Shown here: in pieces, positions 1-64,000 of the stretch | Numbering within the stretch: position 1 is the stretch's first letter | Layout of the letters: each line of letters starts with the position of its first letter | Virus record (IMG/VR): IMGVR_UViG_3300042691_044868 | Location: 1 to 64,000 of that record | Origin: a virus | Direction: 5' to 3' (one strand) | Length of the DNA stretch: 64,000 bases | The notes under the pieces: generated by a model | The model's database searches: none | What the model saw: only the letters and a program-made list of their open reading frames with translations | What the model was told of the DNA's origin: nothing | Position numbers and translations under genes: made by a program

Positions 1-2
1 AA

Positions 3-233
3 GCCCGGGACATCGCCGGAACCAAGTATCCCTACGGATACGGATGGCACGAGGAAGAGGTGGAACGTATCGAGCGCGTGGTTCTTCGAGGCCGCGATGC
101 ATCGACTCTTATCCCCGAGTGGTGCGAATGCACGGGCTACGACAACGCTGGGATTATGGTGCGGAAGGAGAAGTTCGAGGGCAAGAAACCCTGGGACCAG
201 AAAGCACATGAATCCAAAATCTACTCCCGTTAA
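3..233 (+). CDS. C-terminal part of an unknown protein (start outside window)
   Basis: Seventy-six residues of an open frame that enters from the left edge and stops at 231-233. The visible part is highly charged, with a WCEC cysteine pair in the middle and a Lys-rich tail. I do not recognise a family. Its end overlaps the next start by 26 bases, which fits the packed rightward small-gene block. This frame was preferred over the overlapping frame that opens at 97 because its composition is more protein-like. Confidence 0.55.
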   Translation, partial: ARDIAGTKYPYGYGWHEEEVERIERVVLRGRDASTLIPEWCECTGYDNAGIMVRKEKFEGKKPWDQKAHESKIYSR

Positions 234-600
234 GTACGGTAAAAAGGTTTGGGTTTACAGGAACCTACGAAAAAATTGTCTGTCGGTTCTCGATCCCAAA
301 ACAAGAAAGGTGATTGGGCATACTCACAAAATCTTTCTTTTGGATGTCACGTTCCGGGTCAACGAAGCTGGACGGCAACGTGTCCTAAAGGAAAGACGGA
401 AGAATGTGCACGCCTTTGTTGTAGGAACTGTCTGCCTAAAACTTAGAAAAAGTAGTTTAATCCGACTCTATTATAATCCGTATAAAAGTTACGGATTTGA
501 GCAGGATCGTGGAAACTTTGCCGGGTGCACTAGATCATGGGCGCACTATGCGGAAGTTTACGCTAATCCGGAGTTGGGTATAAAGGCAACAGACGTATGA
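208..600 (+). CDS. Unknown basic protein, 130 aa
   Basis: A 130-residue Lys/Arg-rich protein with several Cys and aromatic residues and no signal peptide or membrane segment. No family is recognised. The ATG at 208 is chosen over an upstream in-frame ATG at 97, because the upstream stretch lies wholly on the preceding gene and reads as low-complexity Arg/Ser. The stop shares an ATGA overlap with the GP88 gene, so the two are probably translationally coupled. The basic character would suit nucleic acid binding, but nothing in it proves this. Confidence 0.6.
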   Translation: MNPKSTPVKYGKKVWVYRNLRKNCLSVLDPKTRKVIGHTHKIFLLDVTFRVNEAGRQRVLKERRKNVHAFVVGTVCLKLRKSSLIRLYYNPYKSYGFEQDRGNFAGCTRSWAHYAEVYANPELGIKATDV

Positions 601-1241
601 ACCCTACATTCAAAAACAAGAAAGAGGCGGAGAGCATAGTCGGTACGCTCTCCAAACCTTCCAAGATGCCGGGGTACGCATACTCGACGCCAGCCAAACG
701 CTGCCTCATCGGGCAGAAGATGCGGAAGGTGGCGGGTAGTATCTGCGCGTTTTGCTACGCGCTGAAGGGACGCTACGTGTTTTCCAACGTCGTGGAGGCG
801 ATGGAGAAACGCTTCAAGTCCCTGACTCATCCGCTTTGGGTAAGTGCAATAACTTACCTAATCGGGAAGACAAAAACCCACCACTTCCGCTGGCATGATT
901 CCGGCGATCTCCAAGGTGTGTGGCATCTGAAGAACATTGTGGACGTGGCAAAGATGCTACCCCACATCTCCTTCTGGCTACCCACCCGCGAGTACGCGTT
1001 TGTGTCCAGCTACATTGAGGGTGGCGGTGAGGTTCCGGACAACCTGTGCATCCGCCTGTCGGCCCTGATGATGGACGGTCCCGCCCCTGTGGGGATCGCC
1101 CAGCGTCTTGGGTTGACGGTATCGGGAGCCAGCATGATCGGCAACTTCAATTGCCCTTCTTCGAAGCAAGGAAACAAATGCGGTGACTGTAGAAAGTGTT
1201 GGGACAAAAGTGTATTCGCCATCGATTACAAGAAACATTAA
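597..1241 (+). CDS. GP88-family phage protein (Cys-cluster protein)
   Basis: A 214-residue protein resembling the phage 'gene product 88' family. Visible hallmarks are a PSKMPGYAYSTPAKRC segment (Cys36), Cys50 and Cys53 in a CAFCYALKGRY motif, the sequence WHDSGDL near residue 100, a TRE motif in the middle, and a C-terminal cluster at Cys186, 195, 198 and 201 ending CW. The two Cys clusters suggest bound metal or Fe-S. The family has no established biochemical role that I know of. It overlaps the previous gene by ATGA and ends at a perfect hairpin. Confidence 0.75.
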   Translation: MNPTFKNKKEAESIVGTLSKPSKMPGYAYSTPAKRCLIGQKMRKVAGSICAFCYALKGRYVFSNVVEAMEKRFKSLTHPLWVSAITYLIGKTKTHHFRWHDSGDLQGVWHLKNIVDVAKMLPHISFWLPTREYAFVSSYIEGGGEVPDNLCIRLSALMMDGPAPVGIAQRLGLTVSGASMIGNFNCPSSKQGNKCGDCRKCWDKSVFAIDYKKH

Positions 1242-1263
1242 ACGAGTGATTGTTTCACTCGTT
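1241..1263 (+). other. Perfect 9-bp hairpin after the GP88 gene
   Basis: Arms AACGAGTGA (1241-1249) and TCACTCGTT (1255-1263) around a TTGTT loop, starting at the last base of the GP88 stop codon. No U-tract follows, so this is at best a weak terminator or an mRNA-processing or stability element. Confidence 0.5.
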
Positions 1264-1374
1264 ACTGCTGCGGCAATCGAGGCTGTGCCGGAAGAGTTCT
1301 GGCCGGCTTGGATGCGCCTAGGCAATGAGTGGATTATTAAACACAGGGTTCTGACGTGTCAGAACCACGTATAA
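1246..1374 (+). CDS. Possible small protein, 42 aa
   Basis: A GTG-started frame continuous from inside the GP88 gene to a TAA at 1372. The encoded peptide has an EEFWPAWMRLGNEW core, more protein-like than random sequence, but there is no clear ribosome binding site and the region also carries two hairpins. It could be a C-terminal remnant reached by frameshift from GP88, or noise. Confidence 0.25.
   Translation: MIVSLVTAAAIEAVPEEFWPAWMRLGNEWIIKHRVLTCQNHV
1347..1366. repeat. Inverted repeat upstream of the gene at 1384
   Basis: GGTTCTGAC and GTCAGAACC separated by only GT, just ahead of the strong AAGGAGG ribosome binding site at 1373-1379. It could be an operator or a leader hairpin for the next gene. 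The 2-base loop argues for a DNA-level protein site. Confidence 0.5.
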
Positions 1375-1383
1375 GGAGGACAT

Positions 1384-1602
1384 ATGAGTCTAATAAACAA
1401 AGCAGCGGTCAAACGCGCCGCCTTGGATATGGCATCGGCCAACTTCAAGGAGCGCAACAAGACAAGACTTGAGATGGGGCTTGCCCCTCTTAAGTGTGTC
1501 CCCTCTCGGGTGAGCGGGGAATTCATCAGCGCAATTGAAGGCCAGGTCGTAATCGCGATCAGCCAAATGGTAAAGGAACATAAGACAGGAGTAACCCTAT
1601 GA
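1384..1602 (+). CDS. Unknown protein, 72 aa
   Basis: A 72-residue soluble, slightly basic helical protein with no recognised family. The start is secure: a near-perfect AAGGAGG lies 4 bases before the ATG, one of the strongest Shine-Dalgarno sites in the window. It overlaps the next gene by ATGA. Confidence 0.7.
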   Translation: MSLINKAAVKRAALDMASANFKERNKTRLEMGLAPLKCVPSRVSGEFISAIEGQVVIAISQMVKEHKTGVTL

Positions 1603-1829
1603 GTTGTTATTGTATTGTAGACACCAAAACAAAAACCTTCCTATCCGCGGACGACACTTGGGTGTCGTTTGAAGATGGGATTAAAAACGACAGTATCCGG
1701 GGATACGTATCCGACACGGAGGGCATGGCCCTTCTGACGGCGGACCTCGAGAAGTTTGGTGGAGAGTCGCGTCTCCATCCGTCTCCCGAAGGAGAGACGA
1801 AACCCCTGTTCTATGAGTGGGGTAGCTGA
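1599..1829 (+). CDS. Unknown protein, 76 aa
   Basis: A 76-residue acidic protein beginning MSCYCIVDTKTKTFL; the N-terminal CYC and the alternating hydrophobic pattern suggest a small beta-rich fold. Family unknown. It is coupled to both neighbours by overlaps (ATGA at 1599; its 3' end overlaps the glycosylase start by 17 bases). Confidence 0.65.
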   Translation: MSCYCIVDTKTKTFLSADDTWVSFEDGIKNDSIRGYVSDTEGMALLTADLEKFGGESRLHPSPEGETKPLFYEWGS

Positions 1830-2451
1830 GGTATTCGCCGGGCTCAAACCCCGCGTGGTATCGCGTTATGTCAACTACTGGGAAAAAATCAAACCTAAGA
1901 GTCGCGACGACGAGTGGCGATTCTGGGTGTTTTCCATCCTGGCTGCGAACTTTGGTTGGAAGCAAAACGTCAAGGCGTTTAAAGCCATACAGGATCGCTC
2001 AAGGTGGAAGTCTGATCTTGGTAAACTACAGTTTGAGTTATTTCAAACCAAGACCGGGTTATGGAAAACGAAGGCGATCAACATTTGGAAGTTTGATCAG
2101 ATGTTTTCTGCCAAACCCCATCTGTTCGTTCGTTACGCCAACGAGCCGTTTACGCAGTATCGTGACAGGATTGCTGACACGGTTCCGGGGTTGGCGATAG
2201 CCAAGTCCAGTTTCTACATGGAGATGAAGTACCTTGGCGAGTCCGACGTGGTATGTCTGGACCGCCGGGTTCTGAAGTCTATCCATGGGAAAGACAGACA
2301 CGTAAGCCGTTCCGAATACTTGGCCCTTGAGGACGAGTGGCGGAGCGAATCGCAGAAGCACGGAATCCCTGCTCCCGCAGCCAGATTTATCTGGTGGGAT
2401 AATTTGCAGGGATTCAAAACAAGTCGGTATTGGAGTGAGGTATTAGAATGA
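1813..2451 (+). CDS. Putative HhH-GPD DNA glycosylase/AP lyase (Ogg-like)
   Basis: A 212-residue protein whose middle reads VPGLAIAKSSFYMEM followed by a segment ending VVCLDRRVL. In the helix-hairpin-helix GPD superfamily this is the PG(I/L)GxKxA hairpin with catalytic Lys (here Lys131) and the invariant Asp of LDRH (here Asp150). The 19-residue Lys-Asp spacing resembles the archaeal/bacterial Ogg2 type of 8-oxoguanine glycosylase. Trp/Phe-rich N- and C-terminal helices fit a small all-helical enzyme. There is no Fe-S cluster motif. The ATG at 1813 is chosen because an in-frame start at 1756 would run far into the preceding gene. The substrate base is not known; it could excise damage or a modified base. 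Confidence 0.65.
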   Translation: MSGVAEVFAGLKPRVVSRYVNYWEKIKPKSRDDEWRFWVFSILAANFGWKQNVKAFKAIQDRSRWKSDLGKLQFELFQTKTGLWKTKAINIWKFDQMFSAKPHLFVRYANEPFTQYRDRIADTVPGLAIAKSSFYMEMKYLGESDVVCLDRRVLKSIHGKDRHVSRSEYLALEDEWRSESQKHGIPAPAARFIWWDNLQGFKTSRYWSEVLE

Positions 2452-2669
2452 CTACAAAAGCAGTGAACGGAACGTTCATCTATGGCGCGGATGACAATCT
2501 CTTTGAGATTGGGTTTGACGCAGAGGTGGACGTGAAAAACAGGGCGGTGATGACCATGAATCTCCACCTTGAGCCTAACCACATGGACAACATCCTGCAA
2601 AACGTATACAAATCAGGAGCAGATGAAGCCCTTCGTATCGCGTTAAAGCAGGAGGAAAATGAAGTTTAG
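2448..2669 (+). CDS. Unknown protein, 73 aa
   Basis: A 73-residue acidic protein beginning MTTKAVNGTFIYGADD, with predicted beta strands at the N-terminus and a helix at the C-terminus. Not recognised. Coupled to the glycosylase gene by ATGA. Confidence 0.6.
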   Translation: MTTKAVNGTFIYGADDNLFEIGFDAEVDVKNRAVMTMNLHLEPNHMDNILQNVYKSGADEALRIALKQEENEV

Positions 2670-2826
2670 TAAAACCATACTTATTATTGTCCACGGTATA
2701 CTTGCAGTCTGTATGCTTAACGGGGCGGTTGTCACAGCAGCCGGCCTGTACTATGCGGCCTGCACAGCCTATACGCTAACGATGAAGAAGACGGTAAATA
2801 AAATAAGTCCGACAACGAGACTTTAA
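2659..2826 (+). CDS. Small membrane protein, 55 aa
   Basis: Fifty-five residues: Met-Lys start, a hydrophobic stretch at about 5-34 containing small residues and Cys, then a basic tail. It could be a single-span inner-membrane protein or an uncleaved signal anchor. GGAGG at 2651 serves as ribosome binding site. The stop codon overlaps the stop of the convergent gene on the other strand (2823). Role unknown. Confidence 0.6.
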   Translation: MKFSKTILIIVHGILAVCMLNGAVVTAAGLYYAACTAYTLTMKKTVNKISPTTRL

Positions 2827-2993
2827 TAGTGGCTGTCTAGCCACGTCTCAAATTCGGCAAGTTTGACCCCGAGTTCCTCCGGGCTAATGATGCCCCTCAC
2901 GCAGGCATGAGCATATTGCAGTATGTTTGTGATCTCCTCAGGAAGGACGTCCAGAACGGAGGGCTCGGGGTCAATACTTTTCACTCGCACCAT
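2823..2993 (-). CDS. Unknown acidic protein, 56 aa
   Basis: A leftward gene that meets the rightward small-gene block tail to tail, sharing stop-codon bases. The 56-residue product is acidic and helical, ending EFETWLDSHY. The ATG at 2993 is preferred to an upstream in-frame TTG at 3011. It lies alone between opposing genes, as early phage regulators often do, but nothing in it shows DNA binding. Confidence 0.5.
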   Translation of the reverse strand: MVRVKSIDPEPSVLDVLPEEITNILQYAHACVRGIISPEELGVKLAEFETWLDSHY

Positions 2994-3022
2994 TTTAACA
3001 CACGCCGACAAAAAAGCACTAT

Positions 3023-3038
3023 CATCACTTTAAAAATT
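3023..3038 (-). repeat. 16-base repeat shared with 60227-60242
   Basis: Read on the minus strand this is AATTTTTAAAGTGATG, identical to a site on the plus strand after the dCMP deaminase gene. Both copies are intergenic and AT-rich. A shared regulator or replication protein site is possible. Confidence 0.55.
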
Positions 3039-3113
3039 GAACAAATTACCAACGCGACCAACCATACAATGTCGCGTTTTGTGTTTCTCATATACCATTT
3101 TGTCCCACCTATA

Positions 3114-3144
3114 TTGACTTGGCAATCCCTTAAGTCAGCATAAT
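3114..3144 (+). promoter_or_regulatory. Possible promoter for the gene at 3148
   Basis: TTGACT at 3114-3119 and CATAAT at 3139-3144, but the 19-base spacer is long. It lies immediately before the GTG at 3148. Weaker than the other promoters listed because of the spacing. Confidence 0.35.
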
Positions 3145-3147
3145 TAT

Positions 3148-3387
3148 GTGGGAAAGAAAATTGCCGACACCGGAATCAACGAACTATCCGACCAATTCCT
3201 TCGCGTGGTCTTGGCCGCGGCTGCGCTTGATAACAGGGGTGGAGAATTGACGGTCACCCGCAAGGCTTTTCACGAACTCCACGACAAGCTAGTCCAGGGA
3301 TACCACCCCGAGATCGAGGTGTGGTTCGAGGACGGTGAACTTCATATCAAGACCGACTGGTCGGACAAACCCGTCTGGCCCCACTAA
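3148..3387 (+). CDS. Unknown protein, 79 aa
   Basis: A 79-residue protein with GTG start; helical N-terminal half and a strand-rich acidic C-terminal half ending DWSDKPVWPH. No family recognised. Isolated between a leftward gene and the end of the structural block. There is no Shine-Dalgarno sequence, so it may be translated from a very short leader if the promoter just upstream is real. Confidence 0.55.
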   Translation: MGKKIADTGINELSDQFLRVVLAAAALDNRGGELTVTRKAFHELHDKLVQGYHPEIEVWFEDGELHIKTDWSDKPVWPH

Positions 3388-3389
3388 CC

Positions 3390-3497
3390 GTGGCCCGGGA
3401 CAAAAAGAAAAAGCAGAGAAAAAGTTTAATCGACCATTCCTATCGCCCCAGCCAGGGCTTGCTCATCAAGGTGGCGAAGCTGGCTAAGCTTAAGTAA
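3390..3497 (+). CDS. Possible tiny basic protein, 35 aa
   Basis: A GTG-started 35-codon frame 2 bases after the previous stop. The product begins MARDKKKKQRKS and is extremely Lys-rich, ending AKLAKLK. Such peptides can be nucleic acid-binding, but it is short, lacks a clear ribosome binding site and overlaps the convergent gene end by 8 bases. Confidence 0.35.
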   Translation: MARDKKKKQRKSLIDHSYRPSQGLLIKVAKLAKLK

Positions 3498-4761
3498 GAT
3501 CGTAAAAGCCCATCGCCCCAATTGCGGATGGTGACCCGGTCGACGTGAATGTGGCGAACGCAAGAGTTATCGTGTCACTTGTGCCAGTAAAGCTATTTCT
3601 CCCAAGCTGGTAAGAAAAGTTATAGTCAGCTACGATTATAGCTGGAGCAGCTGACTGGGCAGAGGCATCGAAATATCCCTGCTCAATTAGATCGCCACCG
3701 CTTATGGCTGTAGCCGCCACGTCGTAATCCACATTGGGGAATGCCGTTGTATTGTAAGATGCCCCGGTAAGCGTTCCGTTGCGGATGAGAAAGTACTCAT
3801 AACTTCCGGAAGAGGTAGGTTGAAGATGGTACTGTGATGGAAGAACAACCGCGTTTAGTCTGTCTGAAGCCAACCGTATTGTCACCAGCGGATAAATAGT
3901 TCCGGCCACCGTAGCAGCAACCGTTGTTGACCGTCTGGCGATACTTTGGACTGACTTTTTTTCGTAGCCTCCGTTGGAAATAACGGACACACAAATTTGT
4001 TTCAATGAGCTTGAACTTCCCGTGGTTCCGGTATTTTCAATTTCAAACCGAACCGGTAGGGTCGCTGACGTGATATAAACCGACGTGTTTTCGTTTGCGT
4101 TATTAAACTGGTGGGCAATGATCGGATTTCCGTTGATAACAAAACCCATTACAACTGATCCTACACCAAGCCATTCGTACTCTGAGAAAAGGATCTGGGA
4201 CTTGCTTGCATCAAGGGTTAGCCCGCTTGGGCCGGTTCCATCCAGCTTATCCCGGTTCCAGTCAGCCTGGGCCACCCGGGTATTGGAGACCATTCCAGAT
4301 ATGTAAGACCGTTTTACAAGGTAAAGGGACGTGTCGTCCTGCTCCAAATAGAATCCATTTTGGCTGGAAAAGTATCCAGCTCTTTGTCGAAGCCCGGTTT
4401 TTCCAGAATTAAACACAAACGTCTGTAGCACCTGCAAGCTTTTTCCAGGTTGGTAAGTAAAGACTCTGCGAGATTCCCGGTAAACATATTCTCCGGAAAC
4501 TGTCCCGATATTGAGGGAGGCCGAGCTTTGATTGACAAGATAGCTTACGCTTGCCCCAGCTCCGTTTACAGAGTCGGCAAAAAAGCCGTTGTCCTGGTAG
4601 ACGTGGGACGCGTCAAACAGCGTGGTCGGCTGCGAGATTTTAGTACGGCCAAATAAATCCCCGCTAAGGGAGTCGTCGAGTCTGCCGACTATTTTCTGTA
4701 GCGAGCGTACTTCCGTGTCTGACCAAAGAGGTCTATCGATCTCGGGAAAGTAATCGGGCAT
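3490..4761 (-). CDS. Phage structural protein, 423 aa
   Basis: A 423-residue beta-rich protein and the last gene of the leftward virion block. The region from about residue 110 to 265 has a signature I have seen in structural proteins of phages and large viruses: RQRAGYFSSQNG, then WNRDKLDGTG, EWLGVGSVVMGF, HQFNNANENTSVYIT, LPVRFEIEN and LKQICVSVISNGGY. It is probably a jelly-roll-like surface or decoration domain. The first 30 residues (IDRPLWSDTEVRSLQKIVG) may anchor it to the particle. No enzymatic motif. A weak TATAGC -10-like box lies 8 bases upstream of the ATG but I could not find a good -35. Confidence 0.6.
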   Translation of the reverse strand: MPDYFPEIDRPLWSDTEVRSLQKIVGRLDDSLSGDLFGRTKISQPTTLFDASHVYQDNGFFADSVNGAGASVSYLVNQSSASLNIGTVSGEYVYRESRRVFTYQPGKSLQVLQTFVFNSGKTGLRQRAGYFSSQNGFYLEQDDTSLYLVKRSYISGMVSNTRVAQADWNRDKLDGTGPSGLTLDASKSQILFSEYEWLGVGSVVMGFVINGNPIIAHQFNNANENTSVYITSATLPVRFEIENTGTTGSSSSLKQICVSVISNGGYEKKSVQSIARRSTTVAATVAGTIYPLVTIRLASDRLNAVVLPSQYHLQPTSSGSYEYFLIRNGTLTGASYNTTAFPNVDYDVAATAISGGDLIEQGYFDASAQSAAPAIIVADYNFSYQLGRNSFTGTSDTITLAFATFTSTGSPSAIGAMGFYDLT

Positions 4762-4799
4762 ACACCAAGGCTATACGTTAGCCCTGTAAAGTAAAGACG

Positions 4800-4940
4800 T
4801 TATTTACCCAGGCCGCGACCCTTGTTATACACCTTTCCCTTGATCATGTAACCCTTTTGCTTGGTTACGGCAAGGGAAGGAGTATGAACCGTCGGCATCT
4901 TGGCGTTCTTTTGACTGAGGTTCAGGCTTTTGATTTTCAT
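4800..4940 (-). CDS. Small basic protein, 46 aa
   Basis: Forty-six residues, very basic (MKIKSLNLSQKNAKMP at the start, KGKVYNKGRGLGK at the end). Overlaps the HNH-like gene stop by 4 bases (ATGA), so it is probably coupled to it. One of several tiny basic proteins at this end of the virion block; they may be packaged with DNA (inference). Confidence 0.55.
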   Translation of the reverse strand: MKIKSLNLSQKNAKMPTVHTPSLAVTKQKGYMIKGKVYNKGRGLGK

Positions 4941-5167
4941 TTTTTCCCCCTGTTGTAGTTTATTGATGTTACTCTTAGATTCGACGAAGCATTGTTTCTT
5001 GGATTCCCGTCCCGGTGGTCAACGTCCTTGCCGTTAAGTTTCGACTTACCGTGACGCCTGGCCATCATCCGACGGGCCGCGTTGCGGGCCGCACGGTTTT
5101 TCTTTTGCTCAGGCCGGCTATGGTACTCGTCATACTCGGCTTTGTAGTTTCGTTTTCCAAGGGGCAT
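4937..5167 (-). CDS. HNH-like small protein, MPLGK N-terminus, 76 aa
   Basis: A 76-residue basic protein. The C-terminal half, GKDVDHRDGNPRNNASSNLR, has the DHxDGnpxNN core of HNH nucleases (Asp-His as metal and general-base pair, Asn-Asn downstream), but the usual final His/Asn helix is short. The N-terminus MPLGKRNYKAEYDEYH starts with the MPLGK tag shared by neighbours. It may be an active nickase or a degenerate HNH-fold DNA binder. 'Basic packaged protein' is an alternative. Confidence 0.55.
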   Translation of the reverse strand: MPLGKRNYKAEYDEYHSRPEQKKNRAARNAARRMMARRHGKSKLNGKDVDHRDGNPRNNASSNLRVTSINYNRGKK

Positions 5168-5169
5168 TT

Positions 5170-5787
5170 TTAGAAAACTTTTTTCTTCATTTTGGATAGC
5201 ATCTCTTTGATCTTCATGCGATCCTCCGGGCTAAGCTTGAGTTTCTCCTGTACGGATTCAGGAACTACTTTTTTATAAACTTCCTGTCCGACAGGATAAC
5301 CTGCAACTGCTCCGGTTCCAGCCATAATACCCTTCGTGACACCAGATCCGGGAACCATTGAAGCCAGGGTTCCAAGAATCTCAGAGCCAGCAAGACCAGC
5401 GGCCATCTTCCCAAGATCATTTTCTCCGGCGAGAACTTCTCCAGCAGCCATGGCTGGGCCGGCGAACGGGACTGCGGACCCCACCTTTTTCACAACACCT
5501 TTTGTTTCGTTGAGCATCTTGGCCGGAATTTCCATTGGAAGGGCTTTAGCTTTTTTGATGTTCTTTTGTAGAGTGTCCTCGAATAATTTATAACGTTGTT
5601 CCTCAAGATATTTTCTTGCTTCCCCGTCTTCTGCAATATCTTTAAACAATTTATTTAAAAATTTACCATGTTCTTTGTCGGATACCCGCTTTGGGGAAAT
5701 ATCCATGATCCCACCACTTTGCGATCCGCTTTCTTCAACCGCTTTTTGCAACATCTGAGCGGCCATGTCCAAACGTCCCTTGTCCAT
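5170..5787 (-). CDS. Putative internal virion/ejection protein with glycine-rich hydrophobic core, 205 aa
   Basis: A 205-residue protein with an amphipathic, Lys-rich first half, a Gly/Ala-rich hydrophobic segment at about 100-170 (repeated AGxAG/GxxxG spacings) and a basic C-terminal helix ending KMKKKVF. Glycine-zipper segments of this kind are known in phage ejection proteins that enter membranes. That role is an inference from composition and from its place in the operon with other internal-type proteins; no family was recognised. Confidence 0.5.
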   Translation of the reverse strand: MDKGRLDMAAQMLQKAVEESGSQSGGIMDISPKRVSDKEHGKFLNKLFKDIAEDGEARKYLEEQRYKLFEDTLQKNIKKAKALPMEIPAKMLNETKGVVKKVGSAVPFAGPAMAAGEVLAGENDLGKMAAGLAGSEILGTLASMVPGSGVTKGIMAGTGAVAGYPVGQEVYKKVVPESVQEKLKLSPEDRMKIKEMLSKMKKKVF

Positions 5788-5788
5788 A

Positions 5789-5944
5789 CTATTTTCCTTT
5801 CGACTTGCCAGCCGCGCTCAGTGCGATGGCAATGATCTGGGCTTTGGAACGTGGCTTGCCGCCGGCTCCACGGGCCTTGCCTTCTTTTTTATTATCAGCG
5901 TAAAGCTCGCTGATGTTTTTGGATACGTTTTTTCCTAGGGGCAT
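5789..5944 (-). CDS. Small basic protein, MPLGK N-terminus, 51 aa
   Basis: Fifty-one residues: MPLGKNVSKNISELY, then a Lys/Gly-rich turn, then KAQIIAIALSAAGKSKGK. It resembles the widespread phage small proteins that start MPLxxG, carry an 'AIALSxA' helix and end in Lys/Ser. Function unknown; proposed here to be a minor packaged or DNA-associated protein. It sits 1 base upstream of the 205-aa gene. Confidence 0.6.
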   Translation of the reverse strand: MPLGKNVSKNISELYADNKKEGKARGAGGKPRSKAQIIAIALSAAGKSKGK

Positions 5945-5947
5945 ATA

Positions 5948-6790
5948 TTACCTCAATGTCCTTCTACCTACGTTGAAAAATCCCGATCCAGTCGGGATTG
6001 TCGTTCCCGGCTGAACAACAGGTTGCGGGGCTGACCGCTTGCCTTTGACATACCGGCCAAGGGCCCTGTCGTAAATCCATCCGGACTCCGCGGCCTGGGT
6101 GATGGCTTGGCCGGTTTTGAGGGAGTCTTGCATCATTTGGCTGACGCTTTCGGTGGTCAATTTATTTTGACCGGCAGTGATTGCTTCGGGAGGGGCTCCC
6201 GCCGGAAGTCCACCCATTGAAAATTGCGTCAAGGATCCTGGAGCAAGGTTGAATTTCTCAACACGGGCGGCTTGTTCCTGGGCTGTTGACGCCGGTTTGT
6301 TGGTCATGATCGGGCGTCCAAAAACGTCCTTTCCGAGTTCTGCAAGCGGCGCTACCGGCTGTTGTTGATACCCGGCCAAACGATTCTCAAAATCCTGGGC
6401 GGCTCCCTGGGCGATCAGTTCCCTGTCCATGGCCATCTTTTGTTTTTCACGCTCATCCTGAGCCCGATTCCTGGCGTCAGCTTCAATCATCCGTTCTTGG
6501 CCGGATTTGGGGCGAAAATAATCCACAAGCTGTTTGAATCTGTCTTTTCGTTTGGCTTCCTGGTCAGCCTTTATTTGCCGTTCTTGATTGGCGGCAATAT
6601 CTTCGGCGGCTTGCATTCCAGCGGCAGGCGCAGTGGCCGCGGCTTCTCCAGACAGTTCGGCCTGCCGCATTGCTTCAGGGGATTCCGGCATCAAACGATT
6701 GCCTACAAATGTCCCAAAATTATATTTGGTCAGATCGACCATTGGGTTAAACCCCTTTGCCGCAGGTATTAAGATTTGTTCTTGGGCCAT
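5948..6790 (-). CDS. Putative internal virion protein, 280 aa
   Basis: A 280-residue Ala/Gln-rich protein with a coiled-coil-like charged stretch at about 60-140 (repeated Glu/Lys/Arg heptads), then Pro/Gln-rich linkers and a C-terminus ending GSGFFNVGRRTLR. No enzymatic motif. The composition matches the neighbouring 504-aa protein, suggesting an internal or head-tail junction role. It has its own promoter with the -10 only 7 bases ahead of the ATG. Confidence 0.45.
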   Translation of the reverse strand: MAQEQILIPAAKGFNPMVDLTKYNFGTFVGNRLMPESPEAMRQAELSGEAAATAPAAGMQAAEDIAANQERQIKADQEAKRKDRFKQLVDYFRPKSGQERMIEADARNRAQDEREKQKMAMDRELIAQGAAQDFENRLAGYQQQPVAPLAELGKDVFGRPIMTNKPASTAQEQAARVEKFNLAPGSLTQFSMGGLPAGAPPEAITAGQNKLTTESVSQMMQDSLKTGQAITQAAESGWIYDRALGRYVKGKRSAPQPVVQPGTTIPTGSGFFNVGRRTLR

Positions 6791-6797
6791 GGCTAAG

Positions 6798-6826
6798 ATA
6801 TTACAAACACGGGTTTAACGGGTCAA
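6798..6826 (-). promoter_or_regulatory. Promoter for the gene ending at 5948
   Basis: TTGACC (6826-6821), 17-base spacer, TAATAT (6803-6798), then 7 bases to the ATG at 6790. A transcript would start 0-2 bases before the start codon. Confidence 0.55.
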
Positions 6827-7056
6827 GCGTTCTTACCCAGGCCACCCTTCTTTTTCCAGCTTATCCGTTCCGGGCCTTTCTTCTTACGAGCCGAGGCTGA
6901 ACACATAGACATTGTCGGACGGCACGCCGGATAGCTGCCTTTGTTGGAGTCCGAGCGACCACACGGTCCGCCTGTTTTGCAGTTAACCCAGCCTTTCCCT
7001 TTGTTACGCTTGAACCATCCATGCAGGCCATACTTTTTCTCCAGTTCGAAGCCCAT
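6823..7056 (-). CDS. Small Cys/Lys-rich protein, 77 aa
   Basis: A 77-residue protein with the pattern KYGLHGWFKRNKGKGWVNC, CGRSDSNKGSYPACRP and a basic tail. The GLxGWF...GWV(N/D)C...YPACRP pattern occurs in small phage and giant-virus proteins of unknown function (DUF5872-like). The four Cys may bind zinc. Its end overlaps the promoter of the next operon segment by 4 bases. Confidence 0.6.
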   Translation of the reverse strand: MGFELEKKYGLHGWFKRNKGKGWVNCKTGGPCGRSDSNKGSYPACRPTMSMCSASARKKKGPERISWKKKGGLGKNA

Positions 7057-7202
7057 TACTTTTTACCCTTCCCCCAGTTGTCTGCTCCGACTTTACGGCA
7101 TTTAACCAGCGCTCCGCTGGCATAGGCCGAGGGCCATACCCGGTATCTGGCTTTTACCTTTCGGGTACATGCATCGTCCGCTTTTTTCTTTCCAAGGGGC
7201 AT
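7056..7202 (-). CDS. Small Cys-containing protein, MPLGK N-terminus, 48 aa
   Basis: Forty-eight residues: MPLGKKKADDACTRKVK, then RYRVWPSAYASGALVKCRKV and NWGKGKK. The DACxxKVKxRY...WPSAYASGALVKCRKVG pattern is shared by tiny proteins of many phages and some large viruses; function not established. Its last base overlaps the first base of the next start (TAATG). Confidence 0.65.
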   Translation of the reverse strand: MPLGKKKADDACTRKVKARYRVWPSAYASGALVKCRKVGADNWGKGKK

Positions 7203-7203
7203 A

Positions 7204-7398
7204 TTATTTCTCCAGAATATCATCAACTCCGTCGTCGTCTTTATCCTTAAACGTACTTGGGTCTCTTGTAAAAATTTTCTGAGCCAGAAGATACTTTTCC
7301 TCCGAACTCATCTCTTTCCAATCCATTTTTCGCCCCTTGGGGCGCCACATTAGGAGCACCAAAACGACCGCTGTAAAAAAGAATACCGGCCATAACAT
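7204..7398 (-). CDS. Small membrane-anchored protein, 64 aa
   Basis: A 64-residue protein with one N-terminal membrane span (residues 1-18, WPVFFFTAVVLVLLMW) followed by basic residues and an acidic tail with DKDDDGVDD, an EF-hand-like calcium loop or simple acidic repeat. The positive-inside rule puts the tail in the cytoplasm. Function unknown. Its start overlaps the stop of the 97-aa gene. Confidence 0.55.
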   Translation of the reverse strand: MLWPVFFFTAVVLVLLMWRPKGRKMDWKEMSSEEKYLLAQKIFTRDPSTFKDKDDDGVDDILEK

Positions 7399-7691
7399 TA
7401 GTATTTACCTTTCCGGCTGGACGGACTGGATTGAGTAGAGCCGCCTGGGCCAGCCCAGAGATGCTTGCAAGCCCAGTAACGGGCGCTTAGCTTGCTCCCC
7501 GGATTGGCGCAGTTGTGGCGGGCCCGGAAGGATTTGCGCGCAGCGGCCGAGTAGTTGTGGCCGTATCCTTTGGCCCCAAAGTGTACGAGGCGTTCTTGTC
7601 CGTTCTCGCAAGCTTTGACCATTTTCTTTTTGCCCGGACGTGTGCTGGCCCGGGGTTGATTGCAAGGCATGCTGGCTTTTCCTAGTGGCAT
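7398..7691 (-). CDS. Small basic Cys-rich protein, MPLGK N-terminus, 97 aa
   Basis: A 97-residue protein: MPLGKASMPCNQPR, KMVKACENGQERLVHFG, FRARHNCANPGSKLSARYW and ACKHLW. The FRARHxC...SKLSARYWxC(K) core is shared by small proteins of marine and other phages (DUF6321-like); function unknown. It has four Cys and two His as possible zinc ligands. It sits between the glucosaminidase and the other tiny genes. Confidence 0.65.
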   Translation of the reverse strand: MPLGKASMPCNQPRASTRPGKKKMVKACENGQERLVHFGAKGYGHNYSAAARKSFRARHNCANPGSKLSARYWACKHLWAGPGGSTQSSPSSRKGKY

Positions 7692-7694
7692 AAA

Positions 7695-8246
7695 TTACTC
7701 CAATCTTCCGGCGAAACTCGATTCAACGAATCTTGGGTCCAGGCTCGGCAGATTGTCGAGGATGTACTGGATGTCCTTGTTGATGCGACCAACACCGGAT
7801 TTGTACTTCTTCAGGTTCTCAGTGAAATACCCACCGGAGTGAAGGCCGGTGACAAACTGGTCAATTGTCTTAGATCCAGGAACGTTTTTGTACCTGGGGT
7901 TGTCGCCAATAAATTTTGCATACTCTTCAAAAAAATTCTGGGGATTTTCAAAGGTCCTGAAGTTGCTCACCTCGGTCCTGCGGGTCGGGCCGTAACCTTC
8001 GGCTGACGCCATGGGTACGCTTGCCTGTCCGGCCCTGGCTTTGATGCCGGCAAGGTTTCCCTTTTTGGCCAGATCCGATTCACCCCACCCGGATTCGAAA
8101 GCCGTCTGGCTAAGAACAAAGCTGGGGTTGACCCGGAGTTTCTCAGCCGCGACCACGGCATTGGGAGCCTGATTGAGCACGTACTGAATCTTTTTGTCAG
8201 CTGCCGGCCCCAGTCTCTTTTTGATCTCAGCCAGTTTTTGGTCCAT
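7695..8246 (-). CDS. Glucosaminidase-type muralytic enzyme (GH73/FlgJ-like)
   Basis: A 183-residue peptidoglycan hydrolase of the mannosyl-glycoprotein endo-beta-N-acetylglucosaminidase family. The catalytic Glu is Glu51 in QTAFESGWGESDLAK, followed by GNLAGIKA and the FRTFENPQNFFEEYAKFI strand-helix typical of the family. It lacks a signal peptide. It lies directly downstream of the giant internal protein and far from the holin-endolysin pair, so a virion-borne, entry-stage role is more likely than lysis. Confidence 0.8.
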   Translation of the reverse strand: MDQKLAEIKKRLGPAADKKIQYVLNQAPNAVVAAEKLRVNPSFVLSQTAFESGWGESDLAKKGNLAGIKARAGQASVPMASAEGYGPTRRTEVSNFRTFENPQNFFEEYAKFIGDNPRYKNVPGSKTIDQFVTGLHSGGYFTENLKKYKSGVGRINKDIQYILDNLPSLDPRFVESSFAGRLE

Positions 8247-8260
8247 GGTCAGATCCTAGA

Positions 8261-11200
8261 TTATTGGTTTTCCGGAAGCAACTCCGCCTGTTTTTCGACC
8301 AGGCGTTTGACCTGTGATTCAATCAGGGCCTTGCGTTTAATCGGGCGAAGAACCCGGGATACGAGTTCCTTGGCGACATTGGGGTCCTGGGTGTTGAGGA
8401 TCGCGTCGAATACCTTCGGGTTGGACAGGACATTGACGATATCCGGTCCTGCCGCCGCCATCCAGTCGTACTTCTCTTCGGAGGAGAGGGTTTTGCCCAG
8501 GAACACGGCGTCGCTCATGGCCTTCTGGAACTGTTGGGGCGACATGCGTCCGGCGGCGTATTCAAGCTGGGCCTCCCTGACTGCCACGTCCGAGAGTTCG
8601 CTGGGGCTCCAGAGGATGCCCACGCGCTTGGCGGCAAGGAGGGCGAACACACGGGTTTCGGGATCTTCCGAGTTGATGTCAGCGCCCAGCGAGAAGAACC
8701 GTTTGGCGATCGGGATACCGCGCAGGAGCGGAATCTTGACGGGGGTCCCGAGCATGGATAGGTCAGGACGAAGAACTTTTCCAATTGTCTTTCCAGCTTC
8801 TGGGGACACGGCTTCAGCCGCCTCGGGGATCGAGGCCGCAAACGGAATACTTCTCAGGAAAGATCCGGTGATTCCGATCTTGGCCGGACGCCCAGCAGAA
8901 CTTTGTCTAAACGCGTCAACAACATTCTCCAAGTCGCGAAGGGTGGCGTAACCAGGAACAACGATTGTTCCCGCCAGATTGCCGACAAAGTCGGCCAACT
9001 CCTGGACCTTGCCTTGGGCTCCGGGCTGTCTGGGATACACCGCATTGAACACACGGCGCATTCCGTTCATAAAGGCCAGATCAACTATGCTGGAAGCAAC
9101 CATCGGAATTGCACCCAAAGCCGCGGTCATCGTGGCTTCAGCCTCGCTACGTTTGGAGTAACGGCTGGCTTCCACAAATATGGCAACCGGCAACAGAAAA
9201 CCGCTGACTCCGTACGGAAGAGATTCCCAGCTAATAAACTTGGGGGTACCATCAGCAAATCGTCCGATCTGAATGGATTTGGGTTTGGCCCCGGCGGCAG
9301 TCCATGCCTTGCGCTGGGCCGCATCTTCTGGGCCATTGTAATGCACCATAAACGCTGGGTCTTCTTCACGGTCCGGACCCCAAGCTCCGAAAGCCCGCAA
9401 GATGGCGAGCAATCCCATGGTTCCAATATGACCGATGATTACTTTTGCAAGCTGGATATTGAAAGCGTTGGTTCCCGGCTGCGCGGCCTGTCTGCGGTAC
9501 TTGGAATTCTTTTCGGTAAACGTTCCGGATCCAACCAGAAGACGCTTGAGGCTCCAGGCTGGCATCCAGTTAAGGGCCTCGTTGGTCAGACTGCTTGCCG
9601 TTTTCAAGAACTTGAAGATGGTGCGTAAAGTCCAATGACCGTTGGCAGCAAGGCGCTGGAGGCCAGCCATCAATTTTCCAAGTGAGCCCTCGAAGTCGTT
9701 GGTATAAGTTGCACGACGGGCAAATTCCGTGGACATCTCGGTGATGCGTTGGCCGTCTTCGTCGCGGCCCTGCTCAAGAATTTCTTCGATTCTCGCAAGT
9801 TTCTGAGAGGCATTTAAACCAAAGGTCTTAGCTTCCACTTCGGCTTGGGCGATAGCCCTCTCGCGGGCTTCCGGGGTGTAATTCAAAAGGCGTATGACTT
9901 CGGCATCCACATCGGCCTGCTCGGTGTATCGGGTAGTGGCAATACGATAAGCCTCGGCAATCTCCATGGCCTTCTTTGCCCCCATCTTGTTGAAAGCGTC
10001 GCCCATGGCCATGCCCTGACTGACCCACACGGCGGGGGTGAGGGCCGCGTTCATCACATTGCCGGTCACCGTATTGGGGTTCAGGGAAATAGTCATGCTC
10101 TGCCCCAACGGGAGGCTGATTTCCTGATAAGCGTCCTCGATAGGCAAACGACCTCGCTTGGCATTTTCAAACTTTTTCTTCATCGCCTGGAAGGTATTGA
10201 CTGTGGAGAAATTGTTGGCAACGGTCATATCTGCCGCAGCCGACAAGTCACCTTTGCGAACAATATTCAAGGCTGTCCAAGCCTCTCCTGTCCCGCCAAG
10301 CCACTTGGGAAGTGCCACTTGGAACAGGCGGGCAAATCCACGGAATCCGCCACCAGTACCGGTCTTCTTGAACAGACCTTCGATGCTGTTCATCGAACTC
10401 ATCAAAAACACATCCGTAGTCACCTGAAGTGTTCCTCCCCAGGTATTGATTCCGAGGGTGCTGATCGAGGCCAGCAAGTTGAAGGTTTGCAGGTCGACGA
10501 TCAAATCACCCCAGGCGATCGGGGCCGAAGTCTTGATGAACCCAAACAGATCATTGAGTCCGCGCATCCGGATACTGCCTTCCGGCATCTTGGCAATTTT
10601 CTTGATCTTAGCTTCGATCTCGGCTCGAACCTCCGGACTGACATCCGGCAGGCCGATGGAGTCGCGGATAACCTGGAAGACTGCGTCATTACGTAGGGCG
10701 CCGAGGTTGGCGGCATCCATCAAGCGCTGAAGAACACCGCGAATCTTTCGGGTTTTCCTTTCCTTGTTCTTTTCGTAGCGAGCCAGGATGTTAGCTAACT
10801 CCCTCTTCCGCTCCTGTTCGACCAGGGACTCCAGACTCTTGGACAGGAATCGGGTGATCTCCAGGCGCTTGGCCTCGGACAGATTAGTCTCCTTAAGAAG
10901 AAGATCGCGAAGTTTTCCGGTGAACGTGGAAATATCTCCGTCGCTTTGGCGGATCAGTTGGCGAATGTTTACCGACTCCCCACCGATGGTGTTGAGCTTG
11001 GTCAACGCGGCTTTGAGCTGAGACTGGCTGACTGGGGCCTGCATGGATTTGTCGATCAGGTTCTCAAGCGTCTCGCGGACATCTTCCGGATAATTGTTAA
11101 GAAGTTTGTCCCGGGTCAAATCCCAGGCCCGTTGCACAACCTCGAAGTTCGAGATAAGCGCCTTGACGTTCTGGGCTGCCGACGGAGGAATTGGACGGGG

Positions 11201-14200
11201 AAACTTTTCCTTGAGCGCCGCCTGTTCCCGCATGGCGGGCTTGATGATGCGGGCCAAATAACGGAAAAACTCTTCTACCTTCGGCTCCTGCCCGCTACGA
11301 GCAGCTTCCCGGGCGAAAGCCTGGGATAGGATTTCGCCGATTGCGTCGGCCATATCCTTATCCGGGTCCAGCTTAACCTTGCCCCGTCCCCGCGTCTTTT
11401 TCTGTTCTTCCTGATAACCACGCTCAGCTTGCTCGACGGTCGGAGGCGTGAAGACCGGGGCATTGCCCATGTTCTGGGCTTCCATCTCAAGACGGTTCCT
11501 GACCACCAAAGCAGCCGCCGCGCCGTAGAGATCAATCTGGTTTTGGTTAAGACCCATCCGGGCGAGGTAGGCGTTGAGCACATTACGATCCTCGAAGATT
11601 GAATCGACCGCATTGGGATCAACGGCGTTGACTTCCATGATGTGGGCCAGGATGGCATCAGCCAGATCGTTGACCGCATTCTTGTCCACCGGGATTTCAT
11701 CGTTAGGCCGTCCCGCCGGAGAAGCAGCCCCGATGCGGCGCTTGAACCGGTTGAGTGCATCCACCACGGCAGGGTTACGGTTGGCCCGGTTGATGACGGC
11801 GATGAGTTCGGAAACCCGCGGCGAGGAAGGATCTTTCGGGGCAACTTCCTTGAGAGTCTTGAGAAGTTTGTTGACTCCGGGAAGCTCGGTCAGCTGACCG
11901 ACAGCCCGGACGGTGGCGTCTTCCAAGGAGAGGCTGATTTCGTTTAGCTCGGGGAGGAAAGGTTCGACCTTAAATTCGGTTGCCTTGTTGAGAATCTTGT
12001 CAACCATCAACTGAAGACTGACAGGATTCCCAGCCACCTTTTCGAAGATCTTAAGATAATTGAGCGAACGTCCGGCTTCGCTTGCGTACTTCTTCATCAG
12101 GAACACGGAAAGATCGGCCATTTTCTCCTGGGCCGAAACATCCTCAAGTCCGTCGGCCTCAATCTGAGCCGACTGAGCCTGTAGGTCGGAAACAACCTGC
12201 ATGGCGATCGCAACTTCCAGGGACATCGGAACGCTCAAGCGATCCGAAAGCAACAGATTCAGACTTTCTTCCAGCCCATAAGTCTCGACAAATTGTCTGG
12301 CCTTCTGCTCGAGAACCTCCCTTGGCTGTTCCTGATACTCGGAATTTGCGCGCATGTAGTCCTGAAGCGATCCTTCGGGGGCCAGATCGGCCAACCGGTT
12401 AACGGCTTTGGAGTAGTTAATCTTCGGTCCAGATCCGGGGGCCGGAGCGTTGAGTTGAGAAACACGGCGGAAATAGGAGGAATAAGCCGGGGACTTTTTG
12501 ATGTCGTGGTAGAGAAGTCTCCATTCCTGTTCGGAATACAGCCTGCCCTCAAAAAGAACGGGCTGTCCTCCCCGGCCTTCGAAAAGCTTGATGACGGTTT
12601 TGACAAGCCCGTCATTGTTTGATTTCCCCGAGGAGTAGACAGGATCAGTGTTGGGCAGAGTGAGGGCAACCCGGAAGGTGGGTTTGATTTTGATCCCCCT
12701 CTGTTCTTTGGAAATACGATGGATGCGGGGATCGGGGCGGAACCTGAGGGTAAGAGGAACTGTCTCTCCTTTGGCATCAGTAATGATCGGGTCGGCTGGG
12801 GTGATCGCGGAAGGCAGAACAACCGCACCGGGCCAGTTGCGTCGGGCGCGCTCAAGCGCGTGCTGGAAGTTCAACCCGTTCATTCCGTCCACGAGCACAT
12901 TCCCGTCGCTGAATTTCACAACAACCGTGATCTCTGTCTTGTAATCCACCTCTGCGTAATTTTTTAACTTGGACCCATCGGCCCGGTAACCGAGATAAAT
13001 GTCGGGCGTCAGAACATAGCCTGTGTCGGGATAGGAACGGGCAAACTGCACCGCCACGTTTTCAAAAATCTTCCTCGCTTTGGCGGTCTCATTGGCGGCA
13101 ACCGCTCCCATGTAGGCGGCATTGTCCAGCTCGGATACAAATAGCCCGCGGCTTCCCGGGGCGGCAACTTCAAGCCTGCGATCCTTGGTCAGGAATTCAA
13201 ATTGTTTGCGGATAGCCCGTTCGAGTTCGAACCGCTGTTCGGACTCCAGAGCGTCCCTGAAGTTAACTTGTGCGTCATCGAGACGCTCCAGGCTGATCTT
13301 CCCTTCGGTAAAATTAGCAGGGATTACGCCAACCCGAACAAGGTTTTCGATCAGGTCGTTAAGCGGTATTTTACGGGTGTAAAGGATCAGGGGAACAGCC
13401 GTCGGTAGCGACTTCAGACCTTGATCAAAGGCTTCCTTGCTTTCAAAGGTAACTTCACCCTTAAGCGCGGCGTTTTGAGGGGAGGTCTTAAACGCGCTGT
13501 AAATCTTTCCGTTGATGAAGTTTCTCTTGGCGTACTCCGGAATCTGCGAGAACGGAACGTTTCCGAAGTCGGCGAATCCTTGAATCGTAAACTCGTCGTT
13601 CGTTGCCAAACCAAGCCTGACCAAATCAGCCTGAAGTTGCTGGACCGGGATCTTGGCGAGGGCGTCGATGACGGCCTGGAAGTCCCCGGCCTGGGCGATG
13701 TTGGCGAACAGAACCTCAGAACTGGACAGACTCAAGGGTACGGTTACATCTTCCGCACCTTCCGCAACCTGGGGTTTTCCAAGAACCGTGGCTCGCAAGA
13801 CCATGGCCTTGTCGTAAAGGCTCTTCCATTCCAGGTATTCCGCATAAAACGGATCCATTGGGAGACCGGTATAAACTCCGCCCCTGCTTTCTCCCAAAGA
13901 TTCGAAGTCCGCCAGAATCCGCATCAACGAGGCAAACTTCCACTGATCGGACTCCACGTCATCGTTAGGGCCTGCCTGTTCAGAAACCCTGGCAAGCTCC
14001 TGGTTGATGAAATCCTTGAGAACCGTGTCTTGTCCATCGATGATGGCTTGAACTGGGCTTTCGACCGGTTCCGCCCCTTCCTGGGTGGTGGGAGCGTCGG
14101 AAACAATAAGCAGGGCTTCTCTTGGAATGGCGATTCTCTGTTCTTCGGAAAGAGCCGTCCAGATGTCCATGGCGGCGCTGTTGACGTCACGCAGACTTGT

Positions 14201-17200
14201 CCTTACCTCACCCATCACCTGTTCGGTGGCACCACGGAAAATGTCATACTCAATCTTGGTGATGATTCCGTTGGACAAAGCCGCGTCGAGGGCAGTCAAC
14301 CACGCATCAGTGTCAACGGTCCTGCCATCATCCATGGCTGCCCGGACACCGAACACGGACTGGTTGACGTCGAAATCCAAGTAAAGTTCAATCTGCCGGT
14401 GAAGGCGAAGATCGTATTTATCCTGATCGTTGAACGGACGGGCCTGGTTCGGTGAGACACCTTTAAAGGGTGCTTCGACCGGCGTCAGGTCGGAATTGAG
14501 ATTTTGCAGGCTGGAAATAGTATTTTTCAGAACTTGGTCGACGATGTTTTCAACGTTGGCCAATCCCACCAACTTGCCGTCTTTTTGCACAACCTTGAGG
14601 GCTTCCAATAAGGCGTTGAGCCAACGCATAATGGCTTCACGGATTCCAGCTTGTTTGGACTGAGAAGTTTGGTACACGCTGTTAACAAAGAGCGTAGTCC
14701 GGCGCTTAACGGCTTGTGCCGCTTCTCCGCTCAACCCCATCAGAAGTCCTTCTTCGGTGGTCATTCCAAGGACTTTCAAGTCCACGAGCTGGCGAACATA
14801 TTCAAGCGCGACGAGCTGTCTGTTGCCCGCCATGGCATTGACAAGTTTTTGAACACCAGGTGTGTCAAGCGACAGGCCTCGGTTGGCATAGTAAAGTGAT
14901 GCCACCTGCTGACGAAGGGAGGCTGGCATGATCAATCCAAGCCGTTCGGCTTCCACGCCGGGATCTTTTCCGTCAGCGCGTAGAATCTCAAAGCTCTTTA
15001 TGTGGACAACTTCCTCGAAGGCCCCGAGCACAAGGAACGTTTCAATTTCCTCTGGTGTACGCAAGTTGTAAAAATCCAGCACAGAAGCGAGTTCGTCCGG
15101 ATTGACAACAATGGTGTCCTCACCGTTTGCTGCTCCTGGGACTGCGAGCAGTGCATGCGGAGAGGTTGGGTCAATGACAATATTGTTTTTGAAGCTGGGG
15201 AACAGCCGCTTGACGATTGCCTTAAACTCATCAACTCGCGTCGTTGTGGCAGCGGGAGTCGACGAGGTCGGAGCGCTCGAGAAAGTCTGTTCTCCGGTAA
15301 AGAGCCTTGCAATCGCCGGACCGTCCTCGGCAGTAAGAGCTTGGCCACCACGGGAAACCACGGCCTGGCCGGGGCCAAACGCCACCGTAAACCCGAGAGC
15401 CTTGGCCCTGGCTTCGAGCGTGCCTGCCCGAGCGTCGGCATCGGGGCTCATTGTGTCGAACCGCACCACGATTCCAGCGTCATTGCCGCTCTCAACCACC
15501 AGACCGGATTCGACCAGGCTCTCGACGATCGGCTTGGCAACAACATCAAGCTTAACCCCGTTGGCGTCCAGCAGTTCATTGGTCTGGGCAGCCGCGTCTT
15601 CCGGATCAATTAATTCCGTTACGGCGGACGAGTTATCCTGCTTGGGGGTTTCTTTACGAAGTTCCGTTTTGGGCTGCTCGGTGACTCCTGGTTCGCCTGG
15701 AAGTTGTTCTTTTACGTCAACAGAATCCTCTTTAATAACCACCCCGAATAACTCGTAAAAATTTAAAGCTGGGTGAGGTCCAATTTTATTTGTCGTACCC
15801 TCCTCGTAGGGACGTAAATCAAATTCTTTTGGTTTTAGACCAGTTCGGCTTCTCCAAGCAGCAAACGTCTCGTCTTGAGTAGGTTTCCACCATTCCAAAG
15901 GTTTTTTCTCGAAATCTATAAAACTATTTTCTGCCGCTATCTCTAAGAATTTATCTACTTGATATCCAGCAAAGCCCATTAATTTTAAAATAAAATTGGC
16001 ATTCTCATCACCAAGAATTTGATTTGAAAAAAGACCATACTGTAAAATAATAGGATAACCATTTTCATTTACCTCTGCGGCAAGATCAATTATTTTATTT
16101 TGTAGTTTTTGAAACGGAGAAAGTTCCTGTGCGGCCTGGGCCTGACGGCTGAGGATCGGGGTGGAGTTAACATCAAGGGCGGAGAACCCCGCACCCATGA
16201 CGGTTTCCAGATTGCGGAGGCGGCGGCTTAGGCGATCCAAGGCCCACTGATCGGCTTGGGTGTCTCCGATATAAAGTTTAACTGCCACGTCGCTGGCGGT
16301 GTCCAAACGGAAAATACGGTAAATAACCTGGACGATTTCGATTGCGGAAAGGGGAGGAGTAATGATGTACATCGATCTGGGGCTGTCTCCAACCTTGTCG
16401 TCCATCTCGATACCGACTCCACCCTTGGAGGTTGTGGTGATAAGAAGTTGGGCATTCTGCTTGTTAAAGCTGTCGAGTGCCGTCGCATTGGTATCCGATT
16501 CTCCGTGATATTCGGCAAACACGATCGGGTTTTTGCCTTCCTTAACGCGTCTTTCGTTAATCGCATTCAGTTTGGTCCGGACAATATCGGCGGTTGCGGA
16601 CACGCTTAGAATATTTTCCCGGGTGACAACATTTTGAATATCAGACTCGTTGACCGAGTTGACGACAAATACGACCTTCCTACCGCTGTCAATGTCCTTT
16701 TCCGCATTATCCAAGGCCAGATCGATTTTAAACTCCTCGACTGCGCGCCGTTGTTCCAGAATCATGGAGCTCATCATCCGGCCGGTCAGATTTTCCAGAC
16801 CGGTCTGTTCCTCGATAAACCGCACGCGCTCTTTGGCTTCCTCGGGCAACGTCACATCCACCCGGTTTACCTTCACACCTTCCAGGGAAAGGGATCGGGA
16901 GGAGAGATATCCATGTGCGGCCAGGTCTGCAATCAGCCTGTCGAGCATTTCGTCGGCTTGCTCCTGCGTATATTCCGGAGCCAACTCCCAGGTATATTTT
17001 GTCTTGCCTGCGCGGTAAACCTTGGTCATGCCAAGAGCCGTCATCAAATTGGCCTTTTTCTCGTCCAGCGATTTTCCGGGAATATTGTCCATCACACCAA
17101 GTCTTTGCAGGGAGAACAACTGGTCGGGCGTTTCGATAGGAGAACCGGACGCAAAAATCACCCGACCTGCTTTCATAGAAGCTTCCAACGCCTTTAAGAT

Positions 17201-20200
17201 TCGGGATTCCCCCTTACCTTTTTGCTTAGCCTTATGGACGTTTCTGAGTTCCTGATGCTCGTCAATGATCAGGATGGTATTTTCATCCATGAATGGAAGC
17301 AGGTCTTCCAAATGCTCATGGGTTGTCACCAGCATGTGGTCGGGGCTTAAAGAATCCTTGTCTATGGGTTTTTCTTGTGTCCCACGCAAAATCGTCGGGA
17401 TATCGAAAGCTTCATTTCCGACGGCCTTAGCCAAAGTCCCGGCAAACTTTCCGCGTCTCCAGTCTTTTTTGGGGTCCATGCCCAGCGCCTGCGTGGTTGA
17501 AGCATAAACAACCTTGTATCTCTTCTTGGGGTCGTTCATGTAATGCTTCGCGGCACCGCAAAGAACGTAAGTTTTTCCGGTACCGGGCCCCGCAAACAAA
17601 CCGAAAGCCCTCTGGGCCGTTGTCTCCAGCTGCGAGATAATCGATCCAAGATCGAATAACTGCTCTTTTTTCAGGATATTTTTAATACCCTGGGAGATTT
17701 TTTTGATTACGCTGGGGTCGCGCTGGCTGGTTCCTTGGCCGCGGGTGAAGACGAATTTTTTCGGAGTGGGAGTGCCTTTTTTGACAGGTTGAACTGCCGC
17801 TCCAGCAGGTTCTCCTCCGGGCTTAACACCAGCGAGTCGTCCTGTTTGAACAGCTCCTGTAGGCTTGGGTTCACCCGCTTTAGCGGGTCCGGCATCGGCA
17901 CGGGGCTGTGCCTCAGGTTTTCCTGGAGCAGTTTCTGTCCTAAGCGCCGTCGATCTTTGAACTCCGGGCTTTCGGGTTCTGGAGTTTTGTTCTGCGGCTC
18001 TGTTAGCTTCTTTGATTGTTTCTTCTTCTTGTTGGTCGACATATCCTGCCTCCTTTTGTGCTCTTTTGGTTACGGAAATAAGAGTATCCCTTAGATCCTT
18101 AACAGCTTTGATTTTCTTTGAAACGTTGGTTTCACCTCCGCTTTGGTTAAACTTGGCGACGGCGGCTTCAATCTCCTGTCTGAACCCATCGAGTTGTTGT
18201 TGGGAAAGGCTGTCAGCGAACGTCTCGAGTTGAACATCCGTATCGGCCAACAGATTGGCCGGATCGGTCTCTTCGGAAACGCTGGCGGCAATCATGCCTT
18301 GCAGATAGCTTTTGATCTTGATTGCATTGTCGGCATCCCGTGAGACGGTGATTCCAACAATCGGACTACCAGTCGGAGCATTGAGCAACATGTTGTAGTC
18401 GGAAGGCGTGATATAATCCAAGGCCAGAGCTTCCTCGATCTGCTTAATGACAAGATTGACGTCCGAGTCGGAAATATCCTGGGCGTCCATTTTCCGATCG
18501 GTAACCGGTTTCTTGGGCGTGGCGACTACTTGGGTGACGGCACCCTGAGGCGTTTGAACCTGCACAGTCTGAGCCACCGGAAGAGTTCCGGCTTTTTGGC
18601 GGGCTTGGAATTCCTTTTGAGCCAGAGTTTGGAATTGTTTGCGAAGAACCAACTGGCGACGGACAACGGTTTGCTGGGACTTATTGATCTCAGCGGCAAC
18701 CTGCTTTGAAGTCTTTAAATTTCCGCCCTCATAAGTCGAGTCAAAAATAGCCTTGTCTTCGTCGGTCGGCAGACTTTCCCGGAACTGGGAGCGTACTTCC
18801 TCAAGCAAAAGTCGCTTGGACTCCAGCTGGTCTGTTTCGGTTCTTTGACGTTTGAGGTTTTCATCTACCTGATCGGAAACCGATTTCTCTTTCGCTGCGG
18901 CTTCTTGTCGTTCCGTTTCCCTGCCGACAGCTTCTTCTCCGGCAGTTTCGCCCTCACCTGCACCCATCTCTTCTTTATAAGGAACCATGAGGCCCCGTTG
19001 CTGTTTTAATCTTGGCCACGCTTTTTCGATAAGTTTTGATTCGAGCTGGTCGAGCGCGGTAGACAAATAAAATGGCGTCTTGCCTTTACGAACGTACTCT
19101 TGAAATCTGTTCCTCAAAGCCGCCATCAAATTCGCGGCAAAATCGAATTGTTTATAAGCCGCATACTTCCTGGATTCAAAAATGCCTTGCTTGGCCTTAA
19201 TAAAGGCCTCCACAGTTTCTGCGGCAGTCAGCAGAACATCCCCTGTGTTTTCATCAATCGCCCCGATATCCTTCAACATCTTGACGGTGGACTCGTTATT
19301 CTTATCGAAAACCTCCCAGAATAATTCCCTGTTTATCTCCCGCTCACTTACTGGGGTGTTCTTCAAATAAGTCATCGTTTCCCCCTCTGGATTGAGTTCG
19401 GGAATCGTGAGTGTATCGCTCAAACTTATTCTGCCTTGGTTTAATTTTCGGTCTGCGTCGGCTTCTTTCTCGTCCAAATCTTTTTCTTTCTCCTCGGAAA
19501 CCCGCGCAAAAACCTCGGCTTTGAGGGCATTTGCCCGTTGACGGAGTGCGGTGGCTTGTTGCTTTAGAATTTGGGCCTGTTCAGGAACCGACTCCTCGGC
19601 TTCCTTGTCCAGACGATCGGCCTCCGCCAGATCGAAGCGGATCTTCGGATTGTTTTGAGCGCTGAAATCCAAGGCAAAAAAGTCATCGATCTTTTTCTGT
19701 TGAGCCGCTTCGATTGGTGTTTCCCCGATATACTGTCTTTCAATCTGGGCTATCTCCCCGACACTTGTAGCTTTGCTTAGGTATCGTTCGTAAATATCGT
19801 CCAATTCACTTTCAGTATACTTTTTAGTGTTCCGGATTCGGTCAAGGGCTTCTTCTTTGTCGATTGAGAAGGCTTCTTTAGGGTCATCTTCACCTAACCA
19901 GACCGGGGAATCCTTATCCCCGGTCCTTACACCAAGAATCAAAAGATCACCTGTGGCCTCATCAAGTTTTGTATAAACATCGCCGCGACCGTCAAGCTGA
20001 CGGGCTAGGGCTTCTGTCTGTGGGCTTGCCTTGAAACGTATGGTTTTCTCCCCGTTTCGGCTCATTCTGTCCGCAAGATTGTCGTAAATCAAAACGGAGT
20101 TTTCCGCTTTTTCAACGTCAAATTCAAAGTTAGGAACTCCGACAATGTCTTCCTCTCCTTCGACTTCGATTGGTGCTCCTGCCTCGGGTTCTGTGACTGA

Positions 20201-21895
20201 TGGGGCGGGGGGCTGGGTTCTTTTTGTTTCGGCATCGTCCGCAAGTTTTTCCGCCAGCTTGTTGGCTTCCTCGTCTACTTTGGCTCCGGCATCCCCAACT
20301 TGCTTGGTAAGTTCTTGGTGAGTTTGCGGAGAAACACTTTTGTCGACTCTATCTAACGCCGCTTTTTTGGTCACGCCGTCAAAAACTGTGTCAAAAAGAG
20401 GAACAAAATCTTCTCCAATATTACCCCGCAAATCCTGCAATCGTTCGTTCTTGTCTTCCTGGGATAGATTCGGGTCGTTCAAAACGGCCCCAATTTGTTC
20501 CCGAAAAGCAATCGCCTTAAAAAGATTTACCTTCTGCTGTAAGTTAACGTAATTCTTGCGGAACCCCAAAGAACGCATCCCCAAACCAGCACCGGCAGAA
20601 GCTGCAAAAGATTCGGCGGCGGTAGCCACCGGATCTTGTCCGCGCAGAATGGCTTCAACTTCCTCGGAAGCAAATTCTCCCAGGGTCATGGCTGTAGCGC
20701 CGAGGGCAGTCTGAGCGGCTGCCCCGGCTAAAGGAGCATTTTTTGAAATTGACTGTTTTGCTATTCTCCGCGCCAGGGTGTTTTCTAGACTTTGTTCCAA
20801 CGATTCGCCAACACGCTCGGCCCCATACAGGGTAATGGCTTCAGTGCCAACATCGACCAAACGGTCATACCAAGGAAGATCCCGTTTGTCGCTTTTAAGC
20901 GACTGACTAGCCCCAAGAATACCGTAAGCCGTGGCCGAAGCTGCTTTCGGGCCTTGAATCAGTTTGCGGGCCAAACCTGTTCCCAGCGCAAATTGTCCAA
21001 GCGAGCCGAGTACTGATCCAGCCAAGGTGGATTTAAGATAATCCGTAGTGATAACTTCATTAATTGCCTCGGTTAAAGCCGCTCGCTTTGCCACCTGATC
21101 GGGATTTTTTTCGTCGATAATAATATCACCGATATTCACGAAGGGTACAAAAGCATCGCCCGTTTTTACCGCAAAATTTCGTAGGCCGGCTGTACCAAAA
21201 GCTTTTGTTTTGTCGTCTTTAAGATCGTTTAAGTATTCCTGGGCGCGCCCCAAAGTCATACCGACTGCCGGTAGTTCTCCAAGTTTCATGCCAACCTCAA
21301 CAAGATCGCCATCCGGTTTGGCAATCTCCTTGCCTTCATCCAGATCCTTTTTGAACTGGGCTCCTTTGGTCATGGCAAAACGGATATCGAAATCGTCCGT
21401 AAGATCGCCAATGTATTGGCGAGCAATCTGAGCCTGGTTCAGGGCTTCAATGTCTTTTTCATCGAGGCCCTGGGCATAACGGGCTCCGACGGCAAACTGA
21501 CGGCCCATTGCCTTGGCTGTCCCCCAAAGCTGTTGAAGAGCGGATGCCTCCTGGCCGGTGTCCTTCTTGATCTGCCCCATTTCCTTGAAGTAATCAGAAA
21601 TGACCTGTTGACTACCTTTCTCGAAGGTAGCGGCGGCTTCTGGAGATCTGTCCGTCAAAACCCTAAAATTAAGAAGCCCGCCTTTTTTGGTCGGGTTATC
21701 CCGGGCCTGTTTCATCACGGCGGGTAAATCGCCGATATCTGAAAGCTGGGTCAGGTCTCCGGAAAAAGTGTCGCTAGACTCGTTAAGCGAGAGATCTCCG
21801 GGTATAGCAATGACCTCATCGGTGGATTCGTCAATGACGATATCTTCGGGGTCCGATTGATCAAGTAGCGGATTAAGGGTGTCTTCGGGGGGCAT
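8261..21895 (-). CDS. Giant multidomain virion-type protein, 4,544 aa, with SF2 helicase
   Basis: One uninterrupted 13.6-kb frame. Visible regions: acidic N-terminus; Gly/Ala hydrophobic segments near 290-430; coiled-coil stretches; a segment at about 890-1090 that resembles sigma-70 regions 2 and 4; a Pro/Ala linker at 1290-1390; a full SF2 helicase at about 1430-1900 (Walker A GPGTGKT near 1437, DEHQ box near 1544, ASGSP motif III, QVIYRIFR motif VI near 1850); an EEVVH metallopeptidase-like motif near 2295; long helical stretches; and a C-terminal module (about 3880-4544) with hydrophobic segments near 4150 and 4230. The pattern matches 'large polyvalent' phage proteins that are packaged and ejected with DNA (DarB-like proteins have SF2 helicases). 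It lies between two internal-type proteins and a muralytic enzyme. No methyltransferase or N4-type RNA polymerase motif was seen. Confidence 0.75.
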   Translation of the reverse strand: MPPEDTLNPLLDQSDPEDIVIDESTDEVIAIPGDLSLNESSDTFSGDLTQLSDIGDLPAVMKQARDNPTKKGGLLNFRVLTDRSPEAAATFEKGSQQVISDYFKEMGQIKKDTGQEASALQQLWGTAKAMGRQFAVGARYAQGLDEKDIEALNQAQIARQYIGDLTDDFDIRFAMTKGAQFKKDLDEGKEIAKPDGDLVEVGMKLGELPAVGMTLGRAQEYLNDLKDDKTKAFGTAGLRNFAVKTGDAFVPFVNIGDIIIDEKNPDQVAKRAALTEAINEVITTDYLKSTLAGSVLGSLGQFALGTGLARKLIQGPKAASATAYGILGASQSLKSDKRDLPWYDRLVDVGTEAITLYGAERVGESLEQSLENTLARRIAKQSISKNAPLAGAAAQTALGATAMTLGEFASEEVEAILRGQDPVATAAESFAASAGAGLGMRSLGFRKNYVNLQQKVNLFKAIAFREQIGAVLNDPNLSQEDKNERLQDLRGNIGEDFVPLFDTVFDGVTKKAALDRVDKSVSPQTHQELTKQVGDAGAKVDEEANKLAEKLADDAETKRTQPPAPSVTEPEAGAPIEVEGEEDIVGVPNFEFDVEKAENSVLIYDNLADRMSRNGEKTIRFKASPQTEALARQLDGRGDVYTKLDEATGDLLILGVRTGDKDSPVWLGEDDPKEAFSIDKEEALDRIRNTKKYTESELDDIYERYLSKATSVGEIAQIERQYIGETPIEAAQQKKIDDFFALDFSAQNNPKIRFDLAEADRLDKEAEESVPEQAQILKQQATALRQRANALKAEVFARVSEEKEKDLDEKEADADRKLNQGRISLSDTLTIPELNPEGETMTYLKNTPVSEREINRELFWEVFDKNNESTVKMLKDIGAIDENTGDVLLTAAETVEAFIKAKQGIFESRKYAAYKQFDFAANLMAALRNRFQEYVRKGKTPFYLSTALDQLESKLIEKAWPRLKQQRGLMVPYKEEMGAGEGETAGEEAVGRETERQEAAAKEKSVSDQVDENLKRQRTETDQLESKRLLLEEVRSQFRESLPTDEDKAIFDSTYEGGNLKTSKQVAAEINKSQQTVVRRQLVLRKQFQTLAQKEFQARQKAGTLPVAQTVQVQTPQGAVTQVVATPKKPVTDRKMDAQDISDSDVNLVIKQIEEALALDYITPSDYNMLLNAPTGSPIVGITVSRDADNAIKIKSYLQGMIAASVSEETDPANLLADTDVQLETFADSLSQQQLDGFRQEIEAAVAKFNQSGGETNVSKKIKAVKDLRDTLISVTKRAQKEAGYVDQQEEETIKEANRAAEQNSRTRKPGVQRSTALRTETAPGKPEAQPRADAGPAKAGEPKPTGAVQTGRLAGVKPGGEPAGAAVQPVKKGTPTPKKFVFTRGQGTSQRDPSVIKKISQGIKNILKKEQLFDLGSIISQLETTAQRAFGLFAGPGTGKTYVLCGAAKHYMNDPKKRYKVVYASTTQALGMDPKKDWRRGKFAGTLAKAVGNEAFDIPTILRGTQEKPIDKDSLSPDHMLVTTHEHLEDLLPFMDENTILIIDEHQELRNVHKAKQKGKGESRILKALEASMKAGRVIFASGSPIETPDQLFSLQRLGVMDNIPGKSLDEKKANLMTALGMTKVYRAGKTKYTWELAPEYTQEQADEMLDRLIADLAAHGYLSSRSLSLEGVKVNRVDVTLPEEAKERVRFIEEQTGLENLTGRMMSSMILEQRRAVEEFKIDLALDNAEKDIDSGRKVVFVVNSVNESDIQNVVTRENILSVSATADIVRTKLNAINERRVKEGKNPIVFAEYHGESDTNATALDSFNKQNAQLLITTTSKGGVGIEMDDKVGDSPRSMYIITPPLSAIEIVQVIYRIFRLDTASDVAVKLYIGDTQADQWALDRLSRRLRNLETVMGAGFSALDVNSTPILSRQAQAAQELSPFQKLQNKIIDLAAEVNENGYPIILQYGLFSNQILGDENANFILKLMGFAGYQVDKFLEIAAENSFIDFEKKPLEWWKPTQDETFAAWRSRTGLKPKEFDLRPYEEGTTNKIGPHPALNFYELFGVVIKEDSVDVKEQLPGEPGVTEQPKTELRKETPKQDNSSAVTELIDPEDAAAQTNELLDANGVKLDVVAKPIVESLVESGLVVESGNDAGIVVRFDTMSPDADARAGTLEARAKALGFTVAFGPGQAVVSRGGQALTAEDGPAIARLFTGEQTFSSAPTSSTPAATTTRVDEFKAIVKRLFPSFKNNIVIDPTSPHALLAVPGAANGEDTIVVNPDELASVLDFYNLRTPEEIETFLVLGAFEEVVHIKSFEILRADGKDPGVEAERLGLIMPASLRQQVASLYYANRGLSLDTPGVQKLVNAMAGNRQLVALEYVRQLVDLKVLGMTTEEGLLMGLSGEAAQAVKRRTTLFVNSVYQTSQSKQAGIREAIMRWLNALLEALKVVQKDGKLVGLANVENIVDQVLKNTISSLQNLNSDLTPVEAPFKGVSPNQARPFNDQDKYDLRLHRQIELYLDFDVNQSVFGVRAAMDDGRTVDTDAWLTALDAALSNGIITKIEYDIFRGATEQVMGEVRTSLRDVNSAAMDIWTALSEEQRIAIPREALLIVSDAPTTQEGAEPVESPVQAIIDGQDTVLKDFINQELARVSEQAGPNDDVESDQWKFASLMRILADFESLGESRGGVYTGLPMDPFYAEYLEWKSLYDKAMVLRATVLGKPQVAEGAEDVTVPLSLSSSEVLFANIAQAGDFQAVIDALAKIPVQQLQADLVRLGLATNDEFTIQGFADFGNVPFSQIPEYAKRNFINGKIYSAFKTSPQNAALKGEVTFESKEAFDQGLKSLPTAVPLILYTRKIPLNDLIENLVRVGVIPANFTEGKISLERLDDAQVNFRDALESEQRFELERAIRKQFEFLTKDRRLEVAAPGSRGLFVSELDNAAYMGAVAANETAKARKIFENVAVQFARSYPDTGYVLTPDIYLGYRADGSKLKNYAEVDYKTEITVVVKFSDGNVLVDGMNGLNFQHALERARRNWPGAVVLPSAITPADPIITDAKGETVPLTLRFRPDPRIHRISKEQRGIKIKPTFRVALTLPNTDPVYSSGKSNNDGLVKTVIKLFEGRGGQPVLFEGRLYSEQEWRLLYHDIKKSPAYSSYFRRVSQLNAPAPGSGPKINYSKAVNRLADLAPEGSLQDYMRANSEYQEQPREVLEQKARQFVETYGLEESLNLLLSDRLSVPMSLEVAIAMQVVSDLQAQSAQIEADGLEDVSAQEKMADLSVFLMKKYASEAGRSLNYLKIFEKVAGNPVSLQLMVDKILNKATEFKVEPFLPELNEISLSLEDATVRAVGQLTELPGVNKLLKTLKEVAPKDPSSPRVSELIAVINRANRNPAVVDALNRFKRRIGAASPAGRPNDEIPVDKNAVNDLADAILAHIMEVNAVDPNAVDSIFEDRNVLNAYLARMGLNQNQIDLYGAAAALVVRNRLEMEAQNMGNAPVFTPPTVEQAERGYQEEQKKTRGRGKVKLDPDKDMADAIGEILSQAFAREAARSGQEPKVEEFFRYLARIIKPAMREQAALKEKFPRPIPPSAAQNVKALISNFEVVQRAWDLTRDKLLNNYPEDVRETLENLIDKSMQAPVSQSQLKAALTKLNTIGGESVNIRQLIRQSDGDISTFTGKLRDLLLKETNLSEAKRLEITRFLSKSLESLVEQERKRELANILARYEKNKERKTRKIRGVLQRLMDAANLGALRNDAVFQVIRDSIGLPDVSPEVRAEIEAKIKKIAKMPEGSIRMRGLNDLFGFIKTSAPIAWGDLIVDLQTFNLLASISTLGINTWGGTLQVTTDVFLMSSMNSIEGLFKKTGTGGGFRGFARLFQVALPKWLGGTGEAWTALNIVRKGDLSAAADMTVANNFSTVNTFQAMKKKFENAKRGRLPIEDAYQEISLPLGQSMTISLNPNTVTGNVMNAALTPAVWVSQGMAMGDAFNKMGAKKAMEIAEAYRIATTRYTEQADVDAEVIRLLNYTPEARERAIAQAEVEAKTFGLNASQKLARIEEILEQGRDEDGQRITEMSTEFARRATYTNDFEGSLGKLMAGLQRLAANGHWTLRTIFKFLKTASSLTNEALNWMPAWSLKRLLVGSGTFTEKNSKYRRQAAQPGTNAFNIQLAKVIIGHIGTMGLLAILRAFGAWGPDREEDPAFMVHYNGPEDAAQRKAWTAAGAKPKSIQIGRFADGTPKFISWESLPYGVSGFLLPVAIFVEASRYSKRSEAEATMTAALGAIPMVASSIVDLAFMNGMRRVFNAVYPRQPGAQGKVQELADFVGNLAGTIVVPGYATLRDLENVVDAFRQSSAGRPAKIGITGSFLRSIPFAASIPEAAEAVSPEAGKTIGKVLRPDLSMLGTPVKIPLLRGIPIAKRFFSLGADINSEDPETRVFALLAAKRVGILWSPSELSDVAVREAQLEYAAGRMSPQQFQKAMSDAVFLGKTLSSEEKYDWMAAAGPDIVNVLSNPKVFDAILNTQDPNVAKELVSRVLRPIKRKALIESQVKRLVEKQAELLPENQ

Positions 21896-21908
21896 GGCGA
21901 AAAGTCAT

Positions 21909-23423
21909 TTATTCCTTGGCGCCAGCCACATTACCAGAGCTTGTTCCGTTTGTCTTCAAATTTCTGTAGTTGAGTAACCCTGCGTATCCGCCAAGTTTGG
22001 CAAACCTCTCGTCGGCGTAGTCCCGAACGCTCATCTTTACAGAGGTACCATCTTTTCTCTTGACATTTATCATTTGGGATGGGTTGGCCAAAACCAAAGT
22101 TTCAGCAAGAGTTTGTGCCTGCTGGTCCAGTCCGGCTTTCGCGAAAGGACTTGTGGCGCGTGTCGGAGTCGGAGCCGGGGCTGTTTGCACAGTCTGCGGT
22201 GCTGGCGCGGCGGCTGGGGCTCCCGGTTTGGCGGCCCCGGATAGTAATGCTTCAATAGGATCATTGGGGGCGTATCTGGCCCTGTTCCGGCTTCTCCAGG
22301 CTTCGTTCTCTTTCCGGGCTGACGTTGTAATAGTTCCGTCCAAAGGATCAATGTGACCGTCTTCTCCAATAAAATCCTTTAGGAAGGTGGGGGGTTCTTC
22401 GATTGCGGTATCCGGGAATCTCTGTTTTAACGTCGCAAGCATAACTTGGTTCTGCTGGTTAGTCATATCGATCCATTTGTCAGAACCTCTTTTGTAAAAC
22501 TGCATACCCAATTGCGTTATCTCATCCTGAAAAGCCGCCGAAGTGGGCCTGACATCCGCCGGATAAGCTTCCAAAACTGCATTAAACTTTTCCTGCGTCT
22601 CCGGATCGGCTTTTTTCAACTCGCCGAGAATACCAATCTGGTAAAAATTCCGGAAGTTTTGTTGGCTTTTATCGGACCGAGCAGCCTTGAATTGGTTGTT
22701 AAGATTCTCGATCGAATCCATGAAATACTTGCGTGCCTCCGGATCGTTGTTACCGATTGAAGCGTAACTCTGCTGGGCGCCGGACAAAATCCCCTGAAGC
22801 TCATTGGCCGTCAAAAGCTGAACAGGAGTTTGCTGAAGCTGGGCGGCAAGACCGTAAACTCGGTCGTTGGTTCTGAGGTTGATGGTTTCCTGTTCTAAAG
22901 CGCGCTTCGTATTGACGGCTTCCTTCGCGGCTTTCTGCGCCGCAAGGGTTGCGGCGGAGGATTGAAGCATGCCGGAAGCTCTTTGGTTTGCCGCCATGAT
23001 TTTCTCGGGATCGCCCGAATCATAAGCAATCTCGAGTTCTGCCTGCATGACGGAAGAGTTCTCCTCCATCTGGCGTTTGCGTGCTTCTTCCTGAGCCTTG
23101 ATGGCCTCTTTCTGCATGTCGAACTGAAGCCGTCGTTCAGCCAGGTCGTCGGAAAATGACTTTTGACCCTGCGACAAACGGTATTTTTCCAGATCCGTGG
23201 CGTACTGAAGCTGTTGGTTTTCCAACTGCTGAGACTGCAAGTCCCGCTGGGCCGCATTATTCTCCCGTTGGGCGGCAAGCTGGGCATACCCGAGTGCGTT
23301 GGCGGAAGTGGCGCGATACGCTTCAAGGCTGAGTTGTTGACGCTGACGAGCGTCTTGCCTCAGGTCATTGAGGAATCCTCTAACCTGGCTTACGTAATCG
23401 GGGGCGTTGGGGCTTAGGGGCAT
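21909..23423 (-). CDS. Putative internal virion protein, coiled coil, 504 aa
   Basis: A 504-residue protein. Residues about 20-200 are Gln/Ala/Glu-rich heptad repeats (strong coiled coil); the middle is helical; residues 380-430 form a Pro/Ala linker; and the C-terminus has a small globular part (VKMSVRDYADERFAKLGG). It begins MPLSP, close to the MPLGK tag of smaller genes downstream. Such proteins are typical of podovirus inner cores. It lies 13 bases upstream of the giant gene, suggesting a shared particle location (inference). Confidence 0.5.
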   Translation of the reverse strand: MPLSPNAPDYVSQVRGFLNDLRQDARQRQQLSLEAYRATSANALGYAQLAAQRENNAAQRDLQSQQLENQQLQYATDLEKYRLSQGQKSFSDDLAERRLQFDMQKEAIKAQEEARKRQMEENSSVMQAELEIAYDSGDPEKIMAANQRASGMLQSSAATLAAQKAAKEAVNTKRALEQETINLRTNDRVYGLAAQLQQTPVQLLTANELQGILSGAQQSYASIGNNDPEARKYFMDSIENLNNQFKAARSDKSQQNFRNFYQIGILGELKKADPETQEKFNAVLEAYPADVRPTSAAFQDEITQLGMQFYKRGSDKWIDMTNQQNQVMLATLKQRFPDTAIEEPPTFLKDFIGEDGHIDPLDGTITTSARKENEAWRSRNRARYAPNDPIEALLSGAAKPGAPAAAPAPQTVQTAPAPTPTRATSPFAKAGLDQQAQTLAETLVLANPSQMINVKRKDGTSVKMSVRDYADERFAKLGGYAGLLNYRNLKTNGTSSGNVAGAKE

Positions 23424-23426
23424 AAA

Positions 23427-24437
23427 TTAGGCAAAAGGATTATAGGCTGATCCGGTGAAGTAGTTGCTTTTTGTTCCTGGGAGATATGGTTTTGCTGTGC
23501 TATAAGTTCCAGGTTGGAATCCAACATACATACCTTTGGTAACGTCAAACATGCCCGGCCTGGGCTGATTCATGTAATCCATCAACAACTGCTGGGTAGC
23601 CAGCTGTTGATTGATCGAAGCCTGCGACGTCGCGGTATCAAATATCTGATTGGGCGAAATCTGATACTGAGCCGCATAACGCTGTTGCATAATCTGCGGA
23701 ATGGCCGATGCCATCTGCTGGGCTTGCTGTTGAAGACCAAGCGACGTTGTAAGAATATCCCTGGCGCCAAAAGCACGTTGAATGCCCCCGGCACGACGAC
23801 CTCCACCGACGCCAAGACCCGATCCGTACCCAGATTGGGCGATTGAGCGCTGGGTTTGGGCGAGAACACTCTGGGGTATTTTTCCAGCTGCGTAATCGGA
23901 TGCAGACTGCGATAGGGCACGAAGGGTGGCTTCTTCCCCGGGAGTCGCTCTTTTATATTCCTCAATAGTCGGTAGGTTGGCTTCCTGCACACGCTTGCCC
24001 ATCTGGGTGTAGTCGAGCTCTAGTTTCGGAAGCTCGGGAAGTTTTCCCATATAAAATTCTACTTCTGTCGGCGGTAATACGGTCACGTTTCCTCCTCCTC
24101 CGCCCCCATAACTTACTCTGGAAGTGCTAGGACGGCTTCTTGGTTGATTGTTTAATCCCAAATAATTTCGCATGGCATTGCTTCCGGTAGACAATCCGGG
24201 GCCGCTGGAATACATGGTATTAAAAGCACTTTGACGACCCATGAAATCATTCCACTCTTCCCCAGGCATACGCGGAAGAGATCCAAAACCTATAGCCCCC
24301 GGGGTCGTTGCGCTTTTTATATCCTGAGCGTAACGGTAATCTTCGTAGGATTTAAATCCGCTAAAACTTCCTGGTCCTGAGCCGAGTTGCGGAGTGTATC
24401 CACCAAAAACATTGGAGCCTGATGTGATGGTAGCCAT
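23427..24437 (-). CDS. Putative virion protein, 336 aa
   Basis: A 336-residue protein with a Gly/Ser-rich first third (including a five-Gly run after VSYGG), a middle helix, and a Gln-rich helical segment (LGLQQQAQQMASAIPQIMQQ). No enzymatic motif. The mixture of low-complexity and helical parts is common in internal or tail-assembly proteins of podoviruses. It is 3 bases from the 504-aa gene, so they are co-translated. Confidence 0.45.
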   Translation of the reverse strand: MATITSGSNVFGGYTPQLGSGPGSFSGFKSYEDYRYAQDIKSATTPGAIGFGSLPRMPGEEWNDFMGRQSAFNTMYSSGPGLSTGSNAMRNYLGLNNQPRSRPSTSRVSYGGGGGGNVTVLPPTEVEFYMGKLPELPKLELDYTQMGKRVQEANLPTIEEYKRATPGEEATLRALSQSASDYAAGKIPQSVLAQTQRSIAQSGYGSGLGVGGGRRAGGIQRAFGARDILTTSLGLQQQAQQMASAIPQIMQQRYAAQYQISPNQIFDTATSQASINQQLATQQLLMDYMNQPRPGMFDVTKGMYVGFQPGTYSTAKPYLPGTKSNYFTGSAYNPFA

Positions 24438-24439
24438 AA

Positions 24440-25657
24440 TTATGCCATGTTGGGGATTTCACCCATTGCGAACATTTCCATTTGAATCTGGGGTCTGCCA
24501 ATCGCGGAACCCTGCACCTCGCGGAGTTCCTCGCGCAGAAGGTCGAGAGCTTTGGCCTCATACTTCGCGGCTTCGTCCAGGTTATTGTTTTCTTCTTTTT
24601 CGATGGCGATCGCCATCATTTTCAAAGCACCTAGATTGGTCACGATCAAATCGTCGTCATCGGATGTAACGGGAATAAACTTCCGTTTGGCAAGTACAGT
24701 CACAGTGGTTCCATCACTGTTTTCATATCCAGGGATTGCATACCGGCGATACATGGGGAGCGTCTCGTCGGGGGCCAGGATGGCAACGCAAGATTCCGAA
24801 CCAGTGATGGGATCTACTGCGTAGACACGGACCCAACCCTTCGTTGCAGTTTTGTTTATGGCACCGATGGAACGGAAAGCATTGACTGTAATGCGAGGGA
24901 GTTCTGTAAGCGTTAATACGTCTGGATTGTCATATCCAACTTGCCACGGGTAAGCAGAATTCGAGGGTGAGGAAGTCTCTACAGCCCCGTCGGGGTCTAG
25001 AAATTGCCAGATAGACCCATCATTCACTATAGTCCAACCGTTTAAATTTTTATAGGCTGGCTTTGAATTAATAGTTGTGTAGAAAGCGTACACACCATTT
25101 GCTTCGACGACAGCAGTCGCAAACCCAGAGACCAACACACTGGAATTTCCCGACCCGGCGCTAAGATTCAGCCGCTCGCCGTCAATATACTCACCATCCT
25201 CCTGCGTGCGGATGCGGTCGTTGTAGGTGTCGGAACCACGGAACAAAATCGTAGATGTCGAGTCCTCAGTCTGATCGGTATAAACTTTAAGATAACGCTG
25301 ATCTGGAAGTTCGCGGAACATGGGCACATAGCCCCGATCAAGCAAGCGTTTCCAATCACCAGCCGGGGCGATTCCTGGGCCGTTGTCCATAAACTCATAC
25401 CACTCGTTGTAGACTTGTCCGGGAACCTGACCAAAATTGTAGCCCACGATAGATTCAAATTCGCGAGGGAGCGTGATGCACCCGCCGTAAACACAGACGG
25501 AATAACGTCCGTAGGTTCCGGCATAAAGCCCCTTGTTGAGCAAACGCTCCTGGGCCTCATTGGTGCGGGCCAAAAGCTGAGGGTCAGTCGCGCACATTCC
25601 GTTCTGGGTGACGCGGGCCAACTGATCTTTAACCGAACCGTAGGTCCTCCGGATCAT
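24440..25657 (-). CDS. Virion protein (probable tail/head-tail connector), 405 aa
   Basis: A 405-residue protein starting MIRRTYGSVKDQLARV. The ATG at 25657 is chosen because it overlaps the upstream stop as ATGA; an open frame extends further upstream but only over the previous gene. Visible motif: LLARTNEAQERLLNKGLYAGTY then CITLPREFESI, a pattern I associate with structural proteins of environmental podoviruses. Beta-rich centre, helical C-terminus. Position after the tail-fibre cluster suggests a tail component. Confidence 0.5.
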   Translation of the reverse strand: MIRRTYGSVKDQLARVTQNGMCATDPQLLARTNEAQERLLNKGLYAGTYGRYSVCVYGGCITLPREFESIVGYNFGQVPGQVYNEWYEFMDNGPGIAPAGDWKRLLDRGYVPMFRELPDQRYLKVYTDQTEDSTSTILFRGSDTYNDRIRTQEDGEYIDGERLNLSAGSGNSSVLVSGFATAVVEANGVYAFYTTINSKPAYKNLNGWTIVNDGSIWQFLDPDGAVETSSPSNSAYPWQVGYDNPDVLTLTELPRITVNAFRSIGAINKTATKGWVRVYAVDPITGSESCVAILAPDETLPMYRRYAIPGYENSDGTTVTVLAKRKFIPVTSDDDDLIVTNLGALKMMAIAIEKEENNNLDEAAKYEAKALDLLREELREVQGSAIGRPQIQMEMFAMGEIPNMA

Positions 25658-26079
25658 TCGTAGTACCCCACATAAACTTTGTATTGCGTTCCAGCCGGAG
25701 CAGTAGGAGTAGTCGGGGTAAGCTTGGTAATCCCATCCACCACATACGTTGTGTTGCCGACCCCCCACGGGGAGGTGATCGTCGAGCTTGAGGAAGTCAA
25801 AACCATGTCCCCAAAAACAAACGGGGTAAACTCTTCCCATTTTCCGGCAACATAAAGCTTGATGGATTGCGGATCTCCGTTGACGTCGGAGGTGGTTTGA
25901 AACCACACTTTGTTGTTGTCTTCGGAAGCCGGAGTTGTGCTGGAAACAATGATTGTGTTGAGGGAATCGTCGGAAATAACCGTCAGGTAGGATTGGAACA
26001 AATCAAGTAGGGCCTGTACATTGGCCGGATATCCAGTATTTGAAGGAAGGGTTCCGGCAGTTAGGTTATAAACAGCCAT
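25654..26079 (-). CDS. Small structural protein, 141 aa; paralogue of the gene at 26119
   Basis: A 141-residue protein. It shares with its upstream neighbour an ordered set of blocks: YP...Q.LLDLF near residue 18, WFQT near 60, LYVAGKWEEF near 75, a SPWG turn near 103, and a C-terminal TAPAG(T)QYKVYVGY. Tandem duplication is the simplest explanation. It may be a fibre or collar subunit. It has its own promoter, with the -10 nine bases before the ATG. Confidence 0.5.
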   Translation of the reverse strand: MAVYNLTAGTLPSNTGYPANVQALLDLFQSYLTVISDDSLNTIIVSSTTPASEDNNKVWFQTTSDVNGDPQSIKLYVAGKWEEFTPFVFGDMVLTSSSSTITSPWGVGNTTYVVDGITKLTPTTPTAPAGTQYKVYVGYYE

Positions 26080-26088
26080 AGCTTCTTT

Positions 26089-26116
26089 AGATTAACGGCT
26101 TAGGATTTTGTGTCAA
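26089..26116 (-). promoter_or_regulatory. Promoter for the gene ending at 25654
   Basis: TTGACA (26116-26111), 16-base spacer, TAATCT (26094-26089), then 9 bases to the ATG at 26079. Located in the 39-base gap between the two paralogues. Confidence 0.55.
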
Positions 26117-26118
26117 CA

Positions 26119-26568
26119 TCAGGACTTAGTTGTCCAATACCCAACATAAACCTTGTATTTAAAACCCTCCGGGGCTGTGGGTAGCACGCTAGGCACATAA
26201 TTCGCAATACCGGTGTCTCCAAAAGAATAAGTATAACCGCTTTCACCCCAGGGCGAATTGACGGCTTTATTGGCCTCAACCAGGATCATATCCCCCTGTT
26301 TTAACTGGGCAAACTCTTTCCACTCCCCATTTGAGTAGAGCCTGACAACTTTGGGCAAACCGTAACCACCTCCGCCAGAATAGGTTTGAAACCAAGGCTT
26401 ATCCTGGTTGACTGCGTCCGGGGCTGTCGCGCTAACAATATAAACTTGTTTTTCATCATCGATTCTGACCGTAATGTACTCGGCTAGGCTGTTTAAGAGA
26501 GACTGGGGCGTAGACGGATAACAAGCCGTCGACGGGACAGAAGCTACGGTAATTGGATATTCAGCCAT
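26119..26568 (-). CDS. Small structural protein, 149 aa; paralogue of the gene at 25654
   Basis: A 149-residue protein with the same block order as the downstream gene (YPSTPQSLLN, WFQTYSGGG, LYSNGEWKEF, SPWGESGYTY, then TAPEGFKYKVYVGY near the end). It differs by a Gly-rich loop. Probably a trimeric or repeated fibre or tail-attachment domain; no known family assigned. Confidence 0.5.
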   Translation of the reverse strand: MAEYPITVASVPSTACYPSTPQSLLNSLAEYITVRIDDEKQVYIVSATAPDAVNQDKPWFQTYSGGGGYGLPKVVRLYSNGEWKEFAQLKQGDMILVEANKAVNSPWGESGYTYSFGDTGIANYVPSVLPTAPEGFKYKVYVGYWTTKS

Positions 26569-26571
26569 AAA

Positions 26572-27276
26572 TTAAGGTTGTTTATATGCTAATACATACC
26601 AAGTTTTGGTTTGTCCACCCTCACAAACATCGAGGGCCTGCGGGGTATACTCTTTTCCATCGGGACCCTGAATGGTTGGCCCGGCTTGGTAAAAAGTCTC
26701 GAGGCCACCACCAACACCTAAGGCAAGCTGGCTTTCGTTCAACGACACCCCGCCTGAATCACCACCCAAGGTAAGTTCGGTTTCACTCAACGTCCAATTT
26801 CTTCCGGCGCTTGTTCCCCTTAACGAAGCGGCTGATGCCCCGTCCCAATAAACTCCTTCATCGGGACCGACTCCAGCTGGAACTGTCGAGTACCGAATTA
26901 CTGGCTCTTCTTTATTTGAATTGCATGGAGTACAAGTTATAGTTTGTCTATAACCTGTTATTAAAACATTTTGCCCAACATTATCCTGATCTGTACAATC
27001 CTCGCAAAAATTTCTGCTTATTGTTGGTCCTAAGCCATTGGCAGGAGGCGGAGGACCTGGGTCGACAACTTGGTCTGTCGGATCGTCCGGATTACTTCCC
27101 GTTGGGGGAGTTGGGTCTGGGGGAATAGCATTAACCGCATCCACAACAGGCCCAAATTGCAGGGGAGCAACCACGGTATTGAATCCCGGCAAAATCAAAA
27201 CTTCCACGGTTCCTCCGCCAAATCCGGGCAATCCAGAAGGTAAAGGAACTCCCTCGTACTCAATTCGGTCTGCCAT
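26572..27276 (-). CDS. Pro/Gly-rich virion protein with Cys pairs, 234 aa
   Basis: A 234-residue protein. The N-terminal third is Gly-rich, followed by a Pro-rich linker (PPDPTPPTG, DPGPPPPANG), then a beta-type region with CEDC and CTPC pairs that could form disulfides or bind metal, and LGxGG-type repeats near 170-200. No enzymatic motif. Lying between fibre-like and tail genes, it is probably a tail-tip or fibre-network component. Confidence 0.45.
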   Translation of the reverse strand: MADRIEYEGVPLPSGLPGFGGGTVEVLILPGFNTVVAPLQFGPVVDAVNAIPPDPTPPTGSNPDDPTDQVVDPGPPPPANGLGPTISRNFCEDCTDQDNVGQNVLITGYRQTITCTPCNSNKEEPVIRYSTVPAGVGPDEGVYWDGASAASLRGTSAGRNWTLSETELTLGGDSGGVSLNESQLALGVGGGLETFYQAGPTIQGPDGKEYTPQALDVCEGGQTKTWYVLAYKQP

Positions 27277-27277
27277 A

Positions 27278-29212
27278 TCAACACTCGCCCAAGTCGCTGG
27301 CGTCCTTTCTCAAGGCGTGCATGCGGAAAAGTGCCAATCTGGCGTGACCCGTCCATGACATTTTGGGTTGAAACAAATAGCCAAACCTGGCTTTTCGTCC
27401 CACCCCGGTAACACATGAATCGGAAGGTTTTACGGTCCGGATATTGGCGTAGCCCAAAGCAAGCTCGGGCGGGGAGCAGGTGGATATTGAGGAAGTCTCC
27501 GTGTCAAACTCTACGGAACCGGTCTGAACCGGCAAAAAGGTGGGGTAGTAATCGGGAGAAAAATCCAGCGACCATGTCACCGCCCCATAAATGTCGGAAA
27601 AGCTTATATCGGCCCTGAACAATTCCTTGATTTCAAAAGGAACTCCCAAATCCATGCGTCGAAATTCAATAGACGAGGAGATGTCAAGGGAAGTGGTTCC
27701 ACCAATTCCGTCTGGAACTGTGTCGTAAAAATCATCAGTGGTGACTTCATACAGGGCATTGTTCCCGTCAGACCCGCACACAAGGGCAAAGCAACGTTTT
27801 TCCCCGCCGAAAACCCCCACGGCAAATTTGCAAACCTGTAGTCCTGTCCATTCTCCGTCATAGATCGGGGGATAATTTCCCTGATAAACCCCGGGGTTAA
27901 AGTCCTGGGTCACGATTTTTGTGAAGACGATGTTATAGGATGTGGGGTCGCCCGCGACCTTCTGAACTTTGGGCGTACAACCATGGAGCGCCCGGTTGTC
28001 AAAATAAGCCGCCGGCGCGTACCGAATCCAACGCTCCGTGTCATACTTGATTACACGATTTGCCTCAATGCTGTCGGCCAAACTTACCGTTCCGTGTTTG
28101 GCTTCCTGGACAGTTTGAATAAGGGAACGCACACCGTCCAGGGACCGGAAAAATATATCGTTATTTGTGACAATCATGGCATCCGGACTCTCTGCCCCGC
28201 CGCCCAAAAACAACCGGCGCTGCATTCCCTGGGTTGTTTGCCATTGGTTTCTGTCAAAAACGTACGATTTAATTGCTCCAATATCGTTTCGGGTAAAAAC
28301 AACAAGATCCCCCTGGCCAGTGGAGGTATCGGATCCTGGGATAAAAGCTAAACCCGTAATGTCGTCGCTGAAAGAAAAACTTCCTCCGCCGGTAAGATAT
28401 TGAGTCTCCGAAAAACGTATCTCCGATCCCGGGTAACTTCCAGCCAAGTCTCCAGCAAACAACTCATTCCGGCTGGCAACCCACAGACGACCATTTCCAA
28501 ACGCCATGATGTTTCCGACAGGAATGGACACATCGAGCTGGAGCGGTCCAGGGGGGAAAAATTTGACCTCTGCCAGGGCGGTCAGGGTGCAGGGAAGGCT
28601 CATCGTGATTTCCGTCGAGGAATCAACGGAAACAATGACCGAATTGGCCGGGATTCCGCGAGCGGCCTGGGCCAACATTCCGGGATATAAACCGGCTGTT
28701 GAACTTACATTCATTCTTGGATTATTCGCTCCGAGGGTACAATTAAGTGTGATGACTGAATCTGTTTCCTCCAGGATGTTTTCCGAACGAAAAGAGCTGG
28801 AACCGGTATACACGATCGGGGAACTGACTCCGTCTTGAACAACAAGATAATCATTGGCCGCAACCAGGGAAGCACGTTTTGTGACAATGTTATTTGTCTC
28901 GTTTGCTGGCGTGATATCAAGAACTGCGGCCGAGGGTTTGGTCGGCTGGAGATTATACAATCTCCCGTTAATCATACTTATTAACTCCTCGTCGGATCGT
29001 GTTTTAAAATAAGATGCGCCCTGGATTACCCCGTTGGGCAACGCTTTTATGAACTTAAAACCGGGTCGTGTTTTTGGATAACCTCCGCGAACCCGAACAT
29101 TAATACCCCAGGAGTATTGATTCTCCGGGAGAAGGGCTGGGTCAACGCTGGAGTTTGCTCCTCCAATAAAGGAGGTTATTCCCTCTACAAGACGATTTGG
29201 GTCTTTTATCAT
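27278..29212 (-). CDS. Tail/stabilisation protein, 644 aa
   Basis: A 644-residue protein. Its start, FIGGANSSVDPALLPENQ followed by INVRVRGGYPKTRPGF, is the recurrent N-terminal pattern of phage tail-tubular or DNA-stabilisation proteins (T7 gp12- and P22 gp10-like), which close the portal channel. Repeated short beta blocks (e.g. NGRLYNL, ANDYLVVQDG, FGNGRLWVASRNELF) suggest a beta-propeller. It is 2 bases upstream of the 234-aa gene and 6 bases downstream of the main fibre gene. Confidence 0.6.
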   Translation of the reverse strand: MIKDPNRLVEGITSFIGGANSSVDPALLPENQYSWGINVRVRGGYPKTRPGFKFIKALPNGVIQGASYFKTRSDEELISMINGRLYNLQPTKPSAAVLDITPANETNNIVTKRASLVAANDYLVVQDGVSSPIVYTGSSSFRSENILEETDSVITLNCTLGANNPRMNVSSTAGLYPGMLAQAARGIPANSVIVSVDSSTEITMSLPCTLTALAEVKFFPPGPLQLDVSIPVGNIMAFGNGRLWVASRNELFAGDLAGSYPGSEIRFSETQYLTGGGSFSFSDDITGLAFIPGSDTSTGQGDLVVFTRNDIGAIKSYVFDRNQWQTTQGMQRRLFLGGGAESPDAMIVTNNDIFFRSLDGVRSLIQTVQEAKHGTVSLADSIEANRVIKYDTERWIRYAPAAYFDNRALHGCTPKVQKVAGDPTSYNIVFTKIVTQDFNPGVYQGNYPPIYDGEWTGLQVCKFAVGVFGGEKRCFALVCGSDGNNALYEVTTDDFYDTVPDGIGGTTSLDISSSIEFRRMDLGVPFEIKELFRADISFSDIYGAVTWSLDFSPDYYPTFLPVQTGSVEFDTETSSISTCSPPELALGYANIRTVKPSDSCVTGVGRKARFGYLFQPKMSWTGHARLALFRMHALRKDASDLGEC

Positions 29213-29217
29213 GCCGG

Positions 29218-31017
29218 TTAATTTCCGGCCATAATTACCCAGTCAGACCCATCGCTCACAAGAGTTGCCCATTTCCCTGCGGTACCGGTTAAAATGCTGG
29301 TACCAGCGCTTCCACCCACCAGGGGCACAACATTGGAGGAAACCGAATTTACGGCCTGATTTTCCGTCGTCTTAATCATAACCTCCCGGCCAGTCCATGA
29401 ACTCGCTGCCGGAAGAGTAACGGTTGTGGAACTACCAGGGTTGGCGACAATGACCCAATTTTCCGTGTCGGCCAAAGAGAAGTTGGCACTTTTGGTAACG
29501 GGCGCATTGCGTTGCAAAGCGCCGTCAATGTTTACTGTACCACTAACATCAAGGGGATATCCCGGAGTGGAATTCCTTATTCCGACAGTTCCGCCGGAAG
29601 CGTCTACAAAAAGAGTATTGGTATCAACCGCAAGATTCCCACTAATCGAGGTTGCGCCGGTCACGTCCAGGGCCACCAAGGGAGTTGACTTGTTAACGCC
29701 CACCCGGTTTGTCGAGGCATCCACAACCAGGACATTGGTGTCAACAACCAAATCCCCACCGGCGACAACCAAAGAAGCGTCGGTCACGGGTGTCGTGGTG
29801 TTGATTCCAACAAAATTGCCGGAAGCGCTCGCGAACAAAACGTTTGTGTCTACCGTCAAATTTCCGCCGACAGAGACCGCTCCGGTGGCGTTGACGGCGG
29901 TAACATTTGAGGTACCGGTTACGCCCAAAGTCCCGCCAATGGTCGTATCCCCGGTAACATTCGCGGTTCCGGTAACATCAAGTGAAGCGGTCGGGGTAGC
30001 GTCGTTAATTCCTACAGCGTTAGCTGAGGTGTCCACAAAAAGAACATTGGTATCAACAGTTAAATTGCCGCTGATCTTGGCTTGCCCTGTGACATCGAGT
30101 TCGACCGACGGACTGGCGGTGCGGATGCCAACCCGGTTGGTCGTGGCATTGACAATCAACGGAGCGGCCCCGCTGGAGCCGTTGACCTGTAGAACTGCCG
30201 TGCCGTTTACGGAACCTGGATTGACCAAAATGGTATTGGTCCGCATAGCCCCGGCCACATCGAGAAGATTGTTGGTGTCGGGGGTTGAAGTTCCAATTCC
30301 AATGCTGTCTTCGTTTGCATCAACAAAAAGCAGTCCCCCGCTAAAACTGACACTCTTCACCACAAAATCACCGGAAGAACTTTGATTATCGTTAACGGTT
30401 ACCGCTTTGGTAAATAAAGCGTCAGCGCCGGATGCGGCTGTGCCGACTTTTAAAGCTCCGGCAACATGAAGTTTGGTGTCGGGGCTTGCGATGCCAATAC
30501 CCACACGATCAGCGCTGGCGTCGGTTCGAAGAAGATTGGTGTCAGTATCGCCCTCAACGCGAAAGTCCTTATCGGCTCCGGCTTCGTTGATGACGACAGC
30601 TCCGTCGAGCGATGAATCTCCGTTGACGGTAAGGCCCGCAAGCGTTGCCGTCGAAGTCAAAACAGCGGAGGGTGAGATTTTCCGCCCGGAAGAAACATTG
30701 CTTCCAGGGTTGATGGGGCTAGCCGCTCCGGCATCAATCTGGATTAAAGTACAGGTAACCTGTGTGGTTCCGGACAGAGAGGTAACCGTATAAAATCCGG
30801 CCAGAGAAACGTAAATTGTTTGGCCGATTGCCATCCATTGATTTGTCCCGACAACCATTGTAACAGAATTACCGACCGACGGTTGAACGTACAAAGTGGT
30901 AAGCGTGGTGAACGCATTAACCCCATTAGTTCCGTTGGCGCCGTTTGTACCAGAAAGTCCCTGAGGGCCTTGGGGTCCGGCTTCTCCAACAACAAGTGTA
31001 TTACAATCGCAGCTCAT
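29218..31017 (-). CDS. Tail fibre with collagen-like N-terminus and repeated beta modules, 599 aa
   Basis: A 599-residue fibre. Residues 11-36 carry Gly-X-Y repeats (GPQGPQG). The body has about seven copies of a module in which a NLxVDTNxLFVDxS strand is followed by VGIxxxTPxxxLDVTG, a pattern of trimeric phage fibre shafts. The C-terminal region ends in a beta-rich head (VTLPAASSWTGREV). No intramolecular chaperone motif is visible. A strong AGGAG lies upstream of its ATG. The module copies are similar at protein level but not identical in DNA. Confidence 0.7.
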   Translation of the reverse strand: MSCDCNTLVVGEAGPQGPQGLSGTNGANGTNGVNAFTTLTTLYVQPSVGNSVTMVVGTNQWMAIGQTIYVSLAGFYTVTSLSGTTQVTCTLIQIDAGAASPINPGSNVSSGRKISPSAVLTSTATLAGLTVNGDSSLDGAVVINEAGADKDFRVEGDTDTNLLRTDASADRVGIGIASPDTKLHVAGALKVGTAASGADALFTKAVTVNDNQSSSGDFVVKSVSFSGGLLFVDANEDSIGIGTSTPDTNNLLDVAGAMRTNTILVNPGSVNGTAVLQVNGSSGAAPLIVNATTNRVGIRTASPSVELDVTGQAKISGNLTVDTNVLFVDTSANAVGINDATPTASLDVTGTANVTGDTTIGGTLGVTGTSNVTAVNATGAVSVGGNLTVDTNVLFASASGNFVGINTTTPVTDASLVVAGGDLVVDTNVLVVDASTNRVGVNKSTPLVALDVTGATSISGNLAVDTNTLFVDASGGTVGIRNSTPGYPLDVSGTVNIDGALQRNAPVTKSANFSLADTENWVIVANPGSSTTVTLPAASSWTGREVMIKTTENQAVNSVSSNVVPLVGGSAGTSILTGTAGKWATLVSDGSDWVIMAGN

Positions 31018-31028
31018 TTAGTTCTCCT

Positions 31029-31844
31029 TTATGATAAAGCACTCCAAGCGCCAGCGGCTCGAACATAAAGAGTAGTAGAGGCGGTTCCATCTAGACGAAG
31101 ATAAATGGATCCATTGACAGCACTTGAAGATGGAATGCCTGTTCCGCATAAAATTGATGGGGCATTGGCGACACCAAGTCCTCCAGTGCCAGCGGCAGTA
31201 GCACTTAAATCAATGCTTCCTCCCGCATAAGTAGACGAGCCTGATAAATTCAATGATCCGCCTTTGTTAGAAGTGTTAATCGATCCGCCGGCCCCGACAT
31301 TACTTGCTGCGGTATTGATTGCTCCGCCTGAATAAGTTCCAACTGCGTTTGTAGTTATGCTTCCACCTATATAACTTCCACTAATCCCATAAGTATTTAT
31401 ACTGCCTCCGTAAGTAGAAGTATTTACAGCTCCACCATAAGTTGAAGTATTTATACTGCCGCCATAACCTGACAAATCAATACTTCCTCCATAACTTCGT
31501 AAATCAATGGTTCCACTAAGGACATCGCTGAAACCCAATGGAAGAGATACTTGTGAAATCCAAACATAAGATGCTTCAAGAACTTTTGATCCTGCCCCGG
31601 AATAAACCCATCTTTTTCCATCAGTGGTCACAACAATACTTCCCTCGTTAATCAAATCCTGTTGGGCGGTGGTGAGGGCCGTAATATCGCCTGAACTTAC
31701 AATAACATCGTTAGTATTTTCCAGCGTAGTTACACGAGTATCCAGGCCATCAAGTTCATCTTGAATTCCGGCAGGTGGAGGAGTGGTGTTTTCTGGACCG
31801 CAATCGCAACTGCGGCCATAGTTGTCGGGATTGGGAAAACTCAT
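31029..31844 (-). CDS. Gly-Gly-Ser repeat adhesin-like protein, 271 aa
   Basis: A 271-residue protein. Residues 1-60 carry a CDCG motif and a coiled-coil trimerisation-like segment (ELDGLDTRVTTLEN). Residues about 110-225 hold nine GG(S/A)(I/V/L) repeats spaced 8-17 residues apart, e.g. YGGSINTSTYGGAVNTS. Such runs form layered Gly-rich sandwiches in some phage receptor-binding tips. The C-terminus resembles other fibre ends (LYVRAAGAWSALS). The promoter lies 7 bases before the ATG. Confidence 0.6.
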   Translation of the reverse strand: MSFPNPDNYGRSCDCGPENTTPPPAGIQDELDGLDTRVTTLENTNDVIVSSGDITALTTAQQDLINEGSIVVTTDGKRWVYSGAGSKVLEASYVWISQVSLPLGFSDVLSGTIDLRSYGGSIDLSGYGGSINTSTYGGAVNTSTYGGSINTYGISGSYIGGSITTNAVGTYSGGAINTAASNVGAGGSINTSNKGGSLNLSGSSTYAGGSIDLSATAAGTGGLGVANAPSILCGTGIPSSSAVNGSIYLRLDGTASTTLYVRAAGAWSALS

Positions 31845-31851
31845 CGCAAGT

Positions 31852-31879
31852 AGTATGCCGGTTGGGTTTTACGAGTCAA
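31852..31879 (-). promoter_or_regulatory. Promoter for the Gly-repeat adhesin gene
   Basis: TTGACT (31879-31874), 16-base spacer, CATACT (31857-31852), then 7 bases to the ATG at 31844. The -35 overlaps the stop codon of the upstream nuclease gene. Confidence 0.6.
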
Positions 31880-32292
31880 GCTTTCAGGACTGCCCAGTTG
31901 TCCCTCCACTTGGAATTTGGGTCAAGATAAACGGATTTGGTTTTCGGTAACTTTCCGGTAGGAATTATGAAAATCGCGTCCTCTATACTGTGGTAAAACA
32001 CAAGGACATCGCAGTCACTGCGGTTATAAGTCCTCTTAACGCCGTGATTGGCCGAGGGTTTGGGCCTTACCGTGCCAAAACCAGGACCCTTTACGGCTAG
32101 GAACTTAAACTTATTCCTACGGTGATCCTCGCTGCCCGAGGTGCATTTGACCTGGACACGGCTTAACTTTCCCTTCCAGTCCACAACCAAATCGTAGCCG
32201 TCGTCATAAATGGGCAGGCTGACCAAAAACCCGTGTTCCAGGAGTTTGGCCGAAACCTTCTGTACGCCTATGGCACCTAGTCGAATACTCAT
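31876..32292 (-). CDS. PD-(D/E)XK endonuclease-like protein, 138 aa
   Basis: A 138-residue protein with the minimal PD-(D/E)XK core: helix GAIGVQKVSAKLLEHGF, then Tyr-Asp-Leu (Asp34) and RVQVKCTS (Gln47, Lys49), the Q-x-K variant of the active site, as in the 'group I intron endonuclease' type. The ATG at 32292 overlaps the endolysin stop as ATGA and is preferred to a GTG two codons upstream. An unusual location at the end of the lysis cassette suggests a nuclease carried as a homing or host-DNA-degrading gene; which one cannot be told. Confidence 0.65.
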   Translation of the reverse strand: MSIRLGAIGVQKVSAKLLEHGFLVSLPIYDDGYDLVVDWKGKLSRVQVKCTSGSEDHRRNKFKFLAVKGPGFGTVRPKPSANHGVKRTYNRSDCDVLVFYHSIEDAIFIIPTGKLPKTKSVYLDPNSKWRDNWAVLKA

Positions 32293-32831
32293 AACCACCT
32301 CTTGGCAAGCATTGTATCAAGAGGCCGGCGCTTGCGATAGACCCCATCCCCCTCCCGGCTCCCGTCGTCGTTGGTGTTACCCTCGATGGTCACCACCATC
32401 TTGCCCTCTAGCTTTTCCACCAGACCCGTGTGAGCCACGCGGCCAAGGTTTGAAAAATAAATCCCAAAGGCGTCGGACGGGGCCGGCCTCGTTCCACGGC
32501 CCCGGTTCCAGTCTGGAGCTTTAACGAAATCGGGGCTCCAAGCAGAACGCGGGTAGGGGTTTTTTTCTTTGCCGAGGGCTTCATCACCTACATATACCAC
32601 CCATGCCGCGCACCAGGGAGCCCTGCTCCCGGCTAGCCCGACCGATGCGAGGATTTTGTCCACCAGGGGCCCGGCGTTTCGCCCGACCTCTCGCCATCCG
32701 ATGGTTCCGCGAGCCACGCGAATAACTTCCGCAACTCTTCCTTCTCGCGTAGCTGGGACTCCCTCAGTAGCTCGGACTCCGGAACCCAACACAAGTAAAG
32801 ATGCCAAAACCAGCGCATAAATCACCCGCAT
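32289..32831 (-). CDS. Endolysin with signal sequence, CHAP/NlpC-like cysteine peptidase
   Basis: A 180-residue enzyme with a Sec-type or signal-anchor N-terminus (residues 1-22, hydrophobic core IYALVLASLLVLG). The catalytic module has Cys74 in APWCAAWV, His134 in AHTGLV and Glu150/Asn152 in TIEGNTN, the Cys-His-(Asn/Glu) set of papain-like peptidoglycan amidases or endopeptidases. Export by the host and release by membrane depolarisation would fit with the adjacent holin gene, with which it overlaps by 10 bases. Confidence 0.75.
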   Translation of the reverse strand: MRVIYALVLASLLVLGSGVRATEGVPATREGRVAEVIRVARGTIGWREVGRNAGPLVDKILASVGLAGSRAPWCAAWVVYVGDEALGKEKNPYPRSAWSPDFVKAPDWNRGRGTRPAPSDAFGIYFSNLGRVAHTGLVEKLEGKMVVTIEGNTNDDGSREGDGVYRKRRPLDTMLAKRWL

Positions 32832-33163
32832 AAAATGGCAAAGGCCAGAACCAGGCCAAGGAATACACCGACAAGGATCTTGGCCCGGGCTTCACCGCTG
32901 ATGTTTGACCAGTCCTCCAAAAGCGTTTGGGAGTCGACATAGTCGTTGAGAAATTTGAACTCAATGGCGATGATTCCCCAGGCCAGGGACACGGCGGCGA
33001 GCAACTTGACCGCCCCAAAAATGATGACGTGAAGGGCCCCGACGTCGACCACCCCGGCTCCTGGGTCAATCTTGTGGAGCAGGGGGCCAAGAATAAGGAA
33101 TAGGCCCACCCCGCAGAGGAGGGCCGTAAGTCCCTGGGCGTTATCCCAAAGCCACCTTTTCAC
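32822..33163 (-). CDS. Holin, three membrane spans
   Basis: A 113-residue hydrophobic protein with spans at about 11-29, 43-67 and 94-113, a basic N-terminus (MKRWLWDN) and a short charged loop (residues 68-93). It lies between the u-spanin-like gene and the endolysin, overlapping the latter. Size, topology and context identify it as a holin; a pinholin is possible given the signal-bearing endolysin. Confidence 0.7.
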   Translation of the reverse strand: MKRWLWDNAQGLTALLCGVGLFLILGPLLHKIDPGAGVVDVGALHVIIFGAVKLLAAVSLAWGIIAIEFKFLNDYVDSQTLLEDWSNISGEARAKILVGVFLGLVLAFAILCG

Positions 33164-33547
33164 TTAAAGAAGTTTAAGAAAGGGAAAGAAATTACGCAAG
33201 GCCAAAAATGCGGGTAAAAGGAGTAGCCCACCGATGGCGATCAAACGCCATTTCCAAAGCAGGCCCACGGCTTTGCTGTACTTGTGCTCAAGATACTCCA
33301 GCCGCTCGGCCATCTCGGAACGTTCCTTGAAGTTCTTGTCCACCTGGGCCTGTAGTTTGAGGATTTGACTCTTGGTATTGTCGAGCTCGTCAGCCACGGG
33401 CCTGCACTCCGGGATGGAACGGGCAATGGCCTGAGCCTTCAAGACGGATTGCGTCGTTGCTTCGAGTGTTAGGGAGCCAGAGGACGTGGTTTTAGTGCTG
33501 GCACACCCAGCCAAAACAACCAACAAAAAGCACGAAAAAGATTTCAC
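33164..33547 (-). CDS. Unimolecular spanin (u-spanin)
   Basis: A 127-residue protein with a lipoprotein signal (MKSFSCFLLVVLAGC; lipobox LAGC with Cys15), a periplasmic helical segment (about 50-95, charged heptads), and a C-terminal membrane span (about 101-120). An N-terminal outer-membrane lipid anchor plus a C-terminal inner-membrane span is the u-spanin architecture (T1 gp11 type). A GTG at 33547 that overlaps the preceding stop (GTGA) gives an ideal signal peptide; an upstream ATG at 33577 would spoil it. This implies a Gram-negative-type host envelope. Confidence 0.75.
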   Translation of the reverse strand: MKSFSCFLLVVLAGCASTKTTSSGSLTLEATTQSVLKAQAIARSIPECRPVADELDNTKSQILKLQAQVDKNFKERSEMAERLEYLEHKYSKAVGLLWKWRLIAIGGLLLLPAFLALRNFFPFLKLL

Positions 33548-34530
33548 GAAAAAACAACGTAGGGATCGTAAAACCATATGCTACCGGACGAAGGGCCCGG
33601 AGGTGACCCTGGATCTAGCAAATAAGAATGGGACTCGGCAAAATATAAAGAAAATCCCAACTTACTGTTATCAACCCCGGAACCGGAGCCACCAAGGGGG
33701 AGTGGAATACTAACATTTACTTGTTTCCACGTCTTAAAATTTGATGAAGAAACCTGACTAGAACCTTTTAGATATAAAGAAGAATTCCATCTATTAACGT
33801 TGACTGGGTCTATAGGCGGTCCGGCAAACATATACAATGAACTACTGGTAGTCTCGTTATAACTTACGTAGAATGGAAATCCAACCGCCGGCAAAGTAGG
33901 AACGGAAGATCCGCAGACAGCGGCAAAATCAACGGAAATAGTAGGGGAGGTACCGGCAAAAACATAAAATCCCCCAAAATTATACGGACGAAGAGCATCA
34001 CTTTCGGGAACCAAAACCATAGCACCAAACTTAACCGAAGTTGCACCCACAGGTATATTAACAACCTGATACATTTCATACTTTACCCAATTTTGTGTTG
34101 AACTTCCAGAGCCAGTTGTATCCGATGTAATTTGCCTCATAACAGGATCTGGATATCCTCGATTTAAAGCATTAAACGCGATAATACGATTTGTTATTCC
34201 ATAAAGTTTTATAATATGGCCTGATTTTTCCGTATAACCGGGATCGTACGGAACATAATCGTACAAAAAGAATTTCGGTCCCAACGATTTATATTCGGAC
34301 GTGGTGGTAAAAGTCGGGGAATAATGGCTCCAGGGCAATGCGTATGAGCCTGGAGACACCACACTAATTCCCGCAGCACTGTTATTGAATGTTTCTACGA
34401 TTGGGTTGGTATTCGGATAGGCATCAAGTCTTGGCTGGGCAAGAACATTTGTTCCAGTATAGGCAGATTGTGGTGGTCTTAGAACGGGACTGGTTTCCGT
34501 TAAGATGGAGCCGAGGCCGAGTTTCGGCAT
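33544..34530 (-). CDS. Unknown virion/fibre-type protein, 328 aa
   Basis: A 328-residue beta-rich protein, rich in Ser/Tyr/Pro, beginning MPKLGLGSILTE. It contains VPYDPGYTEKSGHIIKLYG, WVKYEMYQVVNIPVGATSVKFGAMV-type strands (short blocks) and ends WFYDPYVVFS; this is the composition of a jelly-roll carbohydrate-binding module. Likely a fibre or receptor-binding element. Its stop overlaps the spanin start. Confidence 0.5.
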   Translation of the reverse strand: MPKLGLGSILTETSPVLRPPQSAYTGTNVLAQPRLDAYPNTNPIVETFNNSAAGISVVSPGSYALPWSHYSPTFTTTSEYKSLGPKFFLYDYVPYDPGYTEKSGHIIKLYGITNRIIAFNALNRGYPDPVMRQITSDTTGSGSSTQNWVKYEMYQVVNIPVGATSVKFGAMVLVPESDALRPYNFGGFYVFAGTSPTISVDFAAVCGSSVPTLPAVGFPFYVSYNETTSSSLYMFAGPPIDPVNVNRWNSSLYLKGSSQVSSSNFKTWKQVNVSIPLPLGGSGSGVDNSKLGFSLYFAESHSYLLDPGSPPGPSSGSIWFYDPYVVFS

Positions 34531-34536
34531 GGCAGT

Positions 34537-34836
34537 TTAAGCCTTGTAGGCTATAACTTTGCTGTTGGCGGCTAGAGTAAATCCGGTAAACGGTCCGTAA
34601 ATAATTGTCCCGACCTGTAAAGAAACGGTAGTGCCAAGGGCACCAACAGTAGAATCTAAAGCTGTCAAAGCGGTAAAAGTGCTGGCCCCAGAAGCAATCA
34701 CTTGAATGGAGGCATAGTTTCCGGTGACAGCGGCAGTTGAATCAATATAATCAAAACCTCTTTGACCAAGAGCAACGAGCGCGGCGTCGGTTTCCTGGGT
34801 TACAGACGGAGTAAGATTTTCGTCATTCCATGCCAT
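34537..34836 (-). CDS. Small virion protein, 99 aa
   Basis: A 99-residue Ala/Thr/Ser-rich beta protein ending PFTGFTLAANSKVIAYKA, a composition seen in small fibre or fibre-attachment proteins of phages. Function not proven. It has its own promoter 8 bases before the ATG. Confidence 0.5.
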   Translation of the reverse strand: MAWNDENLTPSVTQETDAALVALGQRGFDYIDSTAAVTGNYASIQVIASGASTFTALTALDSTVGALGTTVSLQVGTIIYGPFTGFTLAANSKVIAYKA

Positions 34837-34844
34837 AGGTCTTT

Positions 34845-34872
34845 AGTGTGCAGTATTGGTTTTTGTTGTCAA
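34845..34872 (-). promoter_or_regulatory. Promoter for the gene ending at 34537
   Basis: TTGACA (34872-34867), 16-base spacer, CACACT (34850-34845), then 8 bases to the ATG at 34836. It fills the gap between two structural genes. Confidence 0.55.
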
Positions 34873-34874
34873 GT

Positions 34875-36212
34875 CTATCCGAGCGCAATAATGTCCGCGG
34901 CGGTGGCGGCTTTCTTAAGTTTCTCTCCGACAGACCCTGCGGTCCCTGAAGCGGAGGCAAGAGAGTAAGACCAGACGTTAGCCTGGGTTAAGACGGCGGT
35001 GCCGACGGTGTTGTCGACCGCCACGCCTGCGGCCACGGAGCTTGCGGCTGGGACGGCGCAGGTGCCGGTAAGGTTGCCGGCATTGTAGGTGACGCCGGAG
35101 CGGACGTTGGTGACGGCTGGCATTAGGCCAGCGGCGTTCCCATCAACGAGGGTTTTGGTCCCGGATGAAAGAGCCATAACGGCAACGTTTGTTGAAACAG
35201 AAGTAAGGCGAAAGTTACTTTGAATCGGAACCATACCTCTGGAACCACATTCAAATTCTTCCACATTAATAACGGCGGCTTGACTGGTGCTTAAAACCGC
35301 GTAGGCAACAGCGATCCCCGTGGAGCCGACTCCGTAACCATTTCCCTTAACTCTTTTTAAGTTGGCGGTCCCTCCTGCGTTCATCCACACAGCGGCTGAA
35401 CTGTTAGATGTCCCGGCTTCGCATGTACCAACAACATTTAACACGCCAGTCCCATCATGCCGAATAGCATGGGCCGTAGTCCCTGTAGTTCCACCATAAG
35501 CGTTCCCAACCAAAGTAACTGAATTATTGTTTGCAAGATAAAGACCCACTCCGCTAGCGTTAGTCCCACCATACACATTTCCGGTTATGGTAAATGTTGG
35601 AGTAGTATTTCCTGAAAGATAAATACCAGACCCAGAAGATGTTCCGCCATAAATATTCCCGGTTACCTGTATTGTCGGGGAAAGACTACTCGTAATAGTA
35701 ATCCCGTGAGATTGAGTTGTTGCAGAAGCGTAACAGTTTGCATTTACTACAAAGGTTCCGTTTCCGTTTACTTGAATAGCCGATGTATTAAAACCTGTAA
35801 GACCTCTTAAATTACCACCATAAAAATAAAAGGTTTCACCTACCGCTGGGGACGCCTGTATTCCGTTTGCACCTCCAGTATTGGTGCTGGAAGGATATAC
35901 ATCAGTAGCGTAAACAATCGCAGATCTTCCGGATAACCCGCTACTTGTTATCGTTAAGCAGGTCGTCGTTCCTGCTGCGATTGTTGTGGCTGTAACTGTA
36001 ATTGGTGTCACAGCGCAGGCAAAAGTAAAGCTTCCACCAGCCGTTGCTCCGTTTTCTGCCTGTGTGCTGAGTTTGGTGACGGTTGCGTTCACATCAATAG
36101 TAATCGTCCTATTGTTTGCGTAGGCATTGTCTGCCGCCGTAGGGACAACACCACCAATCCAAGTGGCTGTGCTGCTCCAGTTACCGTTAGCCGCGGCTAG
36201 GATATTGGCCAT
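34875..36212 (-). CDS. Beta-helix fibre/spike-like protein, 445 aa
   Basis: A 445-residue protein beginning with an N-terminal region (NWSSTATWIGGVVPTAAD) common to phage and bacterial surface proteins with beta-helices. The body (about 130-330) has repeated G(N)xYGGT turns separated by 20-25 residues (GNIYGGT, GNVYGGT, GNAYGGT), the periodicity of a right-handed beta-helix. The C-terminal 60 residues are Ala/Val-rich and resemble a trimerisation segment. Receptor binding or glycan degradation is possible, but no catalytic residues are obvious. Confidence 0.6.
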   Translation of the reverse strand: MANILAAANGNWSSTATWIGGVVPTAADNAYANNRTITIDVNATVTKLSTQAENGATAGGSFTFACAVTPITVTATTIAAGTTTCLTITSSGLSGRSAIVYATDVYPSSTNTGGANGIQASPAVGETFYFYGGNLRGLTGFNTSAIQVNGNGTFVVNANCYASATTQSHGITITSSLSPTIQVTGNIYGGTSSGSGIYLSGNTTPTFTITGNVYGGTNASGVGLYLANNNSVTLVGNAYGGTTGTTAHAIRHDGTGVLNVVGTCEAGTSNSSAAVWMNAGGTANLKRVKGNGYGVGSTGIAVAYAVLSTSQAAVINVEEFECGSRGMVPIQSNFRLTSVSTNVAVMALSSGTKTLVDGNAAGLMPAVTNVRSGVTYNAGNLTGTCAVPAASSVAAGVAVDNTVGTAVLTQANVWSYSLASASGTAGSVGEKLKKAATAADIIALG

Positions 36213-36213
36213 A

Positions 36214-36477
36214 TTAGGTCTTTGTTAGGCTGGTGAGATTTCCGCTTCCGTCATACCCAAGCGTCAGCGTAGCGACCGTGGTTCCGCTGGAACCTCCGGT
36301 TTTATAGGTGACTGAGGTAAGGTTTCCGCTGGTGTAAGCGAGGGCTCGGTAGTCGTGAGTTGGAATGTCCCATCCGGGAATGTTTACCGTCGCCTCGACC
36401 GGGCTTGCCCGTAACTGGGTATCGGTAAGACCTCCGCCACCGCCGCCCCCACTACCGCCGCTTTGAAATACAGGCAT
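36214..36477 (-). CDS. Small Gly-rich virion protein, 87 aa
   Basis: An 87-residue protein: Gly linker near the N-terminus (SGGSGGGGGGG), then LTDTQLRASPVEA, a motif frequent in phage fibre or tail-accessory proteins, then a beta-rich half with YDGSGNLTSLT. It lies 1 base upstream of the beta-helix gene; it may be an adaptor that connects fibres. Confidence 0.5.
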   Translation of the reverse strand: MPVFQSGGSGGGGGGGLTDTQLRASPVEATVNIPGWDIPTHDYRALAYTSGNLTSVTYKTGGSSGTTVATLTLGYDGSGNLTSLTKT

Positions 36478-36478
36478 A

Positions 36479-36769
36479 TTATCCCTCCAGTGCTACGAAA
36501 GGTTCGCCGGCTGTGTTGCAGAAAATATGGATTGCCTCGACCGGAACCGCGCCGTCCTCAAACACAACTCCACCTCCATTTGCGCTTATGCAGATCCCGG
36601 TTGTGTCGGTAGGCGAATAGCCGATACCGACATACATCGAATCAGTAGAGGATAGGTTTTGAACCAGAAGAAAATTACGGTCCGGACTGGCGGGCACAAT
36701 CTCCTGGCTTACTCCAGCCGAAGTGATTGTTCCCGAATTATTGGTAAAACTTGTGTTCCGAAAGCCCAT
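36479..36769 (-). CDS. Small beta-sandwich virion protein, 96 aa
   Basis: A 96-residue protein with NFLLVQNLSSTDSMYVGIG and an FEDGAVPVEAIHIF strand, a pattern of small collar or decoration proteins. Co-transcribed with the fibre group. Confidence 0.5.
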   Translation of the reverse strand: MGFRNTSFTNNSGTITSAGVSQEIVPASPDRNFLLVQNLSSTDSMYVGIGYSPTDTTGICISANGGGVVFEDGAVPVEAIHIFCNTAGEPFVALEG

Positions 36770-36804
36770 AGGACTTACCTAGGATGCCGGAACCCGATAC
36801 AAAA

Positions 36805-37023
36805 TCAAGAACTTTGTCCGAAAAGCTTATGCCAGATGGTTTGGCCTACCGTGGTAATGGCCAGTGTAATGACAGCCACAATACCGTAACCACGGTTAAT
36901 ATGACCCTCAACTTTCTGGATACGGTTTTCCTGGCTGGAAATCGAATCTACCAGAATATCCAGCTTGGACTCCATGCGGGCAGTCCTGTCCAGAAGCTCA
37001 TAGATCACTTCATTTTGATCCAT
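36805..37023 (-). CDS. XhlA-like coiled-coil membrane protein, 72 aa
   Basis: A 72-residue protein with a heptad-repeat helix (residues 5-43, LLDRTARMESKLDILV) followed by one membrane span (about 45-65, YGIVAVITLAITTVG) and a short basic tail. This matches the haemolysin XhlA type used as holin accessory by some phages. It lies 3.6 kb from the main lysis cassette, so a different membrane role cannot be excluded. Overlaps the next gene by 14 bases. Confidence 0.5.
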   Translation of the reverse strand: MDQNEVIYELLDRTARMESKLDILVDSISSQENRIQKVEGHINRGYGIVAVITLAITTVGQTIWHKLFGQSS

Positions 37024-37231
37024 AAACTTCCTCCAGCATGGGGATAATGTGCTTCTTCATCTTATTTGCAGTATAACCCTTTACCCCCAATAAAGGCAAG
37101 AATAGTTCGAAGCAAAGTTCGAACGATTCCCGCTCAAAACAGGCTTTTGGCCTGCCGGCTTTCTTCCCGGCCCTCAGGTCTTGGAGATCGTTCCAAGCCT
37201 GGCGAACCACAGCCAGGAGCAAACGGTCCAC
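37010..37231 (-). CDS. Unknown protein, 73 aa
   Basis: A 73-residue basic helical protein (VVRQAWNDLQDLRAG, then FELCFELFLPLLG), resembling small phage proteins that sit near head genes, but unassigned. Coupled to the XhlA-like gene by a 14-base overlap. Confidence 0.5.
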   Translation of the reverse strand: MDRLLLAVVRQAWNDLQDLRAGKKAGRPKACFERESFELCFELFLPLLGVKGYTANKMKKHIIPMLEEVYGSK

Positions 37232-37234
37232 GGC

Positions 37235-37477
37235 TTAGACTTGGCTAGACATTCCTTTTTCAACGGCCTCAACCATGCCCATATCTTCGCCGGCTTCTTC
37301 CATTTCCTCGGCTTCTTCCATTTCAGGAGCGGAGCCTACGGAAACGCCTTCGACGGCGGTGAGATACATGGTCGGACCTTTGAAATAGCCGCTAGCCATA
37401 AAATCAAAGGGTTTACCCTCGGCAACACCCTCCGGGGGCGTAAAACCTTCAGGAACAGGAAAAGAGATATTTGCCAT
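37235..37477 (-). CDS. Small acidic protein, 80 aa
   Basis: An 80-residue protein with a beta-type N-terminal half (FPVPEGFTPPEGVAEGKPF) and a very acidic Glu/Met-rich tail (EMEEAEEMEEAGED). Acidic tails of this type occur in head-completion and assembly proteins; no family recognised. It follows the hairpin downstream of the capsid-adjacent gene. Confidence 0.45.
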   Translation of the reverse strand: MANISFPVPEGFTPPEGVAEGKPFDFMASGYFKGPTMYLTAVEGVSVGSAPEMEEAEEMEEAGEDMGMVEAVEKGMSSQV

Positions 37478-37494
37478 AAAAACCTTTCAGTAAA

Positions 37495-37526
37495 GATCCC
37501 CCCAGGGGATAAACCCTGGGGGGATC
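37495..37526 (-). terminator. Strong hairpin between capsid-proximal and downstream genes
   Basis: A perfect 13-bp stem (GATCCCCCCAGGG and its complement) around a 6-base loop, between the genes at 37537 and 37477. On the leftward transcript it is followed by UUUACUG, a short U-run only. It probably acts as a partial terminator that raises capsid-level over downstream expression, or as an mRNA 3' stabiliser. Confidence 0.65.
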
Positions 37527-37536
37527 GATTCAATAA

Positions 37537-37851
37537 TTATCCTTCGACGGGCAGGTTAAGATTCCGAAGCACGTTCAGAATCGTATTCACCTTGCCAACG
37601 ATCGTCTGGAGGTCGGCAGCAGAATAAGTTCCGCTGGCAACAACCGTGGACGTTGCGCTAGGTGTACCGGCATTCGTGAGGGCGAGCAAGCTCAGGGAGC
37701 TCACTGTATCGCCGGACACTCCGCCAGTGGACGATCCGATTGTGGCTACGGTAGAACCTGCGGTGCCCCATTCGGGACCCTTATTCAGGGTGCCACGAAT
37801 TTGGGCCGCAAGGACTTTATCCTGCGTCGCTACTTGAAGAGGGAAAGCCAT
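37537..37851 (-). CDS. Small head-associated protein, 104 aa; N-terminus shared with gene at 56882
   Basis: A 104-residue protein, 22 bases downstream of the capsid gene with a strong AGGAG site. The start, QVATQDKVLAAQIRGTLN, parallels SVATPDRVLAAQIKQVFN of the distant 229-aa gene. The rest is Ser/Thr-rich with a C-terminal helix (TIVGKVNTILNVLRNL). Head decoration or capsid cement is plausible by position; not proven. Confidence 0.55.
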   Translation of the reverse strand: MAFPLQVATQDKVLAAQIRGTLNKGPEWGTAGSTVATIGSSTGGVSGDTVSSLSLLALTNAGTPSATSTVVASGTYSAADLQTIVGKVNTILNVLRNLNLPVEG

Positions 37852-37873
37852 GTTAATGGTCTCCTTTCTTCAA

Positions 37874-39256
37874 TTAGCTAACGTAGTCGAGGCTGATCGC
37901 GGCCCGCTTATGCAGGATGGCATAACCATACTGCGGGAACACAGGACGCGCACCGTTGGCCAGAACGCCGCGGAAGTAACCCACATTACCATCCGGATTG
38001 GTCTGACGGTCAAGAATATTGACCCATTTGAACTCACCCCGGTAATTTTGCGGGTTGAAGCTCATCTTGTTGGCGGTGTTAACCGGACCAGGGACCACCG
38101 AGCGGAACACATCCTGATGGTAGATGTAGCTCAGCTCATAGGCCGCAGTCTCGTACTCGCTGTTGATGTTGTAGGCCGTACCCTTGGTCGTGGTTTCCTT
38201 CTTGAACGGATACACACGGATGAGCTTGTCATTCGTGGTATCGTACACGCGGAACCGCGGGGGATACGGATCGATGGCGTGATAAAAGCCACCGTAGCTG
38301 CGCTCGATGCCGAGCGGGGTCAGCAGTTCATTGGGCTTCGCATAGCGGAAGTCCTGGCGGATGTCGGCGTTGAGCCGGATCAGGGACTCGCTGGTCTCAG
38401 CACCGCAGATCAGCATGAACACCGGGGCACCGTTCTCACGGCCCATGGCGTTGGTTCCCGCGCCGTCGCGGACCAATTTCATGTAGAGCCGTTTGAGGAT
38501 GCCCTGAGTCAGCTGGCTGTTGGGCAGGTTAGCCGCAGTGATCGCGCCGGAAGCGGCAGTGCCGACTCCGGTGGTAACCGCGTCATAGATGACCTTAGCG
38601 TCGGCGGAGCTTGCGCTCGTGGAGGCAACGATCGAGGAAGTGCTGGGGTAAACCAGGTTTCCTTCGTCCGCAACCTGCGCCGTGTACTGATTCCGGTAGC
38701 GATCCTGCCAGACGAGCGAGGTCGATTCAGTCAGCACGTCCATGATATTGGACAGCTGCTCACGACGCTTCACCGCGAAGCGCAAGTCTTCGAGGGCAAC
38801 GTCGGGGGACTCCAAAGAGGCCCACTCGAGGCTGTACTGGCGGAGCTTCTGGCCGAACGTCACGCCATTAAGAGTGGCGGGAAGAACGTTACCGGCAGAC
38901 GACGTGGACTGCACCGGAGGGGTGGAGCCACCAGAGAGCGTCTGGGTATAGGCGTTGAAGCCGGTGTAGGTCTGATCAACCGGGTTAGAACCCAGTTTGC
39001 GCCAGCCCGAGCCGGCATCAGCCACAATTTCGTTTTCGGCATAACCGTTGGTATTGCCGACGCCCGCGAGAGTCCGGGACGGGTAGAACCGCTCGAAAGT
39101 AACCGAGCTGATCACGTCGCCCATCTCCTCGGGGAACTGTTCTTGCTTGGTCAGTTTGAGCCAAGCGGAAGTGTCGATCGTCCGGCGATAAATCTCCGGT
39201 CCGATACGGCCAGCTTCCTTCACGAGCAACTGCTCGATGGAGTAAGTAGTAGCCAT
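37874..39256 (-). CDS. Major capsid protein, 460 aa
   Basis: A 460-residue protein in the canonical slot after TerL, portal and scaffold. It has the composition of an HK97-like shell protein (balanced alpha/beta, no Cys-rich or low-complexity segments), begins MATTYSIEQLLVKEAGRIG and ends ILHKRAAISLDYVS. Its AAAGGAT ribosome binding site, long 5' leader and consensus promoter downstream of the scaffold gene are consistent with the most abundant virion product. Identification rests on gene order and size; I could not test the fold. Confidence 0.75.
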   Translation of the reverse strand: MATTYSIEQLLVKEAGRIGPEIYRRTIDTSAWLKLTKQEQFPEEMGDVISSVTFERFYPSRTLAGVGNTNGYAENEIVADAGSGWRKLGSNPVDQTYTGFNAYTQTLSGGSTPPVQSTSSAGNVLPATLNGVTFGQKLRQYSLEWASLESPDVALEDLRFAVKRREQLSNIMDVLTESTSLVWQDRYRNQYTAQVADEGNLVYPSTSSIVASTSASSADAKVIYDAVTTGVGTAASGAITAANLPNSQLTQGILKRLYMKLVRDGAGTNAMGRENGAPVFMLICGAETSESLIRLNADIRQDFRYAKPNELLTPLGIERSYGGFYHAIDPYPPRFRVYDTTNDKLIRVYPFKKETTTKGTAYNINSEYETAAYELSYIYHQDVFRSVVPGPVNTANKMSFNPQNYRGEFKWVNILDRQTNPDGNVGYFRGVLANGARPVFPQYGYAILHKRAAISLDYVS

Positions 39257-39517
39257 TTTAGTTAGTTATCCTTTCATCCATCCCCCGCTCGCGCAAGGGA
39301 TGTTATGATTTGCGGCAGTAGCGTTAACTCCACTCGGAGCTATTCGCTCTTACCACACTCAAAACTATTCCCTGGCGGCATCCCAGAGCTTTTAATGCCC
39401 GAATTGTGACCATTTCAATTTTTATAGGTCGTGTCCGGAAAGGGTCTCAGTCTTTATACCTGTACCGAACAAATCAAAAGTATCAACCGGCTTGAACGTG
39501 TCAATACCTTTTAACAA
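39257..39517 (-). promoter_or_regulatory. Promoter and long leader of the capsid gene
   Basis: A 261-base non-coding gap. TTGACA (39504-39499), 16-base spacer and TACTTT (39482-39477) form a promoter, giving a leader of about 215 bases before the capsid ATG. Near the 3' end of the leader CATCCC and GGGATG arms flank a 12-base loop just before the AAAGGAT ribosome binding site. This is the only promoter here with a long untranslated leader. Confidence 0.6.
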
Positions 39518-40711
39518 CTATTTTTTACCCATACCGCGTTCCAGGGCGTCCAGGAACCCGAGATCTGCGGCAATTTCGGGTGCACTACCGCTGTCCGATC
39601 CGGAGGAAGGGAGGGTGGAACGTAGCTCTTTGGCTGTCTTTTCGAGCTCATTAATGCGGGATTGAGTTTTCGCCACATAGTCCTGAAACACTTGCATAAC
39701 CACCGGGAGCGCGGCTGCGTTGAAAGTAAGCCTGGCTTTTGAACGGGGATCCAATTCTGTGTTCTCAATCGACAGGGCTTGTTGCTCAATACCTTTTAAG
39801 GTGTTGTTCCAAGCCTCATTATCCTCGATAGGCCTCAAAAGAGGGTTTTCTTTTTGCATGCTTTCCCACTCGGATTTATACGCCTCGGCAATCTCAGCTT
39901 CAGCACGTTTTTGAAACTGCTCCATCTCTTGTTTTTCTTCGGTCTCAATCATCTGAAGGACAGTTTGCACATCCTTTGTGAGTAACTCCCTGCGTTCAAA
40001 CACTTTCTGAAGTTCTTCTCCTTTGGTCCGGACGGCAAAGGCATCCACTGGGTCAAAGGTAGCGGTAGCTTCCTTCAAAAGAGCCCTACGCTTCGCCGCG
40101 TCAGGTTCAACCATAGCGGCAAAGATCTTAGCTGGATCAACTTCATAGGTGCTGGCAATTGAGCTAACCTCGTTTTGTATCGACTGAAGCGGCTCAGTTA
40201 CTGCCATTTTGTACTCTTTTGTTGCCTCTAACCGAGAGAAACGGAGTTCGCTTTCGTAGTTATCCCGTTCGGATTTAATAGCGTCCAACTGGGCTTTCAA
40301 ATCCATTTGCTCGACAGAATTAGGAACAGCTTCGGCGGTCTTCGACTCCAATTCTTTGATTTTTGCCCGGGCGTCACGCAAGTCTTTTGTAAGACGGGCC
40401 CAGGCAGTCTGAGCCTCAGGCTTTAAGTTTTCAGGAGTTTTAACATCTAAATCCTCCTGGCTCTTAATCTCCGATTTAGTTTCCTCCTGACCGGTTAAAC
40501 GTTTGGTCAAAACATCGAGGGGATTTGTGTCTGAAACTGCATTTGTTTTTTCAACGACCGGGGCCGAAGTCTTTTCGACTGATGTAGTTGCCTCGGGAGT
40601 CGCCTGAACCGGAGTTTCTACCGGAGACTTATCCATTGCGTCAATGCCTGCGTCTAAGGCGTCGGCCAGGCTTAGTTCTGCGGTAGTGGCTGCTGTAGTA
40701 GTTTCGCTCAT
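39518..40711 (-). CDS. Capsid scaffolding protein, 397 aa
   Basis: A 397-residue acidic, Glu/Ala/Lys-rich protein without Cys or globular motifs. The Thr/Ala-rich N-terminus is followed by predicted long coiled coils (about 90-160 and 220-380) and a C-terminal helix (ADLGFLDALERGMGKK) of the sort that contacts capsid subunits. Location between portal and capsid genes is the classical scaffold slot. No protease motif was seen. Confidence 0.75.
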   Translation of the reverse strand: MSETTTAATTAELSLADALDAGIDAMDKSPVETPVQATPEATTSVEKTSAPVVEKTNAVSDTNPLDVLTKRLTGQEETKSEIKSQEDLDVKTPENLKPEAQTAWARLTKDLRDARAKIKELESKTAEAVPNSVEQMDLKAQLDAIKSERDNYESELRFSRLEATKEYKMAVTEPLQSIQNEVSSIASTYEVDPAKIFAAMVEPDAAKRRALLKEATATFDPVDAFAVRTKGEELQKVFERRELLTKDVQTVLQMIETEEKQEMEQFQKRAEAEIAEAYKSEWESMQKENPLLRPIEDNEAWNNTLKGIEQQALSIENTELDPRSKARLTFNAAALPVVMQVFQDYVAKTQSRINELEKTAKELRSTLPSSGSDSGSAPEIAADLGFLDALERGMGKK

Positions 40712-40723
40712 GTTTTTTGTTCC

Positions 40724-41014
40724 TTATTGGTTGGTTGTTTCTTCTTTGGATTCCCACGGAGCCGGAAACTCTTCCGGTGCGGTTTGATCTTCTGCAAGGG
40801 CTGTCAACAATCGAATCGCGTCGTAAAAACCTTCGCGTCTAGCATTCAAGCTTGCGTTCCAATCAACAAAATCAACGCCCTGAGGAGGCATAACTGCGGC
40901 AGGAATGCCGAGTGTAACTAAAAGATTCTTAATAGCCTGTCCGGCTTCCGAAGTATAAAAAGCCTTCCAGGCTTTCTTAAGGTCTTGTCTGTTGTTCCAG
41001 TCTTTTAATGTCAT
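40724..41014 (-). CDS. Small protein next to portal, 96 aa
   Basis: A 96-residue helical protein (WNNRQDLKKAWKAFYTSE at the start, SLNARREGFYDAIRLL in the middle) with an acidic Pro-rich tail. It overlaps the portal stop as ATGA. Similar small ORFs lie between portal and scaffold in other podoviruses; function unknown. Confidence 0.55.
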   Translation of the reverse strand: MTLKDWNNRQDLKKAWKAFYTSEAGQAIKNLLVTLGIPAAVMPPQGVDFVDWNASLNARREGFYDAIRLLTALAEDQTAPEEFPAPWESKEETTNQ

Positions 41015-43287
41015 GCAGGTGTTGCGCCAGATTTCTCAAACGCGGAACGAAGATTAACCGCTGTTTCCGCATCCTGTAAAGCTAATTTTTGCTTCATTTC
41101 CATTTCCTTGAAACGAGCTTCAAGGGCGGCTTTCTCTTCTTTTAGGCGCATATCAAGCTGATGCTCTTGCATCTTCATCTGCATTTCGGGTGTCAGTGAC
41201 GGAACTTGTCCAGAAGCCAGTGCCTGTTGCTGTTGAGCTTCGGCTGCGGCCCGGATGTCCTGTTGAACGTCGCGTTGCAAATTGACAACGGCTTCGCGCA
41301 ACAAATTCATGGTTTGATTAAATTGACCGATCTCCTGTTGTTTTGTCTTGTCGGAAGAAATACGAATCAAATGCTCGTTACAGTGCTCATACATCATCGT
41401 CAGGAACATCATGGTGGATTGTTTGTCCTGAACTTCTCCGTTCTGGACGGCCTGAACCATCGGGGCGCTCTCACCCAGATGAACCTGAAGATGGATCGAA
41501 TGGTTCTCGTTCGGCATGACGGAAACGGCCCGTCCAGCTTGCATCGCACCATTCTCCAACTCGGCAATCTTGGCGTCTGTGGGAACACGGTTCTTGACGT
41601 TGGGGTTTGGTAGATAACGATCAACCTGGTCGTAGCCGACACGAGCGGCCACGCGGTCACGAATCGCGTTGACCTGTCCGAGCTCGTCGAACCTGGGCAA
41701 CAACTGCATAAACTCGTTAAAGGCTGTCAACCGCGCCGCCGGAGATCCCAATCCAATAGCCCGAACCGGATCAACATCGTAAACTTCCTTAACGGCTTGC
41801 CACGGCACTCCCCGTTCTTCGAGCCTTTGACGAAACTTTTTGGCCTCAGCCGAGCCTTGTTCTCCGGAGATCCAGGTATCCCTTTGCAACCGGCGGAACT
41901 GCTCACGAAGCAGACGTCCCCAAGGGACATAGAATAGATTTAGCGAATTGGCGCTAAGAACTCCTTCGTTGGCAATCTGAGCTTCGACTTCAGTTGCTGT
42001 CCGGGGATTGCCCGTAGGGGCATTCATTTGGGTGCGATAAGATCCGGTGTTGCTCTGGCGAACCATTGCCATTTCATTGACGATCGGCATGACATTCAGC
42101 GACAGGTTAGGGTATTGAGTTTGCACCACTTGGAGCCCCGGGGGTAGGAACGAAAGTGGCCCGGAGTAAGCCATCGTCATCTTGGAGATATCTTCTGCCG
42201 AATTGGGCTGAAGAAGCACCGATGTCTGCAACATGGCTCCGTCAGCCATGGCACAACGCAGACGGTTGGTCATCTGGATGTGCGGGAAAATCTTGTATCC
42301 AAGGCCTCGGATGGAGTGGTAAAGACCGTTGCCAATGCCGTAGGTAAAGATGTGGAAAGCCTCGGACGCGCTCTTGAAACGATGAAGTTTCTTGAAGAGA
42401 AAATCACCCACCCCGTCGCGGCGACCGATCGCGTGGGAATAAGATCCGTCAAACTCCCGGATGTAGTAGTGGATTACATGAACCTCGCGGCTACGCACAT
42501 GGGCGAAATAAAGATCGTTGCTTTTGATCTCGCGCTGTAACTCTTCCCAATTAAAGGTGTCCACCGGCATCGTTGTAGTGGCGTCACGAATGGCCTGTTT
42601 TACCGCATCAACATTCCAACCGGCTTCTTTGGCCGCTTTCTCGTTTTCGATGTACTTGAAAAGTTCGTGAGTAAGATAAATACGGCGGACGCAAGCGATC
42701 TCGACTTTATCTTCGGTAGCCGGGGTTCCGCGTGGGATTAGAAAATCACCGATTGGGCAGATGTTCCACTGCCAGTTTCGTTCGTCTTCAAAGAAAGCCA
42801 CTGCCAATCCCTGGGCGATAAAGTAGTAAGAAAGCAACTGTTGCCGAAAATAAAAACTCGGCCAATCTTTTGTGAGCAACCGGTGAAATTCTTCGGAGAT
42901 AATAGCGCCATACTCTTCTCGTTGGCTCTCGTCACCAAACTTGGTTTTAACATTAACCAAACGATCGACCGAAGTTACAAGATCGTTGTAAGCGGAAAGC
43001 GCTTTTTCAAGGTCGGCTCCGGCTTCGCCAAAATTTAAGTTGGCCCGATATGCCTGACCCATCCGGCGCAAAACAACCGGGTCATACGGAGCGGCTCCGT
43101 CGAACATGTCCATGATCCGTGTGCGGTCTTTGGAGGACTGCTCGTCGGCCAGGTAAAGATTTTGATAAAGCCCGTAAAGTCCAGCATGATTTGTAATGCG
43201 GGTCTTGGGAGCCTTGCCGCTTTTGTCCAAAGTCAAAAGCCCGTCAGCATCTCCGGTGGCGGGGTTTAGGTAGAGTTTTTCGTCCAC
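41011..43287 (-). CDS. Portal protein, about 758 aa
   Basis: A large helical protein following TerL. The C-terminal 200 residues are Gln/Glu/Lys-rich helices (e.g. LRAAAEAQQQQALASGQ-type, ending AFEKSGATPA), like the barrel of podoviral portals; the central part includes ICPIGDFLIPRGTPATEDKV, a strand block common in portal-type proteins. A TTG at 43326 opens the frame but is itself the -35 box of a promoter; the in-frame GTG at 43287, ten bases after the -10, is the likelier start. Confidence 0.75.
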   Translation of the reverse strand: MDEKLYLNPATGDADGLLTLDKSGKAPKTRITNHAGLYGLYQNLYLADEQSSKDRTRIMDMFDGAAPYDPVVLRRMGQAYRANLNFGEAGADLEKALSAYNDLVTSVDRLVNVKTKFGDESQREEYGAIISEEFHRLLTKDWPSFYFRQQLLSYYFIAQGLAVAFFEDERNWQWNICPIGDFLIPRGTPATEDKVEIACVRRIYLTHELFKYIENEKAAKEAGWNVDAVKQAIRDATTTMPVDTFNWEELQREIKSNDLYFAHVRSREVHVIHYYIREFDGSYSHAIGRRDGVGDFLFKKLHRFKSASEAFHIFTYGIGNGLYHSIRGLGYKIFPHIQMTNRLRCAMADGAMLQTSVLLQPNSAEDISKMTMAYSGPLSFLPPGLQVVQTQYPNLSLNVMPIVNEMAMVRQSNTGSYRTQMNAPTGNPRTATEVEAQIANEGVLSANSLNLFYVPWGRLLREQFRRLQRDTWISGEQGSAEAKKFRQRLEERGVPWQAVKEVYDVDPVRAIGLGSPAARLTAFNEFMQLLPRFDELGQVNAIRDRVAARVGYDQVDRYLPNPNVKNRVPTDAKIAELENGAMQAGRAVSVMPNENHSIHLQVHLGESAPMVQAVQNGEVQDKQSTMMFLTMMYEHCNEHLIRISSDKTKQQEIGQFNQTMNLLREAVVNLQRDVQQDIRAAAEAQQQQALASGQVPSLTPEMQMKMQEHQLDMRLKEEKAALEARFKEMEMKQKLALQDAETAVNLRSAFEKSGATPA

Positions 43288-43297
43288 AAGTCCATCC

Positions 43298-43326
43298 AGT
43301 ATGGATAAGTGTCTTTGTCCTGTCAA
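43298..43326 (-). promoter_or_regulatory. Promoter for the portal gene
   Basis: TTGACA (43326-43321), 17-base spacer, CATACT (43303-43298), 10 bases before the GTG at 43287. Sits in the gap after TerL. Confidence 0.55.
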
Positions 43327-43333
43327 TCAGGAT

Positions 43334-45067
43334 TTAATGGGATAGGAAGGCATTCGCTGAATGCACCGAGTCCAGTTTCCTGGCTTGGTCGAGCCAGGAT
43401 GACCTCATTTTCCCTCCAACAAGAGACCCGGCCTGGATGCCCAGGCGTTGTCGGGCCAAATCGAGACCCAGGAAAAAGGCGTCAGCCAAGTCGGGAGATC
43501 TGCCTAACCTTAACTTATAATCGCGTTTGGGTTCGACCGTCACCTTGCCTCCGGCGGTGGTGGTATATTTCCGCCCGGTCATCTCCTTGGCCAGGTCGGG
43601 GAGCACCCCTTTAAGCTGGTTGGCCCGCATATATTCAACCCCGGAAAACCACAGTTCGGTCACACGATTGGTATATTTATCGGTCCCCTTGATGGGGTTT
43701 GTAATGCTAACGGGCAAACTGGATGCTTTTTCTCCAAACTTGATTCGCAATATCCGTTGCGACCACAACTCGGACAAAATATCGCAAAAAGGGTCTCCGG
43801 CGCCGGTGGCGTCGATTGCCACCCGCTCCGGGGGGATGTTGTTCTCTTGACAAATTCGCATGACTTCCCTGGCGATTTGAAAGTTCCTGGGCTCTGGTTT
43901 GGTTACGTCTTCACGAAGATAATGGAACTTGTGAAGGCAAACAGACGGCCCGGCTTCTTCACTTTGACCATACTTAAGAATAGCTAATACAGACCTGTCA
44001 CCTCCGTTGGTAAAGGCAGGGTCAAAGCCTGCCAGGAACAAAGGTTGACTCGTCCATCTTGGTTCTTTCGCCACATCGTATTTCCTAAAGTCGGCTTCCG
44101 AATATATACCCTCCTCCGCGCCCACCGGGGCTGGGAATGACCGGATGAACCGCCAGAAGGACAGGGAGTTTTCGCCTTCGTTCTCGATGGCGTATTTGAC
44201 TTGTTTGGATGTCAGCAAGAAGGGCCATTTGTCATTGTGCTCAATGTTCGGCGTCTTGAGTCCGTCCAGGTGGATGCATTTGCCAAGCTTTGTCTCCCAC
44301 TCTTCGGAATCGACGGTGACCGAATTCCACCCATCCTTGGGTGTGGAGAAAACACCAAATGGGTCGTACTGGGAGTTGAAGTTTCCGAGGGCAACGCACT
44401 GAAAATACGGGTTGGCGTTAAGATTGTTAATTGCTTCAAAAACCGAGTTTGTCACGTCGGTTGCCTCGTCGATGATCAGAAGAACTCGTTTGTTTTTCAA
44501 ACCGATCAACTTTGCCGTAGCTTCCTTTTCCTTATCGGGACTTGAGGGAACCAGGGTAATTGATGACCGGTCGCTAGCTTCCCCTGACTCTTCTGGATTT
44601 AAAACAATCTTACCCATCGAGTCGATCAGCTTACCGGGCAGACCCGGAACCTGCATGTATCGTTCACGAATAGAACCCCATAAACGCTTCCTTGCTTCTC
44701 GAACGGATGTGGTGGTTACCAAGACGAGCGTCTCATGTGGAGCGCAAAGCCAGTTGACCAAACCCCACATAGCCAAGGTCGATGTCTTGGCCGACGATTT
44801 CGGGCCAGATATAGCCAGGTAATTGTGCTCGCATGCCCGCTCGATCATCCAGTCGGCCCAGGGATGCCAGTTAAATCCATTCTTGTTTTTCTTGGCGTGG
44901 TAAGGCCATAGAATATTGACCGCGTTTTTAAAATGCTGGGCCTTACCCAATCCTCCGTTCTCGGGGCACAACCCCCACTTGAAGGCGAGCAACTCGATAT
45001 CGAGATCACTGGCCCCGTCAGGCCAGGACTTTCCATATTTATCAATAGGCAAGCGGCTACTCTGCAT
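43334..45067 (-). CDS. terL: Terminase large subunit
   Basis: A 577-residue packaging motor. The ATPase half has a Walker A-like GPKSSAKT (residues 88-95, Lys94) and Walker B LLIIDEA with Asp200 and Glu201; a TTT-type coupling motif (LVLVTTTSVRE) lies between. The RNase H-like nuclease half has Asp349 (GFDPAFTNGG), Asp419 (VAIDATGAGDP) and Asp529 (LADAFFLGL), the expected catalytic triad. First gene of the leftward block. The cognate small subunit is not adjacent. Confidence 0.9.
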   Translation of the reverse strand: MQSSRLPIDKYGKSWPDGASDLDIELLAFKWGLCPENGGLGKAQHFKNAVNILWPYHAKKNKNGFNWHPWADWMIERACEHNYLAISGPKSSAKTSTLAMWGLVNWLCAPHETLVLVTTTSVREARKRLWGSIRERYMQVPGLPGKLIDSMGKIVLNPEESGEASDRSSITLVPSSPDKEKEATAKLIGLKNKRVLLIIDEATDVTNSVFEAINNLNANPYFQCVALGNFNSQYDPFGVFSTPKDGWNSVTVDSEEWETKLGKCIHLDGLKTPNIEHNDKWPFLLTSKQVKYAIENEGENSLSFWRFIRSFPAPVGAEEGIYSEADFRKYDVAKEPRWTSQPLFLAGFDPAFTNGGDRSVLAILKYGQSEEAGPSVCLHKFHYLREDVTKPEPRNFQIAREVMRICQENNIPPERVAIDATGAGDPFCDILSELWSQRILRIKFGEKASSLPVSITNPIKGTDKYTNRVTELWFSGVEYMRANQLKGVLPDLAKEMTGRKYTTTAGGKVTVEPKRDYKLRLGRSPDLADAFFLGLDLARQRLGIQAGSLVGGKMRSSWLDQARKLDSVHSANAFLSH

Positions 45068-45073
45068 AATGAC

Positions 45074-45101
45074 TTGACAGTTGTCAATTTAAGTTCAGTC
45101 T
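45074..45101 (+). promoter_or_regulatory. Rightward promoter built on a palindromic -35
   Basis: TTGACA (45074-45079), 16-base spacer, CAGTCT (45096-45101), upstream of the replication operon. The -35 is one arm of the palindrome TTGACAGTTGTCAA (45074-45087); the other arm gives a TTGACA for the opposite, TerL-side strand. Mutually exclusive RNA polymerase binding, or a repressor on the dyad, would make this a left/right switch (inference). Confidence 0.5.
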
Positions 45102-45130
45102 GGCCGGACGCTTGGGAACACATATGAACC

Positions 45131-45532
45131 GTGAACAGTTGTCAAAAAGGAAAGGTTGGAGAACGTGAGTGGCGCGATGTCCTCAAGGACAAAGGCTTTG
45201 AAGCGCGCAGGGGCAGGCAGTTCTCCGGTAGCCCGGACAGCCCTGACGTTGTCTCGAACCTCCCTTTTCACTTTGAAGTCAAAAGGGTTGAGGCCCTCAA
45301 CATTGATAAAGCTATGGAGCAGGCCCAGCGAGATTGCGGAAAGAAAATGCCTGTCGTGGCCCATAGAAAAAACAAACGTCCGTGGCTGGTTACGATGCTT
45401 GCGGAAGATTGGCTCGCGCTAGTCCGTGAAAAACACTCCGACGCCTGTAGTTCTGCACCCGTGGCAGGAGAAAGCGAAGAGCACTTTACTTCAGGCGCTT
45501 CGGAACCACTCGATCGCTCTCGATTGTTCTGA
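45131..45532 (+). CDS. Holliday junction resolvase-like nuclease (Hjc type)
   Basis: A 133-residue protein; the N-terminal 100 residues carry a PD-(D/E)XK core of the archaeal/viral Hjc kind: KGKVGEREW (Glu11), SPDSPDVV (Asp39) and FHFEVKR (Glu49, Lys51), followed by an amphipathic helix and KMPVVAHRKNKRPWLV. It cuts branched DNA, needed before packaging. The last 35 residues, encoded in the overlap with the helicase gene, are low-complexity and probably dispensable. GTG start. Confidence 0.75.
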   Translation: MNSCQKGKVGEREWRDVLKDKGFEARRGRQFSGSPDSPDVVSNLPFHFEVKRVEALNIDKAMEQAQRDCGKKMPVVAHRKNKRPWLVTMLAEDWLALVREKHSDACSSAPVAGESEEHFTSGASEPLDRSRLF

Positions 45533-46730
45533 CACCGGAACTGGTAAAACCGTAACGGCTTGTTCCGTCGCCAAGGATCTTGGCCTGCCGTTTGCGATCA
45601 TTGCTCCAAAGATTGTACTTCCGGCATGGAAGGAATGGTGTAGCACATTTGGGCTACAACCTGAATTTGTCTTAAACTACGAAAAGCTCAGAACCGGTAA
45701 AACTAAATTCCTCAAAAAGCTGGGCAATAAGCAATGGGAATGGGCCAATGCTTCGAAAGACTTTTTGTTTATCTTTGACGAAGTGCACCGATGCAAAAGC
45801 TACAAGTCCCAAAACGGGGCCATGCTCGAAGCGGCCCGTCCGTCCAAAATACTAATGCTGTCCGCAACTGCCGCGGGGAGTCCCCTGGATATGCGATTTA
45901 CTGGTAGACTTCTAGGACTCCACAACGGCGTCAACTTCTTCAGCTGGCTCCACAAAAACGGTGTGCTCAAGGCTCCCTGGGGAGGATTCATCTTCCGAGG
46001 GGGAAAGAAAGTGCTCGTGGATATCCATTCGAAAATCTTCCCAGAAAAGGGAGTCCGGGTAAAGATTGACGAGCTTGGGGACGCTTTTCCGTCCAACCAG
46101 GTAAACGCCCAAACTTTCGACATCTCGCCAAGGATTGGAGAACTGTACGAGGAAGTCGAAAAGGAAATAGCCGAGTTAAAAAACAAAGCATTGTCGGATC
46201 GAGATCCTGAAAGCCCGCTTACCAAGCGCCTTCGTATGCGCCAGGAAATCGAGCTTTTGCGGGTTCCAGTCATGGTGGAAATGGCCGAGGAGTTTATCTC
46301 TGAGGGGAAAAGTGTGGTGTGCTTTGTCAATTTCAGGCAGACGTTGGATGCGCTGATGGAAAAAATGGAAAAGTACCAACCAATATACATTGCCGGAGAC
46401 CAGTCGGAAACAGACCGGCAAGACGTGGTCAATGCTTTTCAATCCAACGCCCATTATTTTCTAGTCTGCCAGATAGCCGCTGGCGGGGTCGGTGTAAGTC
46501 TTCACGATTTAAATGGAAGACCACGGGTGTCCCTGATTAGCCCGACATATTCGGCGATCGATTTGAAACAGGCTCTTGGTAGGATTCACCGATCGGGAGC
46601 CAAGTCCCCCGCCCTTCAGTATATTCTGTTTGCGGCCAACTCAATCGAAGAAGAGGTCAGTCACGCAGTCCGTAGAAAACTCAAGAACATCGAGTTGTTA
46701 AATGACGGCGATCTTCTCACGCACAATTAA
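45426..46730 (+). CDS. SNF2-like SF2 DNA helicase/translocase, 434 aa
   Basis: Helicase with Q-motif HPWQ (residues 11-14), Walker A SDTGTGKT (Lys41), DEVH box (118-121), motif III LMLSATAAGSP, and C-terminal QALGRIHRSG motif VI, the arginine finger signature. The GTG start is needed to include the Q-motif, so the gene overlaps the resolvase gene by 107 bases. This type acts in phage recombination or fork remodelling; here its partner is probably the resolvase upstream. Confidence 0.8.
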   Translation: MKNTPTPVVLHPWQEKAKSTLLQALRNHSIALDCSDTGTGKTVTACSVAKDLGLPFAIIAPKIVLPAWKEWCSTFGLQPEFVLNYEKLRTGKTKFLKKLGNKQWEWANASKDFLFIFDEVHRCKSYKSQNGAMLEAARPSKILMLSATAAGSPLDMRFTGRLLGLHNGVNFFSWLHKNGVLKAPWGGFIFRGGKKVLVDIHSKIFPEKGVRVKIDELGDAFPSNQVNAQTFDISPRIGELYEEVEKEIAELKNKALSDRDPESPLTKRLRMRQEIELLRVPVMVEMAEEFISEGKSVVCFVNFRQTLDALMEKMEKYQPIYIAGDQSETDRQDVVNAFQSNAHYFLVCQIAAGGVGVSLHDLNGRPRVSLISPTYSAIDLKQALGRIHRSGAKSPALQYILFAANSIEEEVSHAVRRKLKNIELLNDGDLLTHN

Positions 46731-46731
46731 C

Positions 46732-46759
46732 TTGACGTTTACATTTTAAACATCACAAT
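46732..46759 (+). promoter_or_regulatory. Internal promoter before the DUF2800 gene pair
   Basis: TTGACG (46732-46737), 16-base spacer, CACAAT (46754-46759), 13 bases before the ATG at 46773, in a 42-base intergenic gap. Confidence 0.45.
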
Positions 46760-46772
46760 ACGCGGCACGCTA

Positions 46773-47009
46773 ATGGATACTTCACACGCAAGGTATAGCC
46801 CGAGCACCCTTAAAAGCCGGGAACTCTGTCCGGGGTACGAGCCGAAAAAAGACGGCGAAGTTCACATTGTGACTCAACGCGGAACAGCCATGCATCAAGC
46901 CTGCGAGATTGGTGACTTTGACAATCTTAACGCCGAAGAAACAAAACTCGTTATGAAATGCTTGGATTACGTCGAACGGATCCGGGCGGAGTTATTGACC
47001 GATGCTTGA
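46773..47009 (+). CDS. N-terminal fragment of a DUF2800/Cas4-like nuclease, 78 aa
   Basis: A 78-residue protein starting MDTSHARYSPSTLKSRELCP and containing TQRGTAMHQACE. In DUF2800 nucleases these are the first helix (HxRxSPSxxxRxxxCPG) and the GTxxH motif of the RecB-like fold. The rest of the nuclease continues in the next frame, entered 8 bases before this stop. On its own it has no active site. Confidence 0.7.
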   Translation: MDTSHARYSPSTLKSRELCPGYEPKKDGEVHIVTQRGTAMHQACEIGDFDNLNAEETKLVMKCLDYVERIRAELLTDA

Positions 47010-47865
47010 CTTAAAGGAAATCAAACTTGAAGTCTTCGATCAATGGGGGTTTGTCGACCGCTTGCTCATTCGCGGAAACAAAGCCCACCTCATCGATTAC
47101 AAATTTGGATTCAATCCTGTCGATGACGCAGAGCACAACGCTCAAATGTGGGCTTATACGATCGGAGTTTTTGACAAGTACGATTACGTCACAGACGTCA
47201 CCGTTCATGTTTTGCAACCCCGGCTCGACCTTATCTTCACTCACTCATTTAATCGGGCATCCGATTATGGGCGAATGGAAAAACGAATCAAAGGAATCAT
47301 AGAAAAATGCAAAAATCATACCGAATCCGATTACACACCAGGGGATCAATGCGTATTCTGCGCGAAGCTGGCCGACTGCCCCGCGGTTCACGGAGCCACC
47401 ATGCAGATCGTTAAAGCATATGACCTGGCACACGACGCGCAGTTGCCGGAACTATTTCATCCAGGCCAGTTGGCTACACCGGAACGCCGTGCCCAGGCCC
47501 AACGTATCGCTATGGTCATGGAAGCCTGGTGCTCCAGCGTCCGTAAACACAATTTGGAGTTTGCCAAAGAAGGCGGCGAAATTCCTGGTTACGGCCTTAA
47601 GGAAATTCAGGGCCGAAGGGAAATTAAAGATTCGCAAAAAGCTTGGGAACTTGTAAAAGACAAACTCACCCCGGAGGAATTCAGTTCCGCTTGTGAGGTG
47701 AAGTTCACAGATTTGGCTGATCTAGTTGCGGCCAAAGCGCCTCGCGGTCAAAAGACCGTGGCGAAAGAACAACTGGAAGACACGCTCATCGAGGCGGAAG
47801 CAATGACGCGCGGTGAGCCGTCTTATCAACTAAGAAAAACAAAAGAGATAAAACAAATAAAATGA
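47002..47865 (+). CDS. C-terminal part of DUF2800/Cas4-like nuclease, 287 aa
   Basis: Carries the PD-(D/E)XK core: Asp19 (GFVDRLLI), Asp32 and Lys34 (HLIDYKFG), Gln48 and Tyr52 (AQMWAYTIG), followed by Cys103, 117, 120 and 126 in a CVFC...C cluster, an Fe-S-like arrangement of the Cas4/AddB type. The second half is helical. No sequence between the two ORFs is missing, and the shifted frame is blocked by a TGA at 46996, so a slip would need to occur in the 11-base overlap window. Translational coupling of two chains is more likely than a programmed frameshift; a single-base sequencing error is an alternative. Confidence 0.75.
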   Translation: MLDLKEIKLEVFDQWGFVDRLLIRGNKAHLIDYKFGFNPVDDAEHNAQMWAYTIGVFDKYDYVTDVTVHVLQPRLDLIFTHSFNRASDYGRMEKRIKGIIEKCKNHTESDYTPGDQCVFCAKLADCPAVHGATMQIVKAYDLAHDAQLPELFHPGQLATPERRAQAQRIAMVMEAWCSSVRKHNLEFAKEGGEIPGYGLKEIQGRREIKDSQKAWELVKDKLTPEEFSSACEVKFTDLADLVAAKAPRGQKTVAKEQLEDTLIEAEAMTRGEPSYQLRKTKEIKQIK

Positions 47866-48578
47866 AGACATCATTCAGTAAGAAAGACAAAGAAGCGGCG
47901 GAACAGAAAGAAACTCAGGCTCTGGCGACCGTGGAGAGCAAAGCTCCCATGATCTCCAACCGCAACTCGGCAGTCGATGGCGAATTCAAAGCCTCCGACT
48001 TCCTGATCCCGCGGATCAACCTGGTGGGTAAGACCGGGAACCTGAGCAACAACTTCCAGCCGGGCTCCTTCGTCTTCAACAAAGAGATCGTTGTCGGGTC
48101 GAAAGACGCCCCGATGGAAGCGATCATCACCCACATCCAGAAGAAATATATCCAGGAAATTCCGTACGGAACCGATGTTATTCCGAAGATTTTCGCCTCG
48201 CAGGCCGAGGTGGAAGCTGCCGGGGGAACTCTGGATATCACCGAGGGCGACGACACGGACCGTTATATTCCGTTCCTAGTCCTTACCCTTCTGGTTTCGG
48301 AACCCAAGGATAAGAATCCTGTGTTCTCGCTCGAAGGCCCCGATAAGAAGAACTACGCCTTGGCTCAGTATAATCTGACCAAAAGCGCGTATCGTGGAGC
48401 AGGTCGTCAGTTGTTGACGGACAGCCAAACGGTTCTTCGTGGCGGCTTGACCAAAGGTCGCTACCACATTAGCAGCAAGCTCAACACCAACTCGATGGGC
48501 AGTTGGTTCACGCCGACCTTCAAGTTGGCTGGAACCAACAACGACGAGTTCCAGGCTTGGGCTTCCAGCTTGGTCTAA
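47862..48578 (+). CDS. Putative ssDNA-binding or replication accessory protein, 238 aa
   Basis: A 238-residue protein with a charged N-terminus and a beta-rich core (FLIPRINLVGKTGNLSNNF, PGSFVFNKEIVVG, IPFLVLTLLVSEP) lacking enzymatic motifs. Phages with a DUF2800 nuclease usually place a gp2.5-like ssDNA-binding protein next; length and position fit, but the acidic C-terminal tail of gp2.5-type proteins is not obvious (last residues DEFQAWASSLV). Coupled by ATGA to the nuclease. Confidence 0.45.
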   Translation: MKTSFSKKDKEAAEQKETQALATVESKAPMISNRNSAVDGEFKASDFLIPRINLVGKTGNLSNNFQPGSFVFNKEIVVGSKDAPMEAIITHIQKKYIQEIPYGTDVIPKIFASQAEVEAAGGTLDITEGDDTDRYIPFLVLTLLVSEPKDKNPVFSLEGPDKKNYALAQYNLTKSAYRGAGRQLLTDSQTVLRGGLTKGRYHISSKLNTNSMGSWFTPTFKLAGTNNDEFQAWASSLV

Positions 48579-48582
48579 ATAG

Positions 48583-48753
48583 ATGAGGAAGGGGAGACGT
48601 TCCGGCATGGTGCGGCGCGAGATGCGTCGACAGGTCAAGTGTTCCTTGCCGCGTGAAACACCGGACGTCCTCCGCCAATTTATCTCACTTTTGCAACATC
48701 TTAATTTTAACGTGAAAACAGAAGTAAAGGGTATATGGATCAAAACGAAATAA
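48583..48753 (+). CDS. Small basic protein, 56 aa
   Basis: Fifty-six residues, Arg/Lys-rich at the start (MRKGRRSGMVRREMRRQVKC) and a beta or helical C-terminal part (LLQHLNFNVKTEVKGIWI). It begins 4 bases after the previous stop and overlaps the next gene by 19 bases. A DNA- or RNA-binding role would suit the charge; not recognised. Confidence 0.5.
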   Translation: MRKGRRSGMVRREMRRQVKCSLPRETPDVLRQFISLLQHLNFNVKTEVKGIWIKTK

Positions 48754-49046
48754 ACACGGACTTGGCCCCTGCCATCAGCGAAGTGGTGGCAGAAGCCGGA
48801 GAAGTCATAACCAAAATCATGTCCCGGGGATCGGACAAGAGTTTATTTGGACAATGGTTTCACACCGATAGCCGGCGTTACAATGCGGATCGTCTGATTT
48901 CGCATGTAACCCAGGCCATGATGCAGATTGATGGAAACAGGCCCGATCCCGATCCGGCAGGAGAGAGTTCACTGGATCACCTGGAACGGGCGATGGTCAG
49001 GGCAGCGTTTCTACTCTACAAGACGCGCAGGGGAAAAACTTTGTGA
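48735..49046 (+). CDS. Unknown protein, 103 aa
   Basis: A 103-residue helical protein with SLFGQWFHTDSRRYNADRL and SLDHLERAMVRAAFLLY; the latter resembles the helical repeat of small phage proteins related to nucleotide-pool (dATP/dGTP or MazG-like) folds, but no E-x-x-E-D metal motif is visible. Role unassigned. Confidence 0.55.
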   Translation: MDQNEINTDLAPAISEVVAEAGEVITKIMSRGSDKSLFGQWFHTDSRRYNADRLISHVTQAMMQIDGNRPDPDPAGESSLDHLERAMVRAAFLLYKTRRGKTL

Positions 49047-49249
49047 TCGACGCACTGTTTCTGCGCGTTTTTGTGTGGATCAGCAAACTTTGGTTTGGCT
49101 CGGTCATATTTGCAACCGACCCGAAAACCGAGCGAGTAACTTCCATATTTTTCTTTGACAGGGAAGAACACGCGCACACATTTATGGAAATTATCCAGAA
49201 AGAGAAGCTTGACCACGAACTAAAAAAGGAGCAGACAAATGATCATTGA
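49043..49249 (+). CDS. Small membrane-proximal protein, 68 aa
   Basis: Sixty-eight residues: hydrophobic N-terminal segment (residues 4-24, LFLRVFVWISKLWFGSVIF) and a charged helical tail. GTG start overlapping the previous stop (GTGA). Possibly peripheral on the inner membrane. Unknown. Confidence 0.5.
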   Translation: MIDALFLRVFVWISKLWFGSVIFATDPKTERVTSIFFFDREEHAHTFMEIIQKEKLDHELKKEQTNDH

Positions 49250-49367
49250 ATGGCTTTGGAACCAGAGGGGGTTTGCATTCCCCAAGGTAAAAACAGAAAC
49301 CAAAAGTACCCAGGCAAAAATCAGGGTCAGAAAGACCAAAACAAATGCCAAGAAACGCAAACGATAA
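49239..49367 (+). CDS. Small very basic protein, 42 aa
   Basis: Forty-two residues, Lys/Arg-rich, starting MIIEWLWNQRGFAFPK and ending in alternating KRKR. An AAGGAG site lies 6-11 bases upstream. It overlaps both neighbours. Candidate nucleic-acid binder. Confidence 0.5.
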   Translation: MIIEWLWNQRGFAFPKVKTETKSTQAKIRVRKTKTNAKKRKR

Positions 49368-49494
49368 ACTGGCTCGAGAGCTCGTTGCCGCTTTAGATTA
49401 CCTGCTACAGGAAGGATTTATATGTTTGACAGACCAGAAGGAACCCACGATTGTTTTAAGCAAGGAGGCAGCCATATGGAACTTAAAGAAATAG
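49345..49494 (+). CDS. Small protein, 49 aa
   Basis: Forty-nine residues, beginning MPRNANDKLARELVAALDYL; a helix followed by a short strand pair (FICLTDQKEPTIVLSKEA). It overlaps the preceding gene by 23 bases and the next by 19. Protein-like composition supports it; function unknown. Confidence 0.5.
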   Translation: MPRNANDKLARELVAALDYLLQEGFICLTDQKEPTIVLSKEAAIWNLKK

Positions 49495-49787
49495 TCGGCA
49501 AGGAAGATTATGATCAAGCTGATCATGGAAGACAAAGAAGTCTTAACCGCCTCCATAAATTTTACTGCCGGGTCGTTGATCTGGCAGAATCCAACCACGT
49601 GACTGCCGTTCGCCTTGTGGAGGAGAACGGTCGTCTTGAAAACGAGAACGAAGGTTTGAGGGATCTCTGCCAAGAGCTTCTTTCAGACATGGCCGACCTT
49701 GAGAAGGAATGCTCGGAATTCCGACGCAAAGTCCGGTCCGCCGTCCTCGAATTAACACCACACCAGAAAGAGAACAAACATGACTGA
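49476..49787 (+). CDS. Coiled-coil protein, 103 aa
   Basis: A 103-residue acidic protein; residues about 40-95 are a long heptad coiled coil (RLVEENGRLENENEGLRDL). The ATG at 49476 has an AAGGAGG site 8 bases upstream and is preferred to an ATG at 49422. Possibly oligomeric. Unknown. Confidence 0.6.
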   Translation: MELKEIVGKEDYDQADHGRQRSLNRLHKFYCRVVDLAESNHVTAVRLVEENGRLENENEGLRDLCQELLSDMADLEKECSEFRRKVRSAVLELTPHQKENKHD

Positions 49788-50082
49788 AATAGTAATTAGA
49801 ATAGAGCATAATAAAACAGACGAAAAACTGAACATCAGTGTTATCCCGAGGGATAACGAACCGACTCTCGTGGAAAAGGACGTGTTCCTTGGGCTAATGC
49901 CCCTCGTTCACAGCCTTCTGGCGCAGATTCTGGGGCAAGAAGGATTTAAGTCTCCCGACAAAAGCGACCTTGTCGACAAACAAGGCAATGCGCTCAGCGA
50001 TGACTACATGGTAGCCAATGGGATGGTTGAGCCCGAAGGCGGAGCCGAGGTAGTCGACCCGAGGACCGGCGAGAAAAAGTGA
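49780..50082 (+). CDS. Unknown acidic protein, 100 aa
   Basis: A 100-residue acidic protein: N-terminal strand pair (EIVIRIEHNKTDEKLNISVI), helix, then an acidic tail ending RTGEKK. Coupled to both neighbours by short overlaps. No family. Confidence 0.55.
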   Translation: MTEIVIRIEHNKTDEKLNISVIPRDNEPTLVEKDVFLGLMPLVHSLLAQILGQEGFKSPDKSDLVDKQGNALSDDYMVANGMVEPEGGAEVVDPRTGEKK

Positions 50083-50387
50083 GTTACTCCCCAGCCAGCA
50101 ATGCGCTGGCCGAGGAGTTCACAATCATTCCGTATCCGTTTTCGGATACGGCTCGTGAGGAACTTGAGGCCGAATATGCGCTTCTTCTCTCATCGGGAGC
50201 CAAGCCAACCGAAATCAGTGACATGATTTTGTATGCGCTTGAGATCCTGCTGAACAAACGCAAGAAGGAAAAAGATCAGGCAAAGTACGACCAGCTTACA
50301 TTTCAGCTGTCCGACATGCTTGGTCGGCTGGTTATATTTGAAGAAACATTCTTAAATCCAAAATACAAATACAAATCTAAAAAATGA
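50079..50387 (+). CDS. Unknown helical protein, 102 aa
   Basis: A 102-residue helical, Lys/Glu-rich protein with GTG start overlapping the previous stop. Its own stop overlaps the polymerase ATG (ATGA). Position just before the polymerase suggests a replication accessory role; no motif supports more. Confidence 0.5.
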   Translation: MSYSPASNALAEEFTIIPYPFSDTAREELEAEYALLLSSGAKPTEISDMILYALEILLNKRKKEKDQAKYDQLTFQLSDMLGRLVIFEETFLNPKYKYKSKK

Positions 50388-52174
50388 ACACATACGCAAT
50401 TGACTTTGAAACATACTACGACAAGGACATCTCCATCACCACGCTTGGTCAGTGGCACTATTTGCGCCACGACAAGTCGGACATCTATATGGTGGCCATT
50501 CACGGCCCGGATGTGGACTACGTGGGTAGTCCGAAAAAGGCCCCGTGGGCCAAGATCAACGGGCATAGGTGGATTGCCCACAACTACAGCTTTGACGGCG
50601 CGGTGATCGAGAGATTGCGCGAGGCAGGTGAGTTCTCAGCCAGACCTGTTGTCTGGGACTGCACCGCCAATCTTTCGGTCGCCGTGGGAGCGCCCCGCAA
50701 CCTTGCAGGGGCCTCCCGTGAACTTCTGGAAAGAACCATCGACAAGGACCCCCGCGACAAGATGCATTCCAAGAAATGGATTGATGTCGAGAACACTGAG
50801 TTTGGCAAGGAGGTTTTGGAGTATGCCAGACAGGACGCGCAGGCTTGCTACCAGATCGACCAGAAGTTCGGCGGAAGCCTCCTTCCGATGGAGCAGGAAC
50901 TTTCCCGCCACACGATCTCGATGGGTTGGGGCGGCGTTTATGTGGACAACGATGCCGTTGAAAAAGGCATCAAGATCCTGGAGCGAAAGACATGGGAATC
51001 TGAAAATGCATTGCCCTGGATCGACGAGACCGACGGCGTGGTTCTCTCGACCAAGGCATTTCGACGGGAATGTGCCAAGGCCGGGATTCCCTGGCCGACC
51101 TCAATGGCTGAAAACTCCGAGGAGTGCGCCTTGTGGGAAGCCCAGTACGGCGACAGGGTTCCGTTTGTCGGCATCATGCGCGACTGGCGGAAAGCCAACT
51201 CGCTTCTGGCCAAGATGAAGGTCATGCGCTCGCGTGTGCGACCGGACGGAACCATGGGCTACGGACTCAAATACATGGGCGCCCACACCGGGCGCTGGTC
51301 GGGCGATTCCAAATTCAATGTGCAGAATCTTCCCCGCAACGAAATGTTCGGCGTTGATTTACGGGGTTGCATCGTACCCCGGCCAGGTAAGAAGTTTGTG
51401 ATCTGCGATCTGGCCCAGATTGAGCCCCGGGTTCTTGCATGGCTGTGCGAGAATGAAGGACTCCTGGACGCGATCAGGAACGGGTATGGCATCTACGAGG
51501 CTGCGGCGAAGAATATGAATCTTTGGAACGGCGCGAAGGGCACGCTGAAGAAAACCGACGCTCCGCTCTACCAGCTGGTGAAAGCCATGGTGCTGGGGCT
51601 GGGTTATGGCGCGGGAGCCAAGAAGTTCGCCCTCATCGCCAAGATGCAGTACGGGATTGAGATGACGGATTCCAGGGCCCAGGAGATCGTCAACGATTTC
51701 CGCGGGCGCAATCCGGGAATCCTACAGCTGTGGCGAAAACTGGAGAATGATCTTCACCAGGCCAAGGCCGACAAACAACTTGAGGTTGGACTGCCCAGCG
51801 GTCGGGTTCTCACCTACCGCAACATCATGTCGCAGTGGCCAGAGAAGCAGAAGTATGACAAGGACGGCAAAATGCGTAAGCCAGCCTGGACTGCGTGCGT
51901 TGAACGAGGCGGTCCGCAGATCCCATTCTATGGCGGGAAACTTTGCGAGAATTTGGTGCAGGCTGTGGCGCGTGACGTCATGGGGGCATCCATTCTCCGC
52001 CTGGAAAAAGCTGGCTGTCCGGTCGTGATGCATATTCACGACGAGGCAGTTTGCGAAGTTGACAAGGACGTTCCGGCTGGGGAAATTGAAAGGCTCATGA
52101 GTGAATCCCCCGAATGGCTTGAAGGTTGCCCAATCGGGGCGGAAGCGGTGGACGCGGAAAGGTACAAGAAATGA
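50384..52174 (+). CDS. Family A DNA polymerase with 3'-5' exonuclease
   Basis: A 596-residue replicative polymerase, T7-type in size. Exonuclease motifs: Exo I DFET (Asp7, Glu9), Exo II AHNYSFDG, Exo III YARQDAQ. Polymerase motif A is CDLAQIEPRVLAWL (Asp342), motif B LVKAMVLGLGYGAG (Lys400), motif C HIHDEAV (His552, Asp553, Glu554). The position equivalent to E. coli Pol I Phe762 is Leu404. The Arg usually found four residues before the motif B Lys is Tyr396 here. No 5'-3' exonuclease domain. Confidence 0.93.
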   Translation: MNTYAIDFETYYDKDISITTLGQWHYLRHDKSDIYMVAIHGPDVDYVGSPKKAPWAKINGHRWIAHNYSFDGAVIERLREAGEFSARPVVWDCTANLSVAVGAPRNLAGASRELLERTIDKDPRDKMHSKKWIDVENTEFGKEVLEYARQDAQACYQIDQKFGGSLLPMEQELSRHTISMGWGGVYVDNDAVEKGIKILERKTWESENALPWIDETDGVVLSTKAFRRECAKAGIPWPTSMAENSEECALWEAQYGDRVPFVGIMRDWRKANSLLAKMKVMRSRVRPDGTMGYGLKYMGAHTGRWSGDSKFNVQNLPRNEMFGVDLRGCIVPRPGKKFVICDLAQIEPRVLAWLCENEGLLDAIRNGYGIYEAAAKNMNLWNGAKGTLKKTDAPLYQLVKAMVLGLGYGAGAKKFALIAKMQYGIEMTDSRAQEIVNDFRGRNPGILQLWRKLENDLHQAKADKQLEVGLPSGRVLTYRNIMSQWPEKQKYDKDGKMRKPAWTACVERGGPQIPFYGGKLCENLVQAVARDVMGASILRLEKAGCPVVMHIHDEAVCEVDKDVPAGEIERLMSESPEWLEGCPIGAEAVDAERYKK

Positions 52175-54294
52175 CGCTCTTCCGTATTCCCAATTTGTCG
52201 TCGTCGGTTGCCAGTGCCTGCACTCCATGGGCGGGAAATGTGAACCAGCCACCGAGCATGAAGCCAGAGGATGCCAAAAAGTGGTCCACCAGTTCGCAGA
52301 CGGACGGAATGTTCGTCAGCGGATTCGAGGGACGCGCGCCCTCCATGCGGGTAACCAAGGACAACCCGCCGGCCAAGATGCATGCGTTCGTGGTTGATTA
52401 CGACGCCGAGATAACCGACAGCGAGTTTATCGACAGCCTGGCCAACAAGGTCAAGGGCTACAAACCCAACTACGCCCACAGGACTCCGAGCGGCGGGGCC
52501 CGGGTCATCTGGATGTTTGAGGAACCGGCGCAGATCCCGGTGGGTCTGCTTGAGCCGTTTATCAAGCGGATGGCGAAGGAACTGGGGATCAAAAAGATAT
52601 TCCCCGGCCTGGACGAGAACTACCTGCGCCCGGAGCAGTACTACGCGTGGTATGAACCGATCACCAAGGTAAGTGACAAGCCAATCCGGTCGGAAACGAT
52701 CTTCAGCTGGCTTGCCACGACGATTGACTCAGCCTCCAAGTACCGAGGCGAAGGTCCGGTGGAGATCCCGATGGACCGGGTTCGCGCACGGGTCGAGGAG
52801 ATGTTCTCCGGACGGTTGGTTGGAAAGCTTGAGGTCAACTCAAGGACCAACGCATTCTGGTCTCCAACCTCGGACAACCCTACGTCCTGCGTGGTCACTC
52901 CGACCGGCATGGTCAGCTTCTCGCAGGAGAAGAGCTTCTACAGCTGGGCCGACATCCTCGGAGCCGGCTGGGTAAAGGAGTTTGAGGAAGACCGCCTGGG
53001 CGCTCCGCTGTCCAACTATTATTACGACGGCAAGAAGTACTGGCGGCGCGACGGCACGGGTGTGTGGCGCGATGCCGAGTCAGATACGGCCAAGAAAGAC
53101 ATTGCCAGCATCTACGGACTGTCGCTGGCCCCGATGCAACGGGGTGGACAGTGCGAGGTTGACCAGACCATGTTCCGCATCCGCGAGACACGGCGGGTTG
53201 ACGAGGCCGGCCCGATCCTTTTCAACAAGGAGGAGATCGTCCACCTGGGCGGCAAGAACATCCTGAACGTCTCGCGCGTCAAGGTTCTCGAGCCCCGCTC
53301 GGAGCCCTGCACCAAGTGGGGCGACGGGTTCCCGTGGATGGCGCAGTTTCTGGACGGGTTCTTTGATCCGTCCGATTCGCTCCAGTACTTCCTGGCGTGG
53401 CTCCACCACTTCTACACCTCGGCCCGTGCCGGCAAGCAGTCGCAAGGCCAGGCGATCTTTATCGCCGGTCCGGTGGGCGTGGGTAAGACGCTCCTGGGCA
53501 CCCAGGTTGTCTCCCGTCTTCTGGGCGGAGGTTGTGACGCATCCGGGCACATCTCGGGCGAAAGCGAGTTCAACTCGGAGATGTTCGAGGTGGGCGTACT
53601 CAACGTCGACGACACGATTGCCTCAACGAGCCACGAGAAGCACCTGCTGTTCTCCAACACGGTCAAGAAGTTTGTCGCCAACCGGCGGCACCGCTACCGG
53701 GCCATGTGGAAGAATCCCTCCACCATCGAGTGGAGCGGGCGGGTGTTTGTCACGCTCAACGACGATCCCGATTCGATGCGGGCGGTTCCCTACACCGATG
53801 CGAGCATCCTGGACAAGCTGATGCTTTTCAAGGCCTCGTCCCGCGGGGTGAGATTCCCCGCGGCCAAGGAACTCCAGCGTATCCTGGACGGCGAGCTTCC
53901 GGCATTTGCCCGGTGGCTTGTCGACATGGATATTGCCGACGAACTCAAAAGCTCAAGCCGGTTTGAGGTGAAGTGTTACCACCACCCCGACATCCTTGAG
54001 GACACCCGGACCACGCACCCCAACCACGCGTTCTCCGAGCTCCTCGACGAATTTTTGGCGAGCTTCAAGATGTCCAATCCCAAGGAGATCGTCTGGAAGG
54101 GATCGGCCACGCAGCTTCTGACCCAGATGCTCAACGATCCGGGTCTGGAGAAACTCACCCGCCACTATGCGGCCACACCCGAAAAGATGGGCCAGCGGCT
54201 TGCCAAGCTGATGACCACAAAAAGCATCGAGCGTGTGACCCTGCATGGCAAGGTGACCTGGAAGATCCCGATCGAGGCGGAGACGGTTGGCTAG
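52171..54294 (+). CDS. Primase-SF3 helicase, 707 aa
   Basis: A two-domain replication protein. The N-terminal part (about 60-190) looks like an archaeo-eukaryotic primase: FVVDYDAEI (Asp76 and Asp78 as the DxD metal pair) and AHRTPSGGARVIWMF, the His and beta strand of the second half of the active site. The C-terminal part is a superfamily 3 helicase: Walker A AGPVGVGKT (Lys439), Walker B GVLNVDDT, and a following DDP-sensor-like VFVTLNDDP. A linker region of 200 residues joins them. The ATG at 52171 overlaps the polymerase stop (ATGA). Confidence 0.75.
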   Translation: MTLFRIPNLSSSVASACTPWAGNVNQPPSMKPEDAKKWSTSSQTDGMFVSGFEGRAPSMRVTKDNPPAKMHAFVVDYDAEITDSEFIDSLANKVKGYKPNYAHRTPSGGARVIWMFEEPAQIPVGLLEPFIKRMAKELGIKKIFPGLDENYLRPEQYYAWYEPITKVSDKPIRSETIFSWLATTIDSASKYRGEGPVEIPMDRVRARVEEMFSGRLVGKLEVNSRTNAFWSPTSDNPTSCVVTPTGMVSFSQEKSFYSWADILGAGWVKEFEEDRLGAPLSNYYYDGKKYWRRDGTGVWRDAESDTAKKDIASIYGLSLAPMQRGGQCEVDQTMFRIRETRRVDEAGPILFNKEEIVHLGGKNILNVSRVKVLEPRSEPCTKWGDGFPWMAQFLDGFFDPSDSLQYFLAWLHHFYTSARAGKQSQGQAIFIAGPVGVGKTLLGTQVVSRLLGGGCDASGHISGESEFNSEMFEVGVLNVDDTIASTSHEKHLLFSNTVKKFVANRRHRYRAMWKNPSTIEWSGRVFVTLNDDPDSMRAVPYTDASILDKLMLFKASSRGVRFPAAKELQRILDGELPAFARWLVDMDIADELKSSSRFEVKCYHHPDILEDTRTTHPNHAFSELLDEFLASFKMSNPKEIVWKGSATQLLTQMLNDPGLEKLTRHYAATPEKMGQRLAKLMTTKSIERVTLHGKVTWKIPIEAETVG

Positions 54295-54325
54295 CCTACA
54301 AAAAGGTTTTTGGTAGCATCAACAT

Positions 54326-54829
54326 ATGCCCAACGCCTTTTTGGTACCCGTCAAGCCGGGGGAGGAAGCCTGCTGCTCGTGCGAGAACTCGTTTGATCCG
54401 TGCACATGTTGTGAACTGGATTCGACCGACTCGTACTTAGAATACCATGGATCTGATGAGTGCCCCAACGTAGGACAGCCTTGTCCATCCGGACCAGACC
54501 CTAATTCACCATCTTGCTCCGGATTCCGAATAGGACCAGTCAACCTGTACTCCGCGGAATTTTCCACATTCTGCCTGCGCTCAAAACAGCCCAAGGCGTC
54601 CGTATCCATTACGGCGGACAACTTTGGATACGTAACCGGAGAGTCTGGACAGATTGGGTGCCCCAGCTCCAACACGTGTGTTATTTGCAGTGAAAGCGGA
54701 ATCCTGACACCGTTTGTGGAAACGGTTTCACCAACCACATCAAGGCTCAAACTAACGGCGTTTGCGGAGAACGCCCCACACGGCGGACCGTACTCACTTT
54801 ACGTCACCGCCAACTTTTACCTGGAGTAA
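54326..54829 (+). CDS. Cys-rich protein, 167 aa
   Basis: A 167-residue protein. The first 45 residues hold a dense Cys cluster (ACCSCENSFDPCTCCE), then CPNVGQPCPSG and SCSG, then a beta-rich C-terminal half ending SLYVTANFYLE. It has 15 Cys in all, suggesting metal binding or disulfides. No signal peptide. Thirty-one bases of gap (with an AAAAAGGTTTTT stretch) separate it from the helicase. Unassigned; could be a virion component because the beta half resembles fibre domains. Confidence 0.55.
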   Translation: MPNAFLVPVKPGEEACCSCENSFDPCTCCELDSTDSYLEYHGSDECPNVGQPCPSGPDPNSPSCSGFRIGPVNLYSAEFSTFCLRSKQPKASVSITADNFGYVTGESGQIGCPSSNTCVICSESGILTPFVETVSPTTSRLKLTAFAENAPHGGPYSLYVTANFYLE

Positions 54830-54832
54830 CCC

Positions 54833-55120
54833 ATGACCGAACTGGATAAAAAGAAACTGGCGGAAACCGAAAAGCTCCACGCCGCGATGATGGCCAAAAA
54901 GCTGACCGGATCGATGGCAAACTGGGCCAGGTCGGGATTCAAAAAGGTCAGTCCCGAGGCCTACCAGAAGCGGATGGAAATCTGTCGCAAGTGCGAGTTC
55001 TGGCAGGAAAACGTAAGGCTGGGATACGGCAAGTGCCTGAAATGCGGATGCGGCAAGGGCAAGCACTGGCTTCCCCACGAGCAGTGCCCGATCGGCAAGT
55101 GGGGCAAAGAAACACCTTGA
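54833..55120 (+). CDS. Zinc-binding protein, 95 aa
   Basis: A 95-residue basic protein. Cys51 and Cys54 (CRKCEFW), Cys68, 71 and 73 (GKCLKCGCGKGKHWL) and Cys85 (HEQCPIGKW) form a zinc-ribbon-like set common in small phage proteins (DUF6171-like). Co-transcribed 3 bases after the Cys-rich gene. Confidence 0.6.
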   Translation: MTELDKKKLAETEKLHAAMMAKKLTGSMANWARSGFKKVSPEAYQKRMEICRKCEFWQENVRLGYGKCLKCGCGKGKHWLPHEQCPIGKWGKETP

Positions 55121-55146
55121 CGCCTTCCCGTGCCGGCCGGCATATT
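55117..55146 (+). promoter_or_regulatory. Possible promoter before the gene at 55156
   Basis: TTGACG (55117-55122) over the previous stop, 18-base spacer, CATATT (55141-55146), 9 bases before the ATG at 55156. Confidence 0.35.
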
Positions 55147-55155
55147 GGCGGCACG

Positions 55156-55368
55156 ATGAAAAAGAAACACACCAACGGGCGCATTCATATTGTGTCCGAG
55201 AAAGAAATTCCATACGTCGAGCTCAAAGTCGACATGGACAATGAAACCATTGAAATGTTGGCCCAGGCCGGCTGGATTGAGATCCAGCACGACAAGGATG
55301 CCCTGGTCAACTACGCCTTCTCCAAGGCGCTAGAGGAGTATGTCGGTCACGCAAGACAGGCTCGCTGA
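55156..55368 (+). CDS. Small protein, 70 aa
   Basis: A 70-residue protein beginning MKKKHTNGRIHIVSEKEI, with a C-terminal helix (DALVNYAFSKALEEYVG). The ATG at 55156 is preferred to an upstream in-frame start that overlaps the zinc protein. Its end overlaps a nested membrane ORF at 55340. Unknown. Confidence 0.55.
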   Translation: MKKKHTNGRIHIVSEKEIPYVELKVDMDNETIEMLAQAGWIEIQHDKDALVNYAFSKALEEYVGHARQAR

Positions 55369-55483
55369 ATGTCTGGTATTCTCCGTAGCCGCGCTTCTGG
55401 GCGCCGCTATATGCATATTTCTAACCGGATTATTCTGGTCTGCTTACTGCTGGCTACGCAGGCTCTGGTACCGGCTCTTTTAG
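55340..55483 (+). CDS. Possible nested membrane protein, 47 aa
   Basis: Forty-seven residues in a frame different from both the 55156 gene and the protease gene: MSVTQDRLAECLVF then a hydrophobic span (about 12-35) and a basic Arg/Trp tail (WLRRLWYRLF). GAGGAG lies 2-7 bases upstream. Its coding bases overlap the signal peptide of the protease by 73. Could be a holin-like or regulatory peptide, or a by-chance hydrophobic frame. Confidence 0.4.
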   Translation: MSVTQDRLAECLVFSVAALLGAAICIFLTGLFWSAYCWLRRLWYRLF

Positions 55484-56355
55484 CCGAGCAGCAAATCCTC
55501 CAGTCGGTTGTCCGGATCAACGCCTTCTTTGTCGACAAACAGGAAAGCAAGCGGGGAACGGGCATCGTCATCGAGCAGGGTGTCATCACCGCGGCCCACA
55601 TCATCGAGGGTTGCGACCAGATCAACATCCACGCCGGCGACGGGGACGACACGGTCGTCTACGACGGGGAACTTTTGTTTTCCGACAAGGTGGCCGACAT
55701 CGCCCTGATCAGGGTCAAAAACGACTTCAACGCGGAAATCAAACTGACCCCCGCGGTCCTCAACACCAACTTTCCCGTCCAACCGGGCACCGAGGTGTAC
55801 GCCATCGGCAATCCTTTGGGATTTACCAGGACGATCTCCAAGGGCATTGTCAGCGCGAGTGGAACCCGCAGGGGCGAACGTTACCTGCTTACCGATGCTT
55901 TGACCCGCAAGGGCAACTCCGGAGGCCCACTAGTCAACCACAAAGGGGAAGTCATCGCGATGGTGCTGGGAGGCCTGGACACGGCTCCCCAGGGCCAGTT
56001 ACCGGCCAAGGACAACGCTCCTGAGTTCACCTACACGATTGCAGCGGCCGACATCCATGAGTTCCTGGAATCAAAGGATATAGTCCAAAAGGGATACCTG
56101 GGAGTGGTGGGCAAGACCGTACGGATGAGCCATGGGATGGCTTTGACTGACGAAGCCCTGGAGGTGACCAAGGTGGTCTCCCCCTGTGGGCTTATGGTAG
56201 GGGACATCATAGTCAGCCTGGAAGACTCCCAGATTGCCACGCAAAGGGACCTAATACGGGCTGTACGACGTCTTTCCCCTGGAACCAAGGTCACGGCCTT
56301 CATCATACGTAATGGCTCGTTTATGCGCCAATCTGTGGATATTACCAGCCGATAA
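55411..56355 (+). CDS. DegP/HtrA-like periplasmic serine protease
   Basis: A 314-residue trypsin-like protease with a Sec signal (residues 1-25, HISNRIILVCLLLATQALVP, probable cleavage after ALLA). The catalytic triad is His63 (TAAHII), Asp96 (ADIALIRV) and Ser170 (GNSGGPL). A C-terminal PDZ domain (about 228-310) has GYLGV as carboxylate-binding loop and GLMVGDIIVSLEDSQI. This is a complete HtrA-type enzyme, normally a host envelope quality-control protein. The ATG at 55411 is chosen over 55369 because it gives a classical signal peptide. Confidence 0.85.
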   Translation: MHISNRIILVCLLLATQALVPALLAEQQILQSVVRINAFFVDKQESKRGTGIVIEQGVITAAHIIEGCDQINIHAGDGDDTVVYDGELLFSDKVADIALIRVKNDFNAEIKLTPAVLNTNFPVQPGTEVYAIGNPLGFTRTISKGIVSASGTRRGERYLLTDALTRKGNSGGPLVNHKGEVIAMVLGGLDTAPQGQLPAKDNAPEFTYTIAAADIHEFLESKDIVQKGYLGVVGKTVRMSHGMALTDEALEVTKVVSPCGLMVGDIIVSLEDSQIATQRDLIRAVRRLSPGTKVTAFIIRNGSFMRQSVDITSR

Positions 56356-56789
56356 CCCCTGGAAACATTGAGTCTTAGACCCCCCACCCAATGGTGGTTT
56401 TGTAAGTAGTTATAGATTCGAGGGTTGTAGATTCTAGGGTTGGGGGGTGGGGGGTGGGGGGTACATTTTGAACTTCGTTGCCGTGCGGCTGTTGCGATTT
56501 TGCGTGTTTTTTATTTGCGCGTGGGGTAACGAGTTGAAATACCCCCACCCACCCCCACCCCTCCCACCCCCCTCTCTTATTATATATTATATATATTTAA
56601 AAATAAAAGAGATACAGAAGTGGGACCCCTTGCTTAGGGGGGTGGGGGGTGCATCAATTTGGGTGGGGGTATACCCCCACCCTGCGACAGATTTGAGTAC
56701 CCATTTGGGGGTATACTACCCACTAGTAAGTAGACTTTGTAGAGACTACCACCATTTATAGCTAAGCAAATAATAACCTAGTTGTATAC
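56356..56789. other. G/C-tract and AT-rich non-coding region
   Basis: 434 bases without a convincing gene, between the rightward protease and the leftward tRNA. In order: a G-run array at 56437-56461 (three G6 runs and one G3, quadruplex-capable on the plus strand); a C-run array at 56542-56572 (quadruplex-capable on the minus strand); a 40-base AT-rich block at 56573-56615 with TATA repeats; GGGGGGTGGGGGG at 56637-56649; a perfect palindrome at 56661-56682; and GGGGGTATAC repeated at 56706-56715. AT-rich DNA between G tracts is like an origin or packaging site; bidirectional termination is another reading. Confidence 0.7.
56661..56682. repeat. Perfect 22-bp palindrome
   Basis: GGGTGGGGGTA followed directly by its complement TACCCCCACCC. 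The GGGGGTATAC half-site recurs at 56706. A homodimeric protein site or a cruciform is possible. Confidence 0.65.
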
Positions 56790-56872
56790 TGGGAAGGGCT
56801 GGACTCGAACCAGCGAAGGCGTAAGCCAAGAGATTTACAGTCTCCCCCGTTTGACCGCTTCGGTACCTTCCC
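56790..56872 (-). tRNA. tRNA-Tyr (anticodon GTA)
   Basis: Cloverleaf read on the minus strand: 7-bp acceptor GGGAAGG/CCTTCCC, D arm CCG/CGG, anticodon stem GGAGA/TCTCT with loop CTGTAAA (anticodon GTA), variable arm with a GGC/GCC stem (class II, as expected for bacterial Tyr), and T arm GCTGG/CCAGC with loop TTCGAGT. CCA is not encoded. Lies next to structural genes; may supplement tyrosine decoding. Confidence 0.93.
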
Positions 56873-56881
56873 GAGCCGGTA

Positions 56882-57571
56882 TTAGTAGACTAAGAAAAAC
56901 GACGGAGCCGACGTCGCGGTAATCGCGGACACGGTGCTGGCAGACAGGCTGCTGGGTAGAGAAGTGACGCTAGTAATCCCCAAAGAAGAGGTTATGGCAT
57001 AAGTACCAGCGGGCGCCCCCGAGCTAAGGCTACCTAGTACTCCTTGATTATATACTGCAAAAGAACCAGAGTTCGACACCGTTCCCGCTGTATTGACCGC
57101 ACAAACCAAATACCATCCCCTTTGAATCTCACCGCTGGTGAGCGTTAGAGTCACTGTTTTGGACCCCGGGGTGGTTGTAGTGGTATAGCTACTTTCAGCG
57201 ACAAGGGTTCCGGAAGAGACGCCTTCGCTAACCGAGTACAGTCCGACTAATCCCGCCCCGCCCGAGCCACTCAAAGCGTTCGAGATGGCGCTAATTGACG
57301 AAGCCGAAATGTTCGAAGCAATGAAGTACGGAATCAGGCTCATGTTTCCGTTGGTGAAATTATTGCTGGCGGGTGCAGAGGTGGGCTGAACCAGAGCCGG
57401 ATATCGAATACGAGTGGTCCCGCTGGATTCCCGAGGGAACGCGTAGGAGTTGGAGGGATCGATGTCCTCGATGTTGAGGTCGTTAATAATGCTGTTATTA
57501 AAAACCTGTTTGATTTGTGCCGCCAAAACCCGGTCGGGGGTTGCTACTGAAATTGCAAAATCGTCAGCCAT
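56882..57571 (-). CDS. Virion-type protein, 229 aa, N-terminal paralogue of the capsid-adjacent gene
   Basis: A 229-residue Ser/Thr-rich beta protein. The start SVATPDRVLAAQIKQVFN matches that of the 104-aa gene at 37537, suggesting a shared head-binding tag. The rest (GSKTVTLTLTSGEIQRG, then SLGITSVTSLPSSLSAS) looks like an immunoglobulin-type decoration domain and fibre end. Separate from the virion block by 17 kb. Confidence 0.55.
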   Translation of the reverse strand: MADDFAISVATPDRVLAAQIKQVFNNSIINDLNIEDIDPSNSYAFPRESSGTTRIRYPALVQPTSAPASNNFTNGNMSLIPYFIASNISASSISAISNALSGSGGAGLVGLYSVSEGVSSGTLVAESSYTTTTTPGSKTVTLTLTSGEIQRGWYLVCAVNTAGTVSNSGSFAVYNQGVLGSLSSGAPAGTYAITSSLGITSVTSLPSSLSASTVSAITATSAPSFFLVY

Positions 57572-57601
57572 GGACCTATGCTATTTTGTTTACGGGGAAT
57601 G

Positions 57602-58321
57602 TCAACTATTTCCAGGGTCTTTTCTTTTTAAGAATTCGCCCATTACATACGCTTTTCCCGCCATGGTGTTTGGCGGTCCGGTAAAGTGATACAGATACTT
57701 GGCTGGGTCGTAAGGCATGATCGCCGCCTGTAGCTGGGTGACCGGTGTGATGTCATGACATTTGGAAAAATCAAAGTCCACCCGTCGGCTGACGGCATAG
57801 TTAAACGAGGACTGTTCCAGCCGAGCGTCCACCCCCATGCTCGACCCCCATTGGACCCATCGATGCCATAGCCCTCGAATCTCTTCCAGAAAGCCAATGT
57901 CCTTAAAACAAAAAGTCCCGGCATTCATGCCAAAGACCTTTTCCATTTTCAGCTTGTCCTCCCGCGGGGCCTTGTCGTAGGCGTACCAGCGGTCGATCAT
58001 TTCCCGGCCCTCGAATACCACCGAGAATTCCTTGTCCGGATGAATCAATGATTTTGGATTGCCAAAGCAGAACACGTCGGAGTCCAGGTAAACATACTGG
58101 TCATAGCCCTTTGGGACCATCTCCGAGGATTTGAGGAAGCCAGGGTAACCTTTGGGCAACGGGGCCACGACGATGTTGTGTTTGAACTTGCCAGTGATTG
58201 TCTTGGTCGCCACTACACAAAAGTCGGTATCCGAGTCCAGGGTCATGCTGTCGTAAAGCATGTTGATGCAACTGTCCGCCCCGGGCGAGAAGTCCGATAC
58301 CGTGTAAACCAGAGTCTTCAA
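57602..58321 (-). CDS. Glycosyltransferase (GT8-like fold), 239 aa
   Basis: A 239-residue GT-A enzyme: N-terminal strand KTLVYTVSDFSPGA, DxD motif at Asp80 and Asp82 (YVYLDSDVF), GMNAGTFCF (acceptor loop) and HFTGPPNTMAGK at the C-terminus, typical of GT8/glycogenin-like enzymes. Substrate unknown: it could modify phage DNA, virion proteins or host surface. TTG start, directly downstream of a consensus promoter. Confidence 0.65.
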   Translation of the reverse strand: MKTLVYTVSDFSPGADSCINMLYDSMTLDSDTDFCVVATKTITGKFKHNIVVAPLPKGYPGFLKSSEMVPKGYDQYVYLDSDVFCFGNPKSLIHPDKEFSVVFEGREMIDRWYAYDKAPREDKLKMEKVFGMNAGTFCFKDIGFLEEIRGLWHRWVQWGSSMGVDARLEQSSFNYAVSRRVDFDFSKCHDITPVTQLQAAIMPYDPAKYLYHFTGPPNTMAGKAYVMGEFLKRKDPGNS

Positions 58322-58328
58322 GCCGCCG

Positions 58329-58371
58329 ACTATAAATTTTCCTTGCCAGGGGTCAATTGAATTGAGACACT
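58329..58371. promoter_or_regulatory. Divergent promoter pair between the glycosyltransferase and the gene at 58382
   Basis: Minus strand: TTGACC (58356-58351), 16-base spacer, TATAGT (58334-58329), 7 bases to the TTG at 58321. Plus strand: TTGCCA (58343-58348), 17-base spacer, GACACT (58366-58371), 10 bases to the ATG at 58382. The two overlap, so they may compete for polymerase. The plus one is weaker. Confidence 0.5.
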
Positions 58372-58381
58372 GACCCTACGC

Positions 58382-58975
58382 ATGACTTACGCAGCAAACC
58401 TTCCCCAGCATCAATACTGCTGGGTCGACAAATCAATCATGAGTAACGGCGAGGTGAAAGGCTGGGAGGAGGGTGTTTGGTTCGGCCTGCTCTCCACTCC
58501 GCACCGCGCATGGGGTTGCTCGGTGATGCTCAAGTGCGGGGCCCTGTACCGCGGGCTCCCACTCCATGCCCTTTGCCACGACCGTGTGGGTTTTGACGTC
58601 AAATGGGAAATCGGTGACGCACAGCGGTGGGACTGTTTCGGCTACAACTTCTCGCCGATCCGTTACGACTACCTCCGGGAACTCGATGTCGATGTATGGA
58701 TCGCCAAGCGGCAGAACTGGGTTTCGGGTCATTATGTTTTTACGGCGGAGCCTTATGAAGACTCCTACTCTTTGGAGCCTAGTCAAACGAAGTCCCACAA
58801 CTTTATTGCCCTGGAGAACGGGCGATACACCTGCGTTCCGAACAACAACATCCTTTGGAAAGAATCAAGCTTCGTCAAATCGCAAGGCAAACCAAGCTGG
58901 CTGCGGGTGCAGTCGGAAAGCTGGCACGCCGAGGAACCCGGGTTTGACAAGGTGGTGACGGAGGAATCAGCATGA
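58382..58975 (+). CDS. Unknown protein, 197 aa
   Basis: A 197-residue protein with many Trp/Tyr/His (VWFGLLSTPHRAWGCSVM, KWEIGDAQRWDCFGYNFSP). No catalytic motif recognised. Aromatic composition and Cys/His set resemble small hydrolases or sugar-binding proteins, but this is only an impression. Located between two glycosyltransferases, so a glycan-related role is possible. Confidence 0.5.
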   Translation: MTYAANLPQHQYCWVDKSIMSNGEVKGWEEGVWFGLLSTPHRAWGCSVMLKCGALYRGLPLHALCHDRVGFDVKWEIGDAQRWDCFGYNFSPIRYDYLRELDVDVWIAKRQNWVSGHYVFTAEPYEDSYSLEPSQTKSHNFIALENGRYTCVPNNNILWKESSFVKSQGKPSWLRVQSESWHAEEPGFDKVVTEESA

Positions 58976-59169
58976 GAACGATTGACTTTACCGTGAACAT
59001 ATTCGGCTGGGTATTTTCGCTTTACCTGGACGTTTACCCCGCGGTCCGGCGGGAACACAAGACCGGATACGGCTCGACCTCCAACTTCGGCAAATGGAAG
59101 ACCGCTCCGCTCGGAGCCCCGGTCAATCCATACAATGTGACCAAAAAGAAAAGGACCCGCAAAAAGTGA
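58972..59169 (+). CDS. Small basic protein, 65 aa
   Basis: A 65-residue protein starting MRTIDFTVNIFGWVFSLYLDV with a hydrophobic first third and a basic tail NVTKKKRTRKK. Coupled to both neighbours (ATGA and GTGA overlaps). May be a peripheral membrane protein. Unknown. Confidence 0.55.
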   Translation: MRTIDFTVNIFGWVFSLYLDVYPAVRREHKTGYGSTSNFGKWKTAPLGAPVNPYNVTKKKRTRKK

Positions 59170-59840
59170 GAAAGATCATGATCGGAACCCCGTGCTACGG
59201 CGGGATGGTTACCGCGGAGTACGCCAACTCCCTCGCCGGCTCGGTCCTGTTCTTCCAGGAAAACAAACTCGACCTACGCCCGCTTTTGGCGGCAAACCAT
59301 TCGGTCATCCAGATGGCCCGCAACCTTGTCCTCCACGAAGCATTGAAATATGAGATCGACGACCTGGTGTGGATCGATGCCGATATCGAGTGGGACCCGA
59401 CCGACCTGCTCCGGCTCTGCCTGTTTGAGGAGGACGTTGTCGGCGGCACCTACCGCAAGAAAGACCCCGACACCACCCACTTCACGGTCGAGATGATCCG
59501 GGGCAAGGAAGAGCCAGACTCCCGCGGCCTGATCGAGGTGTCCCGCCTGGGCACCGGATTCCTTCGCGTGACCCGCAAGGCGCTTTTGGCCGTGGCCAAC
59601 AGTTGCGTCGAATACGACGACAAGGGCCGGCACATCAAGAACGTCTTTGAGATCGGCATGAAGGACGGCCAGTTCCTTTCCGAGGACTACTGGTTTTGCG
59701 AGAAGCTGAAAGCCGCCGGCTTCAAGATCATGCTGGACACAAACACCAGCCTGGTTCACCACGGTGGGTACGGTTTCAAGGGCGAGTTCAAACATTTCCT
59801 TTGGTGGCTCAAACAAAATGGTCAAGACAAAGTGGCTTGA
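59166..59840 (+). CDS. Glycosyltransferase (GT2-like), 224 aa
   Basis: A 224-residue GT-A enzyme: MRKIMIGTPCYGGMVTAEYA (N-terminal strand and nucleotide contact), DxD at Asp71 and Asp73 (VWIDADIEW), DVVGGTYRKKD, GTGFLRVTRKAL, a SEDYWFC acceptor motif, and LVHHGGYGFKG. The GTG at 59166 overlaps the previous stop as GTGA. Together with the GT8-like gene it suggests glycosylation of a phage or host component. Confidence 0.65.
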   Translation: MRKIMIGTPCYGGMVTAEYANSLAGSVLFFQENKLDLRPLLAANHSVIQMARNLVLHEALKYEIDDLVWIDADIEWDPTDLLRLCLFEEDVVGGTYRKKDPDTTHFTVEMIRGKEEPDSRGLIEVSRLGTGFLRVTRKALLAVANSCVEYDDKGRHIKNVFEIGMKDGQFLSEDYWFCEKLKAAGFKIMLDTNTSLVHHGGYGFKGEFKHFLWWLKQNGQDKVA

Positions 59841-60222
59841 TCTGGCATTAAGGCTCGCCGATGCCGCCCGTCAATCCAGCACCGACCAGTTCGTCCGGGT
59901 CGGCGCAGCGGTTCTTAGAAACGACGGTTCGGTCTGTGGGGTTGGCTACAACGGATATCCGCCCGGTTTTGATCTCGGATTCAGCGAAGCTACAGATCGT
60001 GACTTCCGCCGGGACTTTATGGTACATGCGGAGACCAACGCGCTCGCCTATTCGACTCCCGGTGAACCGTTTCTCCTCGCCGTAACCTATCCGCCCTGCA
60101 AGCGGTGTGTCCTGGAAGCCGCCCGCTACGGCGTCAAATACATTGTCTGCAACCAGGAAGTCAGCCAGGACGTTTGGAAGTTTGCGTGCCGCCTTGGAAT
60201 TACGATCGGCTTTGAAAAATAA
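59818..60222 (+). CDS. dCMP deaminase-like enzyme
   Basis: A 134-residue zinc cytidine/deoxycytidylate deaminase: HAE at 70-72 (MVHAETNAL) and PCxxC with Cys94 and Cys97 (YPPCKRC), the classical metal site, plus GVGYNGYPPGF for base binding. It makes dUMP from dCMP for dTTP synthesis. No thymidylate synthase is in the window. It may also feed modified-base synthesis. The ATG at 59818 overlaps the glycosyltransferase end by 23 bases. Confidence 0.85.
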   Translation: MVKTKWLDLALRLADAARQSSTDQFVRVGAAVLRNDGSVCGVGYNGYPPGFDLGFSEATDRDFRRDFMVHAETNALAYSTPGEPFLLAVTYPPCKRCVLEAARYGVKYIVCNQEVSQDVWKFACRLGITIGFEK

Positions 60223-60369
60223 ATTTAATTTTTAAAGTGATGTAACGTTACAATTGGGGGAAAAAAGGGTGGGGGGTGGGGGGTATCGGTATAGGGGGTG
60301 TCCGAAGCCCACGACCGACCCGTGCGGGAAGGGTGGGGGGTAGGACACAACCGAAAGGATAACTAAACA
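60223..60369. promoter_or_regulatory. G-rich intergenic leader of the gene at 60370
   Basis: A 147-base region with the 16-base repeat AATTTTTAAAGTGATG (60227-60242), a perfect 12-bp palindrome TGTAACGTTACA (60241-60252), quadruplex-capable G runs (60256-60298 and 60320-60341), and an AAAGGAT ribosome binding site. The G-run block is nearly the same as that at 56437. A GGTATAGGG stretch could be a -10, but no -35 is clear. Confidence 0.55.
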
Positions 60370-60864
60370 ATGAGCAACGCAACACTAACTAACTTCTCCT
60401 TTGTCGAGAAGCAGAGCATCGTAACCCGTGAGCAGGGCGTGTCGGAAAAGACGGGACGCCCCCTCGCCCGCTTGGAGTATTCCGTGTCGAACGGACTCCT
60501 GATGGGCAAGGGTACGCTCGCCCCCGCAACCGCCTTGAAGAAATACCTCAAAGCGAATGGTGGGGAGGAGCAAGCGAAGGGTAAGGCCTTCGAGGGTGTG
60601 AAGGTACAGCAGCAGCAAACCTTCAACCGATTCACCGATCGGATGATGAACAAGGCGAAGGAGGATCTTGCCCAAGGTAAGATGCAAGCCCACACCTGCC
60701 TCGCCCAGATGGAAGGGGACACCGTCACGGGGTATGTCTTCAAGGTGAAAGTGGCGGGTAAGGCCTTGAAGCGGGCGAAGTTCGCGGAGGCGTTGACCAC
60801 CGCGGGCATCGAAGGCCAGCGGTTCGACGACCTGATGGCCGCCTACGATAAGGGACAGGCCTAA
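60370..60864 (+). CDS. Unknown protein with its own terminator, 164 aa
   Basis: A 164-residue Lys/Gln/Ala-rich protein, beginning MSNATLTNFSFVEKQSIV, with short helices (VKVQQQQTFNRFTDRMMNKA) and a basic charge. A good ribosome binding site and a strong terminator 9 bases after the stop make it a self-contained, probably strongly expressed gene. Codon choice is regular (Gly GGT/GGG, Lys AAG). Function unknown; DNA binding or packaged protein are options. Confidence 0.6.
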   Translation: MSNATLTNFSFVEKQSIVTREQGVSEKTGRPLARLEYSVSNGLLMGKGTLAPATALKKYLKANGGEEQAKGKAFEGVKVQQQQTFNRFTDRMMNKAKEDLAQGKMQAHTCLAQMEGDTVTGYVFKVKVAGKALKRAKFAEALTTAGIEGQRFDDLMAAYDKGQA

Positions 60865-60872
60865 CCTACTGG

Positions 60873-60910
60873 AGGGGGCGGGGGTTCACACCCCCCGCCC
60901 CTTCTTTTTT
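60873..60910 (+). terminator. Strong Rho-independent terminator
   Basis: GGGGGCGGGGGT and its near complement ACCCCCCGCCCC around a short loop, followed by TTCTTTTTT. A textbook intrinsic terminator closing the gene at 60370 and facing the convergent TerS gene. Confidence 0.9.
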
Positions 60911-60930
60911 AACCCATAGAATCCATGAAT

Positions 60931-61425
60931 CTAAGAATCCTTGGCTATCTCGATCACGCGCGCGTTTTCACTATCATCCCGCGCTTGGCTCATCGGGGAA
61001 TCAGTGCGAAGGACGGCAAGGTTAACGACTGTCTTGCCATTGCTTCCTTGATTCTGCGAAGCCAGTCCCAATGCGGGTCGAGCCACGCGGTCAAGCTTCT
61101 CGAGAACCTCGACATGTTCACGCACTTCTTTGCGGCTTCCAGGCATCTCGGCTTCGAGGACATCCAAGCTATGATCGACTTGATTGGCGATCCTGTTCAG
61201 ATATCGGGCCTGTCGATCGACCTGATCCTGTACCACGGCTTGAGTGTTCGCACGTACAATCTTGTCAGTAACTTCGTCCCTTTTCTTTACCCAACCGTGC
61301 CTTTTGATTCGAGCGTCCAAAGTGTTCTTACTCAGGCAATACGTCGATGCAATGAAGCTACGACTCTTCCCTGCAATGAAGTCCTTCTCAATCGCTTTCC
61401 AGTCCAACATCAAAGACTTACCCAT
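60931..61425 (-). CDS. Putative terminase small subunit (HTH DNA-binding protein), 164 aa
   Basis: A 164-residue protein. The N-terminal 50 residues, WKAIEKDFIAGKSRSFIAST and NTLDARIKRHGW, are the helix-turn-helix pattern of small terminase subunits (WxxIExDYxxGxxSxxxIA...V/T..R.xxxGW). A coiled-coil middle (VVQDQVDRQARYLNRIANQV) would assemble the ring. The C-terminus is acidic. Promoter and dyad operator lie directly upstream. An alternative is a transcription regulator with the same HTH. Not adjacent to TerL. Confidence 0.6.
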   Translation of the reverse strand: MGKSLMLDWKAIEKDFIAGKSRSFIASTYCLSKNTLDARIKRHGWVKKRDEVTDKIVRANTQAVVQDQVDRQARYLNRIANQVDHSLDVLEAEMPGSRKEVREHVEVLEKLDRVARPALGLASQNQGSNGKTVVNLAVLRTDSPMSQARDDSENARVIEIAKDS

Positions 61426-61433
61426 AGCCGTAG

Positions 61434-61461
61434 CTTATATGCACCATCGTGCAAGAGTCAA
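61434..61461 (-). promoter_or_regulatory. Promoter with dyad in the spacer, for the TerS-like gene
   Basis: TTGACT (61461-61456), 16-base spacer, TATAAG (61439-61434), 8 bases to the ATG at 61425. The spacer holds a dyad, TGCAC-CATC-GTGCA (61440-61453), filling almost the whole space between the boxes: a natural repressor site. Confidence 0.6.
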
Positions 61462-61470
61462 GGCATCCCT

Positions 61471-61491
61471 GATTCGAGGATTCATCGAATC
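61471..61491. repeat. Inverted repeat upstream of the TerS promoter
   Basis: GATTCGA (61471-61477) and TCGAATC (61485-61491) with a 7-base spacer, between the TerS promoter and the rightward gene at 61516. Possible operator for either. Confidence 0.5.
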
Positions 61492-61515
61492 GCAACCACA
61501 AGGAGTTAGAACCAA

Positions 61516-62400
61516 ATGAGCAAGCCACTATATCAGCAGCTGCACGACGAGGCTGTCGAGCACGAACTGGGTGTCGTGTTTGAGGAGCCCAGTGTACAGC
61601 CCGAGCAGGTGCACGTCCCCGAGCCCGAGGAACCTGTGACCGAGGAGGTCGGCAGTTTCCTTCAGGACTTCGGCCACCTCCGTGCCATGGTCAAGGCGCG
61701 CGAGGTCAACGACCCGATGAGCAGTTCGGGTCGCTGGGATGACCTTCAGCTCGACCTGCGTCAGCCCCATATCCCAGCGGTTCGGCGAGACCCGGTGCGC
61801 CGTCACCTCAAGCTGACCCTGCCCGAAGGCGTGACCGTTCCGTTGATCAGGCTGGGGCCCGCGCTGGGTGAGACCCTCGGGCTCAAGGCTGCTGGCGGTG
61901 CCAACAAGTATGCCCTGACCAGCATCAAGACCGACAAGTGGGAGCACAACACCCACGAGCGTGCGGTGGCCAGCGGTGAGCGCAAGTTCGAGGCTGACGA
62001 GCGTCGCACCTTTGCCAACTTCGATGCCCCGGCCAAGACCGCCACCCAGATGCTGGGTCGTCTTGTCCGTGCCATGCGGTTCGGTCACCCGTCCCGCAAG
62101 GCACACTTCGAACAGCAGTTCCGCCTGTTGTGGTCGGTGCGTGGCCAGCTCCGTGCCACCCTTGGCGTCAGCCCCCGCAAGCCCGTGGTCAAGCCCAAGG
62201 TGGTCGTGACCGTGGCGCCCAAGCCCCTTCCGCCCAAGCCCGAGTACTTCGACAGGCTCTTGGCCGAGCTGGGGGAGAACGCCGCCAAGCTGGGCACGCT
62301 TCCCCGCCACGACCTGATCGACGATGACCAGAAGGCCATGCGGACCAAGCTCATGGCCCGCCAGCGGTTCATCCAGTCGACCATCGGGAGGTGGATGTGA
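61516..62400 (+). CDS. Unknown protein, 294 aa
   Basis: A 294-residue protein: an acidic Pro/Glu/Val-rich N-terminal 70 residues, a globular basic core with repeated Leu/Arg/Lys helices (LLWSVRGQLRATLG) and a Pro/Lys/Val linker (VVVTVAPKPLPPKP). First gene of the right-hand rightward block; AAGGAG is upstream. GC-rich third positions. No family recognised. Confidence 0.55.
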   Translation: MSKPLYQQLHDEAVEHELGVVFEEPSVQPEQVHVPEPEEPVTEEVGSFLQDFGHLRAMVKAREVNDPMSSSGRWDDLQLDLRQPHIPAVRRDPVRRHLKLTLPEGVTVPLIRLGPALGETLGLKAAGGANKYALTSIKTDKWEHNTHERAVASGERKFEADERRTFANFDAPAKTATQMLGRLVRAMRFGHPSRKAHFEQQFRLLWSVRGQLRATLGVSPRKPVVKPKVVVTVAPKPLPPKPEYFDRLLAELGENAAKLGTLPRHDLIDDDQKAMRTKLMARQRFIQSTIGRWM

Positions 62401-62648
62401 ACTGTATTGTCTGCAACCAACCCGTCGAGGCGGAGCGTCTTGACCTTGGCTTCTCCAAGTGCAAGGGCTGTGCCTTTGACTGGCCGGAACCCAGGCTCAA
62501 GGGGGCGATGGTCTACGGTGACAAGACAGCGGGAGCCATCAACGTGATGACCCCCGAAAGCTTTGGAAACTACAAACGAATTTCGCGCAGGGTCGGTCAG
62601 CGTTCGGCACTGAGAAATGTGCTGGACTCTGGCGGTCGCTCGCAATAA
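62397..62648 (+). CDS. Zinc-finger-like protein, 83 aa
   Basis: An 83-residue protein starting with two CxxC pairs (NCIVCNQPVEAE, FSKCKGCAFDW), a treble-clef or ribbon type zinc site, followed by a basic C-terminus. The GTG at 62397 overlaps the previous stop as GTGA and has GGGAGG 6-11 bases upstream, so it is preferred over the GTG at 62391. Unknown role. Confidence 0.5.
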   Translation: MNCIVCNQPVEAERLDLGFSKCKGCAFDWPEPRLKGAMVYGDKTAGAINVMTPESFGNYKRISRRVGQRSALRNVLDSGGRSQ

Positions 62649-62667
62649 CCAAAAGGAGATACACAAA

Positions 62668-62853
62668 GTGAAAAACAAACCCATCCTCTACACCCTGACG
62701 GTGTGGAGGCACGACAGAACCTGTGGCCACGACTACCACTGGCTGACGCTCAAACAGGCGCTCAACATGATCGAGGACCTGACCACGGGAAACACCTGCA
62801 TCAGCAACCCCGACAACCGGTTCGAGTTGTACCCGAACGAGGCGGTCGTATGA
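62668..62853 (+). CDS. Unknown protein, 61 aa
   Basis: Sixty-one residues starting with GTG (MKNKPILYTLTVWRHDRTCG) with an AAGGAG site upstream. His/Cys/Trp content and DYHWLTLKQALNMIED. Small beta/alpha protein of unknown function. ATGA overlap with the next. Confidence 0.5.
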   Translation: MKNKPILYTLTVWRHDRTCGHDYHWLTLKQALNMIEDLTTGNTCISNPDNRFELYPNEAVV

Positions 62854-63146
62854 AATTCCGAGACGAAGACGCACCCTTGTTTGATGTCCGACAAGACCAG
62901 CTGGGCAGGATGCAGGACAAAGGCTTCTTCATCCGTTTCAATAACGGATACGAGGTCAGTGTCCAGTTCGGAACCTACAACTACAGCGACAACGGGCAGA
63001 CCACGGCGGAGGTTGCCGTGTTTGACCCCAAAGGTGGCTTGGTCAAGTTGGGGGAACACGACGATGTTCTCGGGCGTGTCACCCCTGAGCGGGTGGCCGA
63101 GCTGATCTACGAATACTCGCTGATCAAAAAGGAGGAAACCGTATGA
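62850..63146 (+). CDS. Unknown protein, 98 aa
   Basis: A 98-residue mixed alpha/beta protein: DQLGRMQDKGFFIRFNNGYE and SVQFGTYNYSDNGQ; helix RVAELIYEYSLIKK at the end. Compact, no catalytic motif. Coupled at both ends by ATGA. Confidence 0.55.
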   Translation: MKFRDEDAPLFDVRQDQLGRMQDKGFFIRFNNGYEVSVQFGTYNYSDNGQTTAEVAVFDPKGGLVKLGEHDDVLGRVTPERVAELIYEYSLIKKEETV

Positions 63147-63277
63147 ACCAAGAGACACCAACCACAACGTTCTGCCCTGTCTGCAAAGGCACGGGCTTGG
63201 ACTTCAGAAACGTGTACCCGGACGGCTCGCCTTCCTACTGCGAGGAGTGCGACGGCTACGGGGAGGTAAACAAATGA
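63143..63277 (+). CDS. Tiny zinc-ribbon protein, 44 aa
   Basis: Forty-four residues with CPVCKGTG and CEECDGYG: two CxxCxGxG repeats of the DnaJ cysteine-rich type, here a single zinc site. May act in translation, folding or nucleic acid binding. Overlaps both neighbours by ATGA. Confidence 0.6.
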   Translation: MNQETPTTTFCPVCKGTGLDFRNVYPDGSPSYCEECDGYGEVNK

Positions 63278-63618
63278 GCGACTACATCCAGCTTGGAGAG
63301 GTTCCCTATGACGTGAAGATCGTCAAATCGGGAACCCGCTTCTACCACAACAGCGAGGCTTACAAGGGTAAGCGGACGATCGACGTGTCCAAGGTCCCGT
63401 CGGACGGGTGGACGGACTGGTGGCTCCTCGAATCCTCGAAGCCGTTGCCAGTGACCGATGACCCTTGCCACCCATACCCCAAGGTACGGTCGGCAAGCTT
63501 CACCGACGTGAGCTACGACTACGGCGGTCCGGGCCAAAGGTTCACCAAGAGGGCCAGCGCCCGCAGGATGGGACGCTGGAAGGTTCTGGTCACCCAAAGC
63601 GGAGGGCTCGACATATGA
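63274..63618 (+). CDS. Unknown protein, 114 aa
   Basis: A 114-residue beta-type protein (VPYDVKIVKSGTRFYHN, VPSDGWTDWWLLESSK). Start ATG at 63274 taken for the overlap with the zinc-ribbon stop. No family. Confidence 0.5.
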   Translation: MSDYIQLGEVPYDVKIVKSGTRFYHNSEAYKGKRTIDVSKVPSDGWTDWWLLESSKPLPVTDDPCHPYPKVRSASFTDVSYDYGGPGQRFTKRASARRMGRWKVLVTQSGGLDI

Positions 63619-63905
63619 ACGGGAAGTCTGGACAAAACCTGTCGAGGTTCGCCCTTCGTGACGGTTTGACGGCTTACCATAACCGGAAGCTGACCATGCA
63701 CGACTGGCGAAAGAACATCCTAATGGCAAAGCAAAACGCCAAGCTTCGTGTGGCACGGGAGAATGATAGTGGTCTTGAGCGTTCCCACGCTCTGACTGAT
63801 ATCAACCGAAAGGTGATCAAGAAAAAGATGATGACCATCAATGAAGCTTACGAAAGGAACAGGACAACCAAGCCGTTTGGAATGTTCTGGGTTCTATGCG
63901 GGTAG
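63615..63905 (+). CDS. Unknown basic protein, 96 aa
   Basis: A 96-residue Lys/Arg/Asn-rich helical protein beginning MNGKSGQNLSRFALRDGL. ATGA overlap with the previous stop. Followed by a hairpin. Confidence 0.5.
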   Translation: MNGKSGQNLSRFALRDGLTAYHNRKLTMHDWRKNILMAKQNAKLRVARENDSGLERSHALTDINRKVIKKKMMTINEAYERNRTTKPFGMFWVLCG

Positions 63906-63910
63906 ACCAA

Positions 63911-63933
63911 GTGCCCCCCTTACACGGGGGCAC
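63911..63933 (+). terminator. Hairpin after the small-gene block
   Basis: GTGCCCCC and GGGGGCAC around a 7-base loop, just after the stop at 63905, with no U-run. A weak terminator or processing element. Confidence 0.45.
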
Positions 63934-63986
63934 AAGTCTGGCCGATAGGCTGGAAACAACAGATAACCCTAACCAAAGGAATACAA

Positions 63987-64000
63987 ATGAAAGTCAATAA
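63987..64000 (+). CDS. Start of a next gene (cut at window edge)
   Basis: ATG with an AAAGGA ribosome binding site at 63975-63980; only four complete codons (Met-Lys-Val-Asn) are visible. Confidence 0.45.

What the first reader, a model, noticed from the sequence alone, without database searches (positions are those of the whole stretch)
8261..21895. A 4,544-residue probable virion protein that carries a complete SF2 helicase
Seen: one continuous frame with all SF2 motifs (GPGTGKT, DEHQ, ASGSP, QVIYRIFR), an EEVVH motif, coiled coils and hydrophobic end modules. Known: packaged 'polyvalent' phage proteins such as DarB carry helicases and protect or prepare incoming DNA. Inference: it is ejected with DNA and works on it in the first minutes. 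Its domain order is not one I recognise, and it has no methyltransferase.
Basis: partly seen in the sequence, partly recalled or inferred. Interest (0 to 1): 0.8.

Follow-up and report, generated by a model that had tools for sequence, protein, structure and literature searches.

The report
Giant phage injection protein carrying DNA motor
A bacterial virus from environmental DNA encodes one 4,544-residue protein whose tail end is related to proteins that podoviruses inject ahead of their DNA and whose middle is a DNA-tracking motor, so the virus probably sends a motor into the cell together with its genome; comparable giants are known, but without this combination.

Summary
Window 8261-21895, MINUS strand, is one 4,544-codon frame; ten independent relatives carry full-length homologues (3,737-4,238 aa). 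All SF2 motifs, including the Walker lysine and motif VI arginines, are invariant in 11 sequences; helicase dN/dS is 0.008-0.036. Fold search puts the module with SWI2/SNF2 dsDNA translocases, so it is probably a translocase rather than an unwinding helicase. SNF2-bearing giant podovirus virion proteins are known (JC1 gp69, 4,515 aa, found by MS), so this is a new variant of a known kind. Most novel reading: an ATP-driven genome-uptake motor built into the ejectosome.

The parts
8261..21895 (-). 4,544-aa giant internal-virion / polyvalent-type protein gene
20216..21538 (-). N-terminal conserved Gly/Ala-rich module, residues 120-560, function unknown
   Evidence: conserved in 11 relatives
16166..17698 (-). 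SNF2-type SF2 translocase/helicase, residues 1400-1910
14696..15178 (-). zincin-like domain, residues 2240-2400, with EEVVH in place of HExxH
15002..15016 (-). EEVVH motif, residues 2294-2298
12746..14095 (-). lineage-specific insertion, residues 2601-3050, absent from ten relatives
8726..10753 (-). C-terminal module homologous to internal virion protein D, residues about 3715-4390, with the strongly hydrophobic segments
7695..8246 (-). glucosaminidase (murein hydrolase) gene next to the giant; the sister clade has a similar gene in the same place
   Evidence: PF01832 1e-20, PHROG endolysin, sister clade
21909..23423 (-). 504-aa gene immediately upstream, conserved in clade A, probable core protein (position only)
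23427..24437 (-). 336-aa gene upstream, probable virion protein (position only)

Best explanation
It is a giant podovirus internal-virion (ejection) protein built like a polyvalent protein. The C-terminal chassis is homologous to internal virion protein D, the protein that in T7-like phages is packaged in the head core and injected to form the inner end of the DNA conduit (homology shown, function inferred). The middle carries a SNF2-type dsDNA translocase (fold and motifs shown, activity inferred). After ejection with the genome the motor most likely binds the first incoming duplex and tracks along it with ATP, displacing or colliding with host DNA-bound defence proteins such as restriction enzymes: DarB-like protection without methylation (inferred). 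The zincin-like domain originally cut the giant into working pieces; in this virus its first histidine is glutamate, so cleavage may be lost or altered (inferred). The separate glucosaminidase encoded next to it opens the wall (inferred).
For: C-terminus to internal virion protein D: hhalign P 99.3, E 1.7e-20 against proteins that belong to PHROG 6651 'internal virion protein'; E 1.1e-21 (clades A+B) and 1.2e-14 (clade A alone) against six gp16-position proteins of cultured podoviruses, with four other segments of the giant giving nothing as controls. Direct tblastn of the C-terminus hits P-SSP7 gp16 at only E 0.4: the right gene, not significant alone. Those homologues lie directly before the tail fibre gene in T7-like late operons. 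Late-operon position with a murein hydrolase next to it in both clades. Translocase. Cargo logic: the sister clade keeps the C-terminus but has no P-loop. Precedent for packaging: JC1 gp69, a 4,515-aa DarB-like protein, second in score in purified virions with 51 unique peptides (PMC9144972). Polyvalent context, SWI2/SNF2 ATPases and zincins: PMC5512222.
Against: No proteomics for this virus or any relative, all being uncultured contigs. The link to T7 gp16 itself is not detectable, so gp16 function is carried over through T7-like phages of which one (P-SSP7) had its gp16 assigned by synteny and size. The C-terminal fold could not be modelled (pLDDT 53). Anti-restriction is an analogy: the methylase of the DarB dyad is absent. 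ATPase and DNA binding are untested.
Confidence: 0.6

Rival explanations
1. ATP-powered uptake motor: the translocase, held at the inner end of the ejection conduit by the fused C-terminal module, pulls the phage genome into the cell.
For: Physical fusion of a SNF2-type dsDNA translocase to an internal-virion-protein-D module; published models leave an unexplained transcription-independent 'enzymatic' ratcheting by gp16-C (PMC8954989); no methylase to make a DarB-type modification dyad.
Against: The sister clade has the same chassis without any P-loop, so the motor is not needed for entry in general; motor and C-terminal module are about 1,800 residues apart; no data on entry.
Confidence: 0.15
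2. Motor cargo acting on host DNA or host complexes after ejection (host takeover), not on the phage genome.
For: Polyvalent proteins carry diverse host-directed effectors (PMC5512222); the sister clade carries other, unidentified cargo.
Against: SNF2 ATPases in polyvalent proteins are mainly coupled to DNA-protection modules; nothing here points to a host target.
Confidence: 0.1
3. Not a virion protein: a late-expressed non-structural giant, for example a packaging or recombination factor.
For: No proteomics; the phage is uncultured.
Against: C-terminal homology to internal virion proteins, position in the late operon, and virion-packaged analogues; the phage has separate terminase and SF2 helicase genes.
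Confidence: 0.07
4. The SF2 module is a pseudo-enzyme kept as a structural or DNA-binding part.
For: High divergence: only 12-16% identity to solved SNF2 proteins.
Against: All catalytic residues invariant over 24-37% identity and dN/dS 0.008-0.036.
Confidence: 0.04

Closest known systems
DarB-like giants of Bcep22-like podoviruses (BcepIL02 gp70 4,667 aa; JC1 gp69 4,515 aa)
   Same: Size, single late gene next to virion genes, SF2/SNF2 ATPase followed by a zincin-like HExxH segment (seen by eye) and a C-terminal hydrophobic module; JC1 gp69 is in the virion by MS.
   Different: They add an N-terminal SLT transglycosylase, a DNA methylase, LPD3 and LPD38. Only the helicase shows a weak profile match (E 4e-4, probability 35%); their C-terminus is not detectably related.
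Internal virion protein D / gp16-position ejection proteins of T7-like podoviruses (PHROG 6651; P-SSP7, HTVC025P, S-CBP42, ProddE)
   Same: C-terminal ~270-470 columns homologous; late-operon place.
Polyvalent proteins (Iyer et al. 2017, PMC5512222), including P1 DarB and N4 virion RNAP
   Same: Multidomain giant with SWI2/SNF2 ATPase and zincin-like peptidase beside late virion genes.
   Different: There the MTase is described as nearly always fused to an SF2 helicase, whereas here the ATPase has no MTase; no known LPD domain matches; no gp16-type chassis appears in the passages read.
Strawberry-notch-like SWI2/SNF2 ATPases (Pfam AAA_34, Helicase_C_4)
   Same: Best Pfam matches of the module; SNF2 fold.
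   Different: Only 12-16% identity to solved SNF2 proteins; the C-terminal winged helix was not established.

Membership tests
SF2 / SWI2-SNF2 ATPase | Walker A and B, motifs III, V, VI with arginine fingers | tested here: met
   Invariant in 11 sequences
SF2 / SWI2-SNF2 ATPase | SNF2-type two-lobe fold | tested here: met
   Foldseek top hits all SNF2-family ATPases, E about 1e-11, best TM (target) about 0.6-0.65; model pLDDT mostly 60-88 in the core
SF2 / SWI2-SNF2 ATPase | DNA-stimulated ATPase or translocation | not testable with these tools
   needs protein
Internal virion protein D (PHROG 6651, gp16-position) | sequence homology of the C-terminal module | tested here: met
   profile-profile E 1.7e-20 and 1.1e-21 with clean controls; a single-sequence HMM scan did not reach it
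Internal virion protein D (PHROG 6651, gp16-position) | place in the late operon after tail and core genes | tested here: met
   compared with 38, 90, 93; neighbours mostly placed by position, not by homology
Internal virion protein D (PHROG 6651, gp16-position) | murein hydrolase domain in the same polypeptide (as in T7 gp16) | tested here: not met
   no such Pfam domain in the giant; a glucosaminidase is the next gene
Internal virion protein D (PHROG 6651, gp16-position) | detectable homology to T7 gp16 itself | tested here: not met
   the cultured T7-like homologues fail the same test
Internal virion protein D (PHROG 6651, gp16-position) | present in the virion core and ejected | not testable with these tools
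   no cultured relative with proteomics
DarB / DarB-like antirestriction protein | adenine methylase fused to SF2 helicase | tested here: not met
   no MTase domain or NPPY-type motif
DarB / DarB-like antirestriction protein | LPD38-type C-terminus (Bcep22-like branch) | tested here: not met
   hhalign E about 0.06-0.1, no match
DarB / DarB-like antirestriction protein | protects incoming DNA from restriction | not testable with these tools
   needs phage genetics
Polyvalent proteins | several unrelated domains with disparate activities in one polypeptide encoded beside virion genes | tested here: met
   SNF2 ATPase, zincin-like domain and ejection module in a late operon
Zincin-like metallopeptidase | HExxH | tested here: not met
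   EEVVH here; HExxH in L077, L082, L086 and in clade B
Zincin-like metallopeptidase | three strands, motif helix, second helix with conserved Glu | tested here: met
   predicted strands within 2238-2264, motif helix 2281-2307, invariant Glu 2365 in helix 2359-2376; moderate confidence

The most novel reading that the evidence does not exclude
The fusion of a dsDNA translocase to the internal-virion-protein-D chassis is an ATP-powered motor carried by the virion that drags the phage genome into the cell. It would supply an energy source for the transcription-independent 'enzymatic' first step of podovirus DNA entry, as a lineage-specific upgrade of the ejectosome.
Probability: 0.15. Interest if true: 0.85.

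Novelty: new variant of a known kind. Interest (0 to 1): 0.55.

Why it matters
How the first stretch of podovirus DNA is pulled through the ejection tube, and how phages shield DNA before any gene is expressed, are both open. This family places a SNF2-type dsDNA motor in the same polypeptide as an ejection-protein module, with a sister clade that lacks the motor. That gives a natural comparison: same chassis with and without motor, with and without an intact zincin motif. Profiles from this family also extend polyvalent proteins to viruses that domain libraries miss: apart from the helicase, no module of the giant matches Pfam.

Tried and rejected
Direct single-sequence searches: no phage hit for residues 1-3000 at 1e-5; no PDB sequence hit; peptide-pattern scans of viral contigs with the whole protein, the helicase or the C-terminus alone found nothing; the terminase did find the kin. 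Helicase and C-terminus patterns in 84,980 prokaryote genomes: no confirmed relative. A relative's helicase against phages: none at 0.01. Considered a true DarB homologue: rejected on the missing methylase and unrelated C-terminus. Considered LPD38 as the C-terminal identity because of visual similarity to Bcep22-like tails: rejected by profile comparison. C-terminal AlphaFold model too poor to search. A PDB profile search with the C-terminus gave only a chance match. Considered 'EEVVH' as a chance motif: rejected, since E and H are invariant and three relatives have HExxH. Searched the ~450-aa insert for relatives: none.

Full report
What is there. The window is bases 1-64,000 of a 70,964-base virus record. 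The finding is real but lies on the minus strand: 8261-21895 is one frame of 4,544 codons, 19% of the record. Upstream in the same direction are terminase (PHROG 2), a capsid-like gene by position only, a virion structural protein (27278-29212, PHROG 3287), and 336- and 504-aa genes. Directly downstream is a glucosaminidase gene (7695-8246, PF01832 1e-20).

Relatives. The phage is far from cultured phages: the giant's first 3,000 residues hit nothing in 50,697 phage records. The terminase finds 75 related loci in viral contigs. Searching their records with the giant and fetching the regions gives ten full-length homologues of 3,737-4,238 aa (clade A), plus partial ones; the full-length ones are about 27-33% identical over the matched stretches. 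In a second clade (terminase about 69% identical) the same place holds giants of 3,843-3,922 aa (clade B, L092 and L095). Clade B shares with clade A only the C-terminal ~660 columns (BLAST E down to 3e-18; hhalign E 4.1e-22) and, weakly, the zincin region (E 5.6e-4 but only 30% probability). Clade B has no GxxxxGK[ST] anywhere and no Pfam match.

The motor. Pfam places residues 1422-1603 in AAA_34 and DEAD, and the helicase region of nine of 11 relatives also matches Helicase_C_4, the Strawberry-notch C-domain. All catalytic motifs are invariant in 11 sequences. The AlphaFold model of residues 1400-2599 is moderate overall (pLDDT 60) but mostly 60-88 in the helicase core. Foldseek's best PDB matches are all SWI2/SNF2 ATPases (CSB, Isw1, Ino80, Chd1, Rad54; E about 1e-11), and many viral matches are SNF2-type too. 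SNF2 enzymes are thought to move along duplex DNA without separating it (PMC5512222), so 'helicase' should be read as 'probable translocase'. Between close relatives the helicase shows dN/dS 0.008-0.036 and is the most constrained of the four modules compared. A separate ordinary SF2 helicase (45426-46730) is found in all but one of the 25 records of both clades that were searched, the exception being a short fragment; so the giant's motor is not the phage's only SF2 enzyme.

The EEVVH domain. In the alignment the second E and the H are invariant. Three clade A members read HERDH, HEREH and HEVVH, and clade B reads HEVAH. The model has three strands, a helix with the motif, and a later helix with the invariant Glu 2365, which is the zincin core described for polyvalent proteins (PMC5512222). 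In this virus the first metal ligand is replaced by Glu; whether it still cuts is unknown.

The C-terminal module. A profile of clades A and B matches, at P 99.3 and E 1.7e-20, proteins of four distant contigs. In these the protein precedes a tail fibre gene in a T7-like late operon and belongs to PHROG 6651 'internal virion protein' (E 2.3e-12 to 1.4e-73). Homologues in cultured podoviruses are annotated internal virion protein D. A profile of six such cultured-phage proteins matches the giant's C-terminus at E 1.1e-21 (clade A alone 1.2e-14), while four other segments of the giant give nothing. T7 gp16 itself is not reached, and neither do the cultured T7-like homologues reach it, in keeping with the reported strong divergence of ejection proteins (PMC8954989). 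The early tblastn hint to P-SSP7 gp16 (E 0.4) is the same link. The structural model of this part is too poor to use.

How it most likely works. Shown: the giant frame, the conserved SF2/SNF2 module, the zincin-like domain, homology of the C-terminus to ejection proteins, the late-operon place, and the absence of an amino-methylase motif. Inferred: it is packed in the head core and ejected first, its C-terminal module helps form the inner end of the conduit, and the motor engages the first incoming duplex. I consider protection of incoming DNA most likely (knocking off or blocking defence enzymes, as DarB is thought to do, but without methylation), and an ATP-driven uptake motor the most interesting alternative. 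Current models leave an unexplained 'enzymatic' ratcheting step in gp16-C. Clade B shows that the chassis can exist without the motor, so the motor is probably an accessory and not essential to entry.

Comparison with known systems. Giant SNF2-bearing podovirus proteins are not new: BcepIL02 gp70 (4,667 aa), JC1 gp69 (4,515 aa, in virions by MS), Parlo (3,764 aa, with helicase and methyltransferase domains); a Bacteroides phage has a 16.7-kb gene annotated DarB-like. BcepIL02 gp70 has the order transglycosylase - methylase - SNF2 - zincin-like HEAFH (seen by eye) - LPD38. The window protein has the same core order without transglycosylase and methylase. Its C-terminus is unrelated to LPD38 as far as profiles show, and it is instead tied to internal virion protein D. 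It therefore works like a DarB-type polyvalent protein but is not filed as DarB. It is a new variant: a gp16-position ejection chassis with swappable cargo.

Limits. No proteomics, no host, no biochemistry. Relatives are metagenomic contigs. The alignments are shallow (11-13 sequences). The function of the N-terminal module, of residues 560-1380 and of the window-only ~450-residue insert is unknown.

Noticed in passing
L092:1198-12966 and L095:4333-15864 (minus): Sister-clade giants share the C-terminal ejection module and an HEVAH zincin motif but have no P-loop and no Pfam match; their middle is unidentified.
   Followed up: partly
window 12746-14095 (minus): About 450-residue insertion in the giant, absent from ten relatives and without relatives found in viral contigs.
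   Followed up: partly
L080:5460-16712 and L085:3038-14629: Helicase modules nearly identical (pN 0.038) but C-termini strongly diverged (pN 0.291), suggesting recombination between modules of the giant.
   Followed up: no
window 31876-32298 (minus): PD-(D/E)XK endonuclease (PF11645, 7.6e-15) inside the structural operon, possibly a homing-type insert.
   Followed up: no
window 1756-2451 and 597-1241 (plus): Ogg-type HhH DNA glycosylase and a GP88 homologue.
   Followed up: no
window 29218-31017 (minus): 599-aa protein with a collagen-like GPQGPQG start and repeated 'VDTNVLFVDTSANAVGI'-type units, fibre-like by eye.
   Followed up: no
L138:5441-7789 (record 67440-69788, plus): 782-aa protein that looks rIIA-like (GHKL-type ATPase) by eye; not tested.
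   Followed up: no
window 55369-56355 (plus): Trypsin/HtrA-like serine protease by eye, near a tRNA-Tyr (56790-56872 minus).
   Followed up: no
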